From positions 1-64,000 of the forward strand of contig JAKFVA010000011.1 in assembly GCA_021732385.1 (NCBI GenBank): a stretch of 64,000 nucleotides of DNA, written 5' to 3'. Below, one piece after another: positions 1-64,000 of the stretch; position 1 is the stretch's first letter, and each line of letters starts with the position of its first letter. The translations under genes were made by a program, and so were the position numbers. The DNA is from Burkholderiales bacterium (GTDB lineage Bacteria > Pseudomonadota > Gammaproteobacteria > Burkholderiales > Burkholderiaceae_C). Under the pieces are notes generated by a model that saw only the letters and a program-made list of their open reading frames with translations, did no database searches and had not been told where the DNA came from.

Positions 1-1194
1 TTGGCCTTTCAGCTCTACCTTGGCGACCTGCTGGCGGCGGCGCTCGTTTTCGCTGCGAAAGTCGTACAGGTCAAAGTCGCCATTGGGGCAGTAGCGGTCA
101 GCGTAGTAGTCCACGCCATTGCGGTCGGTGCAGCCAAAGGGGAAGGCCACGCGGTCGTCCGATTTCAGGCGCTGGCTGGCCGCTTGCAGTTGCACGCGCC
201 AGCCCTGGCCCAGCAGCGAGTCGAGCGCCAGGGTGTAGCGCAGGCTGCCGGTCAAGCCCTCCCACACCGCGGGTTGCGACCAGGGCTGGTTATTGATGTT
301 TAGGTAGGGGTTGGGCGCGGGCAATGTGTTCCCAGTGACTGACAAGCCCGGCAGGCTGGGCTGGCTGCGACGCGAGTATTCCACCTCGGCTTCGAGCAAG
401 CTGTTTTTGTTAAGACGCCAGTCAGCGGCCAGCGCAAACAGGTGGCGTTTGCCATCTAATGAATCAATCGGGCTGGCCACGTCTTCGCCCGCCAGGTTGA
501 GGCGGTAGCCAAAGGCATTGCCTTCGCCGAAGCGGCCACCCAAATCCAGGGCCACCAACACGCCGCCGTAGTTGGCGGTTTCCACGCGCAGGCTGCGCAA
601 GTCGTTTTCTGTGGGGCGTTTAACCACATAATTCACCAAACCACCTGGCGCACTGGTGCCCGCCTGGATGCCGCTGGCACCCTTAAGAATTTCAACCTGC
701 GCTTTGTTGTCCAGCGCAATGCTGGTTTCAGCGCTAATGGGCAGCCCCTCGCGCCGGTAGTTGTAGCGGTTGTCCAGCACAAAGCCGCGGACGCTCACAA
801 AGTCCCAATAGCCTGCGGCGTTGTAGGCGTCGCTGGTAGAAGCGTCCAGTTTCAGCAAGTCAGCCAGGCGGCGTGCACCACTGGCTTCTATCTGGTTGTT
901 GCTGATGACGCTGGCAGACAAGGGCTGTTGCGCCAGGGGGAAATCGCTAAACCCGGTAACGTCTGCCGTGGGTGGTGCGCGGCGCTCGCTGATGGTGACG
1001 CTGGGCAGCGTGGCCTGTGCAATGGCGGGTGCTTGCGCCCAAGTCTTTGAAGACAGCAGTGCAGGCACTATCAAAAAAGAAGCTAGACCCGCACGTCTAG
1101 TATGGGTTAGAAGCCTATTTGGCTTAAATTCAAAGGCCTCAATAGTCTTTATAAGACTATTTGGATAACTTTTTGTGAATTTTTGGGTTGCCAT
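1..1194 (-). CDS. TonB-dependent outer-membrane receptor, probably thiamine-type (3' end outside window)
   Basis: The first 398 codons of a TonB-dependent receptor are visible; the barrel C-terminus lies beyond position 1. An N-terminal secretion signal is present (hydrophobic run ending in SSKTWAQA, about residues 40-55), then a plug domain with the typical VSVRGF element and EILKGASG / GGLVNYVVKRP, then the first barrel strands. The ATG at 1194 has GGAAAA upstream. The plug pattern is that of siderophore-type receptors, but a TPP riboswitch lies 83 nt upstream on the same strand. Uptake of thiamine or a precursor across the outer membrane is therefore the best inference. Substrate cannot be read from the protein itself. 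Confidence 0.85.
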   Translation of the reverse strand, partial: MATQKFTKSYPNSLIKTIEAFEFKPNRLLTHTRRAGLASFLIVPALLSSKTWAQAPAIAQATLPSVTISERRAPPTADVTGFSDFPLAQQPLSASVISNNQIEASGARRLADLLKLDASTSDAYNAAGYWDFVSVRGFVLDNRYNYRREGLPISAETSIALDNKAQVEILKGASGIQAGTSAPGGLVNYVVKRPTENDLRSLRVETANYGGVLVALDLGGRFGEGNAFGYRLNLAGEDVASPIDSLDGKRHLFALAADWRLNKNSLLEAEVEYSRRSQPSLPGLSVTGNTLPAPNPYLNINNQPWSQPAVWEGLTGSLRYTLALDSLLGQGWRVQLQAASQRLKSDDRVAFPFGCTDRNGVDYYADRYCPNGDFDLYDFRSENERRRQQVAKVELKGQ

Positions 1195-1277
1195 TACGTT
1201 TTCCGTTCATGTAATGGCAGGTCGGCACGGCTGGTGGCGTTAAGCGCCCACTGAGAAATGGGCGCCGCCTGGTAGCT

Positions 1278-1381
1278 CAGCTTCCCTGCGCGAGGATTAC
1301 CTCAATCAGGTTCAAAGGGACTTTCTCAGTCGCTACCCAACCAAACTCTGCAGCATGGTCGGGCAACAACACCCCTAGCGG
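1278..1381 (-). promoter_or_regulatory. TPP (THI-box) riboswitch
   Basis: Read on the minus strand, this leader carries the conserved THI-box blocks in the right order. These are a 5' CTAGGGGTG segment, CTGAGA (1324-1329), CCTTTGAACCTGA (1306-1318) and GCGCAGGGAAGC (1280-1291). The spacing fits the thiamine pyrophosphate aptamer. It precedes the TonB-dependent receptor. A stem with arms at 1244-1250 and 1259-1265, between aptamer and start codon, could be part of the expression platform. Confidence 0.9.
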
Positions 1382-1527
1382 CCTTCATATTGCTATGAAG
1401 GTGGCTCATTCTAACGCCGCAAAGCGCTGTCCTACGCGGTCTTGCGCTGTTAGCTGGCCATCTAGCGCGCGATGGCTCAATACACTGATTTTTGCCCCCT
1501 TACTTTTTTATATGCAGGAGCTTTTAC

Positions 1528-2610
1528 ATGCCACTGAAATACATCGCTTTGTCGCTTGCGCTGCTGCCTACGGCGCAGTCGTTAGCAGCCGAACCCGGGG
1601 CGCCAAACCGCGTTGTGGACAGCGCTGCCACCGCTATCAGCAAAGCCCGGGCCGACAAAGACATGCAAGCCGTGCTCGACGCGCATGCGAGCCTAAAGCC
1701 CAAAGCGATTGAAAAAATCACGCCCACTGAGGCCCGCAAACAACCCAGCCCCGCCGATGCGGTGAATGTGGTGCTCAAACTGCAGGGTAAAAGCACCGAT
1801 CCCGAAGCACTGGTGCCTGGCATTAAAAGCCAGGACCGGATGATTGCTGGTGCCGCTGGCCCAATCCCAGCACGTGTTTACACACCCGATGGTGCTGGCC
1901 CTTTCCCGGTTATTGTTTACTACCACGGCGGCGGTTGGGTGATTGCCGACAAGCAAACCTATGATGGCGGCGCGCGTGGTCTGGCTAAGCAGGCCAATGC
2001 CGTCGTGGTGTCAGTCGATTACCGTCAGGCCCCTGAGTACAAGTTTCCTGCCGCCTGGGACGACGCATTTGCGGCTTACAAATGGACGTTGGCTAACGCC
2101 GCGTCGATCAAGGGTGATCCTAAAAAGCTGGCTCTTGCGGGTGAGAGTGCGGGCGGCAATCTGGCGATGGCTACCGCTATTGCAGTGCGCGATGCCGGCC
2201 TTCAGGCGCCACTGCATGTGCTGGCCGTGTACCCAGTAGCGCAAACCAGTACCAACACCGAGTCCTACATTGAAAACGCTATCGCCAAGCCCCTCAACCG
2301 CGAGATGATCAAGTGGTTTGTAGGTCACATGACCAACTCGCCAGCCGATTTAAAAGACCCGCGTCTGCAATTGATCGACGCTAAGCTGGCAGGCCTGCCA
2401 TCCGTGACAATCATCAACGCACAAATTGACCCGTTACGCAGTGATGGCGCCAAACTCGAAGCCGCACTCAAGACCGCTGGTGTGCCAGTAGAGCGCAAGA
2501 GTTATGACGGTGCCGCGCATGAATTCTTTGGTATGGCTGCCGTGGTGGAAAAAGCCAAGCTTGCGCAGAGCTACGCAGGGGCCAGGCTGCGGACAGCTTT
2601 TGGGAACTAG
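1528..2610 (+). CDS. Secreted alpha/beta hydrolase (HSL-family esterase)
   Basis: A 360-residue protein of the hormone-sensitive-lipase esterase family (Abhydrolase_3). It shows a signal peptide (about residues 1-20, ending QSLAA), the oxyanion-hole motif HGGGW (H133), the nucleophile motif GESAGG (S207), and likely triad partners D301 (in AQIDPL) and H331 (in GAAHEFFG). The ATG at 1528 is preferred over an upstream TTG because AGGAG lies 7 nt before it and the signal peptide starts there. It probably hydrolyses short-chain esters in the periplasm or outside the cell. The gene stands alone and converges with the ferredoxin reductase gene. Confidence 0.85.
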   Translation: MPLKYIALSLALLPTAQSLAAEPGAPNRVVDSAATAISKARADKDMQAVLDAHASLKPKAIEKITPTEARKQPSPADAVNVVLKLQGKSTDPEALVPGIKSQDRMIAGAAGPIPARVYTPDGAGPFPVIVYYHGGGWVIADKQTYDGGARGLAKQANAVVVSVDYRQAPEYKFPAAWDDAFAAYKWTLANAASIKGDPKKLALAGESAGGNLAMATAIAVRDAGLQAPLHVLAVYPVAQTSTNTESYIENAIAKPLNREMIKWFVGHMTNSPADLKDPRLQLIDAKLAGLPSVTIINAQIDPLRSDGAKLEAALKTAGVPVERKSYDGAAHEFFGMAAVVEKAKLAQSYAGARLRTAFGN

Positions 2611-2650
2611 GCCCTGCTGACTTTCCCCTTGGGATTTGGCAGCAGTAATT

Positions 2651-3754
2651 TCAGTCGAAGACTGGCGACTCCACGCCCAGCACCTTGTGCAGCTTGGGGC
2701 TGGTGGTGGTGTATTGCAGGTGAATCTTGCCCTTCTCGGGGAAGATGATGGGCGCTGCACCAAAGGCCGCCAGGGCGCATTCGTGGAAGCCACTCAGAAT
2801 AAGTTTTTTCTTACCTGGGTAGGTGTTGATGTCGCCCACAGCAAAAATGCCGGGCGTGTTGGTGGAGAATTTCTCGGTGTCCACCTTGACTTGCTTGCGT
2901 TCAATCTCCAAGCCCCACTCAGCAATGGGTCCGAGCTTGGGAGACAAGCCAAAGAATACCAGCAGCATGTCCAGCGGCACCACGCGGGTAACGCCGTCAG
3001 CCCCGGTTACTTTGGCACCAGTAAGCTTGCCGTCTTTTTCTTCATAGCCAGTCACCTGGCCGATGATGAATTGCATCTCCAGCGCTTCGCACAGTGCATG
3101 CATTTTGGCGACGCTGGCGGGCGCGGCTTTAAAACCGTCACGGCGGTGGATGAGAATCACGCTTTCAGCTTTGTTTGCGCCTTCGGCGACAAAATTCAAA
3201 GCCCAATCCAGGGCTGAATCGCCACCGCCAACGATAACCAGATTCTTGCCCGCAAAATCCGCCGGATTCTTGACGCGGTAATGCAGTTGTTGGCCATCAA
3301 ACTGCTCCAAGCCATCTACCTTGAGCGTGCGTGGCTGGAACGCCCCTACGCCAGCCGCAATAAATATGGTTTTGGTGAGGAATTGCGTGCCCTTGGAGGT
3401 CTCGACAAAGAAGCGTCCATCGCTTTGCTTTTGCACCGTGGTCACTTCCTGACCCAAATGAAAAATGGCACCAAAAGGCTCGATCTGTTTGAGCAGGCTG
3501 TCGGTCAGTTCCTGGCCGGTGCAGACCGGCACGGCGGGGATGTCATAAATCGGTTTGTCGGGGTAGAGCTCGACGCATTGGCCGCCAGGGTAGGCCAGCG
3601 AATCAATTACATGCGCCTTGATTTCCAGCAGGCCCAGCTCAAACACTTGAAACAGGCCAACCGGGCCTGCACCTACGATGACGGCATCGGTTTCAATTGG
3701 GCCATCATGGGCGGCGGCAGTACTCATGACTTCGGGGTTCAGTTGCGGTTCCAT
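2651..3754 (-). CDS. fpr: Ferredoxin--NADP reductase (thioredoxin-reductase-like type)
   Basis: A 367-residue FAD/NAD(P)-binding oxidoreductase of the TrxR-like ferredoxin-NADP reductase family. The N-terminal FAD Rossmann motif is VGAGPVG (about residues 27-33) and the NADP motif is [11 protein letters not shown] near the middle. A C-terminal FAD-contact stretch reads [13 protein letters not shown]. There is no redox CxxC, which separates it from true thioredoxin reductases. It lies 15 nt after a ferredoxin gene on the same strand, so the two are probably a redox pair. The symbol denotes function; this fold differs from E. coli Fpr. Confidence 0.85.
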
Positions 3755-3769
3755 AGCTCTTGGTAATTT

Positions 3770-4099
3770 TCAGCGAATCAATTCGGCCAGCTTGCCGGTT
3801 TTGTCTTTCCACTCATCAGCGTCGGCCGGTGGCGTTTTGCGTTTGGTAATGCTCTTCCAGCCAGCGGCGCGGGCCAGTTCCACATTCAGCGCAATAAAGG
3901 CTTGCTGATCGGCTGGCACATCTTCTTCAGCGTAAATGGCATTGACCGGGCACTCCGGGATGCACACGGCGCAGTCAATACATTCATCGGGATCAATCAC
4001 CAGCATGTTGGGACCTTCCCGAAAGCAGTCGACTGGGCACACGTCCACGCAATCAGTGTATTTGCAGCGGATGCAGGATTCAGAAACGATGTGGGTCAT
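3770..4099 (-). CDS. fdxA: 7Fe ferredoxin FdxA
   Basis: A 109-residue ferredoxin with the FdxA arrangement. The first cluster region is [18 protein letters not shown], typical of a [3Fe-4S] plus [4Fe-4S] protein, and the second is [12 protein letters not shown]. The C-terminal half is the long FdxA-specific tail. The gene starts 62 nt after the end of cysN on the same strand and runs into the ferredoxin-NADP reductase gene. It may therefore be co-transcribed with the sulfate assimilation operon and deliver electrons to sulfite reductase (inference). Confidence 0.92.
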
Positions 4100-4161
4100 G
4101 GCAGTTGGAAGGTGATTTTCAAGGGCTAACCCTAGATTTTAGGCGGTTATGAATACCCGTT

Positions 4162-5559
4162 TTAGTTAATTGGCGCGGGCTCTGCTTCCTGCACCAAGAC
4201 GGCACCTGCCGTTTTGTGTGAGGCGGTGTCCACCAACACTAGCGCGCCCAGGTTGCGTGATTGCACAAACGGCAGTACGGGCAATGGCTCTTGGAGGGCC
4301 AACACAATACGGCCAATGGCGTTGGCTTCAAGTTGTATAGCGCTTTCCTGTGCCAATGTGTTGATGTCCAGCTTGTGCACAACGCGCGCCACTTTGGCCT
4401 TGACCCAACGGTGACCATGCAGCGCCCAGTAAGCGCGGCCCGCCACCAGGGGTTCGTCGTCCATCCAGGCGATGGTGGCATTTATTTCGCATAGTACCTT
4501 GGGTGCCCCATCGCTTGCCAACAACCAGTCGCCACGCGACACATCAACTTCGCGGTCCAGCACCACACCGGCGCTGTGGCCCGCGGCCACGTCTTGCGGC
4601 TGGCGTGCATGGCTTAGCACCTGGGCCACTGTGGCGGTTTTGCCGCTGGGCATCACCGTAATAGCCTGGCCTGGCCGTGCCGTGCCGCCCGCCACACGGC
4701 CCCAGAAAACGCGCCGGCCCTGCGAGGTGTCGGATGACGAGGAAAACTTTTCCACCCATTGCACCGGGAAGGCAAACGCAGCCTGTGATTCAACGGGTGT
4801 GGTGGGCAACTGTTCCAGAATTTGCAGCAGGCTGGCTCCGTGGTAGCCGCACCAGCCGACCTTGGCGTCGACCACATTAAAGCCCTTGAGTGCTGAAATT
4901 GGTACGGTGGCGGCCACGGCAATGCCCGCAGCCTGGGCAAAGGCGTGCAACGCGTTACTGATGTTGGCAAAGGCCAGTGCCGGGTCAGCCACGGCGTCAA
5001 GCTTGTTGATGGCAAACACCACGCTGGGCACGCGCAGCAGGTGGCACAGCAAGGCGTGGCGGCGCGTTTGCGGCAGTAAATCGTGGTTACGCTCGCTGAC
5101 GGACAAATGCTTTTTAGGCTCAATGGGTTCGCCATTCCAGGCCAGCTTGGTGGCGTCCACCAGCACGACGGCGGCGTCGGCGCTGGACGCGGCCGTGACC
5201 ATGTTTCGGGTGTACTGTTCGTGGCCAGGGGTGTCGCCAATGATGAATTTGCGCTGGGCAGTGGCAAAGTAGCGGTAGGCTACGTCGATGGTGATGCCTT
5301 GTTCGCGTTCAGCGGACAAACCATCGGTTAATTGCGCCAGATCAACCGCGCCAGCGCTACTGGCACTGGCACCGCGCGTGACGCTGGCCAGCTGGTCTTG
5401 AAGCACCGACTTGCTGTCCACCAGCAGGCGGCCAATCAGGGTGCTTTTGCCATCATCGACGCTGCCGCAAGTAATGAAGCGCAGCGCCGATTTGACATCC
5501 AACTGACCGTTAGCGACTGACTGGTATGCGCTTGGCGCTACGGAATCTATAGTGTTCAT
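4162..5559 (-). CDS. cysN: Sulfate adenylyltransferase large subunit (GTPase) CysN
   Basis: About 465 residues. This is the GTPase subunit of ATP sulfurylase, which couples GTP hydrolysis to formation of adenosine 5'-phosphosulfate. Motifs seen are the P-loop GSVDDGKST near residue 32, DTPGHEQY, and NKLD. Beta-barrel domains of the elongation-factor type follow. The protein ends without an APS kinase (CysC) domain. The ATG at 5559 is preferred to the adjacent TTG at 5562. It follows cysD by 13 nt and is the last sulfur gene of the operon. Confidence 0.95.
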   Translation of the reverse strand: MNTIDSVAPSAYQSVANGQLDVKSALRFITCGSVDDGKSTLIGRLLVDSKSVLQDQLASVTRGASASSAGAVDLAQLTDGLSAEREQGITIDVAYRYFATAQRKFIIGDTPGHEQYTRNMVTAASSADAAVVLVDATKLAWNGEPIEPKKHLSVSERNHDLLPQTRRHALLCHLLRVPSVVFAINKLDAVADPALAFANISNALHAFAQAAGIAVAATVPISALKGFNVVDAKVGWCGYHGASLLQILEQLPTTPVESQAAFAFPVQWVEKFSSSSDTSQGRRVFWGRVAGGTARPGQAITVMPSGKTATVAQVLSHARQPQDVAAGHSAGVVLDREVDVSRGDWLLASDGAPKVLCEINATIAWMDDEPLVAGRAYWALHGHRWVKAKVARVVHKLDINTLAQESAIQLEANAIGRIVLALQEPLPVLPFVQSRNLGALVLVDTASHKTAGAVLVQEAEPAPIN

Positions 5560-5572
5560 CAAAAATACCCGC

Positions 5573-6505
5573 TTAAAAATAACCGTCTTTTTTGCGCTTC
5601 TCCATGGAAGCCTCGGAGGTTTTGTCGTCCATGCGGGTAGCGCCGCGCTCGCTTACGTCGGCTTCGATGGTTTCCAGCACCACATCAAACGCGTTGGCGG
5701 CCAGGCTTTCTACCGGGCAGGTGCAGGTGATGTCGCCCACGGTTCTGAAGCGCACCTGCTTGTCTGTGGCCATTTCGCCATCACGCAGCGGCGTGAGGGG
5801 GGTAACTGGCACCAGCAGGCCCTTGCGCTCCACGACGCTGCGGCTGTGGGTGTAATACAGCGAAGGCAGGGCAATTTGCTCGCGGTCTATGTATTGCCAC
5901 ACATCCAGCTCGGTCCAGTTGGAAATCGGGAACACGCGGAAGTGCTCGCCGGGCTGCAACCGGGTGTTGAACAGCGTCCATAGCTCGGGCCGTTGCGCCT
6001 TGGGCTGCCATTGGCCAAAGCTGTCGCGGTGGCTGAAAATGCGCTCCTTGGCGCGGGCTTTTTCCTCGTCGCGGCGCGCCCCGCCTATCAGCGCGTCAAA
6101 GCGAAATTCGTCAATGGCTTCCAGCAATGTGACTGACTGGTGCACATTGCGGCTTTCGCCGGGATGGGCCAGGCGCACAGTGCCACGCGCCATCGAATCT
6201 TCCACGCTACGCACAATCAGCTCGGCTTGCAGTTCCTTGGCGCGAGAGTCGCGAAAGTCGGTGACTTCATGGAAATTGTGGCCGGTGTCGATCATCAGCA
6301 GCGGGTAGGGGATACGACCGATGCCGAACGCTTTTTCAGCGCACTTGAGCAAGACCAGGGAGTCTTTGCCGCCTGAGAACAGCAGTGTGGGCCGCTCGAA
6401 CACAGCGGCGACTTCGCGCAGGATGAAGATGGTTTCTTCTTCCAGGGCGTCCAGGTGGGCGTGGCTGAGTTGAGTCATGGGAGGTAAGTCGGTGCGGGCG
6501 TTCAT
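5573..6505 (-). CDS. cysD: Sulfate adenylyltransferase small subunit CysD
   Basis: About 310 residues of the PP-loop ATP-pyrophosphatase family. The P-loop is FSGGKDS, followed by DTGHNFHEV and the conserved GARRDEEKARAKER segment. The C-terminus SMEKRKKDGYF is typical of CysD. An upstream in-frame extension exists, but the ATG at 6505 overlaps the cysH stop codon in an ATGA arrangement, which suggests translational coupling. Another ATG at 6478 is possible. Works with CysN in sulfate activation. Confidence 0.95.
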   Translation of the reverse strand: MNARTDLPPMTQLSHAHLDALEEETIFILREVAAVFERPTLLFSGGKDSLVLLKCAEKAFGIGRIPYPLLMIDTGHNFHEVTDFRDSRAKELQAELIVRSVEDSMARGTVRLAHPGESRNVHQSVTLLEAIDEFRFDALIGGARRDEEKARAKERIFSHRDSFGQWQPKAQRPELWTLFNTRLQPGEHFRVFPISNWTELDVWQYIDREQIALPSLYYTHSRSVVERKGLLVPVTPLTPLRDGEMATDKQVRFRTVGDITCTCPVESLAANAFDVVLETIEADVSERGATRMDDKTSEASMEKRKKDGYF

Positions 6506-7323
6506 GCGGTAATCCGGGCGCTCTGGGGCAAAGGGCTGGAGCCGGGCAAGGCGCTGGTGGATATTGCACTGGAAGCATCGTCTTTCACGTGCAGACCGCA
6601 CTCTTTGGCGTTTTCATCTTCCCACCACCAGCGGCCGGCGCGAAAGTCCTCACCCAGTGCAATGGCACGGGTGCAGGGAGCGCAACCAATGCTGGGGAAA
6701 AATTCGTCATGCAGTGGGTTATAGGGCACGCTGTGCTGCTGGATGTAGTGCCACACGTCACCCCAGGTCCAGTTGGCCAGGGGGTTGATTTTGACTAACC
6801 CAGTCCGGCCGGTTTGGGTGTTCGTGGCCGCTTCGCTGGTGTCGACCAGTGGCACCTCGGCGCGCGCATTCGATTGCTCGCGGCGCAGCCCGGTAATCCA
6901 GGCTTTTTTTCCCGCCAGCGCACGCTCTAATGGCTCGACCTTGCGGATATGGCAGCAGTCCTTGCGCAGCGCAATGCTTTGGTACATGGCGTCTTTGCCG
7001 TGGGTGGCCACAAAGTGCACGGCAGTTTCGGTGCGCGGCGTGTACACGGCCACACGGCCAGGGTTGGTCTGTTGCGTTTGGGCCAGCAGCGCCAGTGTTT
7101 GCGGGTGCAGCATGCCGGTTTCCAGCACAAACAGCGGAATTTCCAGGCGCAGGCTGTTGCCAATGTGGGTTATGACAACGTCTTCCGCGCCCAAGCTGGA
7201 GGCTTGGGTGAGCTCGCTGGCCACGTTGTAATCGGCAGCTGCTTGCAAAAGTACCGCGCGTGTTTCTGCCAGCTTGGCGTCAAAATCCTTGGAGGGGCGG
7301 GCGTGCAAATTGGTGGCGCTCAT
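6502..7323 (-). CDS. cysH: Adenylyl-sulfate (APS) reductase, CysH family
   Basis: A 273-residue reductase converting activated sulfate to sulfite. It carries two cysteine pairs, DCCHIRKVEP and GCAPCTRA, that ligate a [4Fe-4S] cluster in the APS-reductase subgroup. The catalytic motif ECGLH follows near the C-terminus. E. coli-type PAPS reductases lack the cluster cysteines, so direct use of APS is likely. That agrees with the absence of a cysC gene or domain here. Start and stop both overlap neighbours by 4 nt. Confidence 0.93.
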   Translation of the reverse strand: MSATNLHARPSKDFDAKLAETRAVLLQAAADYNVASELTQASSLGAEDVVITHIGNSLRLEIPLFVLETGMLHPQTLALLAQTQQTNPGRVAVYTPRTETAVHFVATHGKDAMYQSIALRKDCCHIRKVEPLERALAGKKAWITGLRREQSNARAEVPLVDTSEAATNTQTGRTGLVKINPLANWTWGDVWHYIQQHSVPYNPLHDEFFPSIGCAPCTRAIALGEDFRAGRWWWEDENAKECGLHVKDDASSAISTSALPGSSPLPQSARITA

Positions 7324-7730
7324 GCTGTGGTCCTGGAAAAGTGCGGCTGCGCGTGCTGTGCATCGCCCTGGTAGAAATCGGGGAACATGCGCAGCAGCTT
7401 TTCGCCATGCGCCAAATCCTGGCCCTCGCGCAGCACGGCTTCAGAAAACCCGGTGCGCTGCATTTGTTGCAGTTGGTCAATCAGCACGTCGCCCACAGCG
7501 CGCAAGGTGCCCTGGAACTTCATTCGGTGGCGCAGCAAAAACGCCTGGCTATAGGCGCGGCCATCGGTGAATTTGGGGAAGTGCAGTTCAATGCAGTCCA
7601 CACCGGCCAAATCAAGTGCCAGCGGATCAGCATCGTTGGCCAGTTGCAAGGTGTTTTGCGCCGTGGTGCTTGCTGCCTGTGCGCTGGCAGCTATCAGTTT
7701 CATAGTGTGTGTCATGGCTTGGCCGTTCAT
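7320..7730 (-). CDS. DUF934 family protein of the sulfate assimilation operon
   Basis: A 136-residue protein recognised as DUF934 by its sequence (GVDCIELHFPKFTDGRAYSQA and RTGFSEAVLRE segments) and by its place between cysI and cysH. The family regularly sits in this position in beta- and gammaproteobacterial cys operons, but its biochemical role is not established. Four-nucleotide ATGA overlaps on both sides indicate coupled translation. No signal peptide or membrane segment is visible. Confidence 0.85.
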   Translation of the reverse strand: MNGQAMTHTMKLIAASAQAASTTAQNTLQLANDADPLALDLAGVDCIELHFPKFTDGRAYSQAFLLRHRMKFQGTLRAVGDVLIDQLQQMQRTGFSEAVLREGQDLAHGEKLLRMFPDFYQGDAQHAQPHFSRTTA

Positions 7731-9553
7731 GCCAATGCGCCATCCGGCGCATGCTGCTTGGCATGGCGGGCACTGTTGGCAGCGGTTTTAAAGGTTTCAA
7801 AGCCCACGCGGCGCAGGCTGTCAATGAAGCTCTCGGCTTTACCGTTGCCCACATTGATACGCTGCTGCTTATAGGCCAGCAGCACGGCCTCGATCACATC
7901 AGGCACTTCGCTGGCAGAAAACGATGGGCCTACCACTTTGCCCGCTGCGGGTGCGCCGCTTTTGGTTGAACCGTCTGAGCCGCCGAGCGTGACCTGGTAC
8001 CACTCCTTGCCGTCTTTATCGACCCCCAGAATGCCAATGTGCCCGCTGTGGTGGTGCCCGCAGGAATTGATGCAGCCGCTGATGTGCAGGTCAATTTCCC
8101 CCAGATCATGCAATTCGTCGAGGTCCTGGTAGCGCTCTGTAATCGCTTCTGAAACCGGGATGGAGCGGGCATTGGCCAGCGCGCAAAAATCGCCGCCGGG
8201 GCAGGCAATCATGTCGGTCAGCAGGCCGATGTTGGCCTTGGCAAAACCGGCGGCTTTGGCTGCCAGCCAAAGTGCGGGCAACTCGGCCTGATGCACCCAA
8301 GGCAATACAAAATTCTGGTCGTGGTTGATGCGAATCTCACCTGCAGAAAAACGCTCGGCCAGATTGGCCGCCGTGTCCATCTGGTCGGCGGTGACGTCAC
8401 CGGGCGCATAACCCAGACGCTTGAGCGAGAGGGTGACGATACGCAGCGCTGGTTGGCGGTGCGGGGCCACGTTGCGCGCCAGCCAGCGGGTGTACTCGGC
8501 GGACTGAGCGGGCGTGAATGCTTTTGAATCAGTAGCATTGCCAGACGGCGGGGCAAGGACTGGCGGCACAAAGCAGGCGGTGACCCTGTCCAGTTCGGTC
8601 TGCGTAATGGTGTGCGGCGCACCGTCTTGCTGCACGATGCGCTGGTACTCGGCTTCCACCGCGTCGATGTATTTTTGTCCTTCGGCCTTGACCAAAATCT
8701 TGATGCGCGCCTTGTAGATGTTGTCGCGACGACCGTAACTGTTGTAGACGCGAATCACCGCTTCCAGGTAGTTCATGATTTCCTGCCACGGCAAAAACGC
8801 GCGCAACGTGGTGGCCAACACCGGTGTGCGGCCCATGCCGCCACCCACCATGACCTTGAAGCCGACTTCACCCGCATCATTTTTATGAACATGCAGGCCC
8901 ACATCGTGCCAGGCAGTGGCGGCGCGGTCTTCGCTAGCGCCAGTCACGGCAATCTTGAACTTGCGCGGCAAAAATGCAAACTCGGGGTGCAGCGTGCTCC
9001 ACTGGCGCAGGATTTCGCAGTAGGGACGGGGGTCGACTATTTCGTCTGCCGCAATGCCGGCGCGTTCGTCGCTGGAGATGTTGCGGATGCAATTGCCGCT
9101 GGTCTGGATGCCGTGCATCTGCACGCTGGCCAGCAAGTCCATCACGTCGGCACTTTTATCCAGCGGAATCCAGTTGTATTGCATGTTTTGCCGCGTCGTC
9201 AAATGGCCGTAGCCCTTGATGAGGTGCGAGGCCACTTGATGGCCATTTTTCAATGCCACCGGGCCGAGCAAGTCTTGCGCGGTTTGCGCGGCGTCAAACA
9301 CGGCATCAGTGGGTTGGTCATAGTCGCGCGCAATCTGCGCCAGCACGCGCAACTGCGCCACATTCAGTTCGCCATAGGGCACGGCCACGCGCAGCATCGG
9401 CGCATGGCGCTGCACATACCAGCCGTTTTGCAGGCGCAACGGGCGAAACTCTTCTTCTGGCAGCACCCCTGCCAGGTGCCGCTGCAACTGGTCGCGGTAT
9501 TGCTGGGCGCGCAGTTGTACAAACTGCTGGTCAAACGGGGTGTACTGGTACAT
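7727..9553 (-). CDS. cysI: Sulfite reductase hemoprotein (nitrite/sulfite reductase family) CysI
   Basis: About 608 residues with two ferredoxin-like half domains and the siroheme/[4Fe-4S] ligands in ACPGGDFC and SGCINSCGHHHSG. It reduces sulfite to sulfide. The start at 9553 (MYQYTPFD) is chosen because the longer reading frame would run into the preceding permease gene and its extension is not family-like. No cysJ flavoprotein gene lies nearby, so electrons may come from ferredoxin. Nitrite reductase is the main alternative, but the cysH/D/N context favours sulfite. Confidence 0.92.
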   Translation of the reverse strand: MYQYTPFDQQFVQLRAQQYRDQLQRHLAGVLPEEEFRPLRLQNGWYVQRHAPMLRVAVPYGELNVAQLRVLAQIARDYDQPTDAVFDAAQTAQDLLGPVALKNGHQVASHLIKGYGHLTTRQNMQYNWIPLDKSADVMDLLASVQMHGIQTSGNCIRNISSDERAGIAADEIVDPRPYCEILRQWSTLHPEFAFLPRKFKIAVTGASEDRAATAWHDVGLHVHKNDAGEVGFKVMVGGGMGRTPVLATTLRAFLPWQEIMNYLEAVIRVYNSYGRRDNIYKARIKILVKAEGQKYIDAVEAEYQRIVQQDGAPHTITQTELDRVTACFVPPVLAPPSGNATDSKAFTPAQSAEYTRWLARNVAPHRQPALRIVTLSLKRLGYAPGDVTADQMDTAANLAERFSAGEIRINHDQNFVLPWVHQAELPALWLAAKAAGFAKANIGLLTDMIACPGGDFCALANARSIPVSEAITERYQDLDELHDLGEIDLHISGCINSCGHHHSGHIGILGVDKDGKEWYQVTLGGSDGSTKSGAPAAGKVVGPSFSASEVPDVIEAVLLAYKQQRINVGNGKAESFIDSLRRVGFETFKTAANSARHAKQHAPDGALA

Positions 9554-9575
9554 GGTTTTTCTGAAGAACAGGTGG

Positions 9576-10367
9576 CTACAGGGTGAGTAGCTTGAGCCCG
9601 GCATAAGCCAGCAATAAAGAAAGCAGTGCACGAATCACACGATCGGGGATTTTAAGGACCATCCGTGAGCCCAGCCAGATTCCTGGCAGCGAACCGATCA
9701 GCAGCTTGCCCAGCATGGCCCAGTCAACCGAGCCCAACGATGCATGGCCCAGGCCCGCCACCAGGGTGAGCGGCACGGCATACGCAATGTCGGCGGCCAC
9801 AATGCGCGGCAACGGCATTAGCGGATACAAAATCAGCAATACCGACACGCCGATGGCTCCGGCGCCCACGGAACTGAGCGTGACCATGACGCCAATCAGC
9901 GCGCCAAACAACAAGGGCAGGCTCCAGTGCTTGGGTTTTTGCGCCTCTTCAAGTTGTTCATCACTGATGGCACGGGGAATTTGCTTGCCGCGCACGGCTT
10001 TGTAAAACGTGGCGGCAGCCGTCAGCAGCAAGGCAACCCCAAGCGTCATCGTCATCACCTGTTGGGCCTGGGCACTGGCCGGGTCAGCCTGCTTGAGCAA
10101 CCACAGGGTAACCAGCGCTGCCGGTATGGAGCCCGCGCTTAAATTGACCACAACACGCCACGGCACCTGACGCTGGCGCGCCATGTTCACCGTGCCGCCC
10201 ATCTTGGTGAAAGCCGCAAACAGCAAGTCCGTGCCGATGGCCAGATAAGGTTTGACGCCAAAGGCAAATATCAGCAGCGGTGTCATGAGTGAACCGCCAC
10301 CTACGCCGGTCATGCCGACAATCAGGCCCACCACAGCGCCCGCAAAAATTAGAGCCAGATCTTGCAT
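9576..10367 (-). CDS. TauE/SafE family membrane permease
   Basis: A 263-residue integral membrane protein with about eight hydrophobic segments. The glycine-rich GMTGVGGGSLMTPLL near the N-terminus and the matching LSSVGAGAIGVSVLL in the second half are hallmarks of the TauE/SafE (DUF81) family. Members export or import sulfur compounds such as sulfite, sulfoacetate or taurine. It is the first gene of the cys operon, 22 nt before cysI, so sulfate import or sulfite efflux in the inner membrane is plausible. Direction of transport cannot be told. Confidence 0.88.
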   Translation of the reverse strand: MQDLALIFAGAVVGLIVGMTGVGGGSLMTPLLIFAFGVKPYLAIGTDLLFAAFTKMGGTVNMARQRQVPWRVVVNLSAGSIPAALVTLWLLKQADPASAQAQQVMTMTLGVALLLTAAATFYKAVRGKQIPRAISDEQLEEAQKPKHWSLPLLFGALIGVMVTLSSVGAGAIGVSVLLILYPLMPLPRIVAADIAYAVPLTLVAGLGHASLGSVDWAMLGKLLIGSLPGIWLGSRMVLKIPDRVIRALLSLLLAYAGLKLLTL

Positions 10368-10512
10368 GGCAATTAATGTAGGGCCAACCCTAAATTACGA
10401 GAACGACATATTAGTTTTGCATATATGCAAATTCCGGTATGAAGACTTTGCCAAGGCAGGCAGCAAACAGCCATGCACTGGTAAAGTTGTTTCTTTTGGC
10501 AAGGCGATGGCA
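10368..10512. promoter_or_regulatory. Divergent control region of the cys operon and a binding-protein gene, with a 16-bp palindrome
   Basis: This AT-rich stretch lies between the divergent permease-cysI operon and the gene starting at 10513. It contains a perfect 16-bp palindrome, TTTGCATATATGCAAA, at 10416-10431. The position suits an operator for either transcription unit. A CysB-like regulator is encoded at 27827-28780, but no link has been shown and the palindrome is not a recognised CysB consensus. Confidence 0.45.
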
Positions 10513-11730
10513 ATGAAACTACAAAAAATGGCGAAAGTCTGGCTGCTGGCAGGTACGTTGGCGCTTTCGCAGGCGTCGGTTTGGGCGCAGCCCGCACCCA
10601 TCAAGATTGGCGAGATCAACAGTTACTCCAACATGGTGCAGTTCACCCAGCCCTACCGCCAGGGCTGGCAACTGGCGCTGGACGAGGTCAACGCCGCTGG
10701 CGGCCTATTGGGCCGCAAAGTGGTGGTGATTGCGCGTGACGACGGCGGCAAGCCCGAAGAAGCCTTGCGCCATGCGGTGGAGCTCACCGCCAAAGAAAAA
10801 GTCGATGTGCTGGCCGGTGGCTTTTTAAGCAATGTGGGGCTGGCGCTGGCCGACCATGCGCAAAAAAACAAGCGCCTGTTTGTAGCCAGCGAGCCTTTAA
10901 CTGATGCCATCGTTTGGGACAAAGGCAACCGCTACACCTTCCGCCTGCGCCCCAGCACCTACATGCAGGCCGCCATGCTGGTGGAAGAGGCTGCCAAGCT
11001 GCCGGCTAAGCGCTGGGCCACCATTGCGCCCAATTACGAATACGGCCAAAGCGCGGTGGCAAGCTTCAAGGAACTGCTCAAGGCCAAGCGGCCCGACGTG
11101 GAATTTGTCAGTGAGCAATGGCCCGCTTTGGGCAAATTGGACGCAGGCAGCACGCTCAGCGCCACGCTCAACGCCAAGCCCGATGCCATCTTCAACGTCA
11201 CCTTTGGGGCCGACCTGGCCAAACTGGTGCGCGAGGGCAATCAGCGCGGCATTTTCCCCAAAACGCCGGTGGTCTCGCTGCTCTCCGGTGAGCCCGAGTA
11301 CCTGGATGTGCTGCAAGGCGAAACACCCAAGGGATGGATCGTCACGGGTTATCCGTGGGACCAGATAGACACTCCGCTGCATGCCAGTTTTGCCGCCAAC
11401 TACTACAAGAAATACCAGGAAAATCCCAAGGTCGGCTCGGTGGTGGGGTATGCCACCATGCAGGCGATTTTTGCCGCCATTAAAAAATCCGGGAGTGTAG
11501 ACAACGAAAAACTGGTGGCTGCCATGCGCGGCCTCAAGTTCAACACCCCGTTTGGCCCAGCTGAATTCCGCGCAATTGACCAGCAGTCCACCATGGGCGC
11601 ATATGTCGGCACGCTCGACTTGCGCGCTGGCAAGGGCACCATGGTCAACTGGCGCTATGCCGACGGCAAAGCCTATTTGCCAAGCGATGCCTATGTGCGC
11701 ACGCGCCGCCCCGCTGCCGCCATGAAATAG
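10513..11730 (+). CDS. Periplasmic branched-chain amino acid-type ABC substrate-binding protein
   Basis: About 405 residues: a signal peptide (MKLQKMAKVWLLAGTLALSQ, cleaved after SVWAQ), then a Peripla_BP_6 fold beginning IKIGEINSYSNM. Family segments GRKVVVIARDDGG and EYGQSAVASFKELLK are present. The start at 10513 suits the signal peptide, with AAGG about 8 nt before it; ATGs at 10507 and 10528 are also possible. No permease or ATPase genes adjoin, so it is either an orphan binding protein or works with a transporter elsewhere. Ligand unknown. A receiver-like protein gene follows 40 nt later. Confidence 0.85.
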   Translation: MKLQKMAKVWLLAGTLALSQASVWAQPAPIKIGEINSYSNMVQFTQPYRQGWQLALDEVNAAGGLLGRKVVVIARDDGGKPEEALRHAVELTAKEKVDVLAGGFLSNVGLALADHAQKNKRLFVASEPLTDAIVWDKGNRYTFRLRPSTYMQAAMLVEEAAKLPAKRWATIAPNYEYGQSAVASFKELLKAKRPDVEFVSEQWPALGKLDAGSTLSATLNAKPDAIFNVTFGADLAKLVREGNQRGIFPKTPVVSLLSGEPEYLDVLQGETPKGWIVTGYPWDQIDTPLHASFAANYYKKYQENPKVGSVVGYATMQAIFAAIKKSGSVDNEKLVAAMRGLKFNTPFGPAEFRAIDQQSTMGAYVGTLDLRAGKGTMVNWRYADGKAYLPSDAYVRTRRPAAAMK

Positions 11731-11770
11731 TTTTTCACGCAATCACTACGCCTACAAGAGCCACAGCAAT

Positions 11771-12631
11771 ATGGGCCAGCCAGTTTTCATCAAGGTTCTG
11801 GGCTTTTCCGATGTCGAGCGCCACGCCATCAACAGCGTGCTGCGCCTGTCGCAAGAACAGGCAGTGTCCTACGTGCTGTGGCAGCCTGGCAGCGGGCCGG
11901 CAGCGCAACTGCTGCTGATGGACGGCCAAAGCCACGAAGCCGCGCTGGAGCTGGCTGGCCACACGCTGCAGGCGCGTGAACTGGCAGCCAAGGGCAAAGA
12001 GCCTGTCAAAGTGATCTGGGTGGCACCTGAGGGCACAGCCACGCAGCCGCAGGGCGTATGGCGCAGCTTTTTCAGGCCGCTGCACTGGCCCGATGTGGTG
12101 CAGGCGCTGGATGAAATCTTTGCTGCACCGCCCGCCGCCGCAACCGGCCTTGACTTTGATGTGGACTTTGACCTGGATGGCTCCGCTGAGCCAGACCCTG
12201 CAACGCCGACCCAGCAAGGGCAGCAAGGTGAGGCAGACAATCCGCCCACCCAGCCCGGCGCGCCCGGGCCACGCGCCCTGTTGATTAACCCCAGCCTGGA
12301 AAAGCGCTATCACCTGCGCAGCGTGATGGCCTTATCGGGCTGGACAGTAGCTGACGAAGCCACCAGTGCCATTCAAGCCACTGAGCTACTGCGCAGCACG
12401 GCTTACGCCCTGGTGGTTTTGGATTTGGACCTGCCTGACGGTGCCGCCTGGCAACTGCTGGCGCAAATCCCGCAGTTGCAAACCGCTCCACCCGTGCTGC
12501 TGGCCAGCACGGCCCACAGCGGCTGGCTGGTGCGATGGCGTGCCTGGTATGCCGGTATTCAGGCAACTTGGCGCGAGCCGCTGGACAGCCGCCAGCTGCA
12601 TCGCAAACTAGCCGCCATCGCGCACGATTAA
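11771..12631 (+). CDS. Double receiver-like (degenerate response regulator) protein
   Basis: A 286-residue cytoplasmic protein. Residues about 1-115 resemble a degenerate CheY fold ending FFRPLHWPDVVQALDEIF. An acidic, proline- and glutamine-rich linker follows. Residues about 170-286 form a better receiver domain with the likely phospho-acceptor D218 in VVLDLDLPDG and a late LASTAH segment. The usual lysine is replaced by arginine in WREPLD. There is no DNA-binding or enzymatic output domain. It may act by protein contact; function unknown. Confidence 0.6.
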   Translation: MGQPVFIKVLGFSDVERHAINSVLRLSQEQAVSYVLWQPGSGPAAQLLLMDGQSHEAALELAGHTLQARELAAKGKEPVKVIWVAPEGTATQPQGVWRSFFRPLHWPDVVQALDEIFAAPPAAATGLDFDVDFDLDGSAEPDPATPTQQGQQGEADNPPTQPGAPGPRALLINPSLEKRYHLRSVMALSGWTVADEATSAIQATELLRSTAYALVVLDLDLPDGAAWQLLAQIPQLQTAPPVLLASTAHSGWLVRWRAWYAGIQATWREPLDSRQLHRKLAAIAHD

Positions 12632-12733
12632 GGTTGCAATCTGCACCTGGAAACTGGCGCAGCGAAATTTCGGTATTTTTAAGCATTTTTCAGGAGCGAA
12701 AACCGCTTTATGTTCAATAAAGACGTGCGGATA

Positions 12734-12767
12734 ACGCTATCAAAAAATACTATCAATTCAATAGCGT
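12734..12767. terminator. Possible bidirectional terminator stem between convergent genes
   Basis: ACGCTAT (12734-12740) is repeated inverted as ATAGCGT (12761-12767) with an A/T-rich loop. It lies at the junction of the plus-strand receiver gene and the minus-strand mnmC, overlapping the mnmC stop. There is no strong T tract, so terminator function is uncertain. Confidence 0.3.
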
Positions 12768-14455
12768 GAACGCCGCTCTATAAAGAGGTGACGAGCCAGC
12801 GAGGCGGGTAGGGGCAGCGGCTCTTGGTGCAAGCGGGCTGCCAGCAGTTCGGCACACAAGGCGGCGTAACTCAGGCCGCGTGAACCCAAAGCAGTGCACA
12901 ACCACAGGCCCGGCGCGTTGGTCTGACCTGTCGCCTCGCCCGACTGCAGGCAAGACCAGCCAGGCACCGGACCAACCACCGGCAGCCGGTCGCGCGAGGC
13001 GCAACGTATGCCAACCCAGGCGTGCAACGCGGTGTCTGCTACTGCTGTAGCCAGTGCCGCGCCGGTGGCGGGCAGCAACACGGGCAAGCGTGCCAGATTG
13101 GCCTGTTGGTCGGCCAGGCGGGGGGCCAGGTTTTGCGCATCGCGCTGGTAGGTGGCGCCACAAAACCAGCGCAATTCAGTGGCTTTGGCATCGCCAGCCA
13201 CGCCCTCGCAGCTTGTATCCGCCGGTACGCCAGCAATCAGGCTGCCGTGGCCGTTTTGCGGCGTGGCAGGCAGTAATGGAAGTAAAGCGCCGGTTGCGCT
13301 GTAGCTGCCCCAAGTGACTTGGCCGCGGATAGCCTGTAGCAGGGGCATTCTGGGTAAGCCGGGCAGTGCGGTGCTGGCCGTGCCATTCAGCGCTAAATCG
13401 CTAAGCAACGCCTGGCTGGCAAATCCCGCGGCCAACACCATCAGGCTGGCGCGCGCCAGCTCATCGCCTGCGTCATCAAGCGCACGCCATTGGGCGTGTT
13501 CTGCGTCGGGTGGGGCCAGCCGCGCTACAGGGCAACCGCTTTGCACGGCAATGCCCGGCTGCGCCAGCCAGGCGTGCACCAGCCGAGCCGGTTTGACCCA
13601 ACCCCCACTGGCATGCCATTGCGCTGTTGCATGGGCGTGCGGGCCGCTGCCAGAGGCAGCCAAGGCAACAGGAGCGCATTGCTGCACGCCATTTTGTTGC
13701 CAGTCTGGCCCTTGCTTCAGCAAACCCCGCACTTGCGCCCAAGTAGCGGCCAGTCCGGCGGCGCTGATGCGCGAGAGCACGCTGTGGTCTTTGGAGGTGT
13801 GCGGTACCAGCAAGCCCACGGGTACGCCTGATGCACCGCTGGCGGGGGCCTGTGCATCCAGCACGCATACCCGCCAGCCGCGCCGCGCCAGGCTGGCAGC
13901 TACTGCCGCGCCTGCCAGCCCGGCCCCTACCACCATGGCGCAGCCTTGTGAGTGCTTTCCAGCCGCGTCAGGCGCAACTGCGCTGCGCTGCTGCCAGTGT
14001 GGGGCGTAAACCCATGTGTTGCCTGCAACAGCCCCAGCTTGCGCTACGAAACCAGCGGGTTTCAGCGCATTTTCCAAATTGGGATGGAGCACCATTGGCC
14101 CGGTTATTTGCAGACGAGTGCCCAGGCGGCAGCAGCGTGCCAGCGCCCGGCCGGTGGTGCTGGGGTCGCGCGGGAGGCAGCGTGTGTCGAGCACAATTTC
14201 ATCGGCCAGGCCACCAATTTCTTTCAGCACACCGGGAAGCGCCCCGCTGTAGTGGGTAAGCAGCAGTTGGCCACCGTGCAGGCTGTGGCGGCTGTGGCGC
14301 AAGGGGGCGTTGCTGGGCGTGATGCACACAGCGTGCAGCAGGCGCAAACCTGGCCAAGTAGCCTGTGCGTGCCGCAATGCCTGCGCCAGTCCGGGCGTAT
14401 GCGCCGTGACGGCGTGTGCCTCAGGGCTAAGCCAGAACTGACGCCAGCTACTCAA
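12758..14455 (-). CDS. mnmC: FAD-dependent tRNA modification oxidoreductase MnmC with shortened N-terminal domain
   Basis: A 565-residue protein whose C-terminal part (from GAGLAGA, residues 177-183) is the FAD oxidoreductase of MnmC. That domain removes the carboxymethyl group from cmnm5(s2)U34 in tRNA. Family stretches ASGVPVGLLVPHTSKD, GIRCASRDRLPVVGPVP and ALGSRGLSYA are clear. The first about 150 residues match only the second half of the methyltransferase domain found in E. coli MnmC. The SAM-binding glycine motif is missing. The frame begins with TTG at 14455 without a convincing ribosome site, so the true start is uncertain. Confidence 0.8.
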   Translation of the reverse strand: MSSWRQFWLSPEAHAVTAHTPGLAQALRHAQATWPGLRLLHAVCITPSNAPLRHSRHSLHGGQLLLTHYSGALPGVLKEIGGLADEIVLDTRCLPRDPSTTGRALARCCRLGTRLQITGPMVLHPNLENALKPAGFVAQAGAVAGNTWVYAPHWQQRSAVAPDAAGKHSQGCAMVVGAGLAGAAVAASLARRGWRVCVLDAQAPASGASGVPVGLLVPHTSKDHSVLSRISAAGLAATWAQVRGLLKQGPDWQQNGVQQCAPVALAASGSGPHAHATAQWHASGGWVKPARLVHAWLAQPGIAVQSGCPVARLAPPDAEHAQWRALDDAGDELARASLMVLAAGFASQALLSDLALNGTASTALPGLPRMPLLQAIRGQVTWGSYSATGALLPLLPATPQNGHGSLIAGVPADTSCEGVAGDAKATELRWFCGATYQRDAQNLAPRLADQQANLARLPVLLPATGAALATAVADTALHAWVGIRCASRDRLPVVGPVPGWSCLQSGEATGQTNAPGLWLCTALGSRGLSYAALCAELLAARLHQEPLPLPASLARHLFIERRSRY

Positions 14456-14490
14456 GTGCGGGCCGGGGCGGTCACGGGCGTCAGGGGTGA

Positions 14491-14763
14491 TTACGCGGCG
14501 GGCGGCACGTAACCTGACGCAGCGTCGGCACCGCCTTCAAAAAAGTGCTTTTCCATCTGGCGCGCCAGGTACTGGCGGGCACGCAAGTCGGCCAGGTTCA
14601 GGCGGTTTTCATTGACCAGCATGGTCTGGTGCTTGAGCCAGGCGGCCCAGGCTTCTTTGCTCACACCTTCCCAGATGCGCTTGCCCAACTCACCGGGGTA
14701 AGGGGGAAAGTCCAGCCCCTCGGCCTGTTTTTTCAGCTTGATGCAGTCAACCATGCGTGCCAT
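14491..14763 (-). CDS. yggX: Fe(2+)-trafficking / oxidative damage protection protein YggX
   Basis: A 90-residue YggX family protein. It begins [10 protein letters not shown] with the conserved cysteine at position 7 and contains [13 protein letters not shown] and [16 protein letters not shown]. The normal family length is about 90 residues. It protects iron-sulfur proteins and helps iron handling under oxidative stress in the cytoplasm. It lies 35 nt upstream of mnmC on the same strand. Confidence 0.95.
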
Positions 14764-14985
14764 GAGCGCCTCTTTTTATGTGTCTGGGGTAATACCCCAC
14801 AGCCCATAACTTTAGCAAGATTCCCGCAGCCTTGGCACTGGCTTAGCCTGCGGCCCGATGGCTTTTGCGTCATAGCGCCTAAAATGCGCTTATGACCTTG
14901 CAAAAATCCCCTCTTTTGCCGGTTTACCCGGCAACACCGCTGACCCCCCAGTTTTTGACCCACTTTGTTACCCAAGGGGCTCGCC

Positions 14986-15219
14986 ATGGCCAGAACTGAA
15001 ACCAAAACCGCCATTCTTGCTGACGGCCTGCGCTACAAGTCCAAGGTATCAGGCTCGCCGTTTGCGGCTGCTGTGTCCTTTGGTGGTGCCACCATGTCGT
15101 GCTTTTTCTGTGGCAAGCACCGTCCGCGTACTCTTTTGGCCACCCGCAAGGTGCTGGGCAAGTCGCAGGCCGTCTGCTCGCCCTCGTGTAAGGCGTTGGA
15201 CGAATCCACCGGCAGTTGA
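14986..15219 (+). CDS. Small cysteine-rich (zinc-ribbon-like) protein, function unknown
   Basis: A 77-residue protein beginning MARTETKTAIL. It has a CFFCGKHR knuckle at about residues 39-46 and a second CSPSC pair about 25 residues later, a likely four-cysteine zinc site. Many basic residues lie between the pairs. The ATG at 14986 has AAGGGG upstream and is preferred to the earlier TTG at 14965. The stop overlaps the TTG start assigned to dsbB. I do not recognise a named family. Confidence 0.65.
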   Translation: MARTETKTAILADGLRYKSKVSGSPFAAAVSFGGATMSCFFCGKHRPRTLLATRKVLGKSQAVCSPSCKALDESTGS

Positions 15220-15788
15220 AGGCGCTGGCTGTGCTGCTTTCCCTATTTTTTGCCTATCCGCGCCGTGTGCTGGCTGCCGTGTGCGTGGCCTGCGTGGCCA
15301 TGCTGGCGTTTGGCCTGTATTTGCAGCACGGCGTAGGGCTGGAGCCATGCCCCATGTGCATCGTGCAGCGCTATGCGCTGGTGCTGGTGGCTGTGGCTGC
15401 TGGCTTGGCCAGCGCTACCGGCACTAAAGGCTTGCAAGTCGGGGCATCGGCAGTGGCTTTGGCCGCCGCCGGTTTTGGCGCTTTTGTAGCCGCACGCCAA
15501 AGCTGGTTGCAGTGGTATCCGCCCGAAATTGCCACTTGCGGGCGCGACTTCTACGGCATGATTGAAACTTTTCCTCTCAAGCGCGCCATCCCCATGATTT
15601 TTAGAGGCAGCGGTGACTGCACCAAGATTGATTGGACGTTTCTGGGCGGCTCAATCGCCAATTGGTCGTTCATCAGTTTTTGCGTCATTGGTGCGGTGTT
15701 GGCGGCTTGGTTGTGGCTGCGCATCCAGCCATCATTAGGCAACCACTTGGGTGCTAACCGACCCTTGCCATCCAAGGCCAAGGCCTGA
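15216..15788 (+). CDS. dsbB: Disulfide bond formation protein B
   Basis: A 190-residue inner-membrane protein with four hydrophobic segments. It has the two cysteine pairs of DsbB: CPMC (C45, C48) in the first periplasmic loop, and ATCGRD with GSGDCTKI in the second. It reoxidises DsbA and passes electrons to quinone. The reading frame opens with TTG at 15216, overlapping the previous stop; GTG at 15231 is an alternative start. It lies directly before an ABC exporter gene. Confidence 0.92.
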   Translation: MKALAVLLSLFFAYPRRVLAAVCVACVAMLAFGLYLQHGVGLEPCPMCIVQRYALVLVAVAAGLASATGTKGLQVGASAVALAAAGFGAFVAARQSWLQWYPPEIATCGRDFYGMIETFPLKRAIPMIFRGSGDCTKIDWTFLGGSIANWSFISFCVIGAVLAAWLWLRIQPSLGNHLGANRPLPSKAKA

Positions 15789-17708
<1,920 letters not shown>

Positions 17709-17713
17709 TCAAT

Positions 17714-18352
17714 TCAGGTGGTGCGCGCTTGCGACTCCAGCTCATTGGCGTATTGGTGATTCACGTCACGGTGCCCGGCCTCGTCGGCGCGAATCACCAC
17801 AATCACATCGCGCAGGCGGGCGTTGGCCGGCAGCTTCCAGTAGTCAATGGCTATCTGTGGAGCCGGTACATCGGGGTATTTGCCGCTGTCCACGCCGGCC
17901 AGGTATTCGGTGTAGCTCACCACTGCCTGCTCTTCAAAATAGCCCACCAACCGGTGCGCGGTTTTAGACGAGACGATGTACAGCAGGAAAAACAAGTTGT
18001 AGAAAACGCCTTGCGCCAAGATGATGAGGAAGCGCTCAAACCCATTGGGTTTGGCAATGTGGATGAACGTCATCAGGTGCATGCGCTCGTTTTCGGCTTC
18101 ATCGAGCAAAGTGCGAATCCAGCCATCGTCGGGTTCCATGCGGCGCAACGCGCGCAGGTGTTGCAGGGCACCAGCCACCATGCCGGGTACAGCAGCCACG
18201 GTTTCCAGTACCACCGCGCGGTTGCCGTAGCGGCCTGAGAAGAAAGTGTCGGCAAAAAACCGCAGGAAAAGGCAAAAACCCAAGGCGAAGCGGTCAGAAA
18301 AGTCTTGCGGCTTGTGATGCATGTCCAAAGCAGGATTGGCGTTACGGCTCAT
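17714..18352 (-). CDS. Alternative oxidase (cyanide-insensitive ubiquinol oxidase)
   Basis: A 212-residue di-iron oxidase. All four AOX iron-binding boxes are visible: [39 protein letters not shown] and [12 protein letters not shown]. It oxidises ubiquinol and reduces oxygen to water at the inner membrane without pumping protons. The start at 18352 (MSRNANP) has AGAGAGG upstream; the longer frame from 18451 would overlap argA. Found in a minority of proteobacteria; it may serve under nitric oxide, cyanide or over-reduction stress. Confidence 0.93.
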
Positions 18353-18447
18353 GTTGGCCTCTCTGTGGTTGGTTGAAGCTGTTTGGCTGTCAATAAGCGG
18401 CATCTTATGTGACTTAGGGCGCATTGGCGCGCAACCGGGTGCGCTGC

Positions 18448-19797
18448 TCAACTCAGTTTTTTTACCAGCACGTGGCTCTTGCGGTCAACGTTGTATTTGC
18501 GTTTGCGTGCTTCGGGGAGCCAAGCCGGGTCGGTCTGTACAAAGCCGCGTTTGATGAACCAGTGCATGGTGCGAGTTGTAAGTACAAAAATGCTGTCCAA
18601 GCCGCTGGCCTTGGCGCGCTGCTCAACGCGCTTCAGGAGGCGCTCTCCATCACCTTGCGTTTGCACTTGGGGCGAGACGGTGAGTGCCGCCATTTCGCCG
18701 GTTTTGTTCTCGGGGTAAGGGTAGAGCGCGGCGCAACCAAAAATCACGCCGTCGTGCTCGATCACGGTGTACTGGCCAATGTCGCGCTCAATCTCGGTGC
18801 GGTCGCGTTTGACCAGCGTGCCGTCTTTTTCAAATGGCTCAATCAGCTGCAATATGCCGCCCACATCGTCGGCACCGGCCTCGCGCAGTTCCTCCAGCTT
18901 TTCATCAATCACCATAGTGCCAATGCCGTCGTGCACATAAATCTCCAGCAGCAGCGCGCCGTCTACAGCAAACGGCAGGATGTGGCTGCGTTCCACGCCG
19001 CCCTTGCAGGCCTTGACGCAGTGCTGCAGATAAAACGCAATGTCACTGGGCTGCTGCGGCGGCGGCAGGTTGGCCAACAGTTGCTCGGCAGCAGCCAGCG
19101 GCAGCTCGGTGTCGATCGGGTTGTCTTCGCCCTCGGGTTCGGCGGGTTTGACGCGGATGCCGGAAACTTCGGTGAGAAAAATCAGTTTGTCAGCTTGCAG
19201 TGCCAGCGCGACGCTGGTGGCCACCTCTTCCATGCTGAGGTTGAAGGCCTCGCCGGTGGGCGAAAAACCAAACGGTGAGAGCAGCACCAGCGCGCCCGAA
19301 TTGAGGGTTTGTGCAATGCCCACGGCATCGACCTTGCGCACTTGGCCGCTGTGCTGAAAGTCCACACCATCAACCACGCCCACAGGCCGCGCGGTTAGGA
19401 AATTACCCGAGATCACGCGCACGGTGGAGCCCGCCATGGGCGTATTGGGCAGGCCCTGGCTGAAGGCCGCTTCAATCTCGTAACGCAATTGCCCAGCGGC
19501 TTCTTGCGCGCAATCCAGCGCCACCTCGTCGGTGATACGGATGCCATGCGAGTACTTGGGTATGTGGCCCTTGGCCTTGAGCTGCTCGTTGACCTGCGGG
19601 CGAAAGCCGTGCACTAGCACAATTTTCACGCCCATGCTTTGAATCAGCGCCAGGTCTTGCGCCAGAAACTGCAGCTTGCCCGCCGCAATGGCCTCGCCTG
19701 CAATGCCCACCACAAAGGTCTTGCCGCGGTGCAGGTGAATGTAGGGCGCAACCGAGCGGAACCAGGGCACAAAGGTGAAATTGAAGACGGTGGACAT
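18448..19797 (-). CDS. argA: Amino-acid N-acetyltransferase ArgA
   Basis: A 449-residue enzyme for the first step of arginine biosynthesis (glutamate to N-acetylglutamate). The N-terminal amino-acid-kinase-like domain contains [12 protein letters not shown]. The C-terminal GNAT acetyltransferase domain contains [20 protein letters not shown]. Size and domain order match classical ArgA. The N-terminal domain is usually the site of arginine feedback inhibition. Confidence 0.95.
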
Positions 19798-19887
19798 GGT
19801 GGTCAGGCGCTGTGGGGTAGGGCGATGGGAGCAGTCATTGCATCAGGACAATTTACGCAGGGATAATCCGCGATTCTGTACGAAGTT

Positions 19888-22800
19888 ATGCCTTTGACTG
19901 CCTCACGACTCCAAATCAATTTTCCGCCAGCCTTGCCCGTGTCGGGTAAACGCGACGAGATCATGGCTGCGATGGCCGCTCACCAGGTCATCATCGTCTG
20001 CGGTGAAACCGGCTCGGGCAAGACCACGCAGTTGCCCAAAATGGCGCTGGCCCTGGGGCGCGGGCGGCTTAATTACCCGGATGCCACGCGCAGCAAACTC
20101 ATTGGCCATACCCAGCCGCGCCGCCTGGCCGCCACCACGGTGGCCAAACGCATTGCCGAAGAGCTGAACACGCCGTTGGGCGAGGTGGTGGGCTACCAGG
20201 TGCGTTTTGGCGCAAAACTGGAGCGCACGGCCTCGGTCAAGCTCATGACCGACGGCATCTTGCTGGCCGAAACACAAACCGACCCGCTGCTCAAAGCCTA
20301 TGACACGCTGATCATTGACGAAGCGCACGAGCGCAGCCTGAATATCGACTTTCTGCTGGGCTACCTGCGCGAAATTCTGCCGCGCCGGCCGGATTTGAAA
20401 GTCATCGTCACCTCGGCCACGATAGATGCCCAGCGCTTTGCGGACCACTTTGCCAGCACCAAGGGGCCGGCACCCGTATTGATGGTTTCCGGGCGGTTAT
20501 TTGCCGTGGAGCAACGCTACCGCCCCTTTGAAGAAAGCCGCGATTACGACTTGAACGCCGCTATAGCCGACGGCGTTGATGAACTGTGGCAGGGCGGGCA
20601 GGGCGGTGACATTTTGGTGTTTCTACCCGGCGAGCGTGAAATAAGAGAAGCCGCTGACCATTTGCGCAAACACTTGGCACACCAGCCGCTGAACCGCAGT
20701 GCCGAGGTATTGCCGTTGTTTGCCCGCCTGACGCAACCCGAACAAGAGCGGATTTTTCAGCAGCACAGCGGCAGGCGCGTGGTGCTGGCCACCAACGTGG
20801 CCGAGACTTCGCTCACGGTGCCTGGCATTAAATACGTGATTGACGCAGGTACAGCGCGCGTCAAGCGCTACAGTTTCAGAAGCAAGGTCGAGCAGTTGCT
20901 GGTTGAGCCGATCAGCCAGGCGGCGGCCAATCAGCGCGCCGGGCGCTGCGGGCGGGTGGCCAACGGCATTTGCATCCGTCTGTATGCCGAGCAAGACTTT
21001 AACGGCCGTCCGCGCTTTACCGACCCCGAAATTCTGCGCAGTTCGCTGGCGGGCGTGATTTTGCGCATGAAGGCGCTGCACCTGGGCCAGGTCGAACAGT
21101 TTGCCTTTTTGGAGCCGCCGCGCCCCAAGGCCATCGCCGACGGCTACCAACTGCTAGTCGAGTTGGGTGCGATGGATGAGGCCAACGAACTCACCGCCCT
21201 GGGCCGCGAACTCGCCCGCCTGCCCCTGGATCCGCGCGTGGGCCGCATGATTTTGGAAGCGCGCACACGCAGCGCACTGGACGAGGTATTGGTGATTGCC
21301 AGCGCTTTAAGCCTGCAGGACGTGCGCGACCGCCCCCTGGAGCAACAAGCCGCAGCCGACCAGGCACACGCCAAGTTTGACGACGAAAAAAGCGAGTTTG
21401 TTGGCTACCTCAAGCTTTGGAAATGGCTGGACGCGGCGCGGAGCGGCCAAGATGGCAAAGGCAAATCGACCAATCGTGCCTACGAGAACCTGCTGCGCCA
21501 AAATTTTGTCAACGTCCGGCGGGTGCGCGAGTGGCGTGACATCCATGGACAGTTACTCAACGTGGTGAATGAGCAAAAATGGAAGCCAAACACAACACCT
21601 GCGAGCTTTGAGCAACTGCATCTGTCGTTGCTTGCCGGTTTGCTGGGCAACGTCGGCTGCAAGATGGACGATGAAGACGTGTACCTGGGCGCACGTGCCA
21701 TCAAGTTTCACCGCCACCCCGGGGTGCATTTGAGCAAGAAGCCGGGCCGCTGGGTAGTGTGTGCCGAACTGGTGGAAACCACGCGCGTGTTTGGCCGTGG
21801 CATGGCCAACATTGAGCCGCAATGGCTGGAGCAGGTAGGCGGCCATTTGCTCAAAAAGCAGCTTTTGGAGCCGCATTGGGAAAAAAAGGCGGCGCAGGTG
21901 ATGGCGTTGGAGCGGGCCACCTTGTATGGCCTGGTGGTCTATCACAACCGCCGCGTCAATTACGGCCGGGTCGATGTGGCCGGTGCCCGCGAAATCTTTA
22001 TTCGTGAAGGGCTGGCTGGTGGCCAATGGCCGCCCGAGTGGGACAAGAAGCTGCCGTTTTTAGCCGCCAACCAAAAGTTGATCGCCCAGATTGAGACGCT
22101 GGAACACAAATCCCGCAGGCAAGACGTGCTGGTAGACGAGGCGCTGATTTACGCCTTTTACGACCAGCAGATTCCGTTTGATATTTACAGCGGCGTGCTG
22201 TTTGAGCAGTGGTATTTGCGCGAAGTCAAGCTTCAGCCCCGGCTCTTGATGCTCTCGCGTGACGAGCTGATGCGCCACGAGGCTGCTGGCATTACCACCG
22301 ACGCCTTTCCGCACACCCTGCGCCTAGGCGGTGTCGATTGCGCTGCCAGCTATTTGCATGAGCCCGGCGATGCGCGCGACGGCCTCACGGTGACAGTGCC
22401 GCTGTTTGTGCTGAACCAAGTGAGCGATGAACGCTGTGAATGGCTGGTGCCTGGCATGCTGGGGGGCAAGGTGCTGGCGCTGCTGAAAAGCCTGCCGCAA
22501 AAGCCGCGCTCGCGTCTGGTGCCGCTGCCGGAGTCAGCCAAAAAACTCACCGAAATTCTTTGCGCCACAGAAAACGCGGCCCAGGGCGCACTCACTGAAG
22601 CGTTGCGCAGGCAGGTGCGCGAGATGACCGGACTGGAATTGAAACTGGCCGACTTCAAGCTCGACATGCTGCCCGCGCACTGCTTTATGAATCTGCGGGT
22701 GGTGGATGAGCATGAAAGGCAGCTGGGCATGAGCCGCAACCTGGGTGCGCTGAAGGCCGACCTGGGCGCACAGGCACGCGGCGCGTTTCAGGCACTGGCG

Positions 22801-23787
22801 GGCCTGAAAACCTTGCGAGCCGTAGCTTCGCCAGTGCCTGCCGCGCAGACACCAGCCAATGCAGCGCCAGGCCTGCCTGCGCGTTCGGCCGGTGCAACGC
22901 AAGCCATGGCAAAAAATTCGGGCAGCACGCGCGATGCCGAGCAGCGCTACACCACATGGGGTTTTGGGCAATGGCCCGAACTCATGGAAATCAGCAAGGG
23001 CAGCCAGACCCTGATTGGTTTTCCGGCGCTGGTGGAGCAGGGCGATGCGGTGGTCATTGCAGTGTTTGATGAACCGTTGGTGGCGCAAACCAAACACCGC
23101 GCCGGGCTGCGCCTTTTGTTTGCCTTGCAGCTCAAGGACACACTCAAGTACCTGGAAAAAAATATCCCTGACCTGCAAAAAATGGCGGTTGGCTACATGG
23201 GTCTGGGTACGCTGGAGCAATTGCGTGAGCAAATTATTCAAGTCGCGCTGGACCGTGCCTTTTTGCAGGCTCCGCTGCCTACGGATGAAATGCAGTTTGC
23301 CCAGCGTCTGCAAGAAGGCAAGGCACGCCTGAGTTTGATTGCGCAGGAAATTGCCCGGTTGTGCGCACAGGTATTGGCCGAGTACCAGACCGCATTACGC
23401 AAGATCAAGGACACCAAGAACGCCCCTGATGCGATGGCCGACTGCACCCAGCAATTGCAGCGCCTGGTACCCAAAGACTTTTGCAGTACCACGCCGTATT
23501 TGCAATTACAGCATTGCGTGCGTTACCTCAAGGCCATTGTCCTGCGGCTGGACAAGCTGCGTGCCGACCCGGCCCGCGATGCCACGCGGCTGGCTGAACT
23601 GCGCCCGCAGGAGCAGCGCTTTTGGCGTCTGGTGGCCGAGCGCCGCGGCGTGCAGGACATGCGCCTGCAAGAGCTGCGCTGGCTGCTGGAGGAGTTGCGG
23701 GTGAGCTTTTTTGCGCAGGAGCTGCGCACGCCGCAGCCAGTCAGTACCAAGCGGCTGGATAAATTGTGGGCGCAATTAAACAGTTGA
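19888..23787 (+). CDS. hrpA: ATP-dependent RNA helicase HrpA
   Basis: A 1299-residue DEAH-box helicase, the usual size for HrpA. Motif I GETGSGKTTQ (about residues 36-45), the DEAH box in IIDEAHERSL, SAT, and motif VI QRAGRCGR are present. Helicase-associated and C-terminal DUF3418-type regions follow. It probably rescues or remodels stalled ribosomes and mRNAs. It is divergent from argA with a 90-nt gap. Confidence 0.96.
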   Translation: MPLTASRLQINFPPALPVSGKRDEIMAAMAAHQVIIVCGETGSGKTTQLPKMALALGRGRLNYPDATRSKLIGHTQPRRLAATTVAKRIAEELNTPLGEVVGYQVRFGAKLERTASVKLMTDGILLAETQTDPLLKAYDTLIIDEAHERSLNIDFLLGYLREILPRRPDLKVIVTSATIDAQRFADHFASTKGPAPVLMVSGRLFAVEQRYRPFEESRDYDLNAAIADGVDELWQGGQGGDILVFLPGEREIREAADHLRKHLAHQPLNRSAEVLPLFARLTQPEQERIFQQHSGRRVVLATNVAETSLTVPGIKYVIDAGTARVKRYSFRSKVEQLLVEPISQAAANQRAGRCGRVANGICIRLYAEQDFNGRPRFTDPEILRSSLAGVILRMKALHLGQVEQFAFLEPPRPKAIADGYQLLVELGAMDEANELTALGRELARLPLDPRVGRMILEARTRSALDEVLVIASALSLQDVRDRPLEQQAAADQAHAKFDDEKSEFVGYLKLWKWLDAARSGQDGKGKSTNRAYENLLRQNFVNVRRVREWRDIHGQLLNVVNEQKWKPNTTPASFEQLHLSLLAGLLGNVGCKMDDEDVYLGARAIKFHRHPGVHLSKKPGRWVVCAELVETTRVFGRGMANIEPQWLEQVGGHLLKKQLLEPHWEKKAAQVMALERATLYGLVVYHNRRVNYGRVDVAGAREIFIREGLAGGQWPPEWDKKLPFLAANQKLIAQIETLEHKSRRQDVLVDEALIYAFYDQQIPFDIYSGVLFEQWYLREVKLQPRLLMLSRDELMRHEAAGITTDAFPHTLRLGGVDCAASYLHEPGDARDGLTVTVPLFVLNQVSDERCEWLVPGMLGGKVLALLKSLPQKPRSRLVPLPESAKKLTEILCATENAAQGALTEALRRQVREMTGLELKLADFKLDMLPAHCFMNLRVVDEHERQLGMSRNLGALKADLGAQARGAFQALAGLKTLRAVASPVPAAQTPANAAPGLPARSAGATQAMAKNSGSTRDAEQRYTTWGFGQWPELMEISKGSQTLIGFPALVEQGDAVVIAVFDEPLVAQTKHRAGLRLLFALQLKDTLKYLEKNIPDLQKMAVGYMGLGTLEQLREQIIQVALDRAFLQAPLPTDEMQFAQRLQEGKARLSLIAQEIARLCAQVLAEYQTALRKIKDTKNAPDAMADCTQQLQRLVPKDFCSTTPYLQLQHCVRYLKAIVLRLDKLRADPARDATRLAELRPQEQRFWRLVAERRGVQDMRLQELRWLLEELRVSFFAQELRTPQPVSTKRLDKLWAQLNS

Positions 23788-23889
23788 AACGCGCCAGACA
23801 CGCTACAGTTAAAGCCAAACGCCAGCAGTTGCACGCAACTTGTGCGATCAAGGCGCACTCGAACCTTCACACACCCTAAAGGACACCCC

Positions 23890-24675
23890 ATGCAATTCAA
23901 AGGCAAAACCGCCCTGGTCACCGGTTCCACCTCAGGCATTGGCCTGGGGATTGCCCGCCAACTTGCCGCCGAGGGTGCCAATGTGGTGCTCAACGGCTTT
24001 GGCGAGGCTGCCGAAATCGAGAAATTGCGCAGTGAAATAGCCGCGCAGAACGGTGTGCAGGTGCGCTATGACGGCGCCGATATGAGCAAAGCCAGCGCCA
24101 TTGAAGCCATGATGACCAAGGCGCTGGCTGAATTTGGCAGTGTGGACATTCTGGTCAATAACGCGGGCATCCAGCACGTATCGCCAGTTGATGAATTTCC
24201 CACAGACAAGTGGGACGCCATCATTGCGATCAATCTGACATCTGCTTTTCACACCACGCGCCTGGCGCTGCCGGGCATGAAAAAGGCAGGTTGGGGCCGC
24301 ATCGTCAACATTGCTTCGGCCCATGCGCTGGTGGCCAGTCCGTTCAAATCGGCCTATGTGGCGGCCAAACATGGCGTCGCAGGCCTGACCAAAACCGTGG
24401 CGCTTGAAGTGGCGCAAGCCGGTATCACCGTTAACGCAATTTGCCCCGGCTATGTACTGACGCCGCTGGTGGAAAAGCAGATACCTGACACCGCCAAGGC
24501 GCGTGGCATCACCGAAGAGCAGGTCAAGAAAGACGTGCTGCTGGCAGCCCAACCCACCAAGAAGTTTGTTACGGTGGAACAGGTTGCAGGCTTGTGCAGC
24601 TACCTGTGCAGCGCGGGCGCTGCCTCCATGACCGGGGCCATTTTGTCGATAGATGGCGGCTGGACGGCACAGTAA
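23890..24675 (+). CDS. bdhA: 3-hydroxybutyrate dehydrogenase (SDR family)
   Basis: A 261-residue short-chain dehydrogenase. NAD motif TGSTSGIGLGIA, NNAGIQHV, catalytic serine region NIASAHALVAS and YVAAKHG (Tyr-x-x-x-Lys) are present. The CPGYVLTPLVEKQI segment is typical of D-3-hydroxybutyrate dehydrogenase. It oxidises 3-hydroxybutyrate from PHB breakdown to acetoacetate. ATG at 23890 has AAAGGA upstream. The stop codon overlaps the start of the patatin gene by one base. Confidence 0.92.
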   Translation: MQFKGKTALVTGSTSGIGLGIARQLAAEGANVVLNGFGEAAEIEKLRSEIAAQNGVQVRYDGADMSKASAIEAMMTKALAEFGSVDILVNNAGIQHVSPVDEFPTDKWDAIIAINLTSAFHTTRLALPGMKKAGWGRIVNIASAHALVASPFKSAYVAAKHGVAGLTKTVALEVAQAGITVNAICPGYVLTPLVEKQIPDTAKARGITEEQVKKDVLLAAQPTKKFVTVEQVAGLCSYLCSAGAASMTGAILSIDGGWTAQ

Positions 24676-25859
24676 TGCCGCCCAAGCCAGCAGCCGCACG
24701 CCAAGCGGCGAGCAGAAAAACCGCAAAGCCCAAGTTGGCCGCCAAGCCAGCCGTTGTGCCAGCCTTGCCGCCGTCGCTGCCCGGCCAGGTGGTGCTGGTA
24801 CTGCAAGGCGGTGGCGCTCTGGGTGCTTACCAGGGTGGTGTGTATCAGGCCTTGCATGAGGCGGGCATTGAGCCCGACTGGGTGATTGGCACCTCTATTG
24901 GCGCCATCAACGCCGCGCTGATTGCGGGCAATCCGCCAGCGCAGCGGCTGGCGCATTTGCAGGCGTTTTGGCGCGGTGTGGAGCAAGGCAACCCCTTTGT
25001 ACCCGCCTTACCCGACCCGCTGGGCTTGGCGCAAAGCTGGGCAAATTTAACAACAGTGCTGCGCGGTATTCCCGGCTTTTTTACGCCACGCGCAACCACA
25101 TTGCAAGGCTCGCAAAGCCGTGTGGGCGTGGAGGCGGCGTCCTACTACAGCACACAGCCGCTGCACCAGACGCTGACCCAATTGGTGGACTTTGACTATT
25201 TGGCAACCAGCAAGACCCGCCTGACGGTGGGCGCGGTGCATGTGCAAGGTGGCCAGATGCGCTACTTCGACAGCCGCGACGAGCGCCTGGAAGTCGCCCA
25301 TGTCGTGGCCTCGGGCGCGCTACCGCCCGTGTTTGCCGCAGTGCGCATTCATGGCGAGCCCTATTGGGATGGTGGCATTTACTCCAACACGCCGATTGAG
25401 GCGGTGATGGACGACAAACCCCGGCGTGATGCGCTGATTTTTGCGGTGGATGTGTGGCAGCCCAACGGCCCTGAGCCCCAGTCCATCAACGAAGTGCTGG
25501 CGCGGCAAAAAGACATTCAGTACGCCAGCCGGGCCGACAGCCACATTGAGCGGCAACAGCAAATTCACCGCCTGCGTCATATCATTCGCGAACTGCACCG
25601 GCAAATGCCTGCGGCCCAGCAAACCGACACGGCCATAAAGGCGCTGGCAGCCTGGGGCTGCAAAAGCACCATGCAGGTGGTGCGTCTGCAAGTGCCGCGT
25701 ATTGAGGGCGAAGACCAGACCAAGGACATCGATTTTTCCAGCGCAGGCATCCATCAGCGCTGGCAGGCCGGTTACCAGCATACCCAAGCGGTGCTGGCGC
25801 GTGCCCCGTGGCAAGAGGCTGCTGATCCGATGGAGGGGGTGGTAGTGCACAGCGCATAG
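24675..25859 (+). CDS. Patatin-like phospholipase (DUF3734 type)
   Basis: A 394-residue patatin-fold hydrolase. It shows the glycine-rich oxyanion motif QGGGALGAYQGG, nucleophile motif GTSIG, and aspartate motif DGGIYSN. The basic Ala/Lys-rich N-terminus (about 40 residues) is disordered-looking. The C-terminal extension contains DIDFSSAGIHQRW, seen in the DUF3734 subgroup. Coupled to the 3-hydroxybutyrate dehydrogenase gene, so a role near PHB granules or lipid turnover is possible (inference). Confidence 0.88.
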   Translation: MPPKPAAARQAASRKTAKPKLAAKPAVVPALPPSLPGQVVLVLQGGGALGAYQGGVYQALHEAGIEPDWVIGTSIGAINAALIAGNPPAQRLAHLQAFWRGVEQGNPFVPALPDPLGLAQSWANLTTVLRGIPGFFTPRATTLQGSQSRVGVEAASYYSTQPLHQTLTQLVDFDYLATSKTRLTVGAVHVQGGQMRYFDSRDERLEVAHVVASGALPPVFAAVRIHGEPYWDGGIYSNTPIEAVMDDKPRRDALIFAVDVWQPNGPEPQSINEVLARQKDIQYASRADSHIERQQQIHRLRHIIRELHRQMPAAQQTDTAIKALAAWGCKSTMQVVRLQVPRIEGEDQTKDIDFSSAGIHQRWQAGYQHTQAVLARAPWQEAADPMEGVVVHSA

Positions 25860-25905
25860 AACTCTGCTACAAATGGCAGATCGCTACAGCCCTATCGAGC
25901 CGCTT

Positions 25906-26634
25906 ATGGACCGCCGTAATTTTGTTGAAACCTGCGTCAAAAGCAGCGCCTGCCTGAGCGCTGGCGTGGCAGCCAGCGCGGCGCTGGGCAGCTTAACGCC
26001 CGTATTTGCCGCTGATGCCAAGCCCCGCGCCTATGCCAAAGTGCTGTTGACCAATGAATTGGGTGACCCGCTCAAGGCCAGCAGCCTGAAACCGCAGACC
26101 AACTACGTTTTTAATTACCCGTTTGAATCCACGCCGGTGTTTCTGCTGGATTTGGGTCACGCCATCAACGGCACCACGCTGGCTACCAAAACCAAGGAAA
26201 GTTACCAGTGGCCGGGCGGTGTTGGCAAACAAAAAAGTGTGGTGGCGTTTTCGGCCATTTGTGCGCACCATTTGGTCTACCCAACCAAAGAGGTGAGCTT
26301 CATTAGTTTTCGCAAAACCAAATCCAGCAAGGGCGTGCAAGACAATTTGATTCACTGTTGCGCCGACCACAGCCAGTATGACCCGGCCAAAGGCGCGCAG
26401 GTGCTAAGCGGCCCGGCCAGCCAGCCACTTTGCGCCGTGCTGCTCGCATACGACCCAAAAAAAGACACGCTGACAGCCTACGCCACGCTGGGCGGCGAGC
26501 TATTTGACGATTTTTTCAAGAAATACGACGCCAAGCTCAGCCTGGAAGTGGGCAGCAAAGCCCGCTCGACGGTGGTAGCGCAGGCGATTGTCAAACCCTT
26601 AGAGCAGTACTGCCGCAATCCGATTCAGTGCTGA
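25906..26634 (+). CDS. Tat-exported Rieske [2Fe-2S] protein
   Basis: About 243 residues. The N-terminus MDRRNFVE followed by an Ala-rich hydrophobic stretch resembles a twin-arginine signal. Rieske ligands are C119-A-H121 and C152-x-x-H155. The gap between them is longer than usual (about 30 residues) and contains a basic stretch. Two cysteines near the C-terminus (CRNPIQC) are unusual. A longer start at 25873 would bury the Tat signal. A periplasmic electron-transfer role is likely; partner unknown. Confidence 0.72.
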   Translation: MDRRNFVETCVKSSACLSAGVAASAALGSLTPVFAADAKPRAYAKVLLTNELGDPLKASSLKPQTNYVFNYPFESTPVFLLDLGHAINGTTLATKTKESYQWPGGVGKQKSVVAFSAICAHHLVYPTKEVSFISFRKTKSSKGVQDNLIHCCADHSQYDPAKGAQVLSGPASQPLCAVLLAYDPKKDTLTAYATLGGELFDDFFKKYDAKLSLEVGSKARSTVVAQAIVKPLEQYCRNPIQC

Positions 26635-26636
26635 AG

Positions 26637-27818
26637 TTACAGCGCTGACAGGCGGTCAAGCGCCTGCGTCAGCGTCTGGTCTTGCTTGGCAAAGCAAAAC
26701 CGCACCACCTGCTGGTTAAAGCCGTTGCCGTAAAAGGCGGAGAGTGGGATGGCTGCCACGCCAATCTCGCTAGTTAGCCAACGGCAAAAGTCGGACTCGT
26801 TCAAGTGGCGCTCGGGCACCTTGAGCCCGTCGTAGTCGACACACTGAAAGTAGCTGCCCGCGCAGGGCAGCAGCTTGAACGCCGTGCCTGCCAGGCCAGC
26901 ACGGAATAAATCGCGCTTGCGCTGGTAGAAAGTGGGTAAGCTCAAGTAAGGTGCCGCGTCTGCCATGTAGCTGGCCAGGGCGTGCTGCATGGGCGTGTTG
27001 ACGGTGAACACATTGAACTGGTGTACTTTGCGGAACTCGGCCATCAACGCCGCAGGGGCAGCCACAAAACCCACTTTCCAGCCCGTTACATGGTAGGTCT
27101 TGCCAAAGCTGCTGACGATGAAGGCGCGCTGCGCCAGGCCGGGGTAGTGCGCCACGCTGTGGTGCTGCTGGCCATCAAACACCATGTGCTCATAGACCTC
27201 GTCGCTGATCAGCAGCACGCCGGTGGGGGCCAACAGGTCTTCCAGCTGCCGCATCTGCGCGGCGCTCCACACGGTAGACGAGGGGTTGTGCGGGCTGTTG
27301 ATGAGAAGTGCGCGGGTGCGTGGCGTGATGGCGGCTGCAATGCGTTCAAAGTCGGGCTGGAAGGCAGCGGTAGGCACGCTGCTACCGCCCTGGTGCGGCG
27401 TTAGTGGCACGCGCACCGCCACGCCGCCAGCCAGCTCGATGTTGGGCACATAGCTGTCGTAGCAGGGTTCCAGCACGATGACTTCGTCGCCAGGGTGCAC
27501 CACGGCCAGAATGATTGTCAAAATGGCTTGCGTGGCACCGGCCGTGACGGTGATTTCACTGTCCACCGAATACGCGTGGCCATGCAACGCTTCAATCTTG
27601 CTGGCAATGGCGCGCCGCAGCGGGAGCACGCCGGGCATGGGCGGATACTGGTTGTGGCCATTTTGCATGGCCTGCGTCACGGCCTGTGGCAGGGCCGGGT
27701 CACAGTCAAAGTCGGGAAAGCCCTGGCCCAAATTCACGGCGCCGTGTTGCGCTGCCAGCGCCGACATGGTGCTGAAGATGGTGGTGCCGACGTGGGGCAG
27801 GCGCGAGGCGAGTTGCAT
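26637..27818 (-). CDS. PLP-dependent aminotransferase (methionine/kynurenine type, YbdL-like)
   Basis: A 393-residue fold-type I class I/II aminotransferase. Conserved parts are VNLGQGFPDFDCDP near the N-terminus, NSPHNPSS, the PLP-lysine motif SSFGKTYHVTGWKVG, and a C-terminal RFCFAKQ. The pattern matches the methionine (2-oxo acid) aminotransferase YbdL subgroup. It lies 8 nt after cysB, so it may be co-transcribed with sulfur genes, in keeping with methionine salvage (inference). Confidence 0.85.
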   Translation of the reverse strand: MQLASRLPHVGTTIFSTMSALAAQHGAVNLGQGFPDFDCDPALPQAVTQAMQNGHNQYPPMPGVLPLRRAIASKIEALHGHAYSVDSEITVTAGATQAILTIILAVVHPGDEVIVLEPCYDSYVPNIELAGGVAVRVPLTPHQGGSSVPTAAFQPDFERIAAAITPRTRALLINSPHNPSSTVWSAAQMRQLEDLLAPTGVLLISDEVYEHMVFDGQQHHSVAHYPGLAQRAFIVSSFGKTYHVTGWKVGFVAAPAALMAEFRKVHQFNVFTVNTPMQHALASYMADAAPYLSLPTFYQRKRDLFRAGLAGTAFKLLPCAGSYFQCVDYDGLKVPERHLNESDFCRWLTSEIGVAAIPLSAFYGNGFNQQVVRFCFAKQDQTLTQALDRLSAL

Positions 27819-27826
27819 GGCTGCTT

Positions 27827-28780
27827 TTACATCTCGTAATCGCTGCCCTGGCCCTTCATCGCCTGGGTGATCAGCTTGCGGTCAAGCCGGTCGCTCAGTA
27901 GACTGGCAAAGTGGTAGACGAAGTTGCGCAAATACACGCCGCGCTTGAAAGCCACGCGCGAGACGTTCATGCCAAACAAATAGCCTGCGGGGTGAATCAC
28001 CAAATCGGCGCTGGAATCGGCGCCAGTGGTTTCCCGCACCGCCATCTCGGCCACAATGCCCACGCCCATTCCCAGGCGCACATAGGTTTTGATGACGTCC
28101 GAATCAATTGCTTCCAGTGCAATCCGGGGATGCAGTTTTTTCAGCGCAAACGCCGTGTCTATTTTTGTGCGGCCGGTAAAAGAGGGGTGGTAGGTAATCA
28201 ACGGCTCATCGGCCAGATCTTCCAAACTCAGGCGCTCTTTTTGGGCCAACCGGTGGTTGGCCGGCAGCACCAGCATGTGCTGCCATTCATAGCAGGGCAG
28301 GGTGACGAGTTCGGGGTGCTCGGCCAGCGATTCGGTGGCAATGCCAATCTCGGCGGTTTCCTGCAACAGCATGGCAGCTACCTGGTTGGGCGCACCCTGG
28401 TGCAAGCTGATATTGACTTTAGGGTAAGCCTCGCGCAGTTTGGCCACGGGCAGCGGCAGTACATAGCGGGCCTGCGTGTGGGTGGTGGCAATGCTGAGCA
28501 TGCCACTGTCTTGCGCGCTGTATTGCTCGCCAATGCGTTTGAGGTTGGCTACCTCGCGCAAGATGATTTCAATGCTGGCCAGCGCATGTGCGCCCGGCTC
28601 GGTGACCCGCTTGAGACGTTTGCCGTGGCGGGTAAAAATTTCCACGCCCAGCTCTTCTTCCAATTCAATGATGGCTTTGGACACGCCGGGCTGAGAGGTA
28701 TGCAACGCTTTGGCGGTTTCAGTCAGGTTGAGGTTGCGGCGCACGGCCTCTTGAACAAAACGAAATTGGTGCAGATTCAT
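27827..28780 (-). CDS. cysB: LysR-family sulfur regulator CysB/Cbl
   Basis: A 317-residue LysR regulator. The winged HTH spans about residues 1-60 (NLTETAKALHTSQPGVSKAIIELEEELG). The effector domain shows CysB traits: TTHTQARYVLP, HQGAPNQVAAML and TYHPSFTGRTKID. It is expected to activate sulfate assimilation genes such as the cys operon at 4.1-10.4 kb, with N-acetylserine as co-inducer in the family. The start overlaps the stop of the chelatase gene by 4 nt. Confidence 0.92.
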   Translation of the reverse strand: MNLHQFRFVQEAVRRNLNLTETAKALHTSQPGVSKAIIELEEELGVEIFTRHGKRLKRVTEPGAHALASIEIILREVANLKRIGEQYSAQDSGMLSIATTHTQARYVLPLPVAKLREAYPKVNISLHQGAPNQVAAMLLQETAEIGIATESLAEHPELVTLPCYEWQHMLVLPANHRLAQKERLSLEDLADEPLITYHPSFTGRTKIDTAFALKKLHPRIALEAIDSDVIKTYVRLGMGVGIVAEMAVRETTGADSSADLVIHPAGYLFGMNVSRVAFKRGVYLRNFVYHFASLLSDRLDRKLITQAMKGQGSDYEM

Positions 28781-29202
28781 GGCGCGGTCTGTGAAGCGGT
28801 GCTGGCGAGGTTGGGGGGCAATGCAAGTTGGGCCATCAGCGCAATCATGCGTGGGTCCTCGCCCACCGAGGCTTGCACTTCAAAGCGCACCGCCGGGTAC
28901 TGCTGGCGCAGCTGGTCAATCAGCTCGGGCAGGTCTTGCCGCGCGTGCTTGCCCACACCCAGAAACAGCGGCAGCACGCGCACCGTGGTGCAGCCGGCCG
29001 CAAGCAGCTGGGCGGTGGCCGTTGGCAGGTCAGGCTCGCACAGCTCCAGATAAGCGCAGCGCACTGGCAGCGCGGGCTGCATTTGCGTGATCTGCGCCGC
29101 CACGGCTTGCATCGGCGCAGACCACAGCGGGTCACGCGAGCCGTGCGCAAAAAGCACGATGCCAATCGTCTGGGGCGCTGCGGGGTTGCTCGTGGTTGTC
29201 AT
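28777..29202 (-). CDS. cbiX: Sirohydrochlorin chelatase (CbiX/SirB type)
   Basis: A 141-residue small CbiX-type chelatase. It contains the metal-binding LFAHGSRDP and LPLFLGVGKHARQDLP segments with active-site histidines. The ATG at 29202 has GAAGGT upstream. It inserts a divalent metal into sirohydrochlorin, and next to cysB the metal is probably iron for siroheme, the cofactor of sulfite reductase. Cobalt for cobalamin is the alternative. Confidence 0.88.
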   Translation of the reverse strand: MTTTSNPAAPQTIGIVLFAHGSRDPLWSAPMQAVAAQITQMQPALPVRCAYLELCEPDLPTATAQLLAAGCTTVRVLPLFLGVGKHARQDLPELIDQLRQQYPAVRFEVQASVGEDPRMIALMAQLALPPNLASTASQTAP

Positions 29203-29209
29203 AAGTGGG

Positions 29210-30310
29210 CTACCTTCTGAATACCAGCCAGCCAAACGCTGCCAGCGACACGGCGGTGTAAATCAACCCGGCTGAGGCGGCCGTCAGCCAGGGCATCCAG
29301 TTTTGCAGATTGCCGATGTAGCTGAATAAATTGTTCAGCAGAAAAAAACTGATGCCGGTCATGACGCCGCCAAACACATAGCCGGTAATACTGCCGCGCA
29401 CATGCAAGTACGCAAACGGCATGGCCAACACCACCATCACCAGGCAGCTCAAGGGGTAGAAGACTTTTTTCCAGAATTCAATGGCATAGCGCTGCGAGGT
29501 CTGGCCGTTGCTGTTGAGGTGCTGGATGTAGTGAAACAAATCCAGCGTGCTCATGCGCTCGGGTTTCAAAATCGCTACCGACACCATTTCCGCCGTAATG
29601 GCGGTGGGCCAACGCAAGCCGTCGCTCTGGCTACGCTGGACAATGGCTGAATCAGGGTTGGGCTGGTCAAACGCGGTGCGGCGTGCGTCGGCCAGCAGCC
29701 AACCACCGGGTACAAACTCGGCTGCGGCGCTCTCTATCGTGGCTTGTAGCTTGCCCTGCCTGTCAAATTCGAAAATACGCAGGTTACGTAATTGGCCATC
29801 AGGAGTGAGCGCGCCCACATTCACGGCAAAACTGCGGTCGGCCTGTTTTTCTTTCAGCCAGGCACCGGTCTGGCCCACGGTAATGCGATCCAAAAAGCGG
29901 CTTTTCAGCAACTGTGCGCTGCGGTCTGCCAGCGGTGCTACATAGTCGCCCACAGCAAAAGTCAACATGGTGAAAACCGCTCCCAACAACAGCAGTACGC
30001 GCAGGGTGCGCCAGGGCCCCAGGCCGCTGGTGCGCAAAATGGTGTATTCAGAGCTTTGCGCCAGCCGTGCCATGACAAATATGCTGCCAATCAACACCGC
30101 AATTGGCAGCAGTTCATACAGGTGGCTGGGTACCAGTAGCAGCACATAAACCAGGGCATGGGTGAGCTGGTAAGTGGCGCCTTCGCCCTTGCCCAGGTTT
30201 TGCAGTTCGTCCACAAAATCAAAAAAGAAAAACAGTGAGAGAAAGCCCAGCGTGACAAACGACACCGCGGCCAGCACTTCACCGTAGATCAGGCGGCGTA
30301 TGGTTTTCAT
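29210..30310 (-). CDS. lptG: LPS export permease LptG
   Basis: A 366-residue inner-membrane protein of the YjgP/YjgQ family. Three hydrophobic segments lie at each end, around a periplasmic domain of about 150 residues. The N-terminus MKTIRRLIYGEVLAAVSF is typical. It forms the LptB2FG extractor that moves lipopolysaccharide to the LptA bridge. The start overlaps the lptF stop by 4 nt. Confidence 0.94.
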   Translation of the reverse strand: MKTIRRLIYGEVLAAVSFVTLGFLSLFFFFDFVDELQNLGKGEGATYQLTHALVYVLLLVPSHLYELLPIAVLIGSIFVMARLAQSSEYTILRTSGLGPWRTLRVLLLLGAVFTMLTFAVGDYVAPLADRSAQLLKSRFLDRITVGQTGAWLKEKQADRSFAVNVGALTPDGQLRNLRIFEFDRQGKLQATIESAAAEFVPGGWLLADARRTAFDQPNPDSAIVQRSQSDGLRWPTAITAEMVSVAILKPERMSTLDLFHYIQHLNSNGQTSQRYAIEFWKKVFYPLSCLVMVVLAMPFAYLHVRGSITGYVFGGVMTGISFFLLNNLFSYIGNLQNWMPWLTAASAGLIYTAVSLAAFGWLVFRR

Positions 30311-31467
30311 GCGGGTTGCGCCAAGGTGTTTTGGCGCAGGCGCTTGCGGCTCAACAGGTCGCGCCAGGCCATGCCTTGGTTACGCTGCCACAGCCACAGA
30401 AGCGTCATGCCCAGCACACTGCCGTGCAGCAACGCCAGCATGACGGGAAAAGAAATCTTGCCCTGGGCGATCCAGTTTTGGCTCAGGTTGAGCAAATTGA
30501 AATAGACCACAAAAGCCAGCAGGGCAAATATCAGATTCAAGCTGCGCCCGGCGCGCGGGTTGACACGTGAAACTGCCGTGGCGATCACCACAAAATTCAG
30601 CGCCGAGAGCATCAACCCGATGCGCCAGGCCAGCTCGCCCAGGTTGGCGTTGCTGGGTTCGCTCAGCAAACTCAGGCTGCTTTGCTGCTTGGGCAGCAGG
30701 GCGTCGGTTCGCGCCAGTATGTTGGCGTTGATTTGCACGCCATACTCCTTGAACTCGCTGATGCGCAGATCGGCTTGGCTGGTGCTGCTGGCGCCGCTTT
30801 GACTGTCACCAGATGCTGCGGGCAACGGAATCTCAAGCCGCTGGCCGTTTTGCAAAAGCAAAAAGCGCTGGTCGTTGATGCTGTCAATGCGGCCGCTGCG
30901 CGCGGCGGTAATGGACTGCTTGCCCCGCTCAGTAGCCGAGATGAAGACGTTGTTGCCAACCTTGTCGTCCAGTGTGTCCTTGTCAATGAAAAACACCCGA
31001 TTTCCACTGGATGATTCACGGAACTGGCCGGGCGTGATGCGCTCCAGGTCGCCGCGCTTTTCATAGCGCTCACTGAGTTCACGCGTTTGCTGGTTGGCCC
31101 AGGGCCAAGCCAGCAGGGCCAGCAGGCCAATGCTCAGCAAAATAGGCCATGAAAAACGCAGCAACGGATTCAGTAGTCCCACCAACGACTGGCCGCTGGT
31201 GAACCAAATCACCATTTCGCTGTCCTTGTACATGCGAGACAACACGCCCACGATGGCAATAAACAGGCTGAGCGCCAGCAGCGTGGGCAAGTGGGCCAGC
31301 ACGGTGTAGCCCAGCACCAGCAGCACGTCAGAGGGGTTGATATTGCCGCGCGAGGCCAGCCGCAGGGTGCGGATCAGCATCATGGTCATGACAATGGTGG
31401 CCAGTACCACCAGCGTCGCGCCAAAGCTTTGTGACAACTCCTTGCGCAGGGCAGAATGCAATAACAT
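30307..31467 (-). CDS. lptF: LPS export permease LptF
   Basis: A 386-residue YjgP/YjgQ permease beginning MLLHSALRKELSQSFGAT, with the same six-segment and periplasmic-domain layout as LptG. It is the first gene of the minus-strand block lptF-lptG-cbiX-cysB-aminotransferase. It diverges from pepA, and only 23 nt separate the two start codons, so their promoters must overlap. Confidence 0.94.
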   Translation of the reverse strand: MLLHSALRKELSQSFGATLVVLATIVMTMMLIRTLRLASRGNINPSDVLLVLGYTVLAHLPTLLALSLFIAIVGVLSRMYKDSEMVIWFTSGQSLVGLLNPLLRFSWPILLSIGLLALLAWPWANQQTRELSERYEKRGDLERITPGQFRESSSGNRVFFIDKDTLDDKVGNNVFISATERGKQSITAARSGRIDSINDQRFLLLQNGQRLEIPLPAASGDSQSGASSTSQADLRISEFKEYGVQINANILARTDALLPKQQSSLSLLSEPSNANLGELAWRIGLMLSALNFVVIATAVSRVNPRAGRSLNLIFALLAFVVYFNLLNLSQNWIAQGKISFPVMLALLHGSVLGMTLLWLWQRNQGMAWRDLLSRKRLRQNTLAQPA

Positions 31468-31490
31468 GGTCGATTAGGAAAAATGCAATT

Positions 31491-32957
<1,467 letters not shown>

Positions 32958-32969
32958 GGCGGTGCTGCC

Positions 32970-33410
32970 GTGACTGAGATTGCCTTTCATACCCAGGTGC
33001 CAGACAAGCTGGGGTATTGCTGCCGTCTGCTACGCAAGGCCACGGCAAGCGGTGCGCAGGTCTGGGTGCAGGGCGAACCAGCGCAGTTGCAACTGCTTGA
33101 TGCCGCGCTGTGGACCTTTGCCCCGCTCGATTTTGTGCCGCACTGCCTGGCTACGGCGGATGCCGCTGTGCTGGCGACCTCACCCGTGGTGCTAGGCGCG
33201 CCAGACCAGCCGCCTACCCATCACCAGGTGTTACTCAATTGGGGCGACTCCGTACCCAGCGGCTTTGAGAGTTTTGCCCGGGTGATTGAGATTGTCAGTT
33301 TGCAAGATGAGGATCGGCGTTTGGCCCGCCTGCGCTGGAAGCATTACAGCGGGCGCGGCTACCCTGTAACGGCCCATGAGCAAAAAACCAACGAGGCGCA
33401 ACCCGGCTAA
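32970..33410 (+). CDS. holC: DNA polymerase III subunit chi
   Basis: A 146-residue chi subunit with GTG start at 32970. It is recognised by IAFHTQVPDKLGYCCRLLRKA at the N-terminus and LDFVPHC in the middle, and by its position just after pepA. Chi links the clamp loader to single-stranded DNA-binding protein. Confidence 0.92.
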   Translation: MTEIAFHTQVPDKLGYCCRLLRKATASGAQVWVQGEPAQLQLLDAALWTFAPLDFVPHCLATADAAVLATSPVVLGAPDQPPTHHQVLLNWGDSVPSGFESFARVIEIVSLQDEDRRLARLRWKHYSGRGYPVTAHEQKTNEAQPG

Positions 33411-33512
33411 ACCCCCTCGATGGCTCCTGACCCCCGGACATATCCGGTGGTTGCGGCCTGTAAATTGCTTTAATCTGCGCTGTGAAAACTGTTTTACCAA
33501 CCTGGAGGATTT

Positions 33513-34649
33513 ATGCAAAAAATTAACTTCGCCCTGATGGCTGTCAGCGGTACCGTGGCAGTGTGTGGCATGGCCAACGCGCAAGAGGTGCAGGTCGTCA
33601 AGATCGGCCATGTGGCACCTATATCGGGCTCGCAAGCCCACTATGGCCGCGACAACGAGAACGGCACGCGCATGGCCATTGAAGACCTGAACGCGCAAAA
33701 CCTGGTGATTGGCGGAAAGAAAATCCGCTTTGAAATCCAGGCTGAAGACGACGCCGCCGACCCCAAGCAGGGTGCTGCCGTGGCGCAAAAGCTGTGCGAC
33801 GCCAAAGTGGCTGGCGTGGTGGGCCACCTGAACTCGGGCACCACCATCCCCGCCTCCAAAATCTACAACGACTGCGGCTTGCCCCACGTTACCGGTGCGG
33901 CCACCAACCCCAACCTCACCAAGCCGGGCTACAAAACCACCTACCGCATCATTGCCAACGACCTCGCCCTGGGCGCTGGCCTCGCGTTTTATGCCGCGGA
34001 TGCACTCAAGCTCAAGAACATTGCCGTAATTGACGACCGCACCGCCTACGGCCAGGGCGTGGCCGAGGTGTTCAAGCGCACCATCAAAACCAAGGGCGTA
34101 GCGCTGGCAGACGAGCAGTTCACCACCGACAAAGCCACCGATTTCATGGCCATTCTGACCGCCATCAAGGCCAAAAAACCCGACGCCATCTTCTACGGCG
34201 GCATGGACGCGCAAGCCGGCCCGATGCTGCGCCAAATTGAGCAATTGGGCATGGGCAACGTCAAGTTCTTTGGCGGCGACGGCATTTGCACCAGCGAGAT
34301 CGTCAAGCTTGCGGCGGGTGCCAAAACCATCAATAACGTGGTCTGTGCCGAAGGCGCGGCTTCGCTCAAGAAAATGCCTGGGGGTGAAGCCTGGAAGAAG
34401 CGCTACGACGCCAAATACCCCGGCCAGTACCAGATCTACAGCCCCTACACCTACGACGCCACCTTTGTGCTGGTTGACGCCATGAAGCGCGCCAACTCGG
34501 TCGACCCTAAGGTCTACACCGCCAAGCTGATCGAGACCAACATGACCGGCGTGACAGCAAAAATTGCCTTTGACGCCACCGGTGAAATCAAGAACCCGGC
34601 CATGACGCTGTATGTTTACAAAAACGGCGAGAAATTCCCGCTGAATTGA
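33513..34649 (+). CDS. Branched-chain amino acid-type ABC substrate-binding protein
   Basis: A 378-residue periplasmic binding protein of the LivJ/LivK family. A signal peptide ends at MANAQ, and the mature part begins VVKIGHVAPISGSQAHYG. Other family stretches are HLNSGTTIPAS and DDRTAYGQGVAEVF. GGAGG lies before the ATG. It stands alone, with a strong terminator just after the stop, and has no adjacent permease; it may share the importer at 43.5-47.1 kb (inference). An inverted repeat CCGGA-CATA-TCCGG lies upstream at 33434-33447. Confidence 0.9.
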   Translation: MQKINFALMAVSGTVAVCGMANAQEVQVVKIGHVAPISGSQAHYGRDNENGTRMAIEDLNAQNLVIGGKKIRFEIQAEDDAADPKQGAAVAQKLCDAKVAGVVGHLNSGTTIPASKIYNDCGLPHVTGAATNPNLTKPGYKTTYRIIANDLALGAGLAFYAADALKLKNIAVIDDRTAYGQGVAEVFKRTIKTKGVALADEQFTTDKATDFMAILTAIKAKKPDAIFYGGMDAQAGPMLRQIEQLGMGNVKFFGGDGICTSEIVKLAAGAKTINNVVCAEGAASLKKMPGGEAWKKRYDAKYPGQYQIYSPYTYDATFVLVDAMKRANSVDPKVYTAKLIETNMTGVTAKIAFDATGEIKNPAMTLYVYKNGEKFPLN

Positions 34650-34666
34650 GGTTTGGCAGTTTCAGC

Positions 34667-34694
34667 AAGCCGGGCTTTGGCCCGGCTTTTTTTT
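34667..34694 (+). terminator. Rho-independent terminator
   Basis: A stem of GCCGGGC and GCCCGGC with a TTTG-like loop is followed by a run of T residues. It lies 18 nt after the binding-protein stop codon. Confidence 0.9.
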
Positions 34695-35049
34695 GCTCTT
34701 AAAAGTAGAGTAAAAAACCATAGCGCTACCCGCATATATCCATTGGCTTGGTGTTCATTTTGATGCTTGAGAATGGCCCTAAAAATATAAAAATTGATTT
34801 TTTCAGGGCACTGCGCAGCGTACAAACACGCGCGACACCGAAAAATCAGAAAAAAACGACATTATTTAGATATTAAAAGTGGGTAAAACTGTTTACTGGC
34901 GTGCAGGTAACGCTATGGATTTTTGCTATAGTTTTTGCGGTTAATTGCTGACTTTCGGTTCGCCAAGGTTGCTCTTTAGCCTGTTAGGCGCTGCTGGCTA
35001 AGGTTTTGCCATTTTTCAATTGCCTAGGGTTTGCACTAATCATTGGTTG
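34695..35049. other. AT-rich gene-free stretch upstream of the paa operon
   Basis: About 355 bases with markedly lower GC than the surroundings and no convincing reading frame. It contains A/T tracts and a CTAT...ATAG inverted element near 34913-34931. No transposon ends, tRNA or conserved RNA could be recognised. Confidence 0.5.
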
Positions 35050-35096
35050 TTGCATTCAGAAGCGCTATCTTTGTAATATACCGACTGTTCGGTCAA
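35050..35096 (+). promoter_or_regulatory. paa operon promoter with overlapping TetR-type (PaaR) operator
   Basis: A -35 box TTGCAT (35050-35055), 18-bp spacer and -10 box TAATAT (35074-35079) lie about 50 nt before paaG. Immediately after the -10 is the inverted repeat ACCGA-CTGT-TCGGT (35080-35093). This matches the style of operators bound by TetR-type PaaR regulators, and a TetR gene ends the paa cluster. Binding at the transcription start would repress; relief by phenylacetyl-CoA is the family rule. Confidence 0.7.
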
Positions 35097-35127
35097 TTAA
35101 TTATGGCCATTCAAAACAGAAAGCTTT

Positions 35128-35919
35128 ATGGCAGACGATTTAGTGCTAGTCAAACAAACGGGCGCGGTGCGCACGCTAATGCTGAATCGCCCGCACGCGC
35201 TCAACAGTTTTACCAAGGAATTGCATCTGGCCTTGTTGGAAGCGCTTGAAGCCGCCGCGCAAGACACCGGCGTGTGCTGCGTAGTGCTCACGGGCGCAGG
35301 CCGGGGGTTTTGTGCCGGGCAAGACCTGGCGGAGGTAACGCCTGCACCCGGCGCAGCGCCGGTGGATTTGGGTCCGGTGGTGGCGGGCCGCTATATGCCG
35401 CTGATGTTGCGCATCCGCAGCATGCCGGTGCCTGTGCTGGCGGCGGTCAATGGCGTGGCCGCAGGCGCGGGTGCCAATTTGGCGCTGGGCTGCGATCTGG
35501 TAGTGGCCGCGCGTTCGGCCAGCTTCATTCAGGCGTTCACCAAAATCGGCTTGCTGCCCGACAGCGGCGGCACATGGCTGCTGCCGCGTCTGCTGGGCCG
35601 CGCGCAGGCACTGGGCCTGGCCCTGCTGGGCGACAAACTGCCCGCGCAAGAGGCAAAGGACATTGGTTTGATCTGGCAGTGCGTGGACGACGACGCGTTG
35701 GAAACCGCGGCGCAGGCTTTGGCCCAGCGCCTGGCCGCCATGCCCACCCAGGCGCTGGTAGCCACCCGCCAGGCGCTGGACGCCGCCCAACACCTGGACA
35801 TGGCGGCCGCCCTGGAAATGGAAGCGCGCCAGCAGCAGACCCTGGGTTTTGCACACGATTACCGCGAGGGCGTGCAAGCCTTCTTTGACAAGCGCACGCC
35901 TGTATTTACCGACCGCTGA
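35128..35919 (+). CDS. paaG: Ring 1,2-epoxyphenylacetyl-CoA isomerase PaaG
   Basis: A 263-residue enoyl-CoA hydratase/isomerase (crotonase) family protein with GRGFCAGQDL and the oxyanion segment GVAAGAGANLALGCD. In phenylacetate catabolism it converts ring-epoxyphenylacetyl-CoA to the oxepin form. It is the first gene after the paa promoter. Assignment to PaaG rather than PaaF rests on length, sequence style and position, since both are crotonases. Confidence 0.87.
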   Translation: MADDLVLVKQTGAVRTLMLNRPHALNSFTKELHLALLEALEAAAQDTGVCCVVLTGAGRGFCAGQDLAEVTPAPGAAPVDLGPVVAGRYMPLMLRIRSMPVPVLAAVNGVAAGAGANLALGCDLVVAARSASFIQAFTKIGLLPDSGGTWLLPRLLGRAQALGLALLGDKLPAQEAKDIGLIWQCVDDDALETAAQALAQRLAAMPTQALVATRQALDAAQHLDMAAALEMEARQQQTLGFAHDYREGVQAFFDKRTPVFTDR

Positions 35920-35947
35920 AACACCAGCACAAGCCCCCCCAACCACC

Positions 35948-36406
35948 ATGAGCCAGCCCAGCACACCCCAGGAAATTGCCGATCAGGTCCATCGCGGCCT
36001 ATGGGCCAACGACCACGCCAGCCAGGGCCTGGGCATGCAGGTGCTTGAAATCGCCGCTGGCCGCGCCGTACTGGCCATGGCGGTGCGCGGTGACATGCTC
36101 AACGGCCACGCCACCTGCCACGGGGGTTTTATTTCGGCACTGGCCGATTCGGCCTTCGCCTTTGCCTGCAATTCCTACAACGAGTTGACGGTGGCATCGG
36201 GTTTTTCCATCGACTTTCTGGCCCCCGCCCGTCTGGGCGACGTGCTCACCGCCACCTGCACCGAGGTTTCCAAAGCCGGACGCACTGGTGTCTATGACGC
36301 ATTGGTGCGCAACCAGCAGGGCGAGCGCATTGCGGTGTTTCGCGGCCGCTCTTACACTATCAAGGGCAAGCCTGCAGTGGCTAACGCACGGGAAGCCGCA
36401 CCATGA
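35948..36406 (+). CDS. paaI: Hydroxyphenylacetyl-CoA thioesterase PaaI
   Basis: A 152-residue hot-dog fold thioesterase. The family signature GHATCHGGFISALADSAFAFA is present. It hydrolyses stalled CoA intermediates to recover CoA during phenylacetate breakdown. The start at 35948 (MSQPSTPQ) avoids an N-terminal extension that overlaps paaG. The stop overlaps the start of paaK in ATGA. Confidence 0.92.
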   Translation: MSQPSTPQEIADQVHRGLWANDHASQGLGMQVLEIAAGRAVLAMAVRGDMLNGHATCHGGFISALADSAFAFACNSYNELTVASGFSIDFLAPARLGDVLTATCTEVSKAGRTGVYDALVRNQQGERIAVFRGRSYTIKGKPAVANAREAAP

Positions 36407-37707
36407 CTGGCCAGCAGCCAACTCTGGATGACCTGGAGCCCATCGAGCGTGCCAGCCAGGACGAGTTGCAGGCCCTGCAACTCACACGGCTGCGCTGGAC
36501 GCTGCAGCACGCTTATGACAACGTGGCGCATTACCAGCAGGCGTTTGACGCCAAAGGCGTGCATCCGCAGGACTTGAAGTCACTTGCCGACCTGGCGAAA
36601 TTTCCTTTCACCGCCAAGCAGGACCTGCGCAACAACTACCCCTTTGGCCTGTTTGCCGTGCCGCGCGAGCAGGTCGTGCGCATCCACGCCTCGTCCGGCA
36701 CCACCGGCAAACCCACCGTTGTCGGCTATACCCAAAACGACATCGATACCTGGGCCCATCTGGTGGCGCGTTCCATCCGCGCATCGGGCGGGCGCGCTGG
36801 CGACATCGTGCAGGTGGTTTATGGCTATGGCCTGTTTACCGGCGGGCTGGGCGCGCATTACGGCGCTGAGCGCTTGGGCTGCACGGTCATCCCCATGTCA
36901 GGTGGGCAGACCGAGAAGCAGGTGCAAGTCATTACCGACTTCAAGCCCCGCATCATCATGGTCACGCCCAGCTACATGCAAGTCATCATCGAAGAAATGC
37001 GCCGGCAGGGGATTGACCCGCGCAGCACCTCGCTGCGCATCGGCATCTTTGGTGCCGAGCCCTGGACGGAGGCGATGCGCAAAGACATAGAGGACAGCGC
37101 CGGCATTGACGCGGTGGATATTTACGGACTCTCGGAGGTCATGGGGCCCGGCGTGGCCAATGAGTGCATCGAAAGCAAGGACGGCCCGGTGATTTGGGAA
37201 GACCATTTCTACCCCGAGGTCATCAACCCCGAGACGGGCGAGGTAGTGCCTGATGGACAAGAGGGCGAGCTGGTTTTCACCACGCTAACCAAAGAAGCGC
37301 TGCCCGTGATTCGCTACCGCACCCGCGATTTGACGCGCCTGCTGCCGCCCACCGCCCGCAGCATGCGCCGCATCGGCAAGATTGTGGGCCGCAGCGACGA
37401 CATGTTGATCATTCGTGGCGTCAACCTGTTTCCCACGCAAATTGAAGAGCTGATCTTGCAGCAGGGCCAGCTCAGCGGGCAATACCAACTGGTGGTAACG
37501 CGTGAGGGGCTGCTTGATGAAGTGCAGGTGCACTGCGAGGTGCTGCCAGGCGTTTCGGTGGATGCGGCGCGACTTGGCGCGGCCCTGCAAGAGCGCATCA
37601 AGACCCTGATTGGCGTGAGCACCCGCGTGCAGGTTGGCGCACCGGGCTCGATTGAGCGCACGCTGGTGGGCAAGGCCCGGCGCGTGATTGACAAGCGCCC
37701 CCGGTGA
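36403..37707 (+). CDS. paaK: Phenylacetate--CoA ligase PaaK
   Basis: A 434-residue adenylate-forming ligase. The AMP-binding loop [16 protein letters not shown] (about residues 90-105), [15 protein letters not shown] and RTRDLTRLL match PaaK. It activates phenylacetate to phenylacetyl-CoA, the pathway entry and the family inducer. Length is normal. Confidence 0.96.
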
Positions 37708-37730
37708 TTCATTTTTCAAGGAGCCAAGAC

Positions 37731-38741
37731 ATGTACACCCAAGCCATGGACACCCTGCCGCCCGATGCGGCCAGCAACGTAGCGCCCCTGCGCAGCGCCG
37801 AAGAAGCGGCTTTGCAAGCACGCTTTGACGCCCGCATCGACGCCGGTGATTTCATTGAGGCCAAGGACTGGATGCCCGAGAACTACCGCAAAACCTTGAC
37901 CCGCCAGATCAGCCAGCACGCGCACTCCGAGATTGTTGGCATGCTGCCCGAGGGCAACTGGATCAGCCGCGCCCCCACGCTCAAGCGCAAGGCGATCTTG
38001 CTGGCCAAGGTGCAAGACGAAGCTGGCCACGGCCTTTACCTCTATGCCGCCGCCGAAACCCTGGGCACCTCGCGCGACCAATTGACGCAGGCGCTACTCA
38101 CAGGCAAGGCCAAGTACAGCAGCATCTTCAACTACCCCACCTTGAGCTGGGCCGATGTGGGCTGTATTGGCTGGCTCGTCGATGGCGCGGCCATCATGAA
38201 CCAGGTGCCGATTTGCCGCTGCTCGTACGCGCCGTATGCACGCGCCATGATCCGCATCTGCCGCGAGGAGAGCTTCCACCAGCGCCAGGGCTTTGAGTCG
38301 CTGCTGACCATCATGACGCAGGGCACGGCGGCGCAAAAAGCCATGGTGCAAGCGGCGGTGAACCGCTGGTGGTGGCCCACGGTGATGATGTTTGGCCCGC
38401 CCGATGACCAGTCGCCCAACTCGGCGCAGTCGATGCGCTGGGGCATCAAGCGCGTTTCGAATGACGAATTGCGGCAAAAATTCATTGACGCGGCGGTGGA
38501 GCAAGCCAGGGTGCTGGGCGTTACGCTGCCTGACCCCGATTTGCAGTGGAACGCGGCGCGTGGCGCACATGACCATGGCACCATTAACTGGGCTGAGTTC
38601 TGGCAAGTGATTGCCGGCGACGGCCCCTGCAACCGCGAACGCCTAGCCGCGCGCGTCGATGCCTGGGAAGAGGGCGCATGGGTGCGCGAGGCAGCGCTGG
38701 CGTATGCACAAAAGCAAGTGCCCGAGGCGCTGGCGGCATGA
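37731..38741 (+). CDS. paaA: 1,2-phenylacetyl-CoA epoxidase catalytic subunit PaaA
   Basis: A 336-residue di-iron monooxygenase subunit. Iron ligand motifs [12 protein letters not shown] and [13 protein letters not shown] are visible. It inserts one oxygen atom into the ring of phenylacetyl-CoA with PaaB, PaaC and PaaE. The ATG at 37731 has AAGGAG upstream. Confidence 0.96.
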
Positions 38742-39118
38742 GCATTACAAATGGCGGCGTTGAGGTGCCCTCCCCTGCACAGGGGAGGGATGGGGAGGGG
38801 TCGGGCCCAGCCCTGCCGCAGGCCATCGGTGCTGAAAGCACCGAATGGCCACTGTGGGAAGTTTTTCTGCGCAGCAAGGCGGGCCTGGACCACAAGCACT
38901 GCGGCAGCCTGCACGCTGCGGATGCCGCCATGGCAATTCAACTGGCGCGCGATGTGTATACCCGGCGGCAGGAAGGCGTGAGCATCTGGGTGGTGCCCTC
39001 ACTGCATATCACCGCCAGCGACCCCGGCGACAAGGCCATGTACTTCGATCCGATGGAAGACAAGGTCTACCGCCACCCCACGTTCTACAAACTGCCCGGC
39101 GCGGTAGACCACATGTGA
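38738..39118 (+). CDS. paaB: Phenylacetyl-CoA epoxidase subunit PaaB with extended N-terminus
   Basis: A 126-residue protein, about 30 residues longer than usual for PaaB (around 95). The normal body begins [19 protein letters not shown] and continues through the family core. The extra N-terminal part is encoded by a GC-rich palindromic repeat (38768-38800) that stays in frame. No alternative start lies nearer the body. The ATG overlaps the paaA stop (ATGA). PaaB is needed for assembly and activity of the epoxidase. Confidence 0.9.
38768..38800. repeat. GC-rich palindromic repeat inside the 5' end of paaB
   Basis: CCCTCCCCT (38768-38776) and AGGGGAGGG (38781-38789) form an inverted repeat with loop GCAC, followed by TGGGGAGGGG (38791-38800). 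It looks like the intergenic REP-type elements of this bacterial group, here lying inside a coding region in frame. The palindrome is seen directly; its status as a mobile or repeated element is inferred. Confidence 0.6.
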
Positions 39119-39123
39119 GCGCC

Positions 39124-39897
39124 ATGCAAACCCAGCTTGCCAGCAACACCAGCCCACAGATGCAATACCTCTTGCGCGTGGCCGACACCTGCCTGATCCT
39201 GAGCCAGCGCCTGGGTGAATGGTGCGGCCATGCGCCGGTGCTGGAAGAAGACATTGCGTTGTCCAACATGGCGCTGGACTTGCTGGGCCAGGCGCGTGCG
39301 CTGCTCACGCACGCGGGCCAGCTTGAAGGGCAGGGCAGAGACGAAGATCAACTGGCTTTCTTGCGCGACGAGCATCAATACCTCAACCTCACCCTGGCCG
39401 AGCTGCCGCGCGGGGACTTTGCCTTCACTGTGCTGCGCAATGTGATGCTGGCAACCTGGCTCAAACTGCTGTGGCAGCAACTGCTGGCCTCGTGCGACCC
39501 CGAGGTGGCTGCGATTGCCGCCAAAGCCATCAAGGAAGCGCGCTACCACCAGCAGCACGCGGGTGACTGGGTGCTGCGCCTGGCGGGCGGCACGTTTGAC
39601 TCGCGCCAGCGCACCGAGTCGGCACTGCTGCAGTTGTGGCCCTACACCGCTGAATTATTTGACGCAGACGCCATTGACGTTGCTGCTGCAGCCAGCGCGC
39701 TGGGCCCAAACGTTGCCGACTTGCAAGCGCCCTGGCAAGCCGAGATGAAATCCTTGTTCGATGAAGCCAGTCTTTCAATTCCCAAAACCAGCGCCTTTCG
39801 CAGCAGTGGCAAGCGCGGTCAGCACAGCGAGCACATGGGTTTCATCCTGGCTGAAATGCAGCATTTGCAGCGCGCTTACCCCGGAGGGGTTTGGTGA
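39124..39897 (+). CDS. paaC: Phenylacetyl-CoA epoxidase structural subunit PaaC
   Basis: A 257-residue ferritin-like protein that scaffolds PaaA. Recognised by LRVADTCLILSQRLGEWCGHAPVLEEDIALSNMALDLLG-type family sequence (about residues 15-55) and HSEHMGFILAEMQ near the C-terminus. ATG at 39124 lies 5 nt after the paaB stop. Confidence 0.94.
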   Translation: MQTQLASNTSPQMQYLLRVADTCLILSQRLGEWCGHAPVLEEDIALSNMALDLLGQARALLTHAGQLEGQGRDEDQLAFLRDEHQYLNLTLAELPRGDFAFTVLRNVMLATWLKLLWQQLLASCDPEVAAIAAKAIKEARYHQQHAGDWVLRLAGGTFDSRQRTESALLQLWPYTAELFDADAIDVAAAASALGPNVADLQAPWQAEMKSLFDEASLSIPKTSAFRSSGKRGQHSEHMGFILAEMQHLQRAYPGGVW

Positions 39898-40430
39898 TGC
39901 ACGGGCGGACTGTGGGGATGTGCGGCGCTGAAGTCACTTCAAAAATCGACGCGGCCTGGGCCGTGCTGGCCACCGTGCTGGACCCCGAGGTGCCTGCCGT
40001 GTCGGTGCTTGACCTCGGCATTGTGCGCGATGTGATTTCACATGACGATGGCCTGGAAATCGTGCTCACCCCGACGTACAGCGGCTGCCCCGCCACCGAG
40101 GCGATTGAGCACGATGTTTTGCAGGCCCTTGAAGCAGCTGGCCTGGGCCCGGCACGCGTCAGTTTGCGCCGCGCCCCGGCCTGGACCACCGACTGGATCA
40201 CGCCGCAAGGCCGCGCCAAACTGCTGGCCTACGGCATAGCGCCGCCCGGCCCGCTACAAGCCGGCGAGGTGGCGGTGGTGCGTTTCATGCAGCGCGCTCC
40301 CGCGCTGGCCTGCCCGCGCTGCGCCAGCTTGCAAACTGAGCGTTTGTCGGCTTTTGGCGCAACGGCCTGCAAGGCTCTGTACCGCTGCCTGGCCTGCCGT
40401 GAGCCGTTTGAGCATTTCAAACCCATTTGA
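39897..40430 (+). CDS. paaD: Phenylacetate degradation protein PaaD (iron-sulfur assembly-like)
   Basis: A 177-residue MIP18/DUF59-type protein with DPEVPAVSVLDLGIVRDV and the reactive cysteine in YSGCPATEAIE. A C-terminal zinc-ribbon-like region has CPRC and CLAC pairs. It probably helps mature the iron-sulfur cluster of PaaE or the di-iron center of PaaA. Start taken as the ATG overlapping the paaC stop; GTG at 39894 is an alternative. Confidence 0.92.
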   Translation: MHGRTVGMCGAEVTSKIDAAWAVLATVLDPEVPAVSVLDLGIVRDVISHDDGLEIVLTPTYSGCPATEAIEHDVLQALEAAGLGPARVSLRRAPAWTTDWITPQGRAKLLAYGIAPPGPLQAGEVAVVRFMQRAPALACPRCASLQTERLSAFGATACKALYRCLACREPFEHFKPI

Positions 40431-40441
40431 AGCCGCTGCTC

Positions 40442-41548
40442 ATGACACCCAGTCCCCTGTTCCACCCATTGCGCGTGCGCAGTGTTGAGCCCGACACGGC
40501 CGAGGCGGTGGTGGTTTCGTTTGATGTGCCCGCGCATTTGCGGGCGCTGTTTGGCTTTACCCAGGGCCAGTACCTCACGCTGCGCCAGCACATTGAGGGC
40601 CAGGATTTGCGCCGCTCGTATTCCATTTGCGCGGGCGTGGACGACGGCGAACTGCGCGTGGGCGTGCGCAAGGCAGGGGTGTTTTCCAACTGGATCAACC
40701 AGCAACTGCGGCCAGGCGACACGCTGCAGGTGATGCCGCCACAAGGCCGCTTTTTTGTGCCCACCCAACCGCTGGCAGCGCGGCACTTTCTGGGCATTGC
40801 AGGCGGCAGCGGCATCACGCCGATTTTGTCGATCATGAAGACCCTGCTGGCGCGTGAGCCGCACAGCCGCTTCACGTTGCTGTATGGCAACCGGCAGGTC
40901 CAATCGACCATGTTCAAGGAAGCCATTGAAGACCTGAAAAACCGCTACCTGGCGCGGCTGGTGCTGCACCATGTGTTCTCCGCTGAGCAGACCGACTCGC
41001 CCTTGCACCAGGGCGTGATGAACCGGGAAAAGATTGCCCAATTCCTGCAAGCCGTGGTGCCTGCCGCGGGCATCGACCACGCCTTTATTTGCGGCCCCTA
41101 CCAGATGAACGACGAGGCCGAGGCCGCGCTGCGCTCTGCCGGGGTGCGCGAAGAGCGCATCCACATTGAGCGTTTTGGCATTGCGCCGGTAGCTGTATCA
41201 GCCGCTGCGCCCAATGGCCAAGCCCCGCAAGGGCTGGGGCAGGCCGCCGAGCCGGGCGATGCACTGCAGGCCCGCATCACCATCATTCGCGACGGTTTGC
41301 AGCGCGAGGTGGTGTTCCAAAAAGACCAGGCCAGCATTCTGGATTGCGCCAGCGCGGCAGGCCTGGAGATGCCGTTTTCCTGCACCTCGGGCGTGTGCGG
41401 CACCTGCCGCGCCCGTTTGGTGGAGGGCCAGGTGCGCATGGCGCGCAACTTTGCGCTCGACAAGGCCGAGGTGGCGGCGGGCTTTGTGTTGACCTGCCAG
41501 GCGCATCCGTTGAGTGAGCGGGTGGTGTTGTCCTTTGACGACCGCTAG
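40442..41548 (+). CDS. paaE: Phenylacetyl-CoA epoxidase reductase PaaE
   Basis: A 368-residue electron-transfer subunit. An N-terminal FAD domain has RRSYSICAG, an NAD(P) domain has GIAGGSGITPILSI, and the C-terminal plant-type [2Fe-2S] ferredoxin domain has CTSGVCGTCRARL plus a downstream cysteine. It passes electrons from NADPH to PaaA. A TTG at 40427 could extend the protein by 5 residues. Confidence 0.95.
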   Translation: MTPSPLFHPLRVRSVEPDTAEAVVVSFDVPAHLRALFGFTQGQYLTLRQHIEGQDLRRSYSICAGVDDGELRVGVRKAGVFSNWINQQLRPGDTLQVMPPQGRFFVPTQPLAARHFLGIAGGSGITPILSIMKTLLAREPHSRFTLLYGNRQVQSTMFKEAIEDLKNRYLARLVLHHVFSAEQTDSPLHQGVMNREKIAQFLQAVVPAAGIDHAFICGPYQMNDEAEAALRSAGVREERIHIERFGIAPVAVSAAAPNGQAPQGLGQAAEPGDALQARITIIRDGLQREVVFQKDQASILDCASAAGLEMPFSCTSGVCGTCRARLVEGQVRMARNFALDKAEVAAGFVLTCQAHPLSERVVLSFDDR

Positions 41549-41564
41549 GACTACGGGCACAAAA

Positions 41565-42245
41565 ATGGCACGCACCCGCGACCCCGGCTATGACGACCAG
41601 CGCGAGCGCATCCTGGCGCAGGCGGCGCAATTGTTTGCGCAGCGCGGTTATGCGGGTACGTCCATGAACGAGGTGGCCGAAGCCTGCGGCGTGTCCAAGG
41701 CCACGCTCTACCACTATCTGCGCGACAAGCACGACTTACTGGTGCAAATTGCCGAGGGCCATGTGTCGCGGCTGGAAGTGATTGCCCATGAAGTAGAGCA
41801 GCAATACGCCGAGCCCAAGGCACGCTTGCGTGAGCTGATTACGCGCTTTATGCAGGAATACACCGTGGCGCAAAACGCCCAGCGGGTGTTAACTGAAGAC
41901 GTGCGTTTTTTGAATGAGCAGGACCGTGAGCGCATCCTGGGCGGTGAGCGCCGTGTGGTGGCCGCCTTTGCCCGGGCCATCGTGCAGCTGCGCGGCCACA
42001 GCGCTGAAAAAACCGGCTCGCAAGCGCCTGAGCATGGCAAAGCCCCGCCGCAGGCACTGGGGGTGCCGCTGACCATGCTGCTGTTTGGCATGATGAACTG
42101 GATGTTCACCTGGCTCAAGCCCGATGGCGTGCTCACCTACACCAATATGGCGCCGGTGGTGAGCGACTTGTTTTTTGACGGTGTACTGGCGGTGCACTAC
42201 CCGCCCGATACACTCCCGCCCCAAGAAGTGCTTTCCCAACCATAA
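41565..42245 (+). CDS. paaR: TetR-family regulator, probable PaaR
   Basis: A 226-residue TetR regulator. The HTH is at about residues 10-55 (RGYAGTSMNEVAEACGVSKATLYHYLRDKHDLL). The C-terminal ligand domain is unassigned. It lies at the end of the paa gene run and before a solute importer, and a TetR-style operator overlaps the paa promoter, so it is likely the repressor of this cluster. The named role is an inference from context. Confidence 0.82.
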   Translation: MARTRDPGYDDQRERILAQAAQLFAQRGYAGTSMNEVAEACGVSKATLYHYLRDKHDLLVQIAEGHVSRLEVIAHEVEQQYAEPKARLRELITRFMQEYTVAQNAQRVLTEDVRFLNEQDRERILGGERRVVAAFARAIVQLRGHSAEKTGSQAPEHGKAPPQALGVPLTMLLFGMMNWMFTWLKPDGVLTYTNMAPVVSDLFFDGVLAVHYPPDTLPPQEVLSQP

Positions 42246-42264
42246 AACCCAGGAGACCATCACC

Positions 42265-43410
42265 ATGAAACGACCTTTCAAACTGCTGCTGCTCAGCGCC
42301 TTGCTGGCAGCACAAACCGCATTTGCCGACATCAATGTGGGCGTGACGGTGTCCACCACAGGGCCTGCCGCCTCACTGGGCATCCCGGAGAAAAATACGG
42401 TGTCACTGATGCCCGCCGTGATTGGAGGCCAGAAGGTCAACTACATCGTGCTTGATGATGCGTCGGACACCACCGCTGCTGTTACGAATGCACGCAAGCT
42501 GATTGCCGAAAACAAGGTCGATGTAATTCTGGGCTCCACCACCAGCCCCAATTCGCTGGCCATGATTGATGCGGTGGCTGAGGCGCAAACGCCCATGATC
42601 TCGATAGCTGCCAGCGCCCGTATTGTGGAGCCGGTGGATGCCAAGAAGCGCTGGGTTTTCAAGACCCCGCAAAACGACATCATGATGTCGCTGGCCATCA
42701 TCTCGCACATGGCTGACAAGGGCATCAAGACTGTGGGTTTCATTGGCTTTGCCGATGCTTACGGCGAGGGCTGGTTCAATGAATTCAGCAAGGCAGCGGG
42801 TTTGAAAGGCGTGCAAATTGTGGCCAATGAGCGCTACAGCCGCGCCGACACATCGGTAACAGGCCAGGTGCTAAAAATTGTCGCTGCCAAACCTGAGGCC
42901 GTGCTGATTGCCGGTTCTGGTACGCCCGCTGTATTGCCACAAAAAGCCCTTAAAGAGCGCGGCTACAGTGGCTTGATTTACCAAACCCACGGAGTGGCCA
43001 ATAACGACTTTTTGCGCGTTGGCGGTAAAGACGTTGAAGGCACTTTCCTGCCCGCAGGCCCGGTGCTGGTGGCTGCGCAACTGCCCGCCAACCACCCTCT
43101 GAAGAAATCCGCGCTCGAGTACGTGGCCAAATATGAGGCCGCTTTTGGCAAGGGCTCGATTTCGACCTTTGGTGCGCATGCCTGGGATGCGGGATTGTTG
43201 ATGTCCACGGCCGCCACGCAGGCTTTGAAAAAGGCCAAGCCCGGCACGCCCGAATTTCGCGCCGCCATGCGCGATGCACTGGAAGGCATCAAAGAGTTAT
43301 CGGGCGCGCACGGCGTGTTCAACATGTCGCCCACGGACCACCTGGGTCTGGACCAGCGCGCCCGCGTGATGGTCAAGATTGAAGGCGGCGCCTGGAAGTA
43401 CCAGCCTTGA
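42265..43410 (+). CDS. ABC transporter substrate-binding protein, possibly for aromatic acids
   Basis: A 381-residue periplasmic binding protein of the LivJ/LivK type with signal peptide (ends AAQTAFA). The mature start is DINVGVTVSTTGPAASLG, followed by LDDASDTTAAVTNARKL. AGGAG precedes the ATG. It leads the livH-livMG-livF importer genes. Because it follows paaR, phenylacetate or a related aromatic acid is a fair guess for the ligand, not shown by sequence. Confidence 0.9.
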   Translation: MKRPFKLLLLSALLAAQTAFADINVGVTVSTTGPAASLGIPEKNTVSLMPAVIGGQKVNYIVLDDASDTTAAVTNARKLIAENKVDVILGSTTSPNSLAMIDAVAEAQTPMISIAASARIVEPVDAKKRWVFKTPQNDIMMSLAIISHMADKGIKTVGFIGFADAYGEGWFNEFSKAAGLKGVQIVANERYSRADTSVTGQVLKIVAAKPEAVLIAGSGTPAVLPQKALKERGYSGLIYQTHGVANNDFLRVGGKDVEGTFLPAGPVLVAAQLPANHPLKKSALEYVAKYEAAFGKGSISTFGAHAWDAGLLMSTAATQALKKAKPGTPEFRAAMRDALEGIKELSGAHGVFNMSPTDHLGLDQRARVMVKIEGGAWKYQP

Positions 43411-43484
43411 GACGTGTCTGACCCCGCCCCCCGTGTTTTACCGCCATCTGCTGCGCAGCGCAGCTCTGCGCCACATCTGCCGAC

Positions 43485-44513
43485 ATGAACCTTGAAATTG
43501 CTTTGCTGCTTTTGCAGGACGGGCTGGTCAACGGTGCCATTTACGCCCTGATGGCGCTGGCGTTGGTGCTGGTGTTCTCGGTGACCCGGGTTATTTTTAT
43601 TGCGCAGGGCGAGTTTGTGGTGTTTGGTGCGCTCACTCTGGTGGCGCTGCAAACCGGCAAAACGCCAGCCACGCTGTGGTTGCTGTTGGCGCTTTCTCTA
43701 GCCTGCCTGGTAGTGGAAGCTTGGCGCTGGCAGCGCGGCGGCTTGGTGGACTGGCGTTCCGCCCTGGTCTGGGCGGCGCTGCTACCAGCGCTGGCCCTGC
43801 TGTTCACGCTTTTTGTCCGGCCTGCAAGCTTGCTGGCGCAAGCAGCAATCAGCCTGCTCATCGTGACGCCGCTGGGGCCGCTACTTTACCGGCTGGCTTA
43901 CCGCCCACTGCAAGACGCCACGGTATTGGTGTTGTTGATTGTGTCGGTCGCCCTGCATGGCGTGCTGGTGGGACTGGGGTTGCTGTTTTTTGGTGCCGAG
44001 GGTTCGCGCACCCCTGCTTTTTCAGGGGCGCAGTTCAATTGGGCCGGCATTCCTGTTAGCGGCCAGTCGCTGGTGGTGGTGGGCACAGCCGCTTGCCTGG
44101 TAGTGGCCTTGTATGTGTTTTTTGAACGCTCCATGGTGGGCAAAGCCTTGCGCGCCACCGCCATGAACCGCATAGGCGCTCGACTCATGGGCATACCGCC
44201 TGCGCTGGCGGGCGACCTAAGCTTTGGCCTGGCAGCTTTGATTGGCGCGGTTTCGGGACTGCTGATTGCGCCTATCACCACCGTGTACTACGACACCGGG
44301 TTTTTGATTGGTCTCAAAGGCTTCGTGGCCGCCATCATTGGCGCGCTGGCCAGCTACCCGCTGGCTTTGGGTGGTGCCCTGCTAGTGGGTTTGCTGGAGG
44401 CGTTTTCCTCGTTCTGGGCCAGTGCCTACAAGGAGGTGATTGTTTTCACCCTCATCATTCCGGTGTTGTGGTGGCGCTCGCTGCACAGCCACCCGGTGGA
44501 GGACGAGGAATGA
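43485..44513 (+). CDS. livH: Branched-chain-type ABC permease LivH
   Basis: A 342-residue membrane permease of the LivH family. The N-terminus [20 protein letters not shown] and the [24 protein letters not shown] region are typical. About eight to nine hydrophobic segments. The stop overlaps the start of the following gene by 4 nt. Confidence 0.93.
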
Positions 44514-46363
44514 GCGCGCGCTGGTTCGGTTTGGCGGCTGTAGCCCTGCTGGCTTTGGCCTGGGGAGTTTTGCCTGCCTTCAGCATCACGCTGTTGGCCA
44601 ATATAGGCCTGTACACGATGGTGGCGCTGGGTTTGGTGCTGCTTACGGGTGTGGGGGGCATGACCTCGTTTGGACAAGCTGCGTTTGTGGGAATTGGGGC
44701 GTATGCCACTGCCTGGGTCTGCACCATGCCGTGGGTGGCTGCTGGCCTGGGCCTGGCTTTTGATTCGGCGTGGCTGCCCTGGTTGGGGCTGGCGCTGGGA
44801 CTGCTGTGCACTACAGCGCTGGCCTGGCTGCTGGGGAGCGTTACGGTGCGGCTGTCGGGCCACTATTTGCCGCTGGGCACAATTGCCTGGGGTTTGTCGC
44901 TTTATTTCTTGTTTGGCAACCTGGGGTTTTTAGGCGGTCACACCGGCATCACGGGCTTGCCTGCTTTGCAATTTGCTACCTGGCAATTGAGCACGGCACG
45001 AGAACTGGGTGTGTTGATCTGGGCGCTGGTGCTGCTGGCTATTGTGGCGCTGCACAATCTGCTTGACTCGCGCCCGGGCCGGGCATTACGCGCGCTCAAA
45101 TCCGGCCGCATCATGGCCGAATCCATGGGTGTTGACACCGCGCGCAACCGCTTGCAAGTGTTTGTTCTTGCGGCGCTGCTGGCTGCATTGTCTGGTTGGC
45201 TTTACGCGCACTTGCAACGCTTTGTGAACCCGACCCCGTTCAACTTGAACATTGGCATTGAATACCTGTTCATGGCAGTGGTCGGCGGTGTCGGGCATTT
45301 GTGGGGTGCGGTGCTTGGCGCGGCGCTCATCACGCTAATGAAACATTACCTGCAAGACCTGTTGCCCGCTTTGCTGGGAGCGAGCGGCAATTTTGAGGTA
45401 ATTGTGTTTGGCCTGCTGATGCTTTTGGTGTTGCAGCGTTTCCCACAAGGTGTGTGGCCGCTGCTGGTGCAGTTGGCCAGCCATTGGGTAAAAGCACCTG
45501 TGCCCACAGTGGCGCAAGCCACGCCTGGGTTGCCGCAGCGCTTGCTGCCCGCACCTGGCAGCGTGGTGCTGCAGGCTCAGGGCATCAGCAAGCACTTTGG
45601 CGGGCTGGTAGCCAACAACGAAGTAGGCCTGGATTTGAAGGCCGGTGAAATCCACGCCCTGATTGGCCCCAATGGTGCAGGCAAGAGCACGTTCTTTAAT
45701 ATTGTGTCGGGCGTGGACAGCCCCAGCGCTGGTCGGGTCACCCTGGTCGGTCATGACATGAGCGGCCAGCCCGCACGCGCCTTTGCGCAGCGCGGCTTGG
45801 GCCGCACCTTTCAGCATGTGCGGCTGCTGGGCACGCGCAGCGTGCTGGAGAACGTGGCGCTGGGTGCCCACCTGTGCGGCCAACGCGGCTGGCTGGCGGC
45901 CATGCTGCGCTTGGACCGCGCGCAAGAAGCCGCACTGCTGGCGCAGGCGCGGGCACAGATTGCGCGCTGCGGTTTAAGCGAGCACAGCAGCAAACCCGCA
46001 AGCTCATTGGCGCTGGGCCAGCAGCGGCTGGTGGAGATTGCGCGTGCCCTTGCGGGACAGCCCAGTGTGCTGCTGCTTGATGAGCCTGCGGCGGGCTTGC
46101 GTCATCTGGAAAAGCAGGCGCTGGCCGCCTTGCTGGCCGATCTGGCAGCTGGCGGCGTAGCCATCTTGCTGGTAGAGCACGACATGGAATTTGTCATGAA
46201 CCTGGCGCAGCGCGTCACGGTGCTGGAGTTTGGCCAAGTAATTGCGCGCGGCACGCCGGCTCAGGTGCAGGCCAATCCGCGCGTGCGAGAGGCGTATCTG
46301 GGGGGCGGCGAACTTGCCGCCACGGAAATTGAAGCGGTGGCGCTAGAAGGGCAGGCCGCATGA
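44510..46363 (+). CDS. Fused LivM permease and LivG ATPase
   Basis: A 617-residue protein joining two usually separate subunits. Residues about 1-310 are a LivM-type permease ([22 protein letters not shown], then multiple membrane segments). Residues about 355-600 are a LivG-type ATPase with Walker [10 protein letters not shown] near residue 386, signature [15 protein letters not shown] and Walker [12 protein letters not shown]. No frameshift is seen at the junction. Fusions of this kind are known in some betaproteobacteria. Confidence 0.92.
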
Positions 46364-47145
46364 AACCACTGCTCAGCCTGGAGGGATTTTGCGTGGCACA
46401 TGGGGCAGCGCAGGTGGTGCACGAGGTGAACCTCGCAGTCAACCCCGGCGAGATTGTCACGGTGATCGGCCCCAACGGCGCTGGCAAGACCAGCCTGCTG
46501 TGCGCTGTGATGGGCTTGCTGCCTTCACGCGGTGCGCTGCATCTGAATGACGAGCCCATCGCCCGCCCCTCGGTGGAAGCCATGGTGGCTCGCGGTGTGG
46601 GACTGGTTCCCGAGAAGCGCGAGCTGTTTGCCGAGATGCCGGTGCAAGACAACCTGCTGCTGGGCGGTTTTGCGCGCTGGCGGCGCGGCCAGCGTGATCA
46701 GCATGCATGTATGGACGAGGTGTTTGGCATCTTCCCGCGCCTGGCCGAGCGGCGCAACCAACTGGCGGCTACGCTGTCGGGCGGGGAACGCCAGATGCTG
46801 GCGATTGGCCGCGCACTGATGGCCCGGCCACGCCTGCTTTTGCTGGATGAACCCTCTTTGGGCCTGGCCCCGCTGCTGGTGCGAGAGGTCTTGCGGGTGG
46901 TGGCCGGTTTGCGAGAGCAGGGTTTGTCGGTGCTGCTGGTCGAGCAAAACGCGCGCGCCGCCCTGCAAGTAGCCGACAGGGCTTACGTGCTGGAAACTGG
47001 CGCGGTGGCTTTGCAGGGCACTGCAAGCGAGCTGCTGCACGATCCGCGGATTGTGCAAACGTATCTGGGAATGGGTGAAGCGCGGCGTGAGTTGGATTCG
47101 TCTTTGGTGAACCAGAAACGACAAACCCCGCAAAGCGGGGTTTAG
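46360..47145 (+). CDS. livF: Branched-chain-type ABC ATPase LivF
   Basis: A 261-residue ATPase with Walker A GPNGAGKTS, signature LSGGERQMLAIGRALM and Walker B LLLDEPSLGL. The start overlaps the livMG stop by 4 nt. The last codons form one arm of a terminator stem, giving an unusual tail (QTPQSGV). Confidence 0.94.
   Translation: MKPLLSLEGFCVAHGAAQVVHEVNLAVNPGEIVTVIGPNGAGKTSLLCAVMGLLPSRGALHLNDEPIARPSVEAMVARGVGLVPEKRELFAEMPVQDNLLLGGFARWRRGQRDQHACMDEVFGIFPRLAERRNQLAATLSGGERQMLAIGRALMARPRLLLLDEPSLGLAPLLVREVLRVVAGLREQGLSVLLVEQNARAALQVADRAYVLETGAVALQGTASELLHDPRIVQTYLGMGEARRELDSSLVNQKRQTPQSGV
47123..47143. terminator. Bidirectional terminator overlapping the end of livF
   Basis: AAACCCCGC (47123-47131) and GCGGGGTTT (47135-47143) form a 9-bp stem with loop AAA. 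It ends within the livF stop region and faces the convergent tRNA-Ser gene, so it can serve both. Confidence 0.8.
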
Positions 47146-47151
47146 CGTTAC

Positions 47152-47241
47152 TGGCGGAGAAGGCGGGATTCGAACCCGCGGAGGGTTTTACCCCTCGCAC
47201 GCTTTCCAGGCGTGTGACTTAAACCGCTCATCCACCTCTCC
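47152..47241 (-). tRNA. tRNA-Ser(GGA)
   Basis: A 90-nt class II tRNA on the minus strand. The acceptor 5' arm is GGAGAGG, the anticodon loop is CTGGAAA with anticodon GGA, and the T arm contains GGTTCGAATCC. A long variable arm is present and CCA is encoded at the 3' end. It reads UCC and UCU serine codons. Confidence 0.97.
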
Positions 47242-47283
47242 AGCAGCCGCAGATTGTATCAGCGCAAGTCGCTCAAAAAGCCT

Positions 47284-47661
47284 TCAGCGAGCGGCGGACG
47301 CAGGGCACCATGCGTGGCTTTGCAATTGCGCCAGGCTGACCCATTGCAAAGCCTTTTCGTGGGTACACTCCAGCACCACGGGCGGGGCAACGCCTGCGGC
47401 TAGCGCCTCGCTCCAGCGCAGGGCGCACAAGCACCAGCGGTCACCGGGCTTGAGGCCGGCAAAGCGCCATTCGGGGTGTGGCGTCATTAAATCGTTGCCA
47501 CGCTCCAGGGAGTACAGCAGGAATTCTTGCGTGACACGGGCGCACACCACATGCGAGCCGCGGTCGGACTCATCGGTTTCGCAGCAGCCATCACGGAAAT
47601 AACCCGTGAGCGGGTCAAAGGAGCAGGCTTGCAGTTCGGTGCCTAAAACGTTGCGGCTCAT
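47284..47661 (-). CDS. DUF2237 family protein
   Basis: A 125-residue protein matching DUF2237. The signature segments are NVLGTELQACSFDPLTGYFRDG, SHVVCARVTQEFL and GLKPGDRWCLCALRW. Several conserved cysteines suggest metal binding or redox use, but the function is not known. It stands alone between tRNA-Ser and the SPFH gene. Confidence 0.9.
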   Translation of the reverse strand: MSRNVLGTELQACSFDPLTGYFRDGCCETDESDRGSHVVCARVTQEFLLYSLERGNDLMTPHPEWRFAGLKPGDRWCLCALRWSEALAAGVAPPVVLECTHEKALQWVSLAQLQSHAWCPASAAR

Positions 47662-47697
47662 AAATTAATAACAAAGGTCATGGCAGGATCAAGTCAA

Positions 47698-48618
47698 TCA
47701 GGCCTTGGGGGTGGCTTGCACCATCTTCATGGCAGAAGCAATCAGGGTGGAGACCTCGCTCATGTTGCTGGGCACGATCAAGGTGGTGGTGGCATCAGCA
47801 GCCACTTTGGAGTACGCGTCCATGGCCCGCTCTGCCACTTTTAAATTAACCGCCAGTGCGCCACCGGGGCGCTCAATGGCCTGGGCAATGTAGGCAATCG
47901 CCTTGGCTGTGGCCTCGGCCACTGTAGCAATGGCTGCTGCCTCGCCTTCGGCCTGGTTGATGGCCGCCTGCTTGTCGCCCTCAGAGCGGGCAATGGATGC
48001 CTCGCGCTCGCCAGTGGCAATGTTGATCTGCTCCTGGCGGCGGCCCTCTGAGGCGGCAATCAAGGCGCGTTTTTCGCGCTCAGCGGTAATCTGCTGCTGC
48101 ATGGCGTGCAGGATTTCTTTGGGCGGCGTCAGGTCCTTGATTTCATAGCGCAGCACCTTGACGCCCCAGTTCAGCGCGGCCTCGTCAATGGCGGTCACCA
48201 CAGAGTGGTTGATGGTGGCGCGCTCTTCAAAGGTTTTGTCGAGTTCCAGCTTGCCAATCACCGAGCGCAACGTGGTTTGTGCCAGTTGCGTAATGGCAAT
48301 GATGTAGTTTGATGAGCCGTAGCTGGCGCGCATCGGGTCGGTGACCTGAAAGTACAGGATGCCGTCCACCTGCAACTGCGTGTTGTCCTTGGTGATGCAA
48401 ACCTGGCTGGGTACATCCAGCGCAATTTCTTTCAGCGAATGCTTGTAGGCCACGCGGTCCACAAATGGCACCAGAAAATTTAGCCCAGGGCTGAGCGTGG
48501 CGTTGAATTTGCCCAAGCGCTCGACCACCCAGGCGTTTTGCTGCGGCACCACCTTGAGCGAGCGCACAATAAAAATCACGGCGACGACAAGAAAAACCAG
48601 GGCGATAGGCGTTTGCAT
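47698..48618 (-). CDS. SPFH-domain membrane protein (QmcA/paraslipin type)
   Basis: About 306 residues with one N-terminal membrane segment (QTPIALVFLVVAVIFIV) followed by an SPFH domain (VVPQQNAWVVERLGKF, KDNTQLQVDGILYFQVTD) and an Ala/Glu-rich coiled coil (residues about 190-250). It forms oligomeric membrane microdomain assemblies linked to protease regulation. Pairs with the NfeD gene 34 nt upstream. Confidence 0.93.
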   Translation of the reverse strand: MQTPIALVFLVVAVIFIVRSLKVVPQQNAWVVERLGKFNATLSPGLNFLVPFVDRVAYKHSLKEIALDVPSQVCITKDNTQLQVDGILYFQVTDPMRASYGSSNYIIAITQLAQTTLRSVIGKLELDKTFEERATINHSVVTAIDEAALNWGVKVLRYEIKDLTPPKEILHAMQQQITAEREKRALIAASEGRRQEQINIATGEREASIARSEGDKQAAINQAEGEAAAIATVAEATAKAIAYIAQAIERPGGALAVNLKVAERAMDAYSKVAADATTTLIVPSNMSEVSTLIASAMKMVQATPKA

Positions 48619-48652
48619 AATGCGCTTTCTGAGTAAATTGGTTTTCAGTATG

Positions 48653-49078
48653 TCAGAGCGGTTTGACAATCAGGTGGTGGCCACGCACCTCCACAATGGT
48701 GTGGCTACCCGGTGCAGCCGCAGCGCCTTCAGCCAGCTCTACCCGCCAAATGGCGCCGCGGTAGCTCACATTGGCCTTGCCTTCGGCTTCCCATTGCGTC
48801 ACCTGCACCGTCTCGCCAATATCCATGTTGACGTTTTTATCCATTGCTGCACCTGGCGCCTTGGGCTCCTGCCTGCGCTTGAGGTACCACAGCACCACGG
48901 CCGCGCTGCCTAATACGCCCGCCACCACCAGCTGAAGGCTAAAGCCAGCGCCCAGATGCGCAGCCAGCGCGCCACCCACCATACCCAGAGCCAACATAAG
49001 CAGATAAAAAGTCCCCGTAGCCAGCTCCAGGCCCACCAGTGCGGCAGCCATTAGCCACCATACGCTTGCTTCACTCAT
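48653..49078 (-). CDS. NfeD-like membrane protein
   Basis: A 141-residue protein: two or three hydrophobic N-terminal segments followed by a C-terminal OB-fold (GETVQVTQWEAEGKANVSYRG). Short NfeD proteins pair with SPFH proteins, as here. Start at 49078 (MSEASVWW) fits the first membrane segment; an upstream ATG at 49108 is possible. Confidence 0.9.
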   Translation of the reverse strand: MSEASVWWLMAAALVGLELATGTFYLLMLALGMVGGALAAHLGAGFSLQLVVAGVLGSAAVVLWYLKRRQEPKAPGAAMDKNVNMDIGETVQVTQWEAEGKANVSYRGAIWRVELAEGAAAAPGSHTIVEVRGHHLIVKPL

Positions 49079-49229
49079 TTGATGCCCCCCGTGTTTGCAA
49101 CACCACATTCTGTGGGGAAAACGCCGCCCCTGCGGCTTGTGGCGGATTGATTCTGCGTTTATTTACTTACACTCGCAAAGCCCTCAAAATCCGCTGACTC
49201 CCTAGCCCCCCGTTATTGCCAGGCCTGCT

Positions 49230-51554
49230 ATGAAATTTCGCTTCCCCGTTGTCATCATTGACGAAGACTTCCGCTCGGAGAATACCTCGGGGTCAGGCAT
49301 ACGCGCGCTGGCGCAGGCCATTGAAACCGAGGGCTTTAAGATTCTGGGGGTAACCAGCTACGGCGACCTATCGCAGTTTGCCCAGCAGCAAAGCCGTGCC
49401 AGCGCCTTTATTTTGTCGATTGACGACGAAGAGTTCACTCCTGGCCCTGACCTTGACCCCGCCGTGCTGAACTTGCGCCACTTTATTGAAGAAGTACGCC
49501 GTAAAAACCTGGATGTGCCGATTTATGTGTACGGCGAAACCAAAACCAGCCGCCACATTCCGAACGATATTCTGCGCGAGCTGCATGGCTTCATTCACAT
49601 GTTTGAGGACACGCCCGAATTTGTGGCGCGCCACATCATCCGCGAGGCCAAGAGTTATCTGGAGGGCGTGCAGCCGCCGTTCTTCAAAGCGCTGCTGGAT
49701 TACGCCGAAGACGGCTCTTATTCCTGGCACTGCCCCGGCCACAGTGGTGGCGTGGCGTTCCTGAAAAGTCCGGTGGGCCAGATGTTCCACCAGTTTTTTG
49801 GCGAAAACATGCTGCGCGCCGACGTTTGCAATGCGGTGGAAGAGCTGGGTCAGTTGCTCGACCATGACGGCGCGATTGGTGCCAGCGAGCGCAATGCCGC
49901 GCGCATCTTCAACGCCGACCACTGCTTTTTTGTGACCAATGGCACCTCCACCAGCAACAAGATGGTCTGGCACCACACAGTGGCGCCAGGCGATGTGGTG
50001 GTGGTGGACCGCAATTGCCACAAATCGGTCTTGCACTCCATCATCATGACCGGTGCGATCCCGGTATTTTTAAAGCCCACGCGCAACCACTTTGGCATCA
50101 TCGGCCCCATTCCCAAAGAAGAATTCGAGCCAGCAGCCATCCAGAAAAAAATTGCCGCCAACCCGCTGTTAAAGGGTGTGGATACCAAAAAAATCAAGCC
50201 ACGAGTGCTGACGATTACGCAGTCCACCTACGACGGCGTGCTGTACAACACCGAAACCGTCAAAAGCATGCTGGATGGCTATGTGGACAACCTGCACTTT
50301 GACGAAGCCTGGTTGCCGCACGCCGCCTTTCACCCGTTTTACGGCAGCTACCACGCCATGGGCAAAAAACGGGTGCGGCCCAAGCATGCGGTGGTGTATG
50401 CCACGCAGTCCATCCACAAATTGCTGGCTGGCATCAGCCAGGCCAGTCATGTGCTGGTGCAAGACTCGCAAACCGTGCAGCTCGACCGGCATCTGTTTAA
50501 CGAAGCGTATTTGATGCACACCAGCACTTCCCCGCAATACAGCATCATTGCAAGCTGCGATGTGGCCGCTGCCATGATGGAGCCGCCCGGCGGCACTGCG
50601 CTGGTGGAAGAGAGCATCGCCGAGGCGCTGGACTTTCGCCGGGCCATGCGCAAGATTGATGAAGAGTACGGCGACGACTGGTGGTTCAAGGTCTGGGGCC
50701 CCGAAAAACTGGTGGACGAAGGCATTGGCCGAAGCGATGACTGGGTGCTCAAAGGCGAGGCCAAAAGCGGCGGCAAAAACGGCAAAGTCAACTGGCACGG
50801 CTTTGGCCGCATGGCCAGCGGCTTCAATATGCTGGACCCGATCAAGGCGACCATCGTCACGCCGGGCATGGACTTGAACGGCCGCTTTGCCAAAACCGGT
50901 ATCCCCGCCAGCATCGTCACCAAGTTTTTGGCCGAGCACGGCGTGGTGGTGGAGAAAACCGGCCTGTACAGCTTCTTCATCATGTTCACCATTGGCATCA
51001 CCAAGGGCCGCTGGAACAGCATGCTGACCGCCTTGCAGCAGTTCAAGGACGATTACGCCAAGAACCAGCCGATGTGGCGCGTACTGCCCGAGTTTTGCCA
51101 AAAGTATCCGCGCTACGAAAAAATGGGCCTGGCCGATTTGTGCCAGCATGTGCATGCGCTGTACGCCAAGTACGACATTGCACGCCTGACCACCGACATG
51201 TACTTGAGCGACTTGCAGCCCGCCATGAAGCCCAGCGACGCCTACGCCTGCATTGCCCACCGCAGCACCGAACGGGTGGAGATTGACGAACTGGAAGGGC
51301 GCATTACCGTAGGCCTGGTCACGCCTTATCCCCCCGGCATTCCGCTGCTCATTCCGGGTGAGGTGTTCAATAAAAAGATTGTGGATTACCTCAAGTTCGC
51401 TCGCGAGTTCAACGCCCAGTGCCCCGGTTTTGAAACCGACATCCATGGGCTGGTGGAGATTGAAGGGGAAGATGGCAAACGGCGCTATTACGCGGATTGC
51501 GTGCGGAAAGCCCCCGTTGATAAACATAGCGCAGAGCGCGCGAATTATGGATGA
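49230..51554 (+). CDS. Orn/Lys/Arg decarboxylase (class I, PLP-dependent)
   Basis: A 774-residue fold-type I decarboxylase. The N-terminal wing domain begins FPVVIIDEDFRSEN. The PLP-lysine motif is ATQSIHKLLAG (K397), preceded by HCPGHSGGVAF and FVTNGTSTSNK. The C-terminal domain includes PYPPGIPLLIPGE. The family covers biodegradative arginine, lysine and ornithine decarboxylases; substrate cannot be fixed here. The stop lies within a hairpin that directly precedes the CRISPR array. Confidence 0.93.
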   Translation: MKFRFPVVIIDEDFRSENTSGSGIRALAQAIETEGFKILGVTSYGDLSQFAQQQSRASAFILSIDDEEFTPGPDLDPAVLNLRHFIEEVRRKNLDVPIYVYGETKTSRHIPNDILRELHGFIHMFEDTPEFVARHIIREAKSYLEGVQPPFFKALLDYAEDGSYSWHCPGHSGGVAFLKSPVGQMFHQFFGENMLRADVCNAVEELGQLLDHDGAIGASERNAARIFNADHCFFVTNGTSTSNKMVWHHTVAPGDVVVVDRNCHKSVLHSIIMTGAIPVFLKPTRNHFGIIGPIPKEEFEPAAIQKKIAANPLLKGVDTKKIKPRVLTITQSTYDGVLYNTETVKSMLDGYVDNLHFDEAWLPHAAFHPFYGSYHAMGKKRVRPKHAVVYATQSIHKLLAGISQASHVLVQDSQTVQLDRHLFNEAYLMHTSTSPQYSIIASCDVAAAMMEPPGGTALVEESIAEALDFRRAMRKIDEEYGDDWWFKVWGPEKLVDEGIGRSDDWVLKGEAKSGGKNGKVNWHGFGRMASGFNMLDPIKATIVTPGMDLNGRFAKTGIPASIVTKFLAEHGVVVEKTGLYSFFIMFTIGITKGRWNSMLTALQQFKDDYAKNQPMWRVLPEFCQKYPRYEKMGLADLCQHVHALYAKYDIARLTTDMYLSDLQPAMKPSDAYACIAHRSTERVEIDELEGRITVGLVTPYPPGIPLLIPGEVFNKKIVDYLKFAREFNAQCPGFETDIHGLVEIEGEDGKRRYYADCVRKAPVDKHSAERANYG

Positions 51555-51579
51555 TGGTTGAAAACCGCCATCCATAATT
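51543..51579. terminator. Perfect inverted repeat at the decarboxylase end, abutting the CRISPR array
   Basis: AATTATGGATG (51543-51553) and CATCCATAATT (51569-51579) form an 11-bp stem, with inner GGTT/AACC pairing. One base separates it from the first CRISPR repeat. It spans the decarboxylase stop codon. There is no strong T tract on either side, so it may be a weak terminator or have another role. Confidence 0.55.
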
Positions 51580-51580
51580 T

Positions 51581-53268
51581 GTTCCGGTCAGAGCGCATAT
51601 CCCAATCATCTAGACTGCGGCGTGCCGTCATGGTGCGGTTCTGCCAGTTCCGGTCAGAGCGCATATCCCAATCATCTAGACTTACAGTTATTGAAACCAG
51701 TCCAAGGCGCGCGTTCCGGTCAGAGCGCATATCCCAATCATCTAGACTCTGCTGCGCTATTTGCTCTTTGCTACCGCCGTTCCGGTCAGAGCGCATATCC
51801 CAATCATCTAGACTCGCTTGGCATCACGCCTCAATTCCTCGGTAGTTCCGGTCAGAGCGCATATCCCAATCATCTAGACTTTGGCCGCAAAGCCTGCGTA
51901 GCTTGCGCTTGTTCCGGTCAGAGCGCATATCCCAATCATCTAGACTGTAGAACACACCTATGTGCCCTGCCTGCTGGTTCCGGTCAGAGCGCATATCCCA
52001 ATCATCTAGACTAGCAATGCCAATTGGTGGCGGCGCGTGCTGGTTCCGGTCAGAGCGCATATCCCAATCATCTAGACTGAAACTCGACCGATCTCACATA
52101 CGACGGCTGTTCCGGTCAGAGCGCATATCCCAATCATCTAGACTGGTGCAGTTGGTGGCAATCGGCGCGGCCTAGTTCCGGTCAGAGCGCATATCCCAAT
52201 CATCTAGACTTGTACGTGGCTACGCTGAGACATTCAAGTTGTTCCGGTCAGAGCGCATATCCCAATCATCTAGACTCTTTCAGGCTACGAGTCCGAGATC
52301 TACGCCGTTCCGGTCAGAGCGCATATCCCAATCATCTAGACTAAATAAAAAGCATAAAGCGAGCGATGGTAAGTTCCGGTCAGAGCGCATATCCCAATCA
52401 TCTAGACTCCGATGTCTCCTGAAATGCAGCTACACATGGTTCCGGTCAGAGCGCATATCCCAATCATCTAGACTTAAACGCCATGGCCCGAGAAAAAAGC
52501 CGCGGTTCCGGTCAGAGCGCATATCCCAATCATCTAGACTGTAGCGCGCCAGCGCATGCGAGAACTGCGCGTTCCGGTCAGAGCGCATATCCCAATCATC
52601 TAGACTAGGTCGTCGGGCATTGCGGCCCATGCACCCGTTCCGGTCAGAGCGCATATCCCAATCATCTAGACTGCCGGTGGCGGTGCAGCGCAGCCATATC
52701 CTGTTCCGGTCAGAGCGCATATCCCAATCATCTAGACTGTCTTCAATCACAGCCTTGCGCCCGCCAATGTTCCGGTCAGAGCGCATATCCCAATCATCTA
52801 GACTGCGCAAATCGCGCCCAGCCGCACCAACCCGGTTCCGGTCAGAGCGCATATCCCAATCATCTAGACTGAGGCCACCATAGTCAACTACATGGGTTTG
52901 GTTCCGGTCAGAGCGCATATCCCAATCATCTAGACTCGACGTTGACCGGCTCGACGCCAAATACAACGTTCCGGTCAGAGCGCATATCCCAATCATCTAG
53001 ACTAAAAGCTGGCAGCGCCACTGTGGCACGCGGGTTCCGGTCAGAGCGCATATCCCAATCATCTAGACTAAAAGCTGGCAGCGCCACTGTGGCACGCGGG
53101 TTCCGGTCAGAGCGCATATCCCAATCATCTAGACTCACAGACCCCAAGCTGAGCCAGATCAGAAAGTTCCGGTCAGAGCGCATATCCCAATCATCTAGAC
53201 TTTGAAGATGATGGAACGGTCGTTAGAACGGTGTTCCGGTCAGAGCGCATATCCCAATCATCTAGACT
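51581..53268 (+). CRISPR. Type II-C CRISPR array, 26 identical 36-bp repeats and 25 spacers
   Basis: The repeat starts GTTCCGGTCAGAGCGCATAT and ends CCCAATCATCTAGACT (36 bp). All 26 copies appear identical, including both ends. Spacers are 30 bp, except two of 31 bp (52937-52967 and 53202-53232). Spacers 53004-53033 and 53070-53099 are identical. The crRNA strand is the plus strand, because the tracrRNA anti-repeat pairs with this orientation and a terminator follows at the plus-strand end. Only 26 bp separate it from the upstream coding region, so no ordinary leader is visible there. Confidence 0.98.
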
Positions 53269-53280
53269 AGGTCTGCGGTA

Positions 53281-53306
53281 ACCCCTTGATTCGTCAAGGG
53301 GTTTTT
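53281..53306 (+). terminator. Rho-independent terminator of the CRISPR array transcript
   Basis: ACCCCTTGA (53281-53289) and TCAAGGGGT (53294-53302), loop TTCG, then TTTT. The T tract is on the plus strand, so it stops transcription coming from the array before the convergent cas2 gene. Confidence 0.85.
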
Positions 53307-53339
53307 CGCTTCTGGCATCTTGAAAATCATGGCGCTCAA

Positions 53340-53666
53340 TTAAAAAAGATCAAACTGGTCTGGCGCTTTATTCGGTAGTTGTTTGGTTTTTCCACGAAAA
53401 GTAATGATGCGTTCGTACTGCTTGTCGGTGAATTGAAGGATATTGACTTTGCCGCCCTGGGGCAAAGCATCTTCCACCCGTTTACCGTAGGTGTCAATTT
53501 GCGCCTGACTGGTGCAAAACCGCATATAAACCGAAAACTGCGACATCTCAAAGCCCATGTCTAGCAGCGCGTTGCGAAAATCGGTTGCTGCCTTGCGCTC
53601 AGGCTTTTCCACTACGGGTAAATCAAACATGACGACAACCCACATCAATCGATATCCCGAGAGCAT
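53340..53666 (-). CDS. cas2: CRISPR-associated endonuclease Cas2
   Basis: A 108-residue ferredoxin-fold protein with the acidic residue of the family at D15 (VVVMFDLPV) and SVYMRFC in the next strand. With Cas1 it forms the spacer integration complex. It starts 2 nt after the cas1 stop and is the last gene of the cas operon. A shorter start (MWVVVMFD) at 53645 is possible. Confidence 0.95.
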   Translation of the reverse strand: MLSGYRLMWVVVMFDLPVVEKPERKAATDFRNALLDMGFEMSQFSVYMRFCTSQAQIDTYGKRVEDALPQGGKVNILQFTDKQYERIITFRGKTKQLPNKAPDQFDLF

Positions 53667-53668
53667 TG

Positions 53669-54598
53669 TTATTCGTCATTTAGCGCTGCCGCCAGCGCTA
53701 GAGGTAAGCCGGGCAAAGGCAAGTCGAGTTTGCCGCGTTCTCCCAGATAGACTTGTGCCAGTGACGTAGCCAGTTTTTGTGCGCACACCAGCACTGGTGT
53801 TGCGCCCGAGTCGGTTTGCATGTCGTCATACAGCGTCCGAACCAGAGCACGCTTGGTTTCGGCGGTAATTTGTGCCTCGCCATTGCGTTTAAGCTGCCAG
53901 ACTTTCAAGTCCACCACAGGGCGAAAAGGTTCCATCAAGTCATCGACCAGGCGCATAGGATTGTTTTCGTTGCTGTGGTGCAGCCCTAAGGTGGGGTGCA
54001 AACCTGCTGCAACCACGGCACGTGCGGTGGCGGCGCGCAGCACGGTGTAGCCGTAGTTCAGCATGGCATTGACGCCGCCTGCGTCCTGGTCACGCCTAAA
54101 GTCGCTGCCAAACAGCAGACCCCAGTAGCGGCGTGCGCCCTGCGCTTCCAAGTTCTCCGGGTCGCCAGAACGCACTTTGCTGACAAGGGCAGTCAAGGGT
54201 GCCGTAGGAGCACCAGCAGCTTCTAACGCTGCGGCTTGCTGCTCCAGCTTCGCGCGAACTACTTCGGCCCACAAGCGTTTGAGGATGGGCTTACTCGCAG
54301 CAATTTGCGCATCAAAGCGTTTGGCTTGATGATAGTTACCATCAATAGGTAACAGCATGCCAACTACATTGTGGTTGGCCGCACAAAGCACAAACGGTGC
54401 GCCGCGCTCTGCCAGCGTGATAAGCAAATTGTTGGTGTAACTCAAGCCATGCGCGTTAGCGATGACTGCTGCTACGTCGTCTAGAGGAATTTGGCCGAGC
54501 TCCTTGCGTTCGCCCTCGGTGTCTTGTACCACCATGAAGCCGCGCGACATAAATAAATGCCGCCGGTCGTCTGCGATTTCGACGATTCGGCCGATCAT
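53669..54598 (-). CDS. cas1: CRISPR-associated endonuclease/integrase Cas1
   Basis: A 309-residue Cas1 with the type II sequence style. Catalytic candidates are E151 (NLEAQGARRYW), H207 or H208 (HPTLGLHHSN) and D220 (LVDDLMEPFRP). It captures and integrates new spacers with Cas2. It begins 5 nt after the cas9 stop, so the three genes are one operon. No cas4 or csn2 is present, which fits subtype II-C. Confidence 0.97.
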   Translation of the reverse strand: MIGRIVEIADDRRHLFMSRGFMVVQDTEGERKELGQIPLDDVAAVIANAHGLSYTNNLLITLAERGAPFVLCAANHNVVGMLLPIDGNYHQAKRFDAQIAASKPILKRLWAEVVRAKLEQQAAALEAAGAPTAPLTALVSKVRSGDPENLEAQGARRYWGLLFGSDFRRDQDAGGVNAMLNYGYTVLRAATARAVVAAGLHPTLGLHHSNENNPMRLVDDLMEPFRPVVDLKVWQLKRNGEAQITAETKRALVRTLYDDMQTDSGATPVLVCAQKLATSLAQVYLGERGKLDLPLPGLPLALAAALNDE

Positions 54599-54603
54599 GA
54601 AGG

Positions 54604-57600
54604 TTAATCCTTGAAACCCGGGTCGCGAAGATCTCCAATAGCGGAGATGCCGATATGTCGTGCCTGGGCCTTTTGTAAAGAGCCTGCCGTCTTAAAAAGA
54701 TAGCGTATTTCTTTACTTCGAGCCCGGGAGTCCACGTTTGCTTCTGAGAGATCAATGAACGCTAATGTGCCTTGAATATTTGTATACACAAGCCGAACCG
54801 TGCGAATCAAATCATCAGATAACAAACGAACAACATCACCAATCATTAGCCTCATGACAAGTGATTTCCCTGCCAAACTTATCTTAGTGTTGCGTAGTGC
54901 TTGCCAACCTTGAGCCTCCCCGTGTGAGCGGATGAGTTGATAAGTTTCAAATGTTGAAATAGTGCTTCCACACCATTTACCTTTGTCGTCCCTCCAAATT
55001 TCAACGCAATAGTTGCTGCCACCCACATAACCTTTGTAGGCTTTGGGTTGGCCGTGTTCATCGACGCCATGCCGCTCTAGGTTGCGTGTGCTGTTGATCT
55101 CTACCAAGGTTTTATTTTTGTATTCACGCTGGCGTGGCCCACCGTCTTCTGGTCGGACGCGTCGTGTTCCTACGCCCACATCATGCAATCCCCAAGCGGT
55201 TTCCTCATGCATGGCACCTTGGTATCCGTGGTCAGGCTTGTGACTAACAATAATGTGCTTCAACCCGCGTTCCACTTGCTCACGGTAGTTCGGCCAGGGT
55301 AATGGCATTTCTTCTACCAAGCGGTCTAATTGCATCTCCCGTGCATTAGCGCTGGCCTTGGAAAAACGTTGCAATAAGCCTTGATCTGTAATGCCAATCA
55401 CTGCAGCATCCAGCGCGTGGTGTCTGTGATCGTTGCGGTTTTTGGTGCTGTTGCCAGATAACAGTTGGTTCAATCCGAATTTGCCTCGCAGCATGGCCGT
55501 CATTCGCCCCGGAATAGCGCGCACTTTGTTTGGCGGGCAGACCAGTGATAAATATTCCTTGGCTATGCGCGACAAGTAGGCTGTATCGTTCAGCGCACGC
55601 GCCAAAAAGTCTTTGTCTTCTTTGAGCCAGCGCTGATAACCATCTGGTGCAAAGCGTTTGGCTTTTTCTTTGGGCATCAAGCTTGCGCGTGCCAACATAG
55701 CTTCGTAGTCATAGCCCGGTATAGCCAGCTTGCCAAATGCATCGAATGGGGTACGGTTACCTTTGTCACGATTTGCGCGCCGCATGACCACGGTTTTGTT
55801 GTTAAGGCTGTCATCCAGCGTCATCGAATACGGCAGAATGTGCTCAATTTCCACTGCGCTAGACAGTAACCGTTCAATGCTGATCTGCTCGCCGGTGTAA
55901 GGACATTGCCTGTCGGCCACGTTTTTGGCATTTAGCTCGACCCAAAGCTGCATTTTTTGTGACAGTTCGCGGCGCTTGGCGCGGTCTAGGTTGGCAGGGG
56001 TGATACCGATTACTCCACAAGCCTCCGCGACTTGCTTGTCGTTCAGGTCTTGTTTTATTTTTTGTTCACGCTGTATTTCAAGCTTGCGCTCACGGCTGTA
56101 TTTCAGGTCGCGAGTCACCTCGACAATCACTTCGCTTGGATGTCCATAGCGCTTGATAAGTGCGTTAACCACTTTGCGCAATTCATTCAAACCAATATGA
56201 ACGGTTGGGTTGGCGATCTTGCCAAAACGCTCCTCGTCGCTGCGCGGGTTGTCTTTGGCAAAAGCCACATGGCGGCGCAGCGGGTCACCATAGTAGGGTA
56301 GGGCGTCCATGATCTCGCCAGTTTCCTGCGAATGCGACAACGCGCTATGGCTGTCAAATCCTGCGTTTTTAACGGCTTCGGAATACACAACCACGGCTTT
56401 TGCTAGCTCAGGCAGCACACGATCAAGCGCTGCCCGACTCAAGCTGCCATAACCTTCAGGTAGCCCGGCATTGGCAATATTCTCTGCCGTGGCTTCGTCG
56501 ATACCACTAGTTGCTTGCAACCAGGAAACCAAGGCAGATTCACTGGCTTCGCTCAGCAGTTTGTCAACGATTGCATCTTGTAAGGACAATGCAAAAGTGG
56601 GCCACTTCTCGCCAAAATAACTGTCCCTACTCAATGTGGCGGTGGTGGCATTGCCTTTGAGACGGTCGCGTTTAACGTCTTCTAGATTGAATCGTGTGGT
56701 GCCGGGCAGCTTGAGTGCCTTGAGCATGGCCGTAAAACGAACCTCACCTTGACGCTCCAGCAGCGCAGCAATCTTGTCGCGTTGTTCCAAGCTCAGCGGG
56801 ACTTCCCGAAGATCCACAGTCAACAAGCGCAGATTGTTGAGTTCTTGGTAAATCCTAAAACGCTGTGTACTTGGCAAAGCCAGTGGTGCGCGCTCCTCCT
56901 CAAACAGCAAAGTACAGCGCCCAGGTCGAACGGGTTTGAGCGGGCGTTGATGAAGCAAGATATCTTTAAGTTCATTCCTAGCCGCGTTGTTGAACAAGCC
57001 AGGGTTCAGGCTGCTTTGCTTGCTCCACAGGGCATCAAACTCATGCTCGATCATGGCGCGATCAGCATAAAAGTCGTAAGCCTTCTCTTTTTGTGTTTTG
57101 CCGCGCAGACGTGCACGAACGCTGAGCCGTGCTTCATGCCGCTTGGCCAGCCATTCGCCCAGCGTCAGGCAATTTTCCTGTGCCAGTTTTTCACGCAGAT
57201 CTTTAATGGCTTTCTTTAGTGCGCCACTGTCGTTGTCCTTTTTATCGGTTTTTCGGTTGCTTAAAAAGCCGCGTCGTTGGTTGATGTGGAACAGCGCCCG
57301 AGCAAATTCCGCACCTGTCAGTGCCTCATGCAGTCCTTTTTTGCGCAGTGCGTAAGGGTTCATGCCCACAAGCGTTTTGCATTGCGCTTTGTCCTGCGGA
57401 AAAAATTCCAGGCGCGTGAGTGCTGTAAGCATGCGTGCTTTTCGCTTTAGCAACCGATCGCGGCGACGGCGCATCTGCCGTGCGCCACGTCTGGTAACGG
57501 CCAGCGACGAGCCATCTTTTGGGTTTCGTCCATCTGGGAAAATGCGCACACCCATTCGAATGATGGCTACAGGTTCTGCAGATGCGTTTAGTCGAATCAA

Positions 57601-57663
57601 GCACCAGCCAATGGAGGTGGTGCCAATATCGAGTGCCAAGCGGTAAAGCATTTTGGGCAGCAT
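54604..57663 (-). CDS. cas9: Cas9, compact type II-C RNA-guided endonuclease
   Basis: About 1019 residues from the ATG at 57663, which has AAGGA 8 nt upstream; the longer frame would run across the tracrRNA gene. RuvC-I is LALDIGTTSIGW (D12), then an arginine-rich bridge helix (RRGARQMRRRRDRLLKRKAR). RuvC-II is VIVEVTRDLK (E515). HNH is VEIEHILPYS (H608, with N631 in RRANRDKGN). RuvC-III is HHALDAAVIG (H748/H749, D752). All catalytic residues look intact, so it is probably active. PAM preference cannot be read here. Confidence 0.97.
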   Translation of the reverse strand: MLPKMLYRLALDIGTTSIGWCLIRLNASAEPVAIIRMGVRIFPDGRNPKDGSSLAVTRRGARQMRRRRDRLLKRKARMLTALTRLEFFPQDKAQCKTLVGMNPYALRKKGLHEALTGAEFARALFHINQRRGFLSNRKTDKKDNDSGALKKAIKDLREKLAQENCLTLGEWLAKRHEARLSVRARLRGKTQKEKAYDFYADRAMIEHEFDALWSKQSSLNPGLFNNAARNELKDILLHQRPLKPVRPGRCTLLFEEERAPLALPSTQRFRIYQELNNLRLLTVDLREVPLSLEQRDKIAALLERQGEVRFTAMLKALKLPGTTRFNLEDVKRDRLKGNATTATLSRDSYFGEKWPTFALSLQDAIVDKLLSEASESALVSWLQATSGIDEATAENIANAGLPEGYGSLSRAALDRVLPELAKAVVVYSEAVKNAGFDSHSALSHSQETGEIMDALPYYGDPLRRHVAFAKDNPRSDEERFGKIANPTVHIGLNELRKVVNALIKRYGHPSEVIVEVTRDLKYSRERKLEIQREQKIKQDLNDKQVAEACGVIGITPANLDRAKRRELSQKMQLWVELNAKNVADRQCPYTGEQISIERLLSSAVEIEHILPYSMTLDDSLNNKTVVMRRANRDKGNRTPFDAFGKLAIPGYDYEAMLARASLMPKEKAKRFAPDGYQRWLKEDKDFLARALNDTAYLSRIAKEYLSLVCPPNKVRAIPGRMTAMLRGKFGLNQLLSGNSTKNRNDHRHHALDAAVIGITDQGLLQRFSKASANAREMQLDRLVEEMPLPWPNYREQVERGLKHIIVSHKPDHGYQGAMHEETAWGLHDVGVGTRRVRPEDGGPRQREYKNKTLVEINSTRNLERHGVDEHGQPKAYKGYVGGSNYCVEIWRDDKGKWCGSTISTFETYQLIRSHGEAQGWQALRNTKISLAGKSLVMRLMIGDVVRLLSDDLIRTVRLVYTNIQGTLAFIDLSEANVDSRARSKEIRYLFKTAGSLQKAQARHIGISAIGDLRDPGFKD

Positions 57664-57693
57664 GTCATCGTCCTTACTTGTTGTATCAAGACC

Positions 57694-57722
57694 TTGATTT
57701 TTGTTAACGCAAGCGTTACAGT
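57694..57722 (+). promoter_or_regulatory. tracrRNA promoter with an inverted repeat in the spacer
   Basis: A -35 box TTGATT (57694-57699), 17-bp spacer and -10 box TACAGT (57717-57722) place the transcription start at about 57729, just before the anti-repeat. Between them lies the inverted repeat TAACGC-AA-GCGTTA (57705-57718), overlapping the -10. The cas9 promoter must lie in the same region on the other strand. Confidence 0.65.
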
Positions 57723-57728
57723 AAGCAT

Positions 57729-57816
57729 ACCTAGTGATTGGGATATGCGCTCTGTCCGCTAACAAGCTGAAAGATGCACCAAATGGAAGGCCGCTACATG
57801 CGGCCTTCGCCTTTTT
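57729..57816 (+). ncRNA. tracrRNA of the type II-C system
   Basis: About 88 nt, divergent from cas9. Bases 57735-57754 are exactly complementary to repeat positions 9-28, and pairing resumes near the spacer side (CCG, AAC) after a U-U mismatch and a small internal loop. After the anti-repeat comes AAGCTGAAAGATGCACC, which resembles the tail following the anti-repeat in the Neisseria tracrRNA. The gene ends in a 9-bp stem (GAAGGCCGC 57786-57794 / GCGGCCTTC 57800-57808, loop TACAT) and a T run at 57812-57816. Exact ends need mapping. Confidence 0.92.
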
Positions 57817-58031
57817 ACAAACTAAAATTAGTAGCGTTCAAGATTTGGAAAAATTTGGGTGCTTCGACGCGGTGTGCCAGGTTTGTTGATCGTTTTTAGG
57901 GAATTCCCTTACGGATTCAAAGCCTGCAAGATTGCTTGGGCTTTGACACGCAATTACATCTACGCTTGCGCTCGCGCCGTATAGCTCCCAGCCGCTGCAT
58001 TTTTAGCGGTTGAACTATTTGGAGTTTCCCT

Positions 58032-58583
58032 ATGTTTTCCAAGAAAATTGTTACCTTGGGCGTTGCCCTGGCTTTGTCTGCTGTGTCGGTAGCTGCTTTG
58101 GCCCAAGTCATGGTTGGTGGCGCGCCCATGTTGGCTACCAAGGACATTATTGACAACGCTGTCAATTCCAAAGACCACACCACCCTGGTTGCTGCTGTCA
58201 AAGCCGCAAGCCTGGTGGACACGCTGAAAAGCGCCGGTCCTTTCACCGTGTTCGCACCCACCAACGCCGCCTTTGCTGCTCTGCCCGCTGGCACGGTCGA
58301 CACCCTGCTCAAGCCCGAGAACAAGGCCACCTTGAGCGGCATCCTCACCTACCACGTGGTGGCTGGCAAGGTTGACGCAGCCGCGCTGACCAAGCTGATT
58401 ACCGATGGCAAAGGCTCTGCCACGCTGAAAACCGTGGCCGGTGGTTCGCTGGTGGCCAAGGCTGCAGGCGGCAAAGTCACCGTGACCGACGAAAAAGGCG
58501 GCGCTGCCACCGTGACCATTGCCGATGTGTATCAGTCCAACGGCGTCATTCACGTGGTCGACAAAGTGTTGTTGCCCAAGTAA
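58032..58583 (+). CDS. Secreted fasciclin (FAS1) domain protein
   Basis: A 183-residue protein: signal peptide (ends SVAALA, about residue 24), then one FAS1 domain with the H1-like FTVFAPTNAAFAALPAGT motif, TYHVVAGKV and the C-terminal VIHVVDKVLLPK. GGAG precedes the ATG. Single-FAS1 bacterial proteins are extracytoplasmic and are linked to adhesion or stress response; the exact role is unknown. The 215-base region upstream, after the tracrRNA, contains the palindrome AGGGAATTCCCT (57898-57909) but no gene. Confidence 0.92.
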   Translation: MFSKKIVTLGVALALSAVSVAALAQVMVGGAPMLATKDIIDNAVNSKDHTTLVAAVKAASLVDTLKSAGPFTVFAPTNAAFAALPAGTVDTLLKPENKATLSGILTYHVVAGKVDAAALTKLITDGKGSATLKTVAGGSLVAKAAGGKVTVTDEKGGAATVTIADVYQSNGVIHVVDKVLLPK

Positions 58584-58624
58584 GTGGATTTTTGCACCCC
58601 TTCCAAGTGGTGCAAATGCAAAAA

Positions 58625-58657
58625 AGCCCGTGGCAGTTATGCCATGGGCTTTTTTTA
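58625..58657. terminator. Terminator between the fasciclin gene and the convergent oligomer hydrolase
   Basis: AGCCCGTGGCA (58625-58635) pairs with TGCCATGGGCT (58640-58650), with one G-T pair and loop GTTA. A T run follows on the plus strand and an A run precedes, so it can act in both directions. Confidence 0.9.
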
Positions 58658-58671
58658 TACGCCTTGTAGGC

Positions 58672-60783
58672 TTACTCGGGAATCGTCAGGACATTGCTGC
58701 TGAAAGTAATGGCGTTGGCTGCGGTAGGTGCGGCCACGATGGGCGGCACGTTGGCCGCGGTAATGGCCGGTGCCGCGCCCGGTGTGCCGCCACGCGGTGT
58801 GGTACGCACCACCTGGCTGGGCGGCAGGGCTGCGCCGGTGCGCAGGTTGGCCAGCATCAGGTCCAGCGCCTGGATCAAATAGCGGTGCAGCGGCACATAG
58901 CGCGTGTCGTAACCGGCCAGCGCGGCGCTGCCGATAAAGGCGTCAAAGTGCTGGGCGTTGGTGACTTCGTAGTAATTCAGGCGGCTGTTCGCACCTTCAA
59001 GAATGCGGTTGTTGCCCACATACGGGCGCGAGCTGTGGTTCACCGGCACCAGCGCGTCGGAGCGGCCATGCACGATGATGGCGGGCCGCCCGCGCAGGTT
59101 GCCGGTCTGGCGCACCTGGGCAATGCTGGCTTGCGCGGCCAGCGCGGCGCTGTTGGTGGTGGTCACCAGGTTGCGCAGGCACAAAGCGCCGTCAAAGTTC
59201 AGGTCTTGCGCATTAGTAGAGGGCGAGATGGAATTGCCGTCGAGCACGGCACCGCCCACCGAATTGTTGTTGACGACATTGATGCCACCAGTAGGCGGTA
59301 TGCCGTTGCCGCTGGCAAAAATTTGCATGGCTGAGGCGGTGGCCAGCGCGGTGGGTGTGCCGCCTGCATTGGTGGCGGCATAGCTGAAACCGCACAGGTT
59401 GTCGTTGACGCTGGCGCGCACATAGGTGTTGGCGTAAGTGATGCTAATCGCTGGTACAGCAAACACATAGTGCGAGGCTTGCAGCAAATCAGAATCAGTT
59501 TCTACCCCACCTGCACGCAGGCGTGCCAGCGATTCATCGGCCTGCGCGGCCAGTGTGTTGGCAGCCAGCAAACCATTGGCGCGCAGCGCGGCGCAACGGG
59601 CTCCGGCCCGAGGTGCGTTCAAAAACGCCAGTGCGGGCGCGGCGCTGACCGAAGCCGCCAGAGCGGCGCAGGGCTGGTAGAGGTTGGCCAGGGTGTTGAA
59701 GTCCAGCAGGCTCAGAGCGTTGGACGGCACCGTGGTGGCACCACGCCGAATGGTGAGCGCCGGGTTGGCGGCCACTTGCACCTGTGGCTCGGCCACGGCA
59801 ATGCCGTCAATCAGGCCAGTGGTATCGGCCTCGGCGGCGGCCAGCGCAGCGCCTGCACCGTTGGAAACACTGGACGCAATAACGATGGTGTTGTCAGAGC
59901 GAATGGTTTGCAGGCGTTGGCCGGCGCTGTTAACGGCGCCCAACTGCTCATTGAGAACAAAAAACGCAAACTGCACGGCTTGCAGCGTGTTTTGGCCCCA
60001 GTCGCGTTCGGGGTTGGTCTGCGAGTGCGCGTGCTTGAAGGCCCAGCGGTTGGGCGTGGCGGCATTGAAGGCGGTGCGTTGTGTGTCGTTCAAGGCGGCA
60101 GTGAACTGCGAAACGCCGGCCGCTGCGCTGGCAGCCACCAAGCGGCCGTCGATGCGGTTGACTTGGTTGGCGGTCAAATCGTGTGCGCCATTGCCCGTGC
60201 CTTTGTCGGTGTAGGCGACAGCGCAGCCGTTTTTCAGGCCCCATTCGCCTGATGTGCCGATGGCGCCGTAGACGCCGCGCGAACCACTGGAGGTGGCGGT
60301 GACGATGCAGGCCGCCGCCGGATTGAAGGTGGAAGGAACTTGCACCATCATGGTGACGTTCAGGCGGCCAGTGCCGTCGTCGGCGTACGCAATGTATTCG
60401 TCGCCGGCAATGCGGCCCTCGCCGGTGGTGGCAACACCAGCGGCATTCACATTGGGGCCGTAGAGCGTGCCAAAGCCGCCAGCAGGGGTTAGATCGAGCA
60501 GGGCGCGGTAATTGTTGTAGATGGCCCGTGTGCGCAGTTCTGCAGCGGTGGGGTTGCTGGCGTCGGCAAAGGCAGGCGCGGCGGCAGCCTGCAGACCGGT
60601 GCGGCCCAAGCCGCCAGTCAGCAAGTCGTTGCCAATGCCGTCATAAGCGGTGCGGGCTACAACGCCAGCTACAAAGCTGGGGCGAACATTGACAGGGTCT
60701 TGTGCCGGCGCAGGATCGCTCGATGAGCAGGCGCCTAAAACAGCCACGCAAGCCAGCGCAGCCGTTGAAAAAATGGGTTTCAT
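58672..60783 (-). CDS. Lipoprotein 3-hydroxybutyrate oligomer hydrolase
   Basis: A 703-residue protein with lipobox VLGAC (C19). It resembles the D-(-)-3-hydroxybutyrate oligomer hydrolase family of Ralstonia type: SSGSRGVYGAIGTSGEWGLK, AYTDKGTGNGAHDL, IVIASSVSNGAG (likely nucleophile serine) and IVHGRSDALVPVNHSSR near the C-terminus. The ATG at 60783 has AGGAG upstream; the longer frame is not signal-like. It would cleave PHB oligomers in the periplasm or at the cell surface. Fits with the 3-hydroxybutyrate dehydrogenase at 23890. Confidence 0.85.
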   Translation of the reverse strand: MKPIFSTAALACVAVLGACSSSDPAPAQDPVNVRPSFVAGVVARTAYDGIGNDLLTGGLGRTGLQAAAAPAFADASNPTAAELRTRAIYNNYRALLDLTPAGGFGTLYGPNVNAAGVATTGEGRIAGDEYIAYADDGTGRLNVTMMVQVPSTFNPAAACIVTATSSGSRGVYGAIGTSGEWGLKNGCAVAYTDKGTGNGAHDLTANQVNRIDGRLVAASAAAGVSQFTAALNDTQRTAFNAATPNRWAFKHAHSQTNPERDWGQNTLQAVQFAFFVLNEQLGAVNSAGQRLQTIRSDNTIVIASSVSNGAGAALAAAEADTTGLIDGIAVAEPQVQVAANPALTIRRGATTVPSNALSLLDFNTLANLYQPCAALAASVSAAPALAFLNAPRAGARCAALRANGLLAANTLAAQADESLARLRAGGVETDSDLLQASHYVFAVPAISITYANTYVRASVNDNLCGFSYAATNAGGTPTALATASAMQIFASGNGIPPTGGINVVNNNSVGGAVLDGNSISPSTNAQDLNFDGALCLRNLVTTTNSAALAAQASIAQVRQTGNLRGRPAIIVHGRSDALVPVNHSSRPYVGNNRILEGANSRLNYYEVTNAQHFDAFIGSAALAGYDTRYVPLHRYLIQALDLMLANLRTGAALPPSQVVRTTPRGGTPGAAPAITAANVPPIVAAPTAANAITFSSNVLTIPE

Positions 60784-60912
60784 CTTGTCTCCTGGTATTG
60801 TTATGAGGAGGCACGATAGTAGCCACAAAGTGCATGCAAGAAAGGTCAGCGTAAGTAAATTTTGGTTGTGTTTAACCCCATTGACAAGCGTTGTAGCGGG
60901 TGCACTTGGCCG

Positions 60913-61707
60913 CTATGCGGCTTCCGCCATGCCGCCCACCACCTGGCTGAAACCGCCGTCTACGTAGGTGATTTCGGCGCTCACACCGGCTGCCAAGTCG
61001 CTTAGCAAAAACGCGGCGACGTTGCCCACATCGTCAATCGTCACGTTGCGGCGAATCGGCGCGGTCTCGGCGACCACGCTCAAAATCTTGCCAAAACCCT
61101 TGATACCGCTGGCCGCCAGAGTTTTGATCGGCCCTGCGCTGATGCCATTGGCGCGCAGCCCGCGCTGCTGGCTGCCCAGCGATTCAGCCAGGTAACGCAC
61201 CGACGCTTCCAAAGACGCTTTGGCCAGGCCCATGGTGTTGTAGTTGGGCACGGTGCGCTCGGCGCCCAGGTAGGTGAGCGTGAGCAGCGCCGATTTGTCG
61301 TTCAAATAGGGCAGGGCGGCCTTGGCCATGGCGGGGAAGCTGTAGGCGCTGATGTCGTGCGCGATTTTGAAGCCTTCGCGTGAGAGGCCTTCCAAAAAGT
61401 CACCGGCAATCGCCTCGCGCGGCGCGTAGCCGATGCTGTGCACAAAGCCGTCGAATTGGGGCCAATGCTGCGACAGATCGGTGAAGAATTTTGCAATCTG
61501 CTCGTCGCTTGCCACGTCGCAGTCAAAAATCAGCGTGCTGCCAAAGTCGGCCGCAAATTCGGTGATGCGCTCCTTGAAACGCTCGCCCTGGTAGCTGAAA
61601 GCCAGTTCGGCCCCCTGCTGATGGCAGGCGCGGGCAATGCCGTACGCTATTGAGCGGTTTGAGAGCACGCCCGTGATCAACAGTTTTTTACCCGAGAGAA
61701 ACCCCAT
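60913..61707 (-). CDS. fabI: Enoyl-ACP reductase (NADH) FabI
   Basis: A 264-residue SDR-type enoyl reductase. [15 protein letters not shown] at the N-terminus, VHSIGYAP in the middle and the active-site [12 protein letters not shown] (Tyr-x6-Lys) are diagnostic of FabI. It completes each cycle of fatty acid elongation. It is divergent from yejA with only 36 nt between the assigned start codons. Confidence 0.96.
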
Positions 61708-61743
61708 GCCAGACTCCAGCCATAAATGTTGCAGAATTGTCGC

Positions 61744-63624
61744 ATGGGGTTAAATCATGTTTTGATAGCGCGATGCACAGCATTTGTCGTGGCATGGGCT
61801 GCTTTGGCCCCTGTAAATGCCTATGCGGCGCACGCTTACGCCCAGTTTGGCGACATCAAATACCCCGCTGGCTTTAGCCACTTCGACTATGCCAATCCCA
61901 ATGCGCCCAAGGGCGGGCAAATCACCCTGGTGCCGCCCACGCGCTTGTCCAACTTTGACAAATACAACCCCTATACCCTCAAGGGCAGCGCGCCGCCTGG
62001 CTTGTCGGGCCTGGTGTTCGAGACACTGCTGACCGGCACGCTGGACGAGCCCACCACCTCATACGGCCTGCTGGCCGAAGACGTGACGCTGGCCCCCGAC
62101 AAACTTTCGGCCGTGTTCCGTCTCAACCCATTGGCCAAATTCCACAACGGCGACCCGGTGCTGGCACTTGATGTCAAACATTCGTTTGACCGCCTCACCA
62201 GCAAGGAAGCCGCGCCGCAGTTCCGCACGATTTTTGGCGAGATCAAGGGCGTTAGCGTGGTGGGTGAACGCAGCGTGCGCTTTGACTTCATGCGCGTCAA
62301 TGCCGAGCTCCCGCTGATAGCGGGCAGCCTGCCAGTGTTCAGCCGCAAGTGGGGTGATGGAAAGCCGCTGGACAAAATCATCACCGATGTACCGTTGGGC
62401 ACCGGCCCCTACAAAATTGGCAAGGTCAATTTCGGTAAAGACATCAGCTATCAGCGCGACCCGGCCTATTGGGCCAAAGACCTGAACGTGCGGCGCGGTC
62501 TGTACAACTTTGCGCAGATTCACTACAAGATCTACAAAGACGGCACGGCGCAACAAGAGGCCTTCAAGGCGGGTGAGTTTGACTTGGTGCAGGTGTTCAT
62601 TGCGCGCGACTGGGCCAAGGCTTACCGCGGCAAGGCATTTGACTCGGGCCAGCTCATCCGCAAGGAATTTCAGCACGGCAACGCGGGCGACTTTCAGGGC
62701 TTTTTGCTCAACACCCGCAAGCCCCAACTGCAAGACGTGCGGGTGCGCCAGGCAATTGCCCTGGCGATGGATTTTGAGTGGCTCAACCGCCAGCTTTTCT
62801 ACAACGCCTACACCCGTGTGCGCGGCTACTTTGTGGCCAGCGACTTTGAGGCCAAGGGCCTGCCGGATGCGGCTGAGATGGCGCTGCTGGCCAGTCTGCG
62901 CGATAAGCATCCCCAGTGGTTGGCCGCCGATGTGCTCTCCCAGCCCGTGCCACAAGCGCCCGCCACCAGCGAGCAAACCACCCTGCGCGACAACCTGCGC
63001 CAGGCCCGTGCGCTGCTGCAGGCCGCTGGCTGGGCCTACAAAGACGGCGCTTTGCGCAACGCCAAAGGCCAGGCCATGGAGCTTGAATTTTTGGACAGCG
63101 GCGGCTCCATGGGCCGGGTGGTGACGCCGCTGGCGAAAAACCTGGAGAAGCTGGGCATCAAGGTCAACACCCGGGTGGTTGATTTTGCGGTGTACCAAAA
63201 GCGCATTGACGTGTTTGACTTTGAAGTCATCAGCACGCGCTGGGTTGGCAGCGAAGCGCCGGGCACCGAACTGCTCGAGCGCTTTGGCAGCAAGTCAGCC
63301 GACACCGAAGGCTCGGGCAATGTGGTGGGCGTAAAAAATCCGGTGGTCGATGCCCTGCTGGACCGCGTGGTGTCTGCGCAAACCCGCCCTGAACTGGTCG
63401 CCAGCGTGCGCGCCCTTGACCGCGTGCTGCGCCATGGCCACTACAACATTCCCCACTGGTACAGCGGTATTCACCGTGTGGCCTACCGCGCCGGGCGCTT
63501 TGAGCAGCCGGCAGTAACACCACGCTACTACCAGCCCGAAAGCTGGAGCACCGGCCTGTGGTGGGCCAGCCCGGCCAATCTGGCGGAAACCGCATCGCAG
63601 AACGCCCCCAGCAAAAAGCCCTGA
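61744..63624 (+). CDS. yejA: Peptide ABC transporter substrate-binding protein YejA
   Basis: About 626 residues: signal peptide (ends NAYA), then a family 5 solute-binding protein. [23 protein letters not shown] and [16 protein letters not shown] are typical of YejA. The ATG at 61744 is preferred; another start at 61726 exists. It captures oligopeptides (in relatives also microcin C-type antibiotics) for the YejBEF importer. A YejB permease gene follows 14 nt later. Confidence 0.92.
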
Positions 63625-63638
63625 CCCGACAAACCGCC

Positions 63639-64000
63639 ATGTTTCTTTACATCGCCAAACGCCTTCTCTTGATGATTCCCACGCTGCTCGGGATTTTGCT
63701 GCTGACCTTTGCCGTGGTGCAGTTTGTGCCCGGCGGCCCGGTGGAGCAAATGGTGGCGCAATTGCAGGGGCGCGACAGCGGCGGCGAGGGCGCTGCCGCT
63801 GCGGGCGCAGGCTACCGTGGCCGACAGGGTGTCGATGCCGCACGCATTGCCGAGATCAAAACACTCTACGGCTTTGACAAGCCGCCGCTGGAGCGTTTTT
63901 GGCAAATGCTGGGCCAGTTTGCGCGCTTTGATTTGGGCAAGAGTTTTTTCTACCCCAAAGACGTGTGGCAACTGGTGAAAGAAAAGCTGCCGGTGTCCAT
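63639..64000 (+). CDS. yejB: Peptide ABC permease YejB (3' end outside window)
   Basis: The first 120 codons of a BPD-type permease. MFLYIAKRLLLMIPTLLGIL is the first membrane helix and FVPGGPVEQMV is the typical YejB/DppB follow-on. An Ala/Gly-rich insertion (about residues 45-62) precedes IKTLYGFDKPPLERFW. It forms the channel of the peptide importer with YejE. The frame is open to the window edge. Confidence 0.93.
   Translation, partial: MFLYIAKRLLLMIPTLLGILLLTFAVVQFVPGGPVEQMVAQLQGRDSGGEGAAAAGAGYRGRQGVDAARIAEIKTLYGFDKPPLERFWQMLGQFARFDLGKSFFYPKDVWQLVKEKLPVS

Follow-up and report, generated by a model that had tools for sequence, protein, structure and literature searches.

The CRISPR-Cas9 locus and its surroundings

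The window, that is, the whole stretch of 64,000 nucleotides that was analysed, harbors a type II-C gene set composed of cas9, cas1 and cas2, without csn2 and without cas4 between 47698 and 63624, together with a CRISPR array. Divergent from cas9 lies a short segment (57729-57816, + strand) that, judging from its sequence, is almost certainly the tracrRNA gene of this complete type II-C CRISPR-Cas9 system. The features considered here are given in the order of their coordinates.

51542-51580, + strand: long hairpin (17 pairs, one mismatch) that directly adjoins the first repeat
51581-53268, + strand (crRNA sense): CRISPR array of 26 identical 36-nt repeats and 25 spacers of 30-31 nt
53280-53306, + strand: hairpin AACCCCTTGATTCGTCAAGGGGTTTTT resembling a terminator, noted by eye past the last repeat
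53340-53666, - strand: cas2 (TIGR01573, E 4.4e-17)
53669-54598, - strand: cas1 of type II (TIGR03639, E 1.2e-71)
54604-57663, - strand: cas9, 1019 aa (TIGR01865, E 3e-184), with ATG at 57663 and AAGGA 7 nt before it
57694-57722, + strand: sigma-70-like promoter TTGATT-17-TACAGT, 8 of 12 consensus bases, position conserved in relatives
57729-57816, + strand: probable tracrRNA gene, its start placed from the promoter and its end at the T run
57735-57754, + strand: core of the anti-repeat, with exact complementarity to the crRNA repeat over 20 bases, from sequence and repeat coevolution
57755-57763, + strand: lower anti-repeat stem with mismatches, where TCCGCTAAC pairs with GTTCCGG of the repeat in cofolding, with an internal loop
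57757-57785, + strand: conserved tail and nexus CGCTAACAAGCTGAAAGATGCACCAAATG, near-invariant in relatives, overlapping the lower stem
57786-57816, + strand: intrinsic terminator, a 9-bp stem followed by T5, from scan, folding and relatives

The Cas9, Cas1 and Cas2 models each scored over their cut-offs, and all three genes are open. The RuvC and HNH motifs of the window Cas9 align with a solved Cas9 (9ar4), and this protein is the only Cas9 over the cut-off in the whole genome. When ten proteins encoded at 47698-63624 were compared with the PADLOC defence models, the matches comprised the three cas proteins only; the nearest non-cas genes encode an Orn/Lys/Arg decarboxylase and a fasciclin-domain protein. 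Within the array, spacers 22 and 23 are identical (53004-53099), as if one repeat-spacer unit had been duplicated in tandem. At the other end of the window, a TPP riboswitch was found over the gathering score at 1266-1386 of the - strand.

Components of the tracrRNA gene in the window and in its relatives

A sequence-only reading of this DNA had proposed a 20-base exact anti-repeat flanked by partial pairing, and both were recovered. The anti-repeat TGATTGGGATATGCGCTCTG at 57735-57754 is, over exactly 20 bases, the reverse complement of the array repeat GTTCCGGTCAGAGCGCATATCCCAATCATCTAGACT. When this repeat was aligned with the window outside the array, the anti-repeat was the top local alignment with a score of 47, the next-best alignments reaching 22 (+ strand) and 21 (- strand), and the maximum in 40 dinucleotide shuffles of the array-less window, both strands included, being 30. 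The pairing beside the core is also real, as the duplex between the tracrRNA and the + strand repeat was computed at -50.5 kcal/mol versus a mean of -18.7 and a minimum of -30.2 kcal/mol for 300 mononucleotide shuffles of the tracrRNA. Throughout the genome, the tracrRNA segment matched, at E values up to 0.001, only the 26 array repeats besides itself. An Rfam search at the tracrRNA site gave no family over its gathering score, and three sub-threshold matches (E 0.6-3.7) look like chance.

The repeat taken from the opposite strand paired with the tracrRNA at -17.1 kcal/mol, which is the level of the shuffles. Because of this difference in pairing, and because the tail and the terminator lie downstream of the anti-repeat here as well as in relatives, crRNA polarity can be assigned to the + strand, and the earlier claim that this polarity is fixed is supported. 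These data support a model in which crRNAs would be read from 51581 towards cas2. By this pairing polarity, the array (+) runs opposite to the cas operon (-). The repeat 3′ end corresponds to TANA(A/C)T, a -10-like hexamer, in all 51 arrays compared, possibly fitting the promoters inside repeats that the discussion of PMC12080349 mentions for II-C systems, citing Dugar 2013.

A search of 84,980 species genomes yielded 62 related Cas9 loci, at 50 of which an array was detected, making 51 arrays with that of the window. It was observed that a divergent anti-repeat precedes cas9 in 49 of these 51, and these 49 loci constituted the anti-repeat set; the two set aside were L034, which was masked in the anti-repeat search but in which the tail is present, and L039, which offers 499 nt upstream only. 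Over 20 columns in the 49 loci, repeat and anti-repeat match at 896 of 980 positions, whereas loci re-paired at random gave 751 ± 9 matches and none of 2000 re-pairings was as high; since re-pairing does not keep relatedness, part of this excess may be shared ancestry. Three-way changes occur at single repeat/anti-repeat columns, for example column 9 (T/C/G) and column 21 (A/C/T).

The tail claimed to follow the anti-repeat is present as well, and it is near-invariant in 36 aligned sequences (one from the window and the others from 35 of the remaining 48 loci), the consensus across relatives being CGCTAACAAGC...GCACCAAATG. Within the 700 nt searched upstream of cas9, CGCTAACAAGC lies on the divergent strand in 60 of the 62 loci, at a distance of 83-418 nt; it was absent upstream of cas9 in L066 and in the short upstream stretch of L039. 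Altogether, CGCTAACAAGC occurs 61 times in 698,064 bases, both strands counted, against about 0.33 expected. The window's tail presumably resembles that of Neisseria, to which it had been likened. By eye, the nexus loop has a 3-bp form in L010 and L015 and extends into long stems in L011, L051 and L054, which is the kind of variation expected of a hairpin. Run on the tracrRNA alone, RNAalifold gave 11 pairs, of which four were changed on both sides, with a covariation term of -0.44, which indicates little covariation.

The stem of the terminator spans 57786-57808 and its T5 run occupies 57812-57816. About one such terminator (0.9) is expected by chance in the scanned region, and the single site is thus close to chance; the weight given to the terminator, which had also been claimed before, derives from the relatives, because a loose rule (six pairs, then four T in eight) found one in 49 of 49 loci versus 165 of 980 block-shuffled tails.

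The claim of a fitting sigma-70 promoter stood in part. The two hexamers are TTGATT (57694-57699) and TACAGT (57717-57722), separated by 17 nt, and with its 8 of 12 consensus bases the site falls below the minimum of nine required in a consensus promoter scan, which reported none. What stood was its position, as in 45 of the 49 loci the best promoter-like site has its second hexamer between -39 and -43 relative to the tail. The best promoter score averaged 8.04 in the 49 loci versus 6.32 in shuffles, in a comparison of scores and not of positions. The putative promoter is weak by itself and, by consensus, the weakest part of the tracrRNA gene, yet its place is conserved.

Between the two hexamers, a near-palindrome, TAACGC-AA-GCGTTA, was noticed at 57705-57718. 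It was considered as a conserved operator and rejected, its sequence being found in one of 49 promoter regions, that of the window itself, and arms of at least 6 in seven of 49. At another locus, L063 from Curvibacter sp. CHRR-16, a degenerate crRNA-sense repeat was found just upstream of the tracrRNA, next to the anti-repeat; it may be a relic of how the tracrRNA arose, or else a natural single guide.

Some RNAs with a cas9-regulating role are named tracr-L or scaRNA. The RNA considered here could also, or mainly, regulate cas9 from the shared divergent promoter region, beyond guiding immunity, and the distance of ~65 nt between the cas9 start codon and the tracrRNA start, the near-palindrome and the degenerate repeat of L063 would agree with this. 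Such a role is, however, quite improbable, since nothing repeat-like above background was found upstream of the window tracrRNA, the 30 nt upstream of the degenerate repeat of L063 have no counterpart elsewhere in that locus at fewer than 12 mismatches, and the palindrome is poorly represented among the promoter regions, as counted above. A guide RNA for immunity is the reading followed below.

Spacer targets and the start of the array

Two spacers match another contig of the same genome, C25 (locus L079), with two mismatches each: spacer 19 at 23132-23160 (E 7.5e-6) and spacer 20 at 22096-22125 (E 4.9e-5), the genes hit being a ParB-like gene and a nucleotide kinase gene. C25 comprises 26,686 bases with integrase, terminase, portal and capsid genes, and it is a prophage or else a contig of a phage that was assigned to the bin of this genome. 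A genome that retains a phage region matched by two of its own spacers may have weak immunity, although each match carries two mismatches. For spacer 19, one mismatch affects the last base, which is PAM-adjacent by the polarity given above and could explain the tolerance; escape or an anti-CRISPR are other possible causes for both spacers. None of the NCBIfam anti-CRISPR models matched in 10 selected C25 proteins of 106-321 aa.

This phage region, together with the promoter that is weak by consensus, could be taken to mean that the system is a decayed remnant, whose anti-repeat was left by a stray inverted copy of the repeat and from which no working tracrRNA is made. We give this hardly any credence, as the functional blocks are placed as in relatives, cas9, cas1 and cas2 are open and the 26 repeats are identical, and the working tracrRNA is retained as the preferred reading.

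Other spacers point to phages outside this genome. Spacer 1 resembles a replication gene of P2-like phages, with 3-4 mismatches in Vibrio, Pasteurella and Enterobacter phages (an unannotated stretch in the Enterobacter phage) and 2 mismatches in a viral contig. Spacer 2 is likewise similar to this P2-like replication gene, with 3 mismatches in two Pasteurella phages, 2 mismatches in two viral contigs and a single gap in three Acidovorax phages. In the phage collection, where eight records were matched and one, H2, was left out of inspection, these similarities are weak (E 0.003 to 0.5); the exact cores of 26 and 25 bases that spacers 1 and 2 share with viral contigs are stronger. Viral contigs were searched with five spacer cores (19, 20, 22/23, 2 and 1), of which two gave three contigs in all and three were without match, and a plasmid search returned only a related CRISPR locus. 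Two further spacer matches in the own genome, at E 0.6, were taken as chance. The 3′ flanks of the protospacers of spacers 1, 2, 19 and 20 often start with C, with no clear PAM; none is claimed, because spacers 1 and 2 hit homologous positions of a single gene and a number of their matches have mismatches at the PAM-side end. The flanks thus speak neither for nor against the crRNA polarity given above. Among relatives, L011 spacers matched five Corynebacterium phage records (E 4e-4, 47 nt) and L015 spacers five records (E 0.04), while those of L009 matched none of the phages.

The hairpin at 51542-51580, which ends flush with the first repeat, folds alone at -18.1 kcal/mol with a z of -6.0 (200 shuffles), and a longer stretch containing hairpin and repeat reached a z of only -1.9. 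From its position, this structure would lock or occupy the guide of the extraneous crRNA. Array starts were compared across 32 loci, arrays with a 5′ end less than 120 nt from the locus end having been excluded, and the stem rule was applied to 31 of them, one start with an N being removed. Such a hairpin was found at 8 of 31 array starts, with differing sequences, versus 0 of 341 control stretches, and a folding-energy z below -2 at 9 of 32 array starts versus 11 of 255 controls. The first repeat was unmutated in 8 of 8 arrays with the hairpin, whereas in the 23 arrays without it this repeat was mutated in 14 and not in nine (Fisher 0.0035). The pattern is treated as a lead, because the loci lack independence and the cut-off was chosen with the data in view.

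A tentative interpretation, somewhat less likely to be right than wrong, is that in this mainly betaproteobacterial II-C clade the spacer-less first repeat is silenced either by a flush hairpin or by its own decay, in a mutually exclusive manner, the window being of the hairpin kind and the hairpin being part of the CRISPR module and not of the upstream gene. If true, the hairpin would sequester the guide of the extraneous crRNA, so that this crRNA could not use up tracrRNA and Cas9. Against such two-way silencing, 9 of 31 array starts show neither hairpin nor repeat decay. Hairpins and repeat decay acting against extraneous crRNA are already described in PMC12080349, which also states that two-thirds of the helix systems are without a mutated extra repeat and without a terminator; the association of hairpin with unmutated repeat is therefore partly known.

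The array-start hairpin was also considered as the terminator of the upstream gene and rejected, as none overlapping the stop codon likewise was found in 19 relatives of this gene; other terminator-like hairpins lie further past the decarboxylase gene in several of them, such as L095. At 51510-51554, the upstream decarboxylase runs on for 13-15 residues beyond the point where 17 of the 19 relatives stop, L108 and L109 ending otherwise. Since the gene ends earlier in these 17, the hairpin-forming stretch is not its usual end, and it looks as if the end of the decarboxylase had been altered on the arrival of the array.

Proposed function and comparison with known systems

The sequence evidence altogether supports the identity proposed for the segment by the sequence-only reading, namely the guide RNA partner of the adjacent Cas9. 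The sequence parts, their conservation, the coevolution of repeat and anti-repeat, the open cas genes and the phage matches of four spacers were established by computation; transcription of the tracrRNA, its processing, Cas9 binding and cutting are predictions from them. In the proposed mechanism, the sigma-70 promoter between cas9 and the tracrRNA gene would start a + strand transcript of ~88 nt, divergent from cas9, whose anti-repeat would base-pair with the repeat portion of the crRNAs, these being + strand transcripts of the array. The resulting duplex would be processed by RNase III or without it, RNase III-independent processing being reported for some II-C systems in the text of PMC4624362. 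Cas9 would then bind the processed duplex, the conserved tail CGCUAACAAGC...GCACCAAAUG and the terminator hairpin, and the loaded Cas9 would cut phage DNA matching a spacer.

This assignment supplies a likely guide RNA partner for an uncharacterised small Cas9 (1019 aa), and from it follows a dual guide that can be tested. Moreover, the tail consensus found across the clade, in 60 of 62 loci, offers a means to annotate such tracrRNAs. Otherwise, the gene is one more case of a well-known class, and its discovery by an anti-repeat near cas9 follows the method presented in PMC7606464. A literature search, which did not extend to supplements, found no description of this very locus.

Among known systems, the minimal cas9-cas1-cas2 set and, by the predicted polarity, an array transcribed opposite to the cas operon are features that the window shares with the II-C systems of Neisseria meningitidis and Pasteurella multocida, as described in PMC3936727. 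The same gene order was found in Limnohabitans sp. TEGF004, on the plasmid pTEGF4 (NZ_AP027057.1), whose array is matched by that of the window and which carries the same tail (GGGCGCTAACAAGCTGAAG...CAGATGCATCAAATG) divergent from cas9. It differs from the window in being located on a 149-kb plasmid and in its longer nexus hairpin. Since the gene table of pTEGF4 holds no RNA genes by design, the missing tracrRNA entry is uninformative. On this plasmid, the II-C system lies beside a PemK/MazF-family toxin gene and an antitoxin gene.

In the type II-C system of Bordetella pseudohinzii, as presented in PMC4624362, a putative divergent tracrRNA with promoter and terminator lies upstream of cas9-cas1-cas2. 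When the layouts, not the sequences, are compared, this system and the window have in common the order cas9-cas1-cas2, the divergent tracrRNA, 36-nt repeats and an array downstream of the cas genes (PMC4624362). Both encode a small Cas9 (3,117 bp in B. pseudohinzii and 3,060 bp in the window), and spacers are mostly 30-nt in the former and 30-31 nt in the latter (PMC4624362). The terminal repeat of B. pseudohinzii shows three changes and another repeat one, whereas the 26 repeats of the window are identical, and in that species cas expression and crRNA processing were demonstrated by RT-PCR, while the window is known from its sequence alone (PMC4624362). The window tracrRNA is an ordinary case, its layout having already been published for a related type II-C system.
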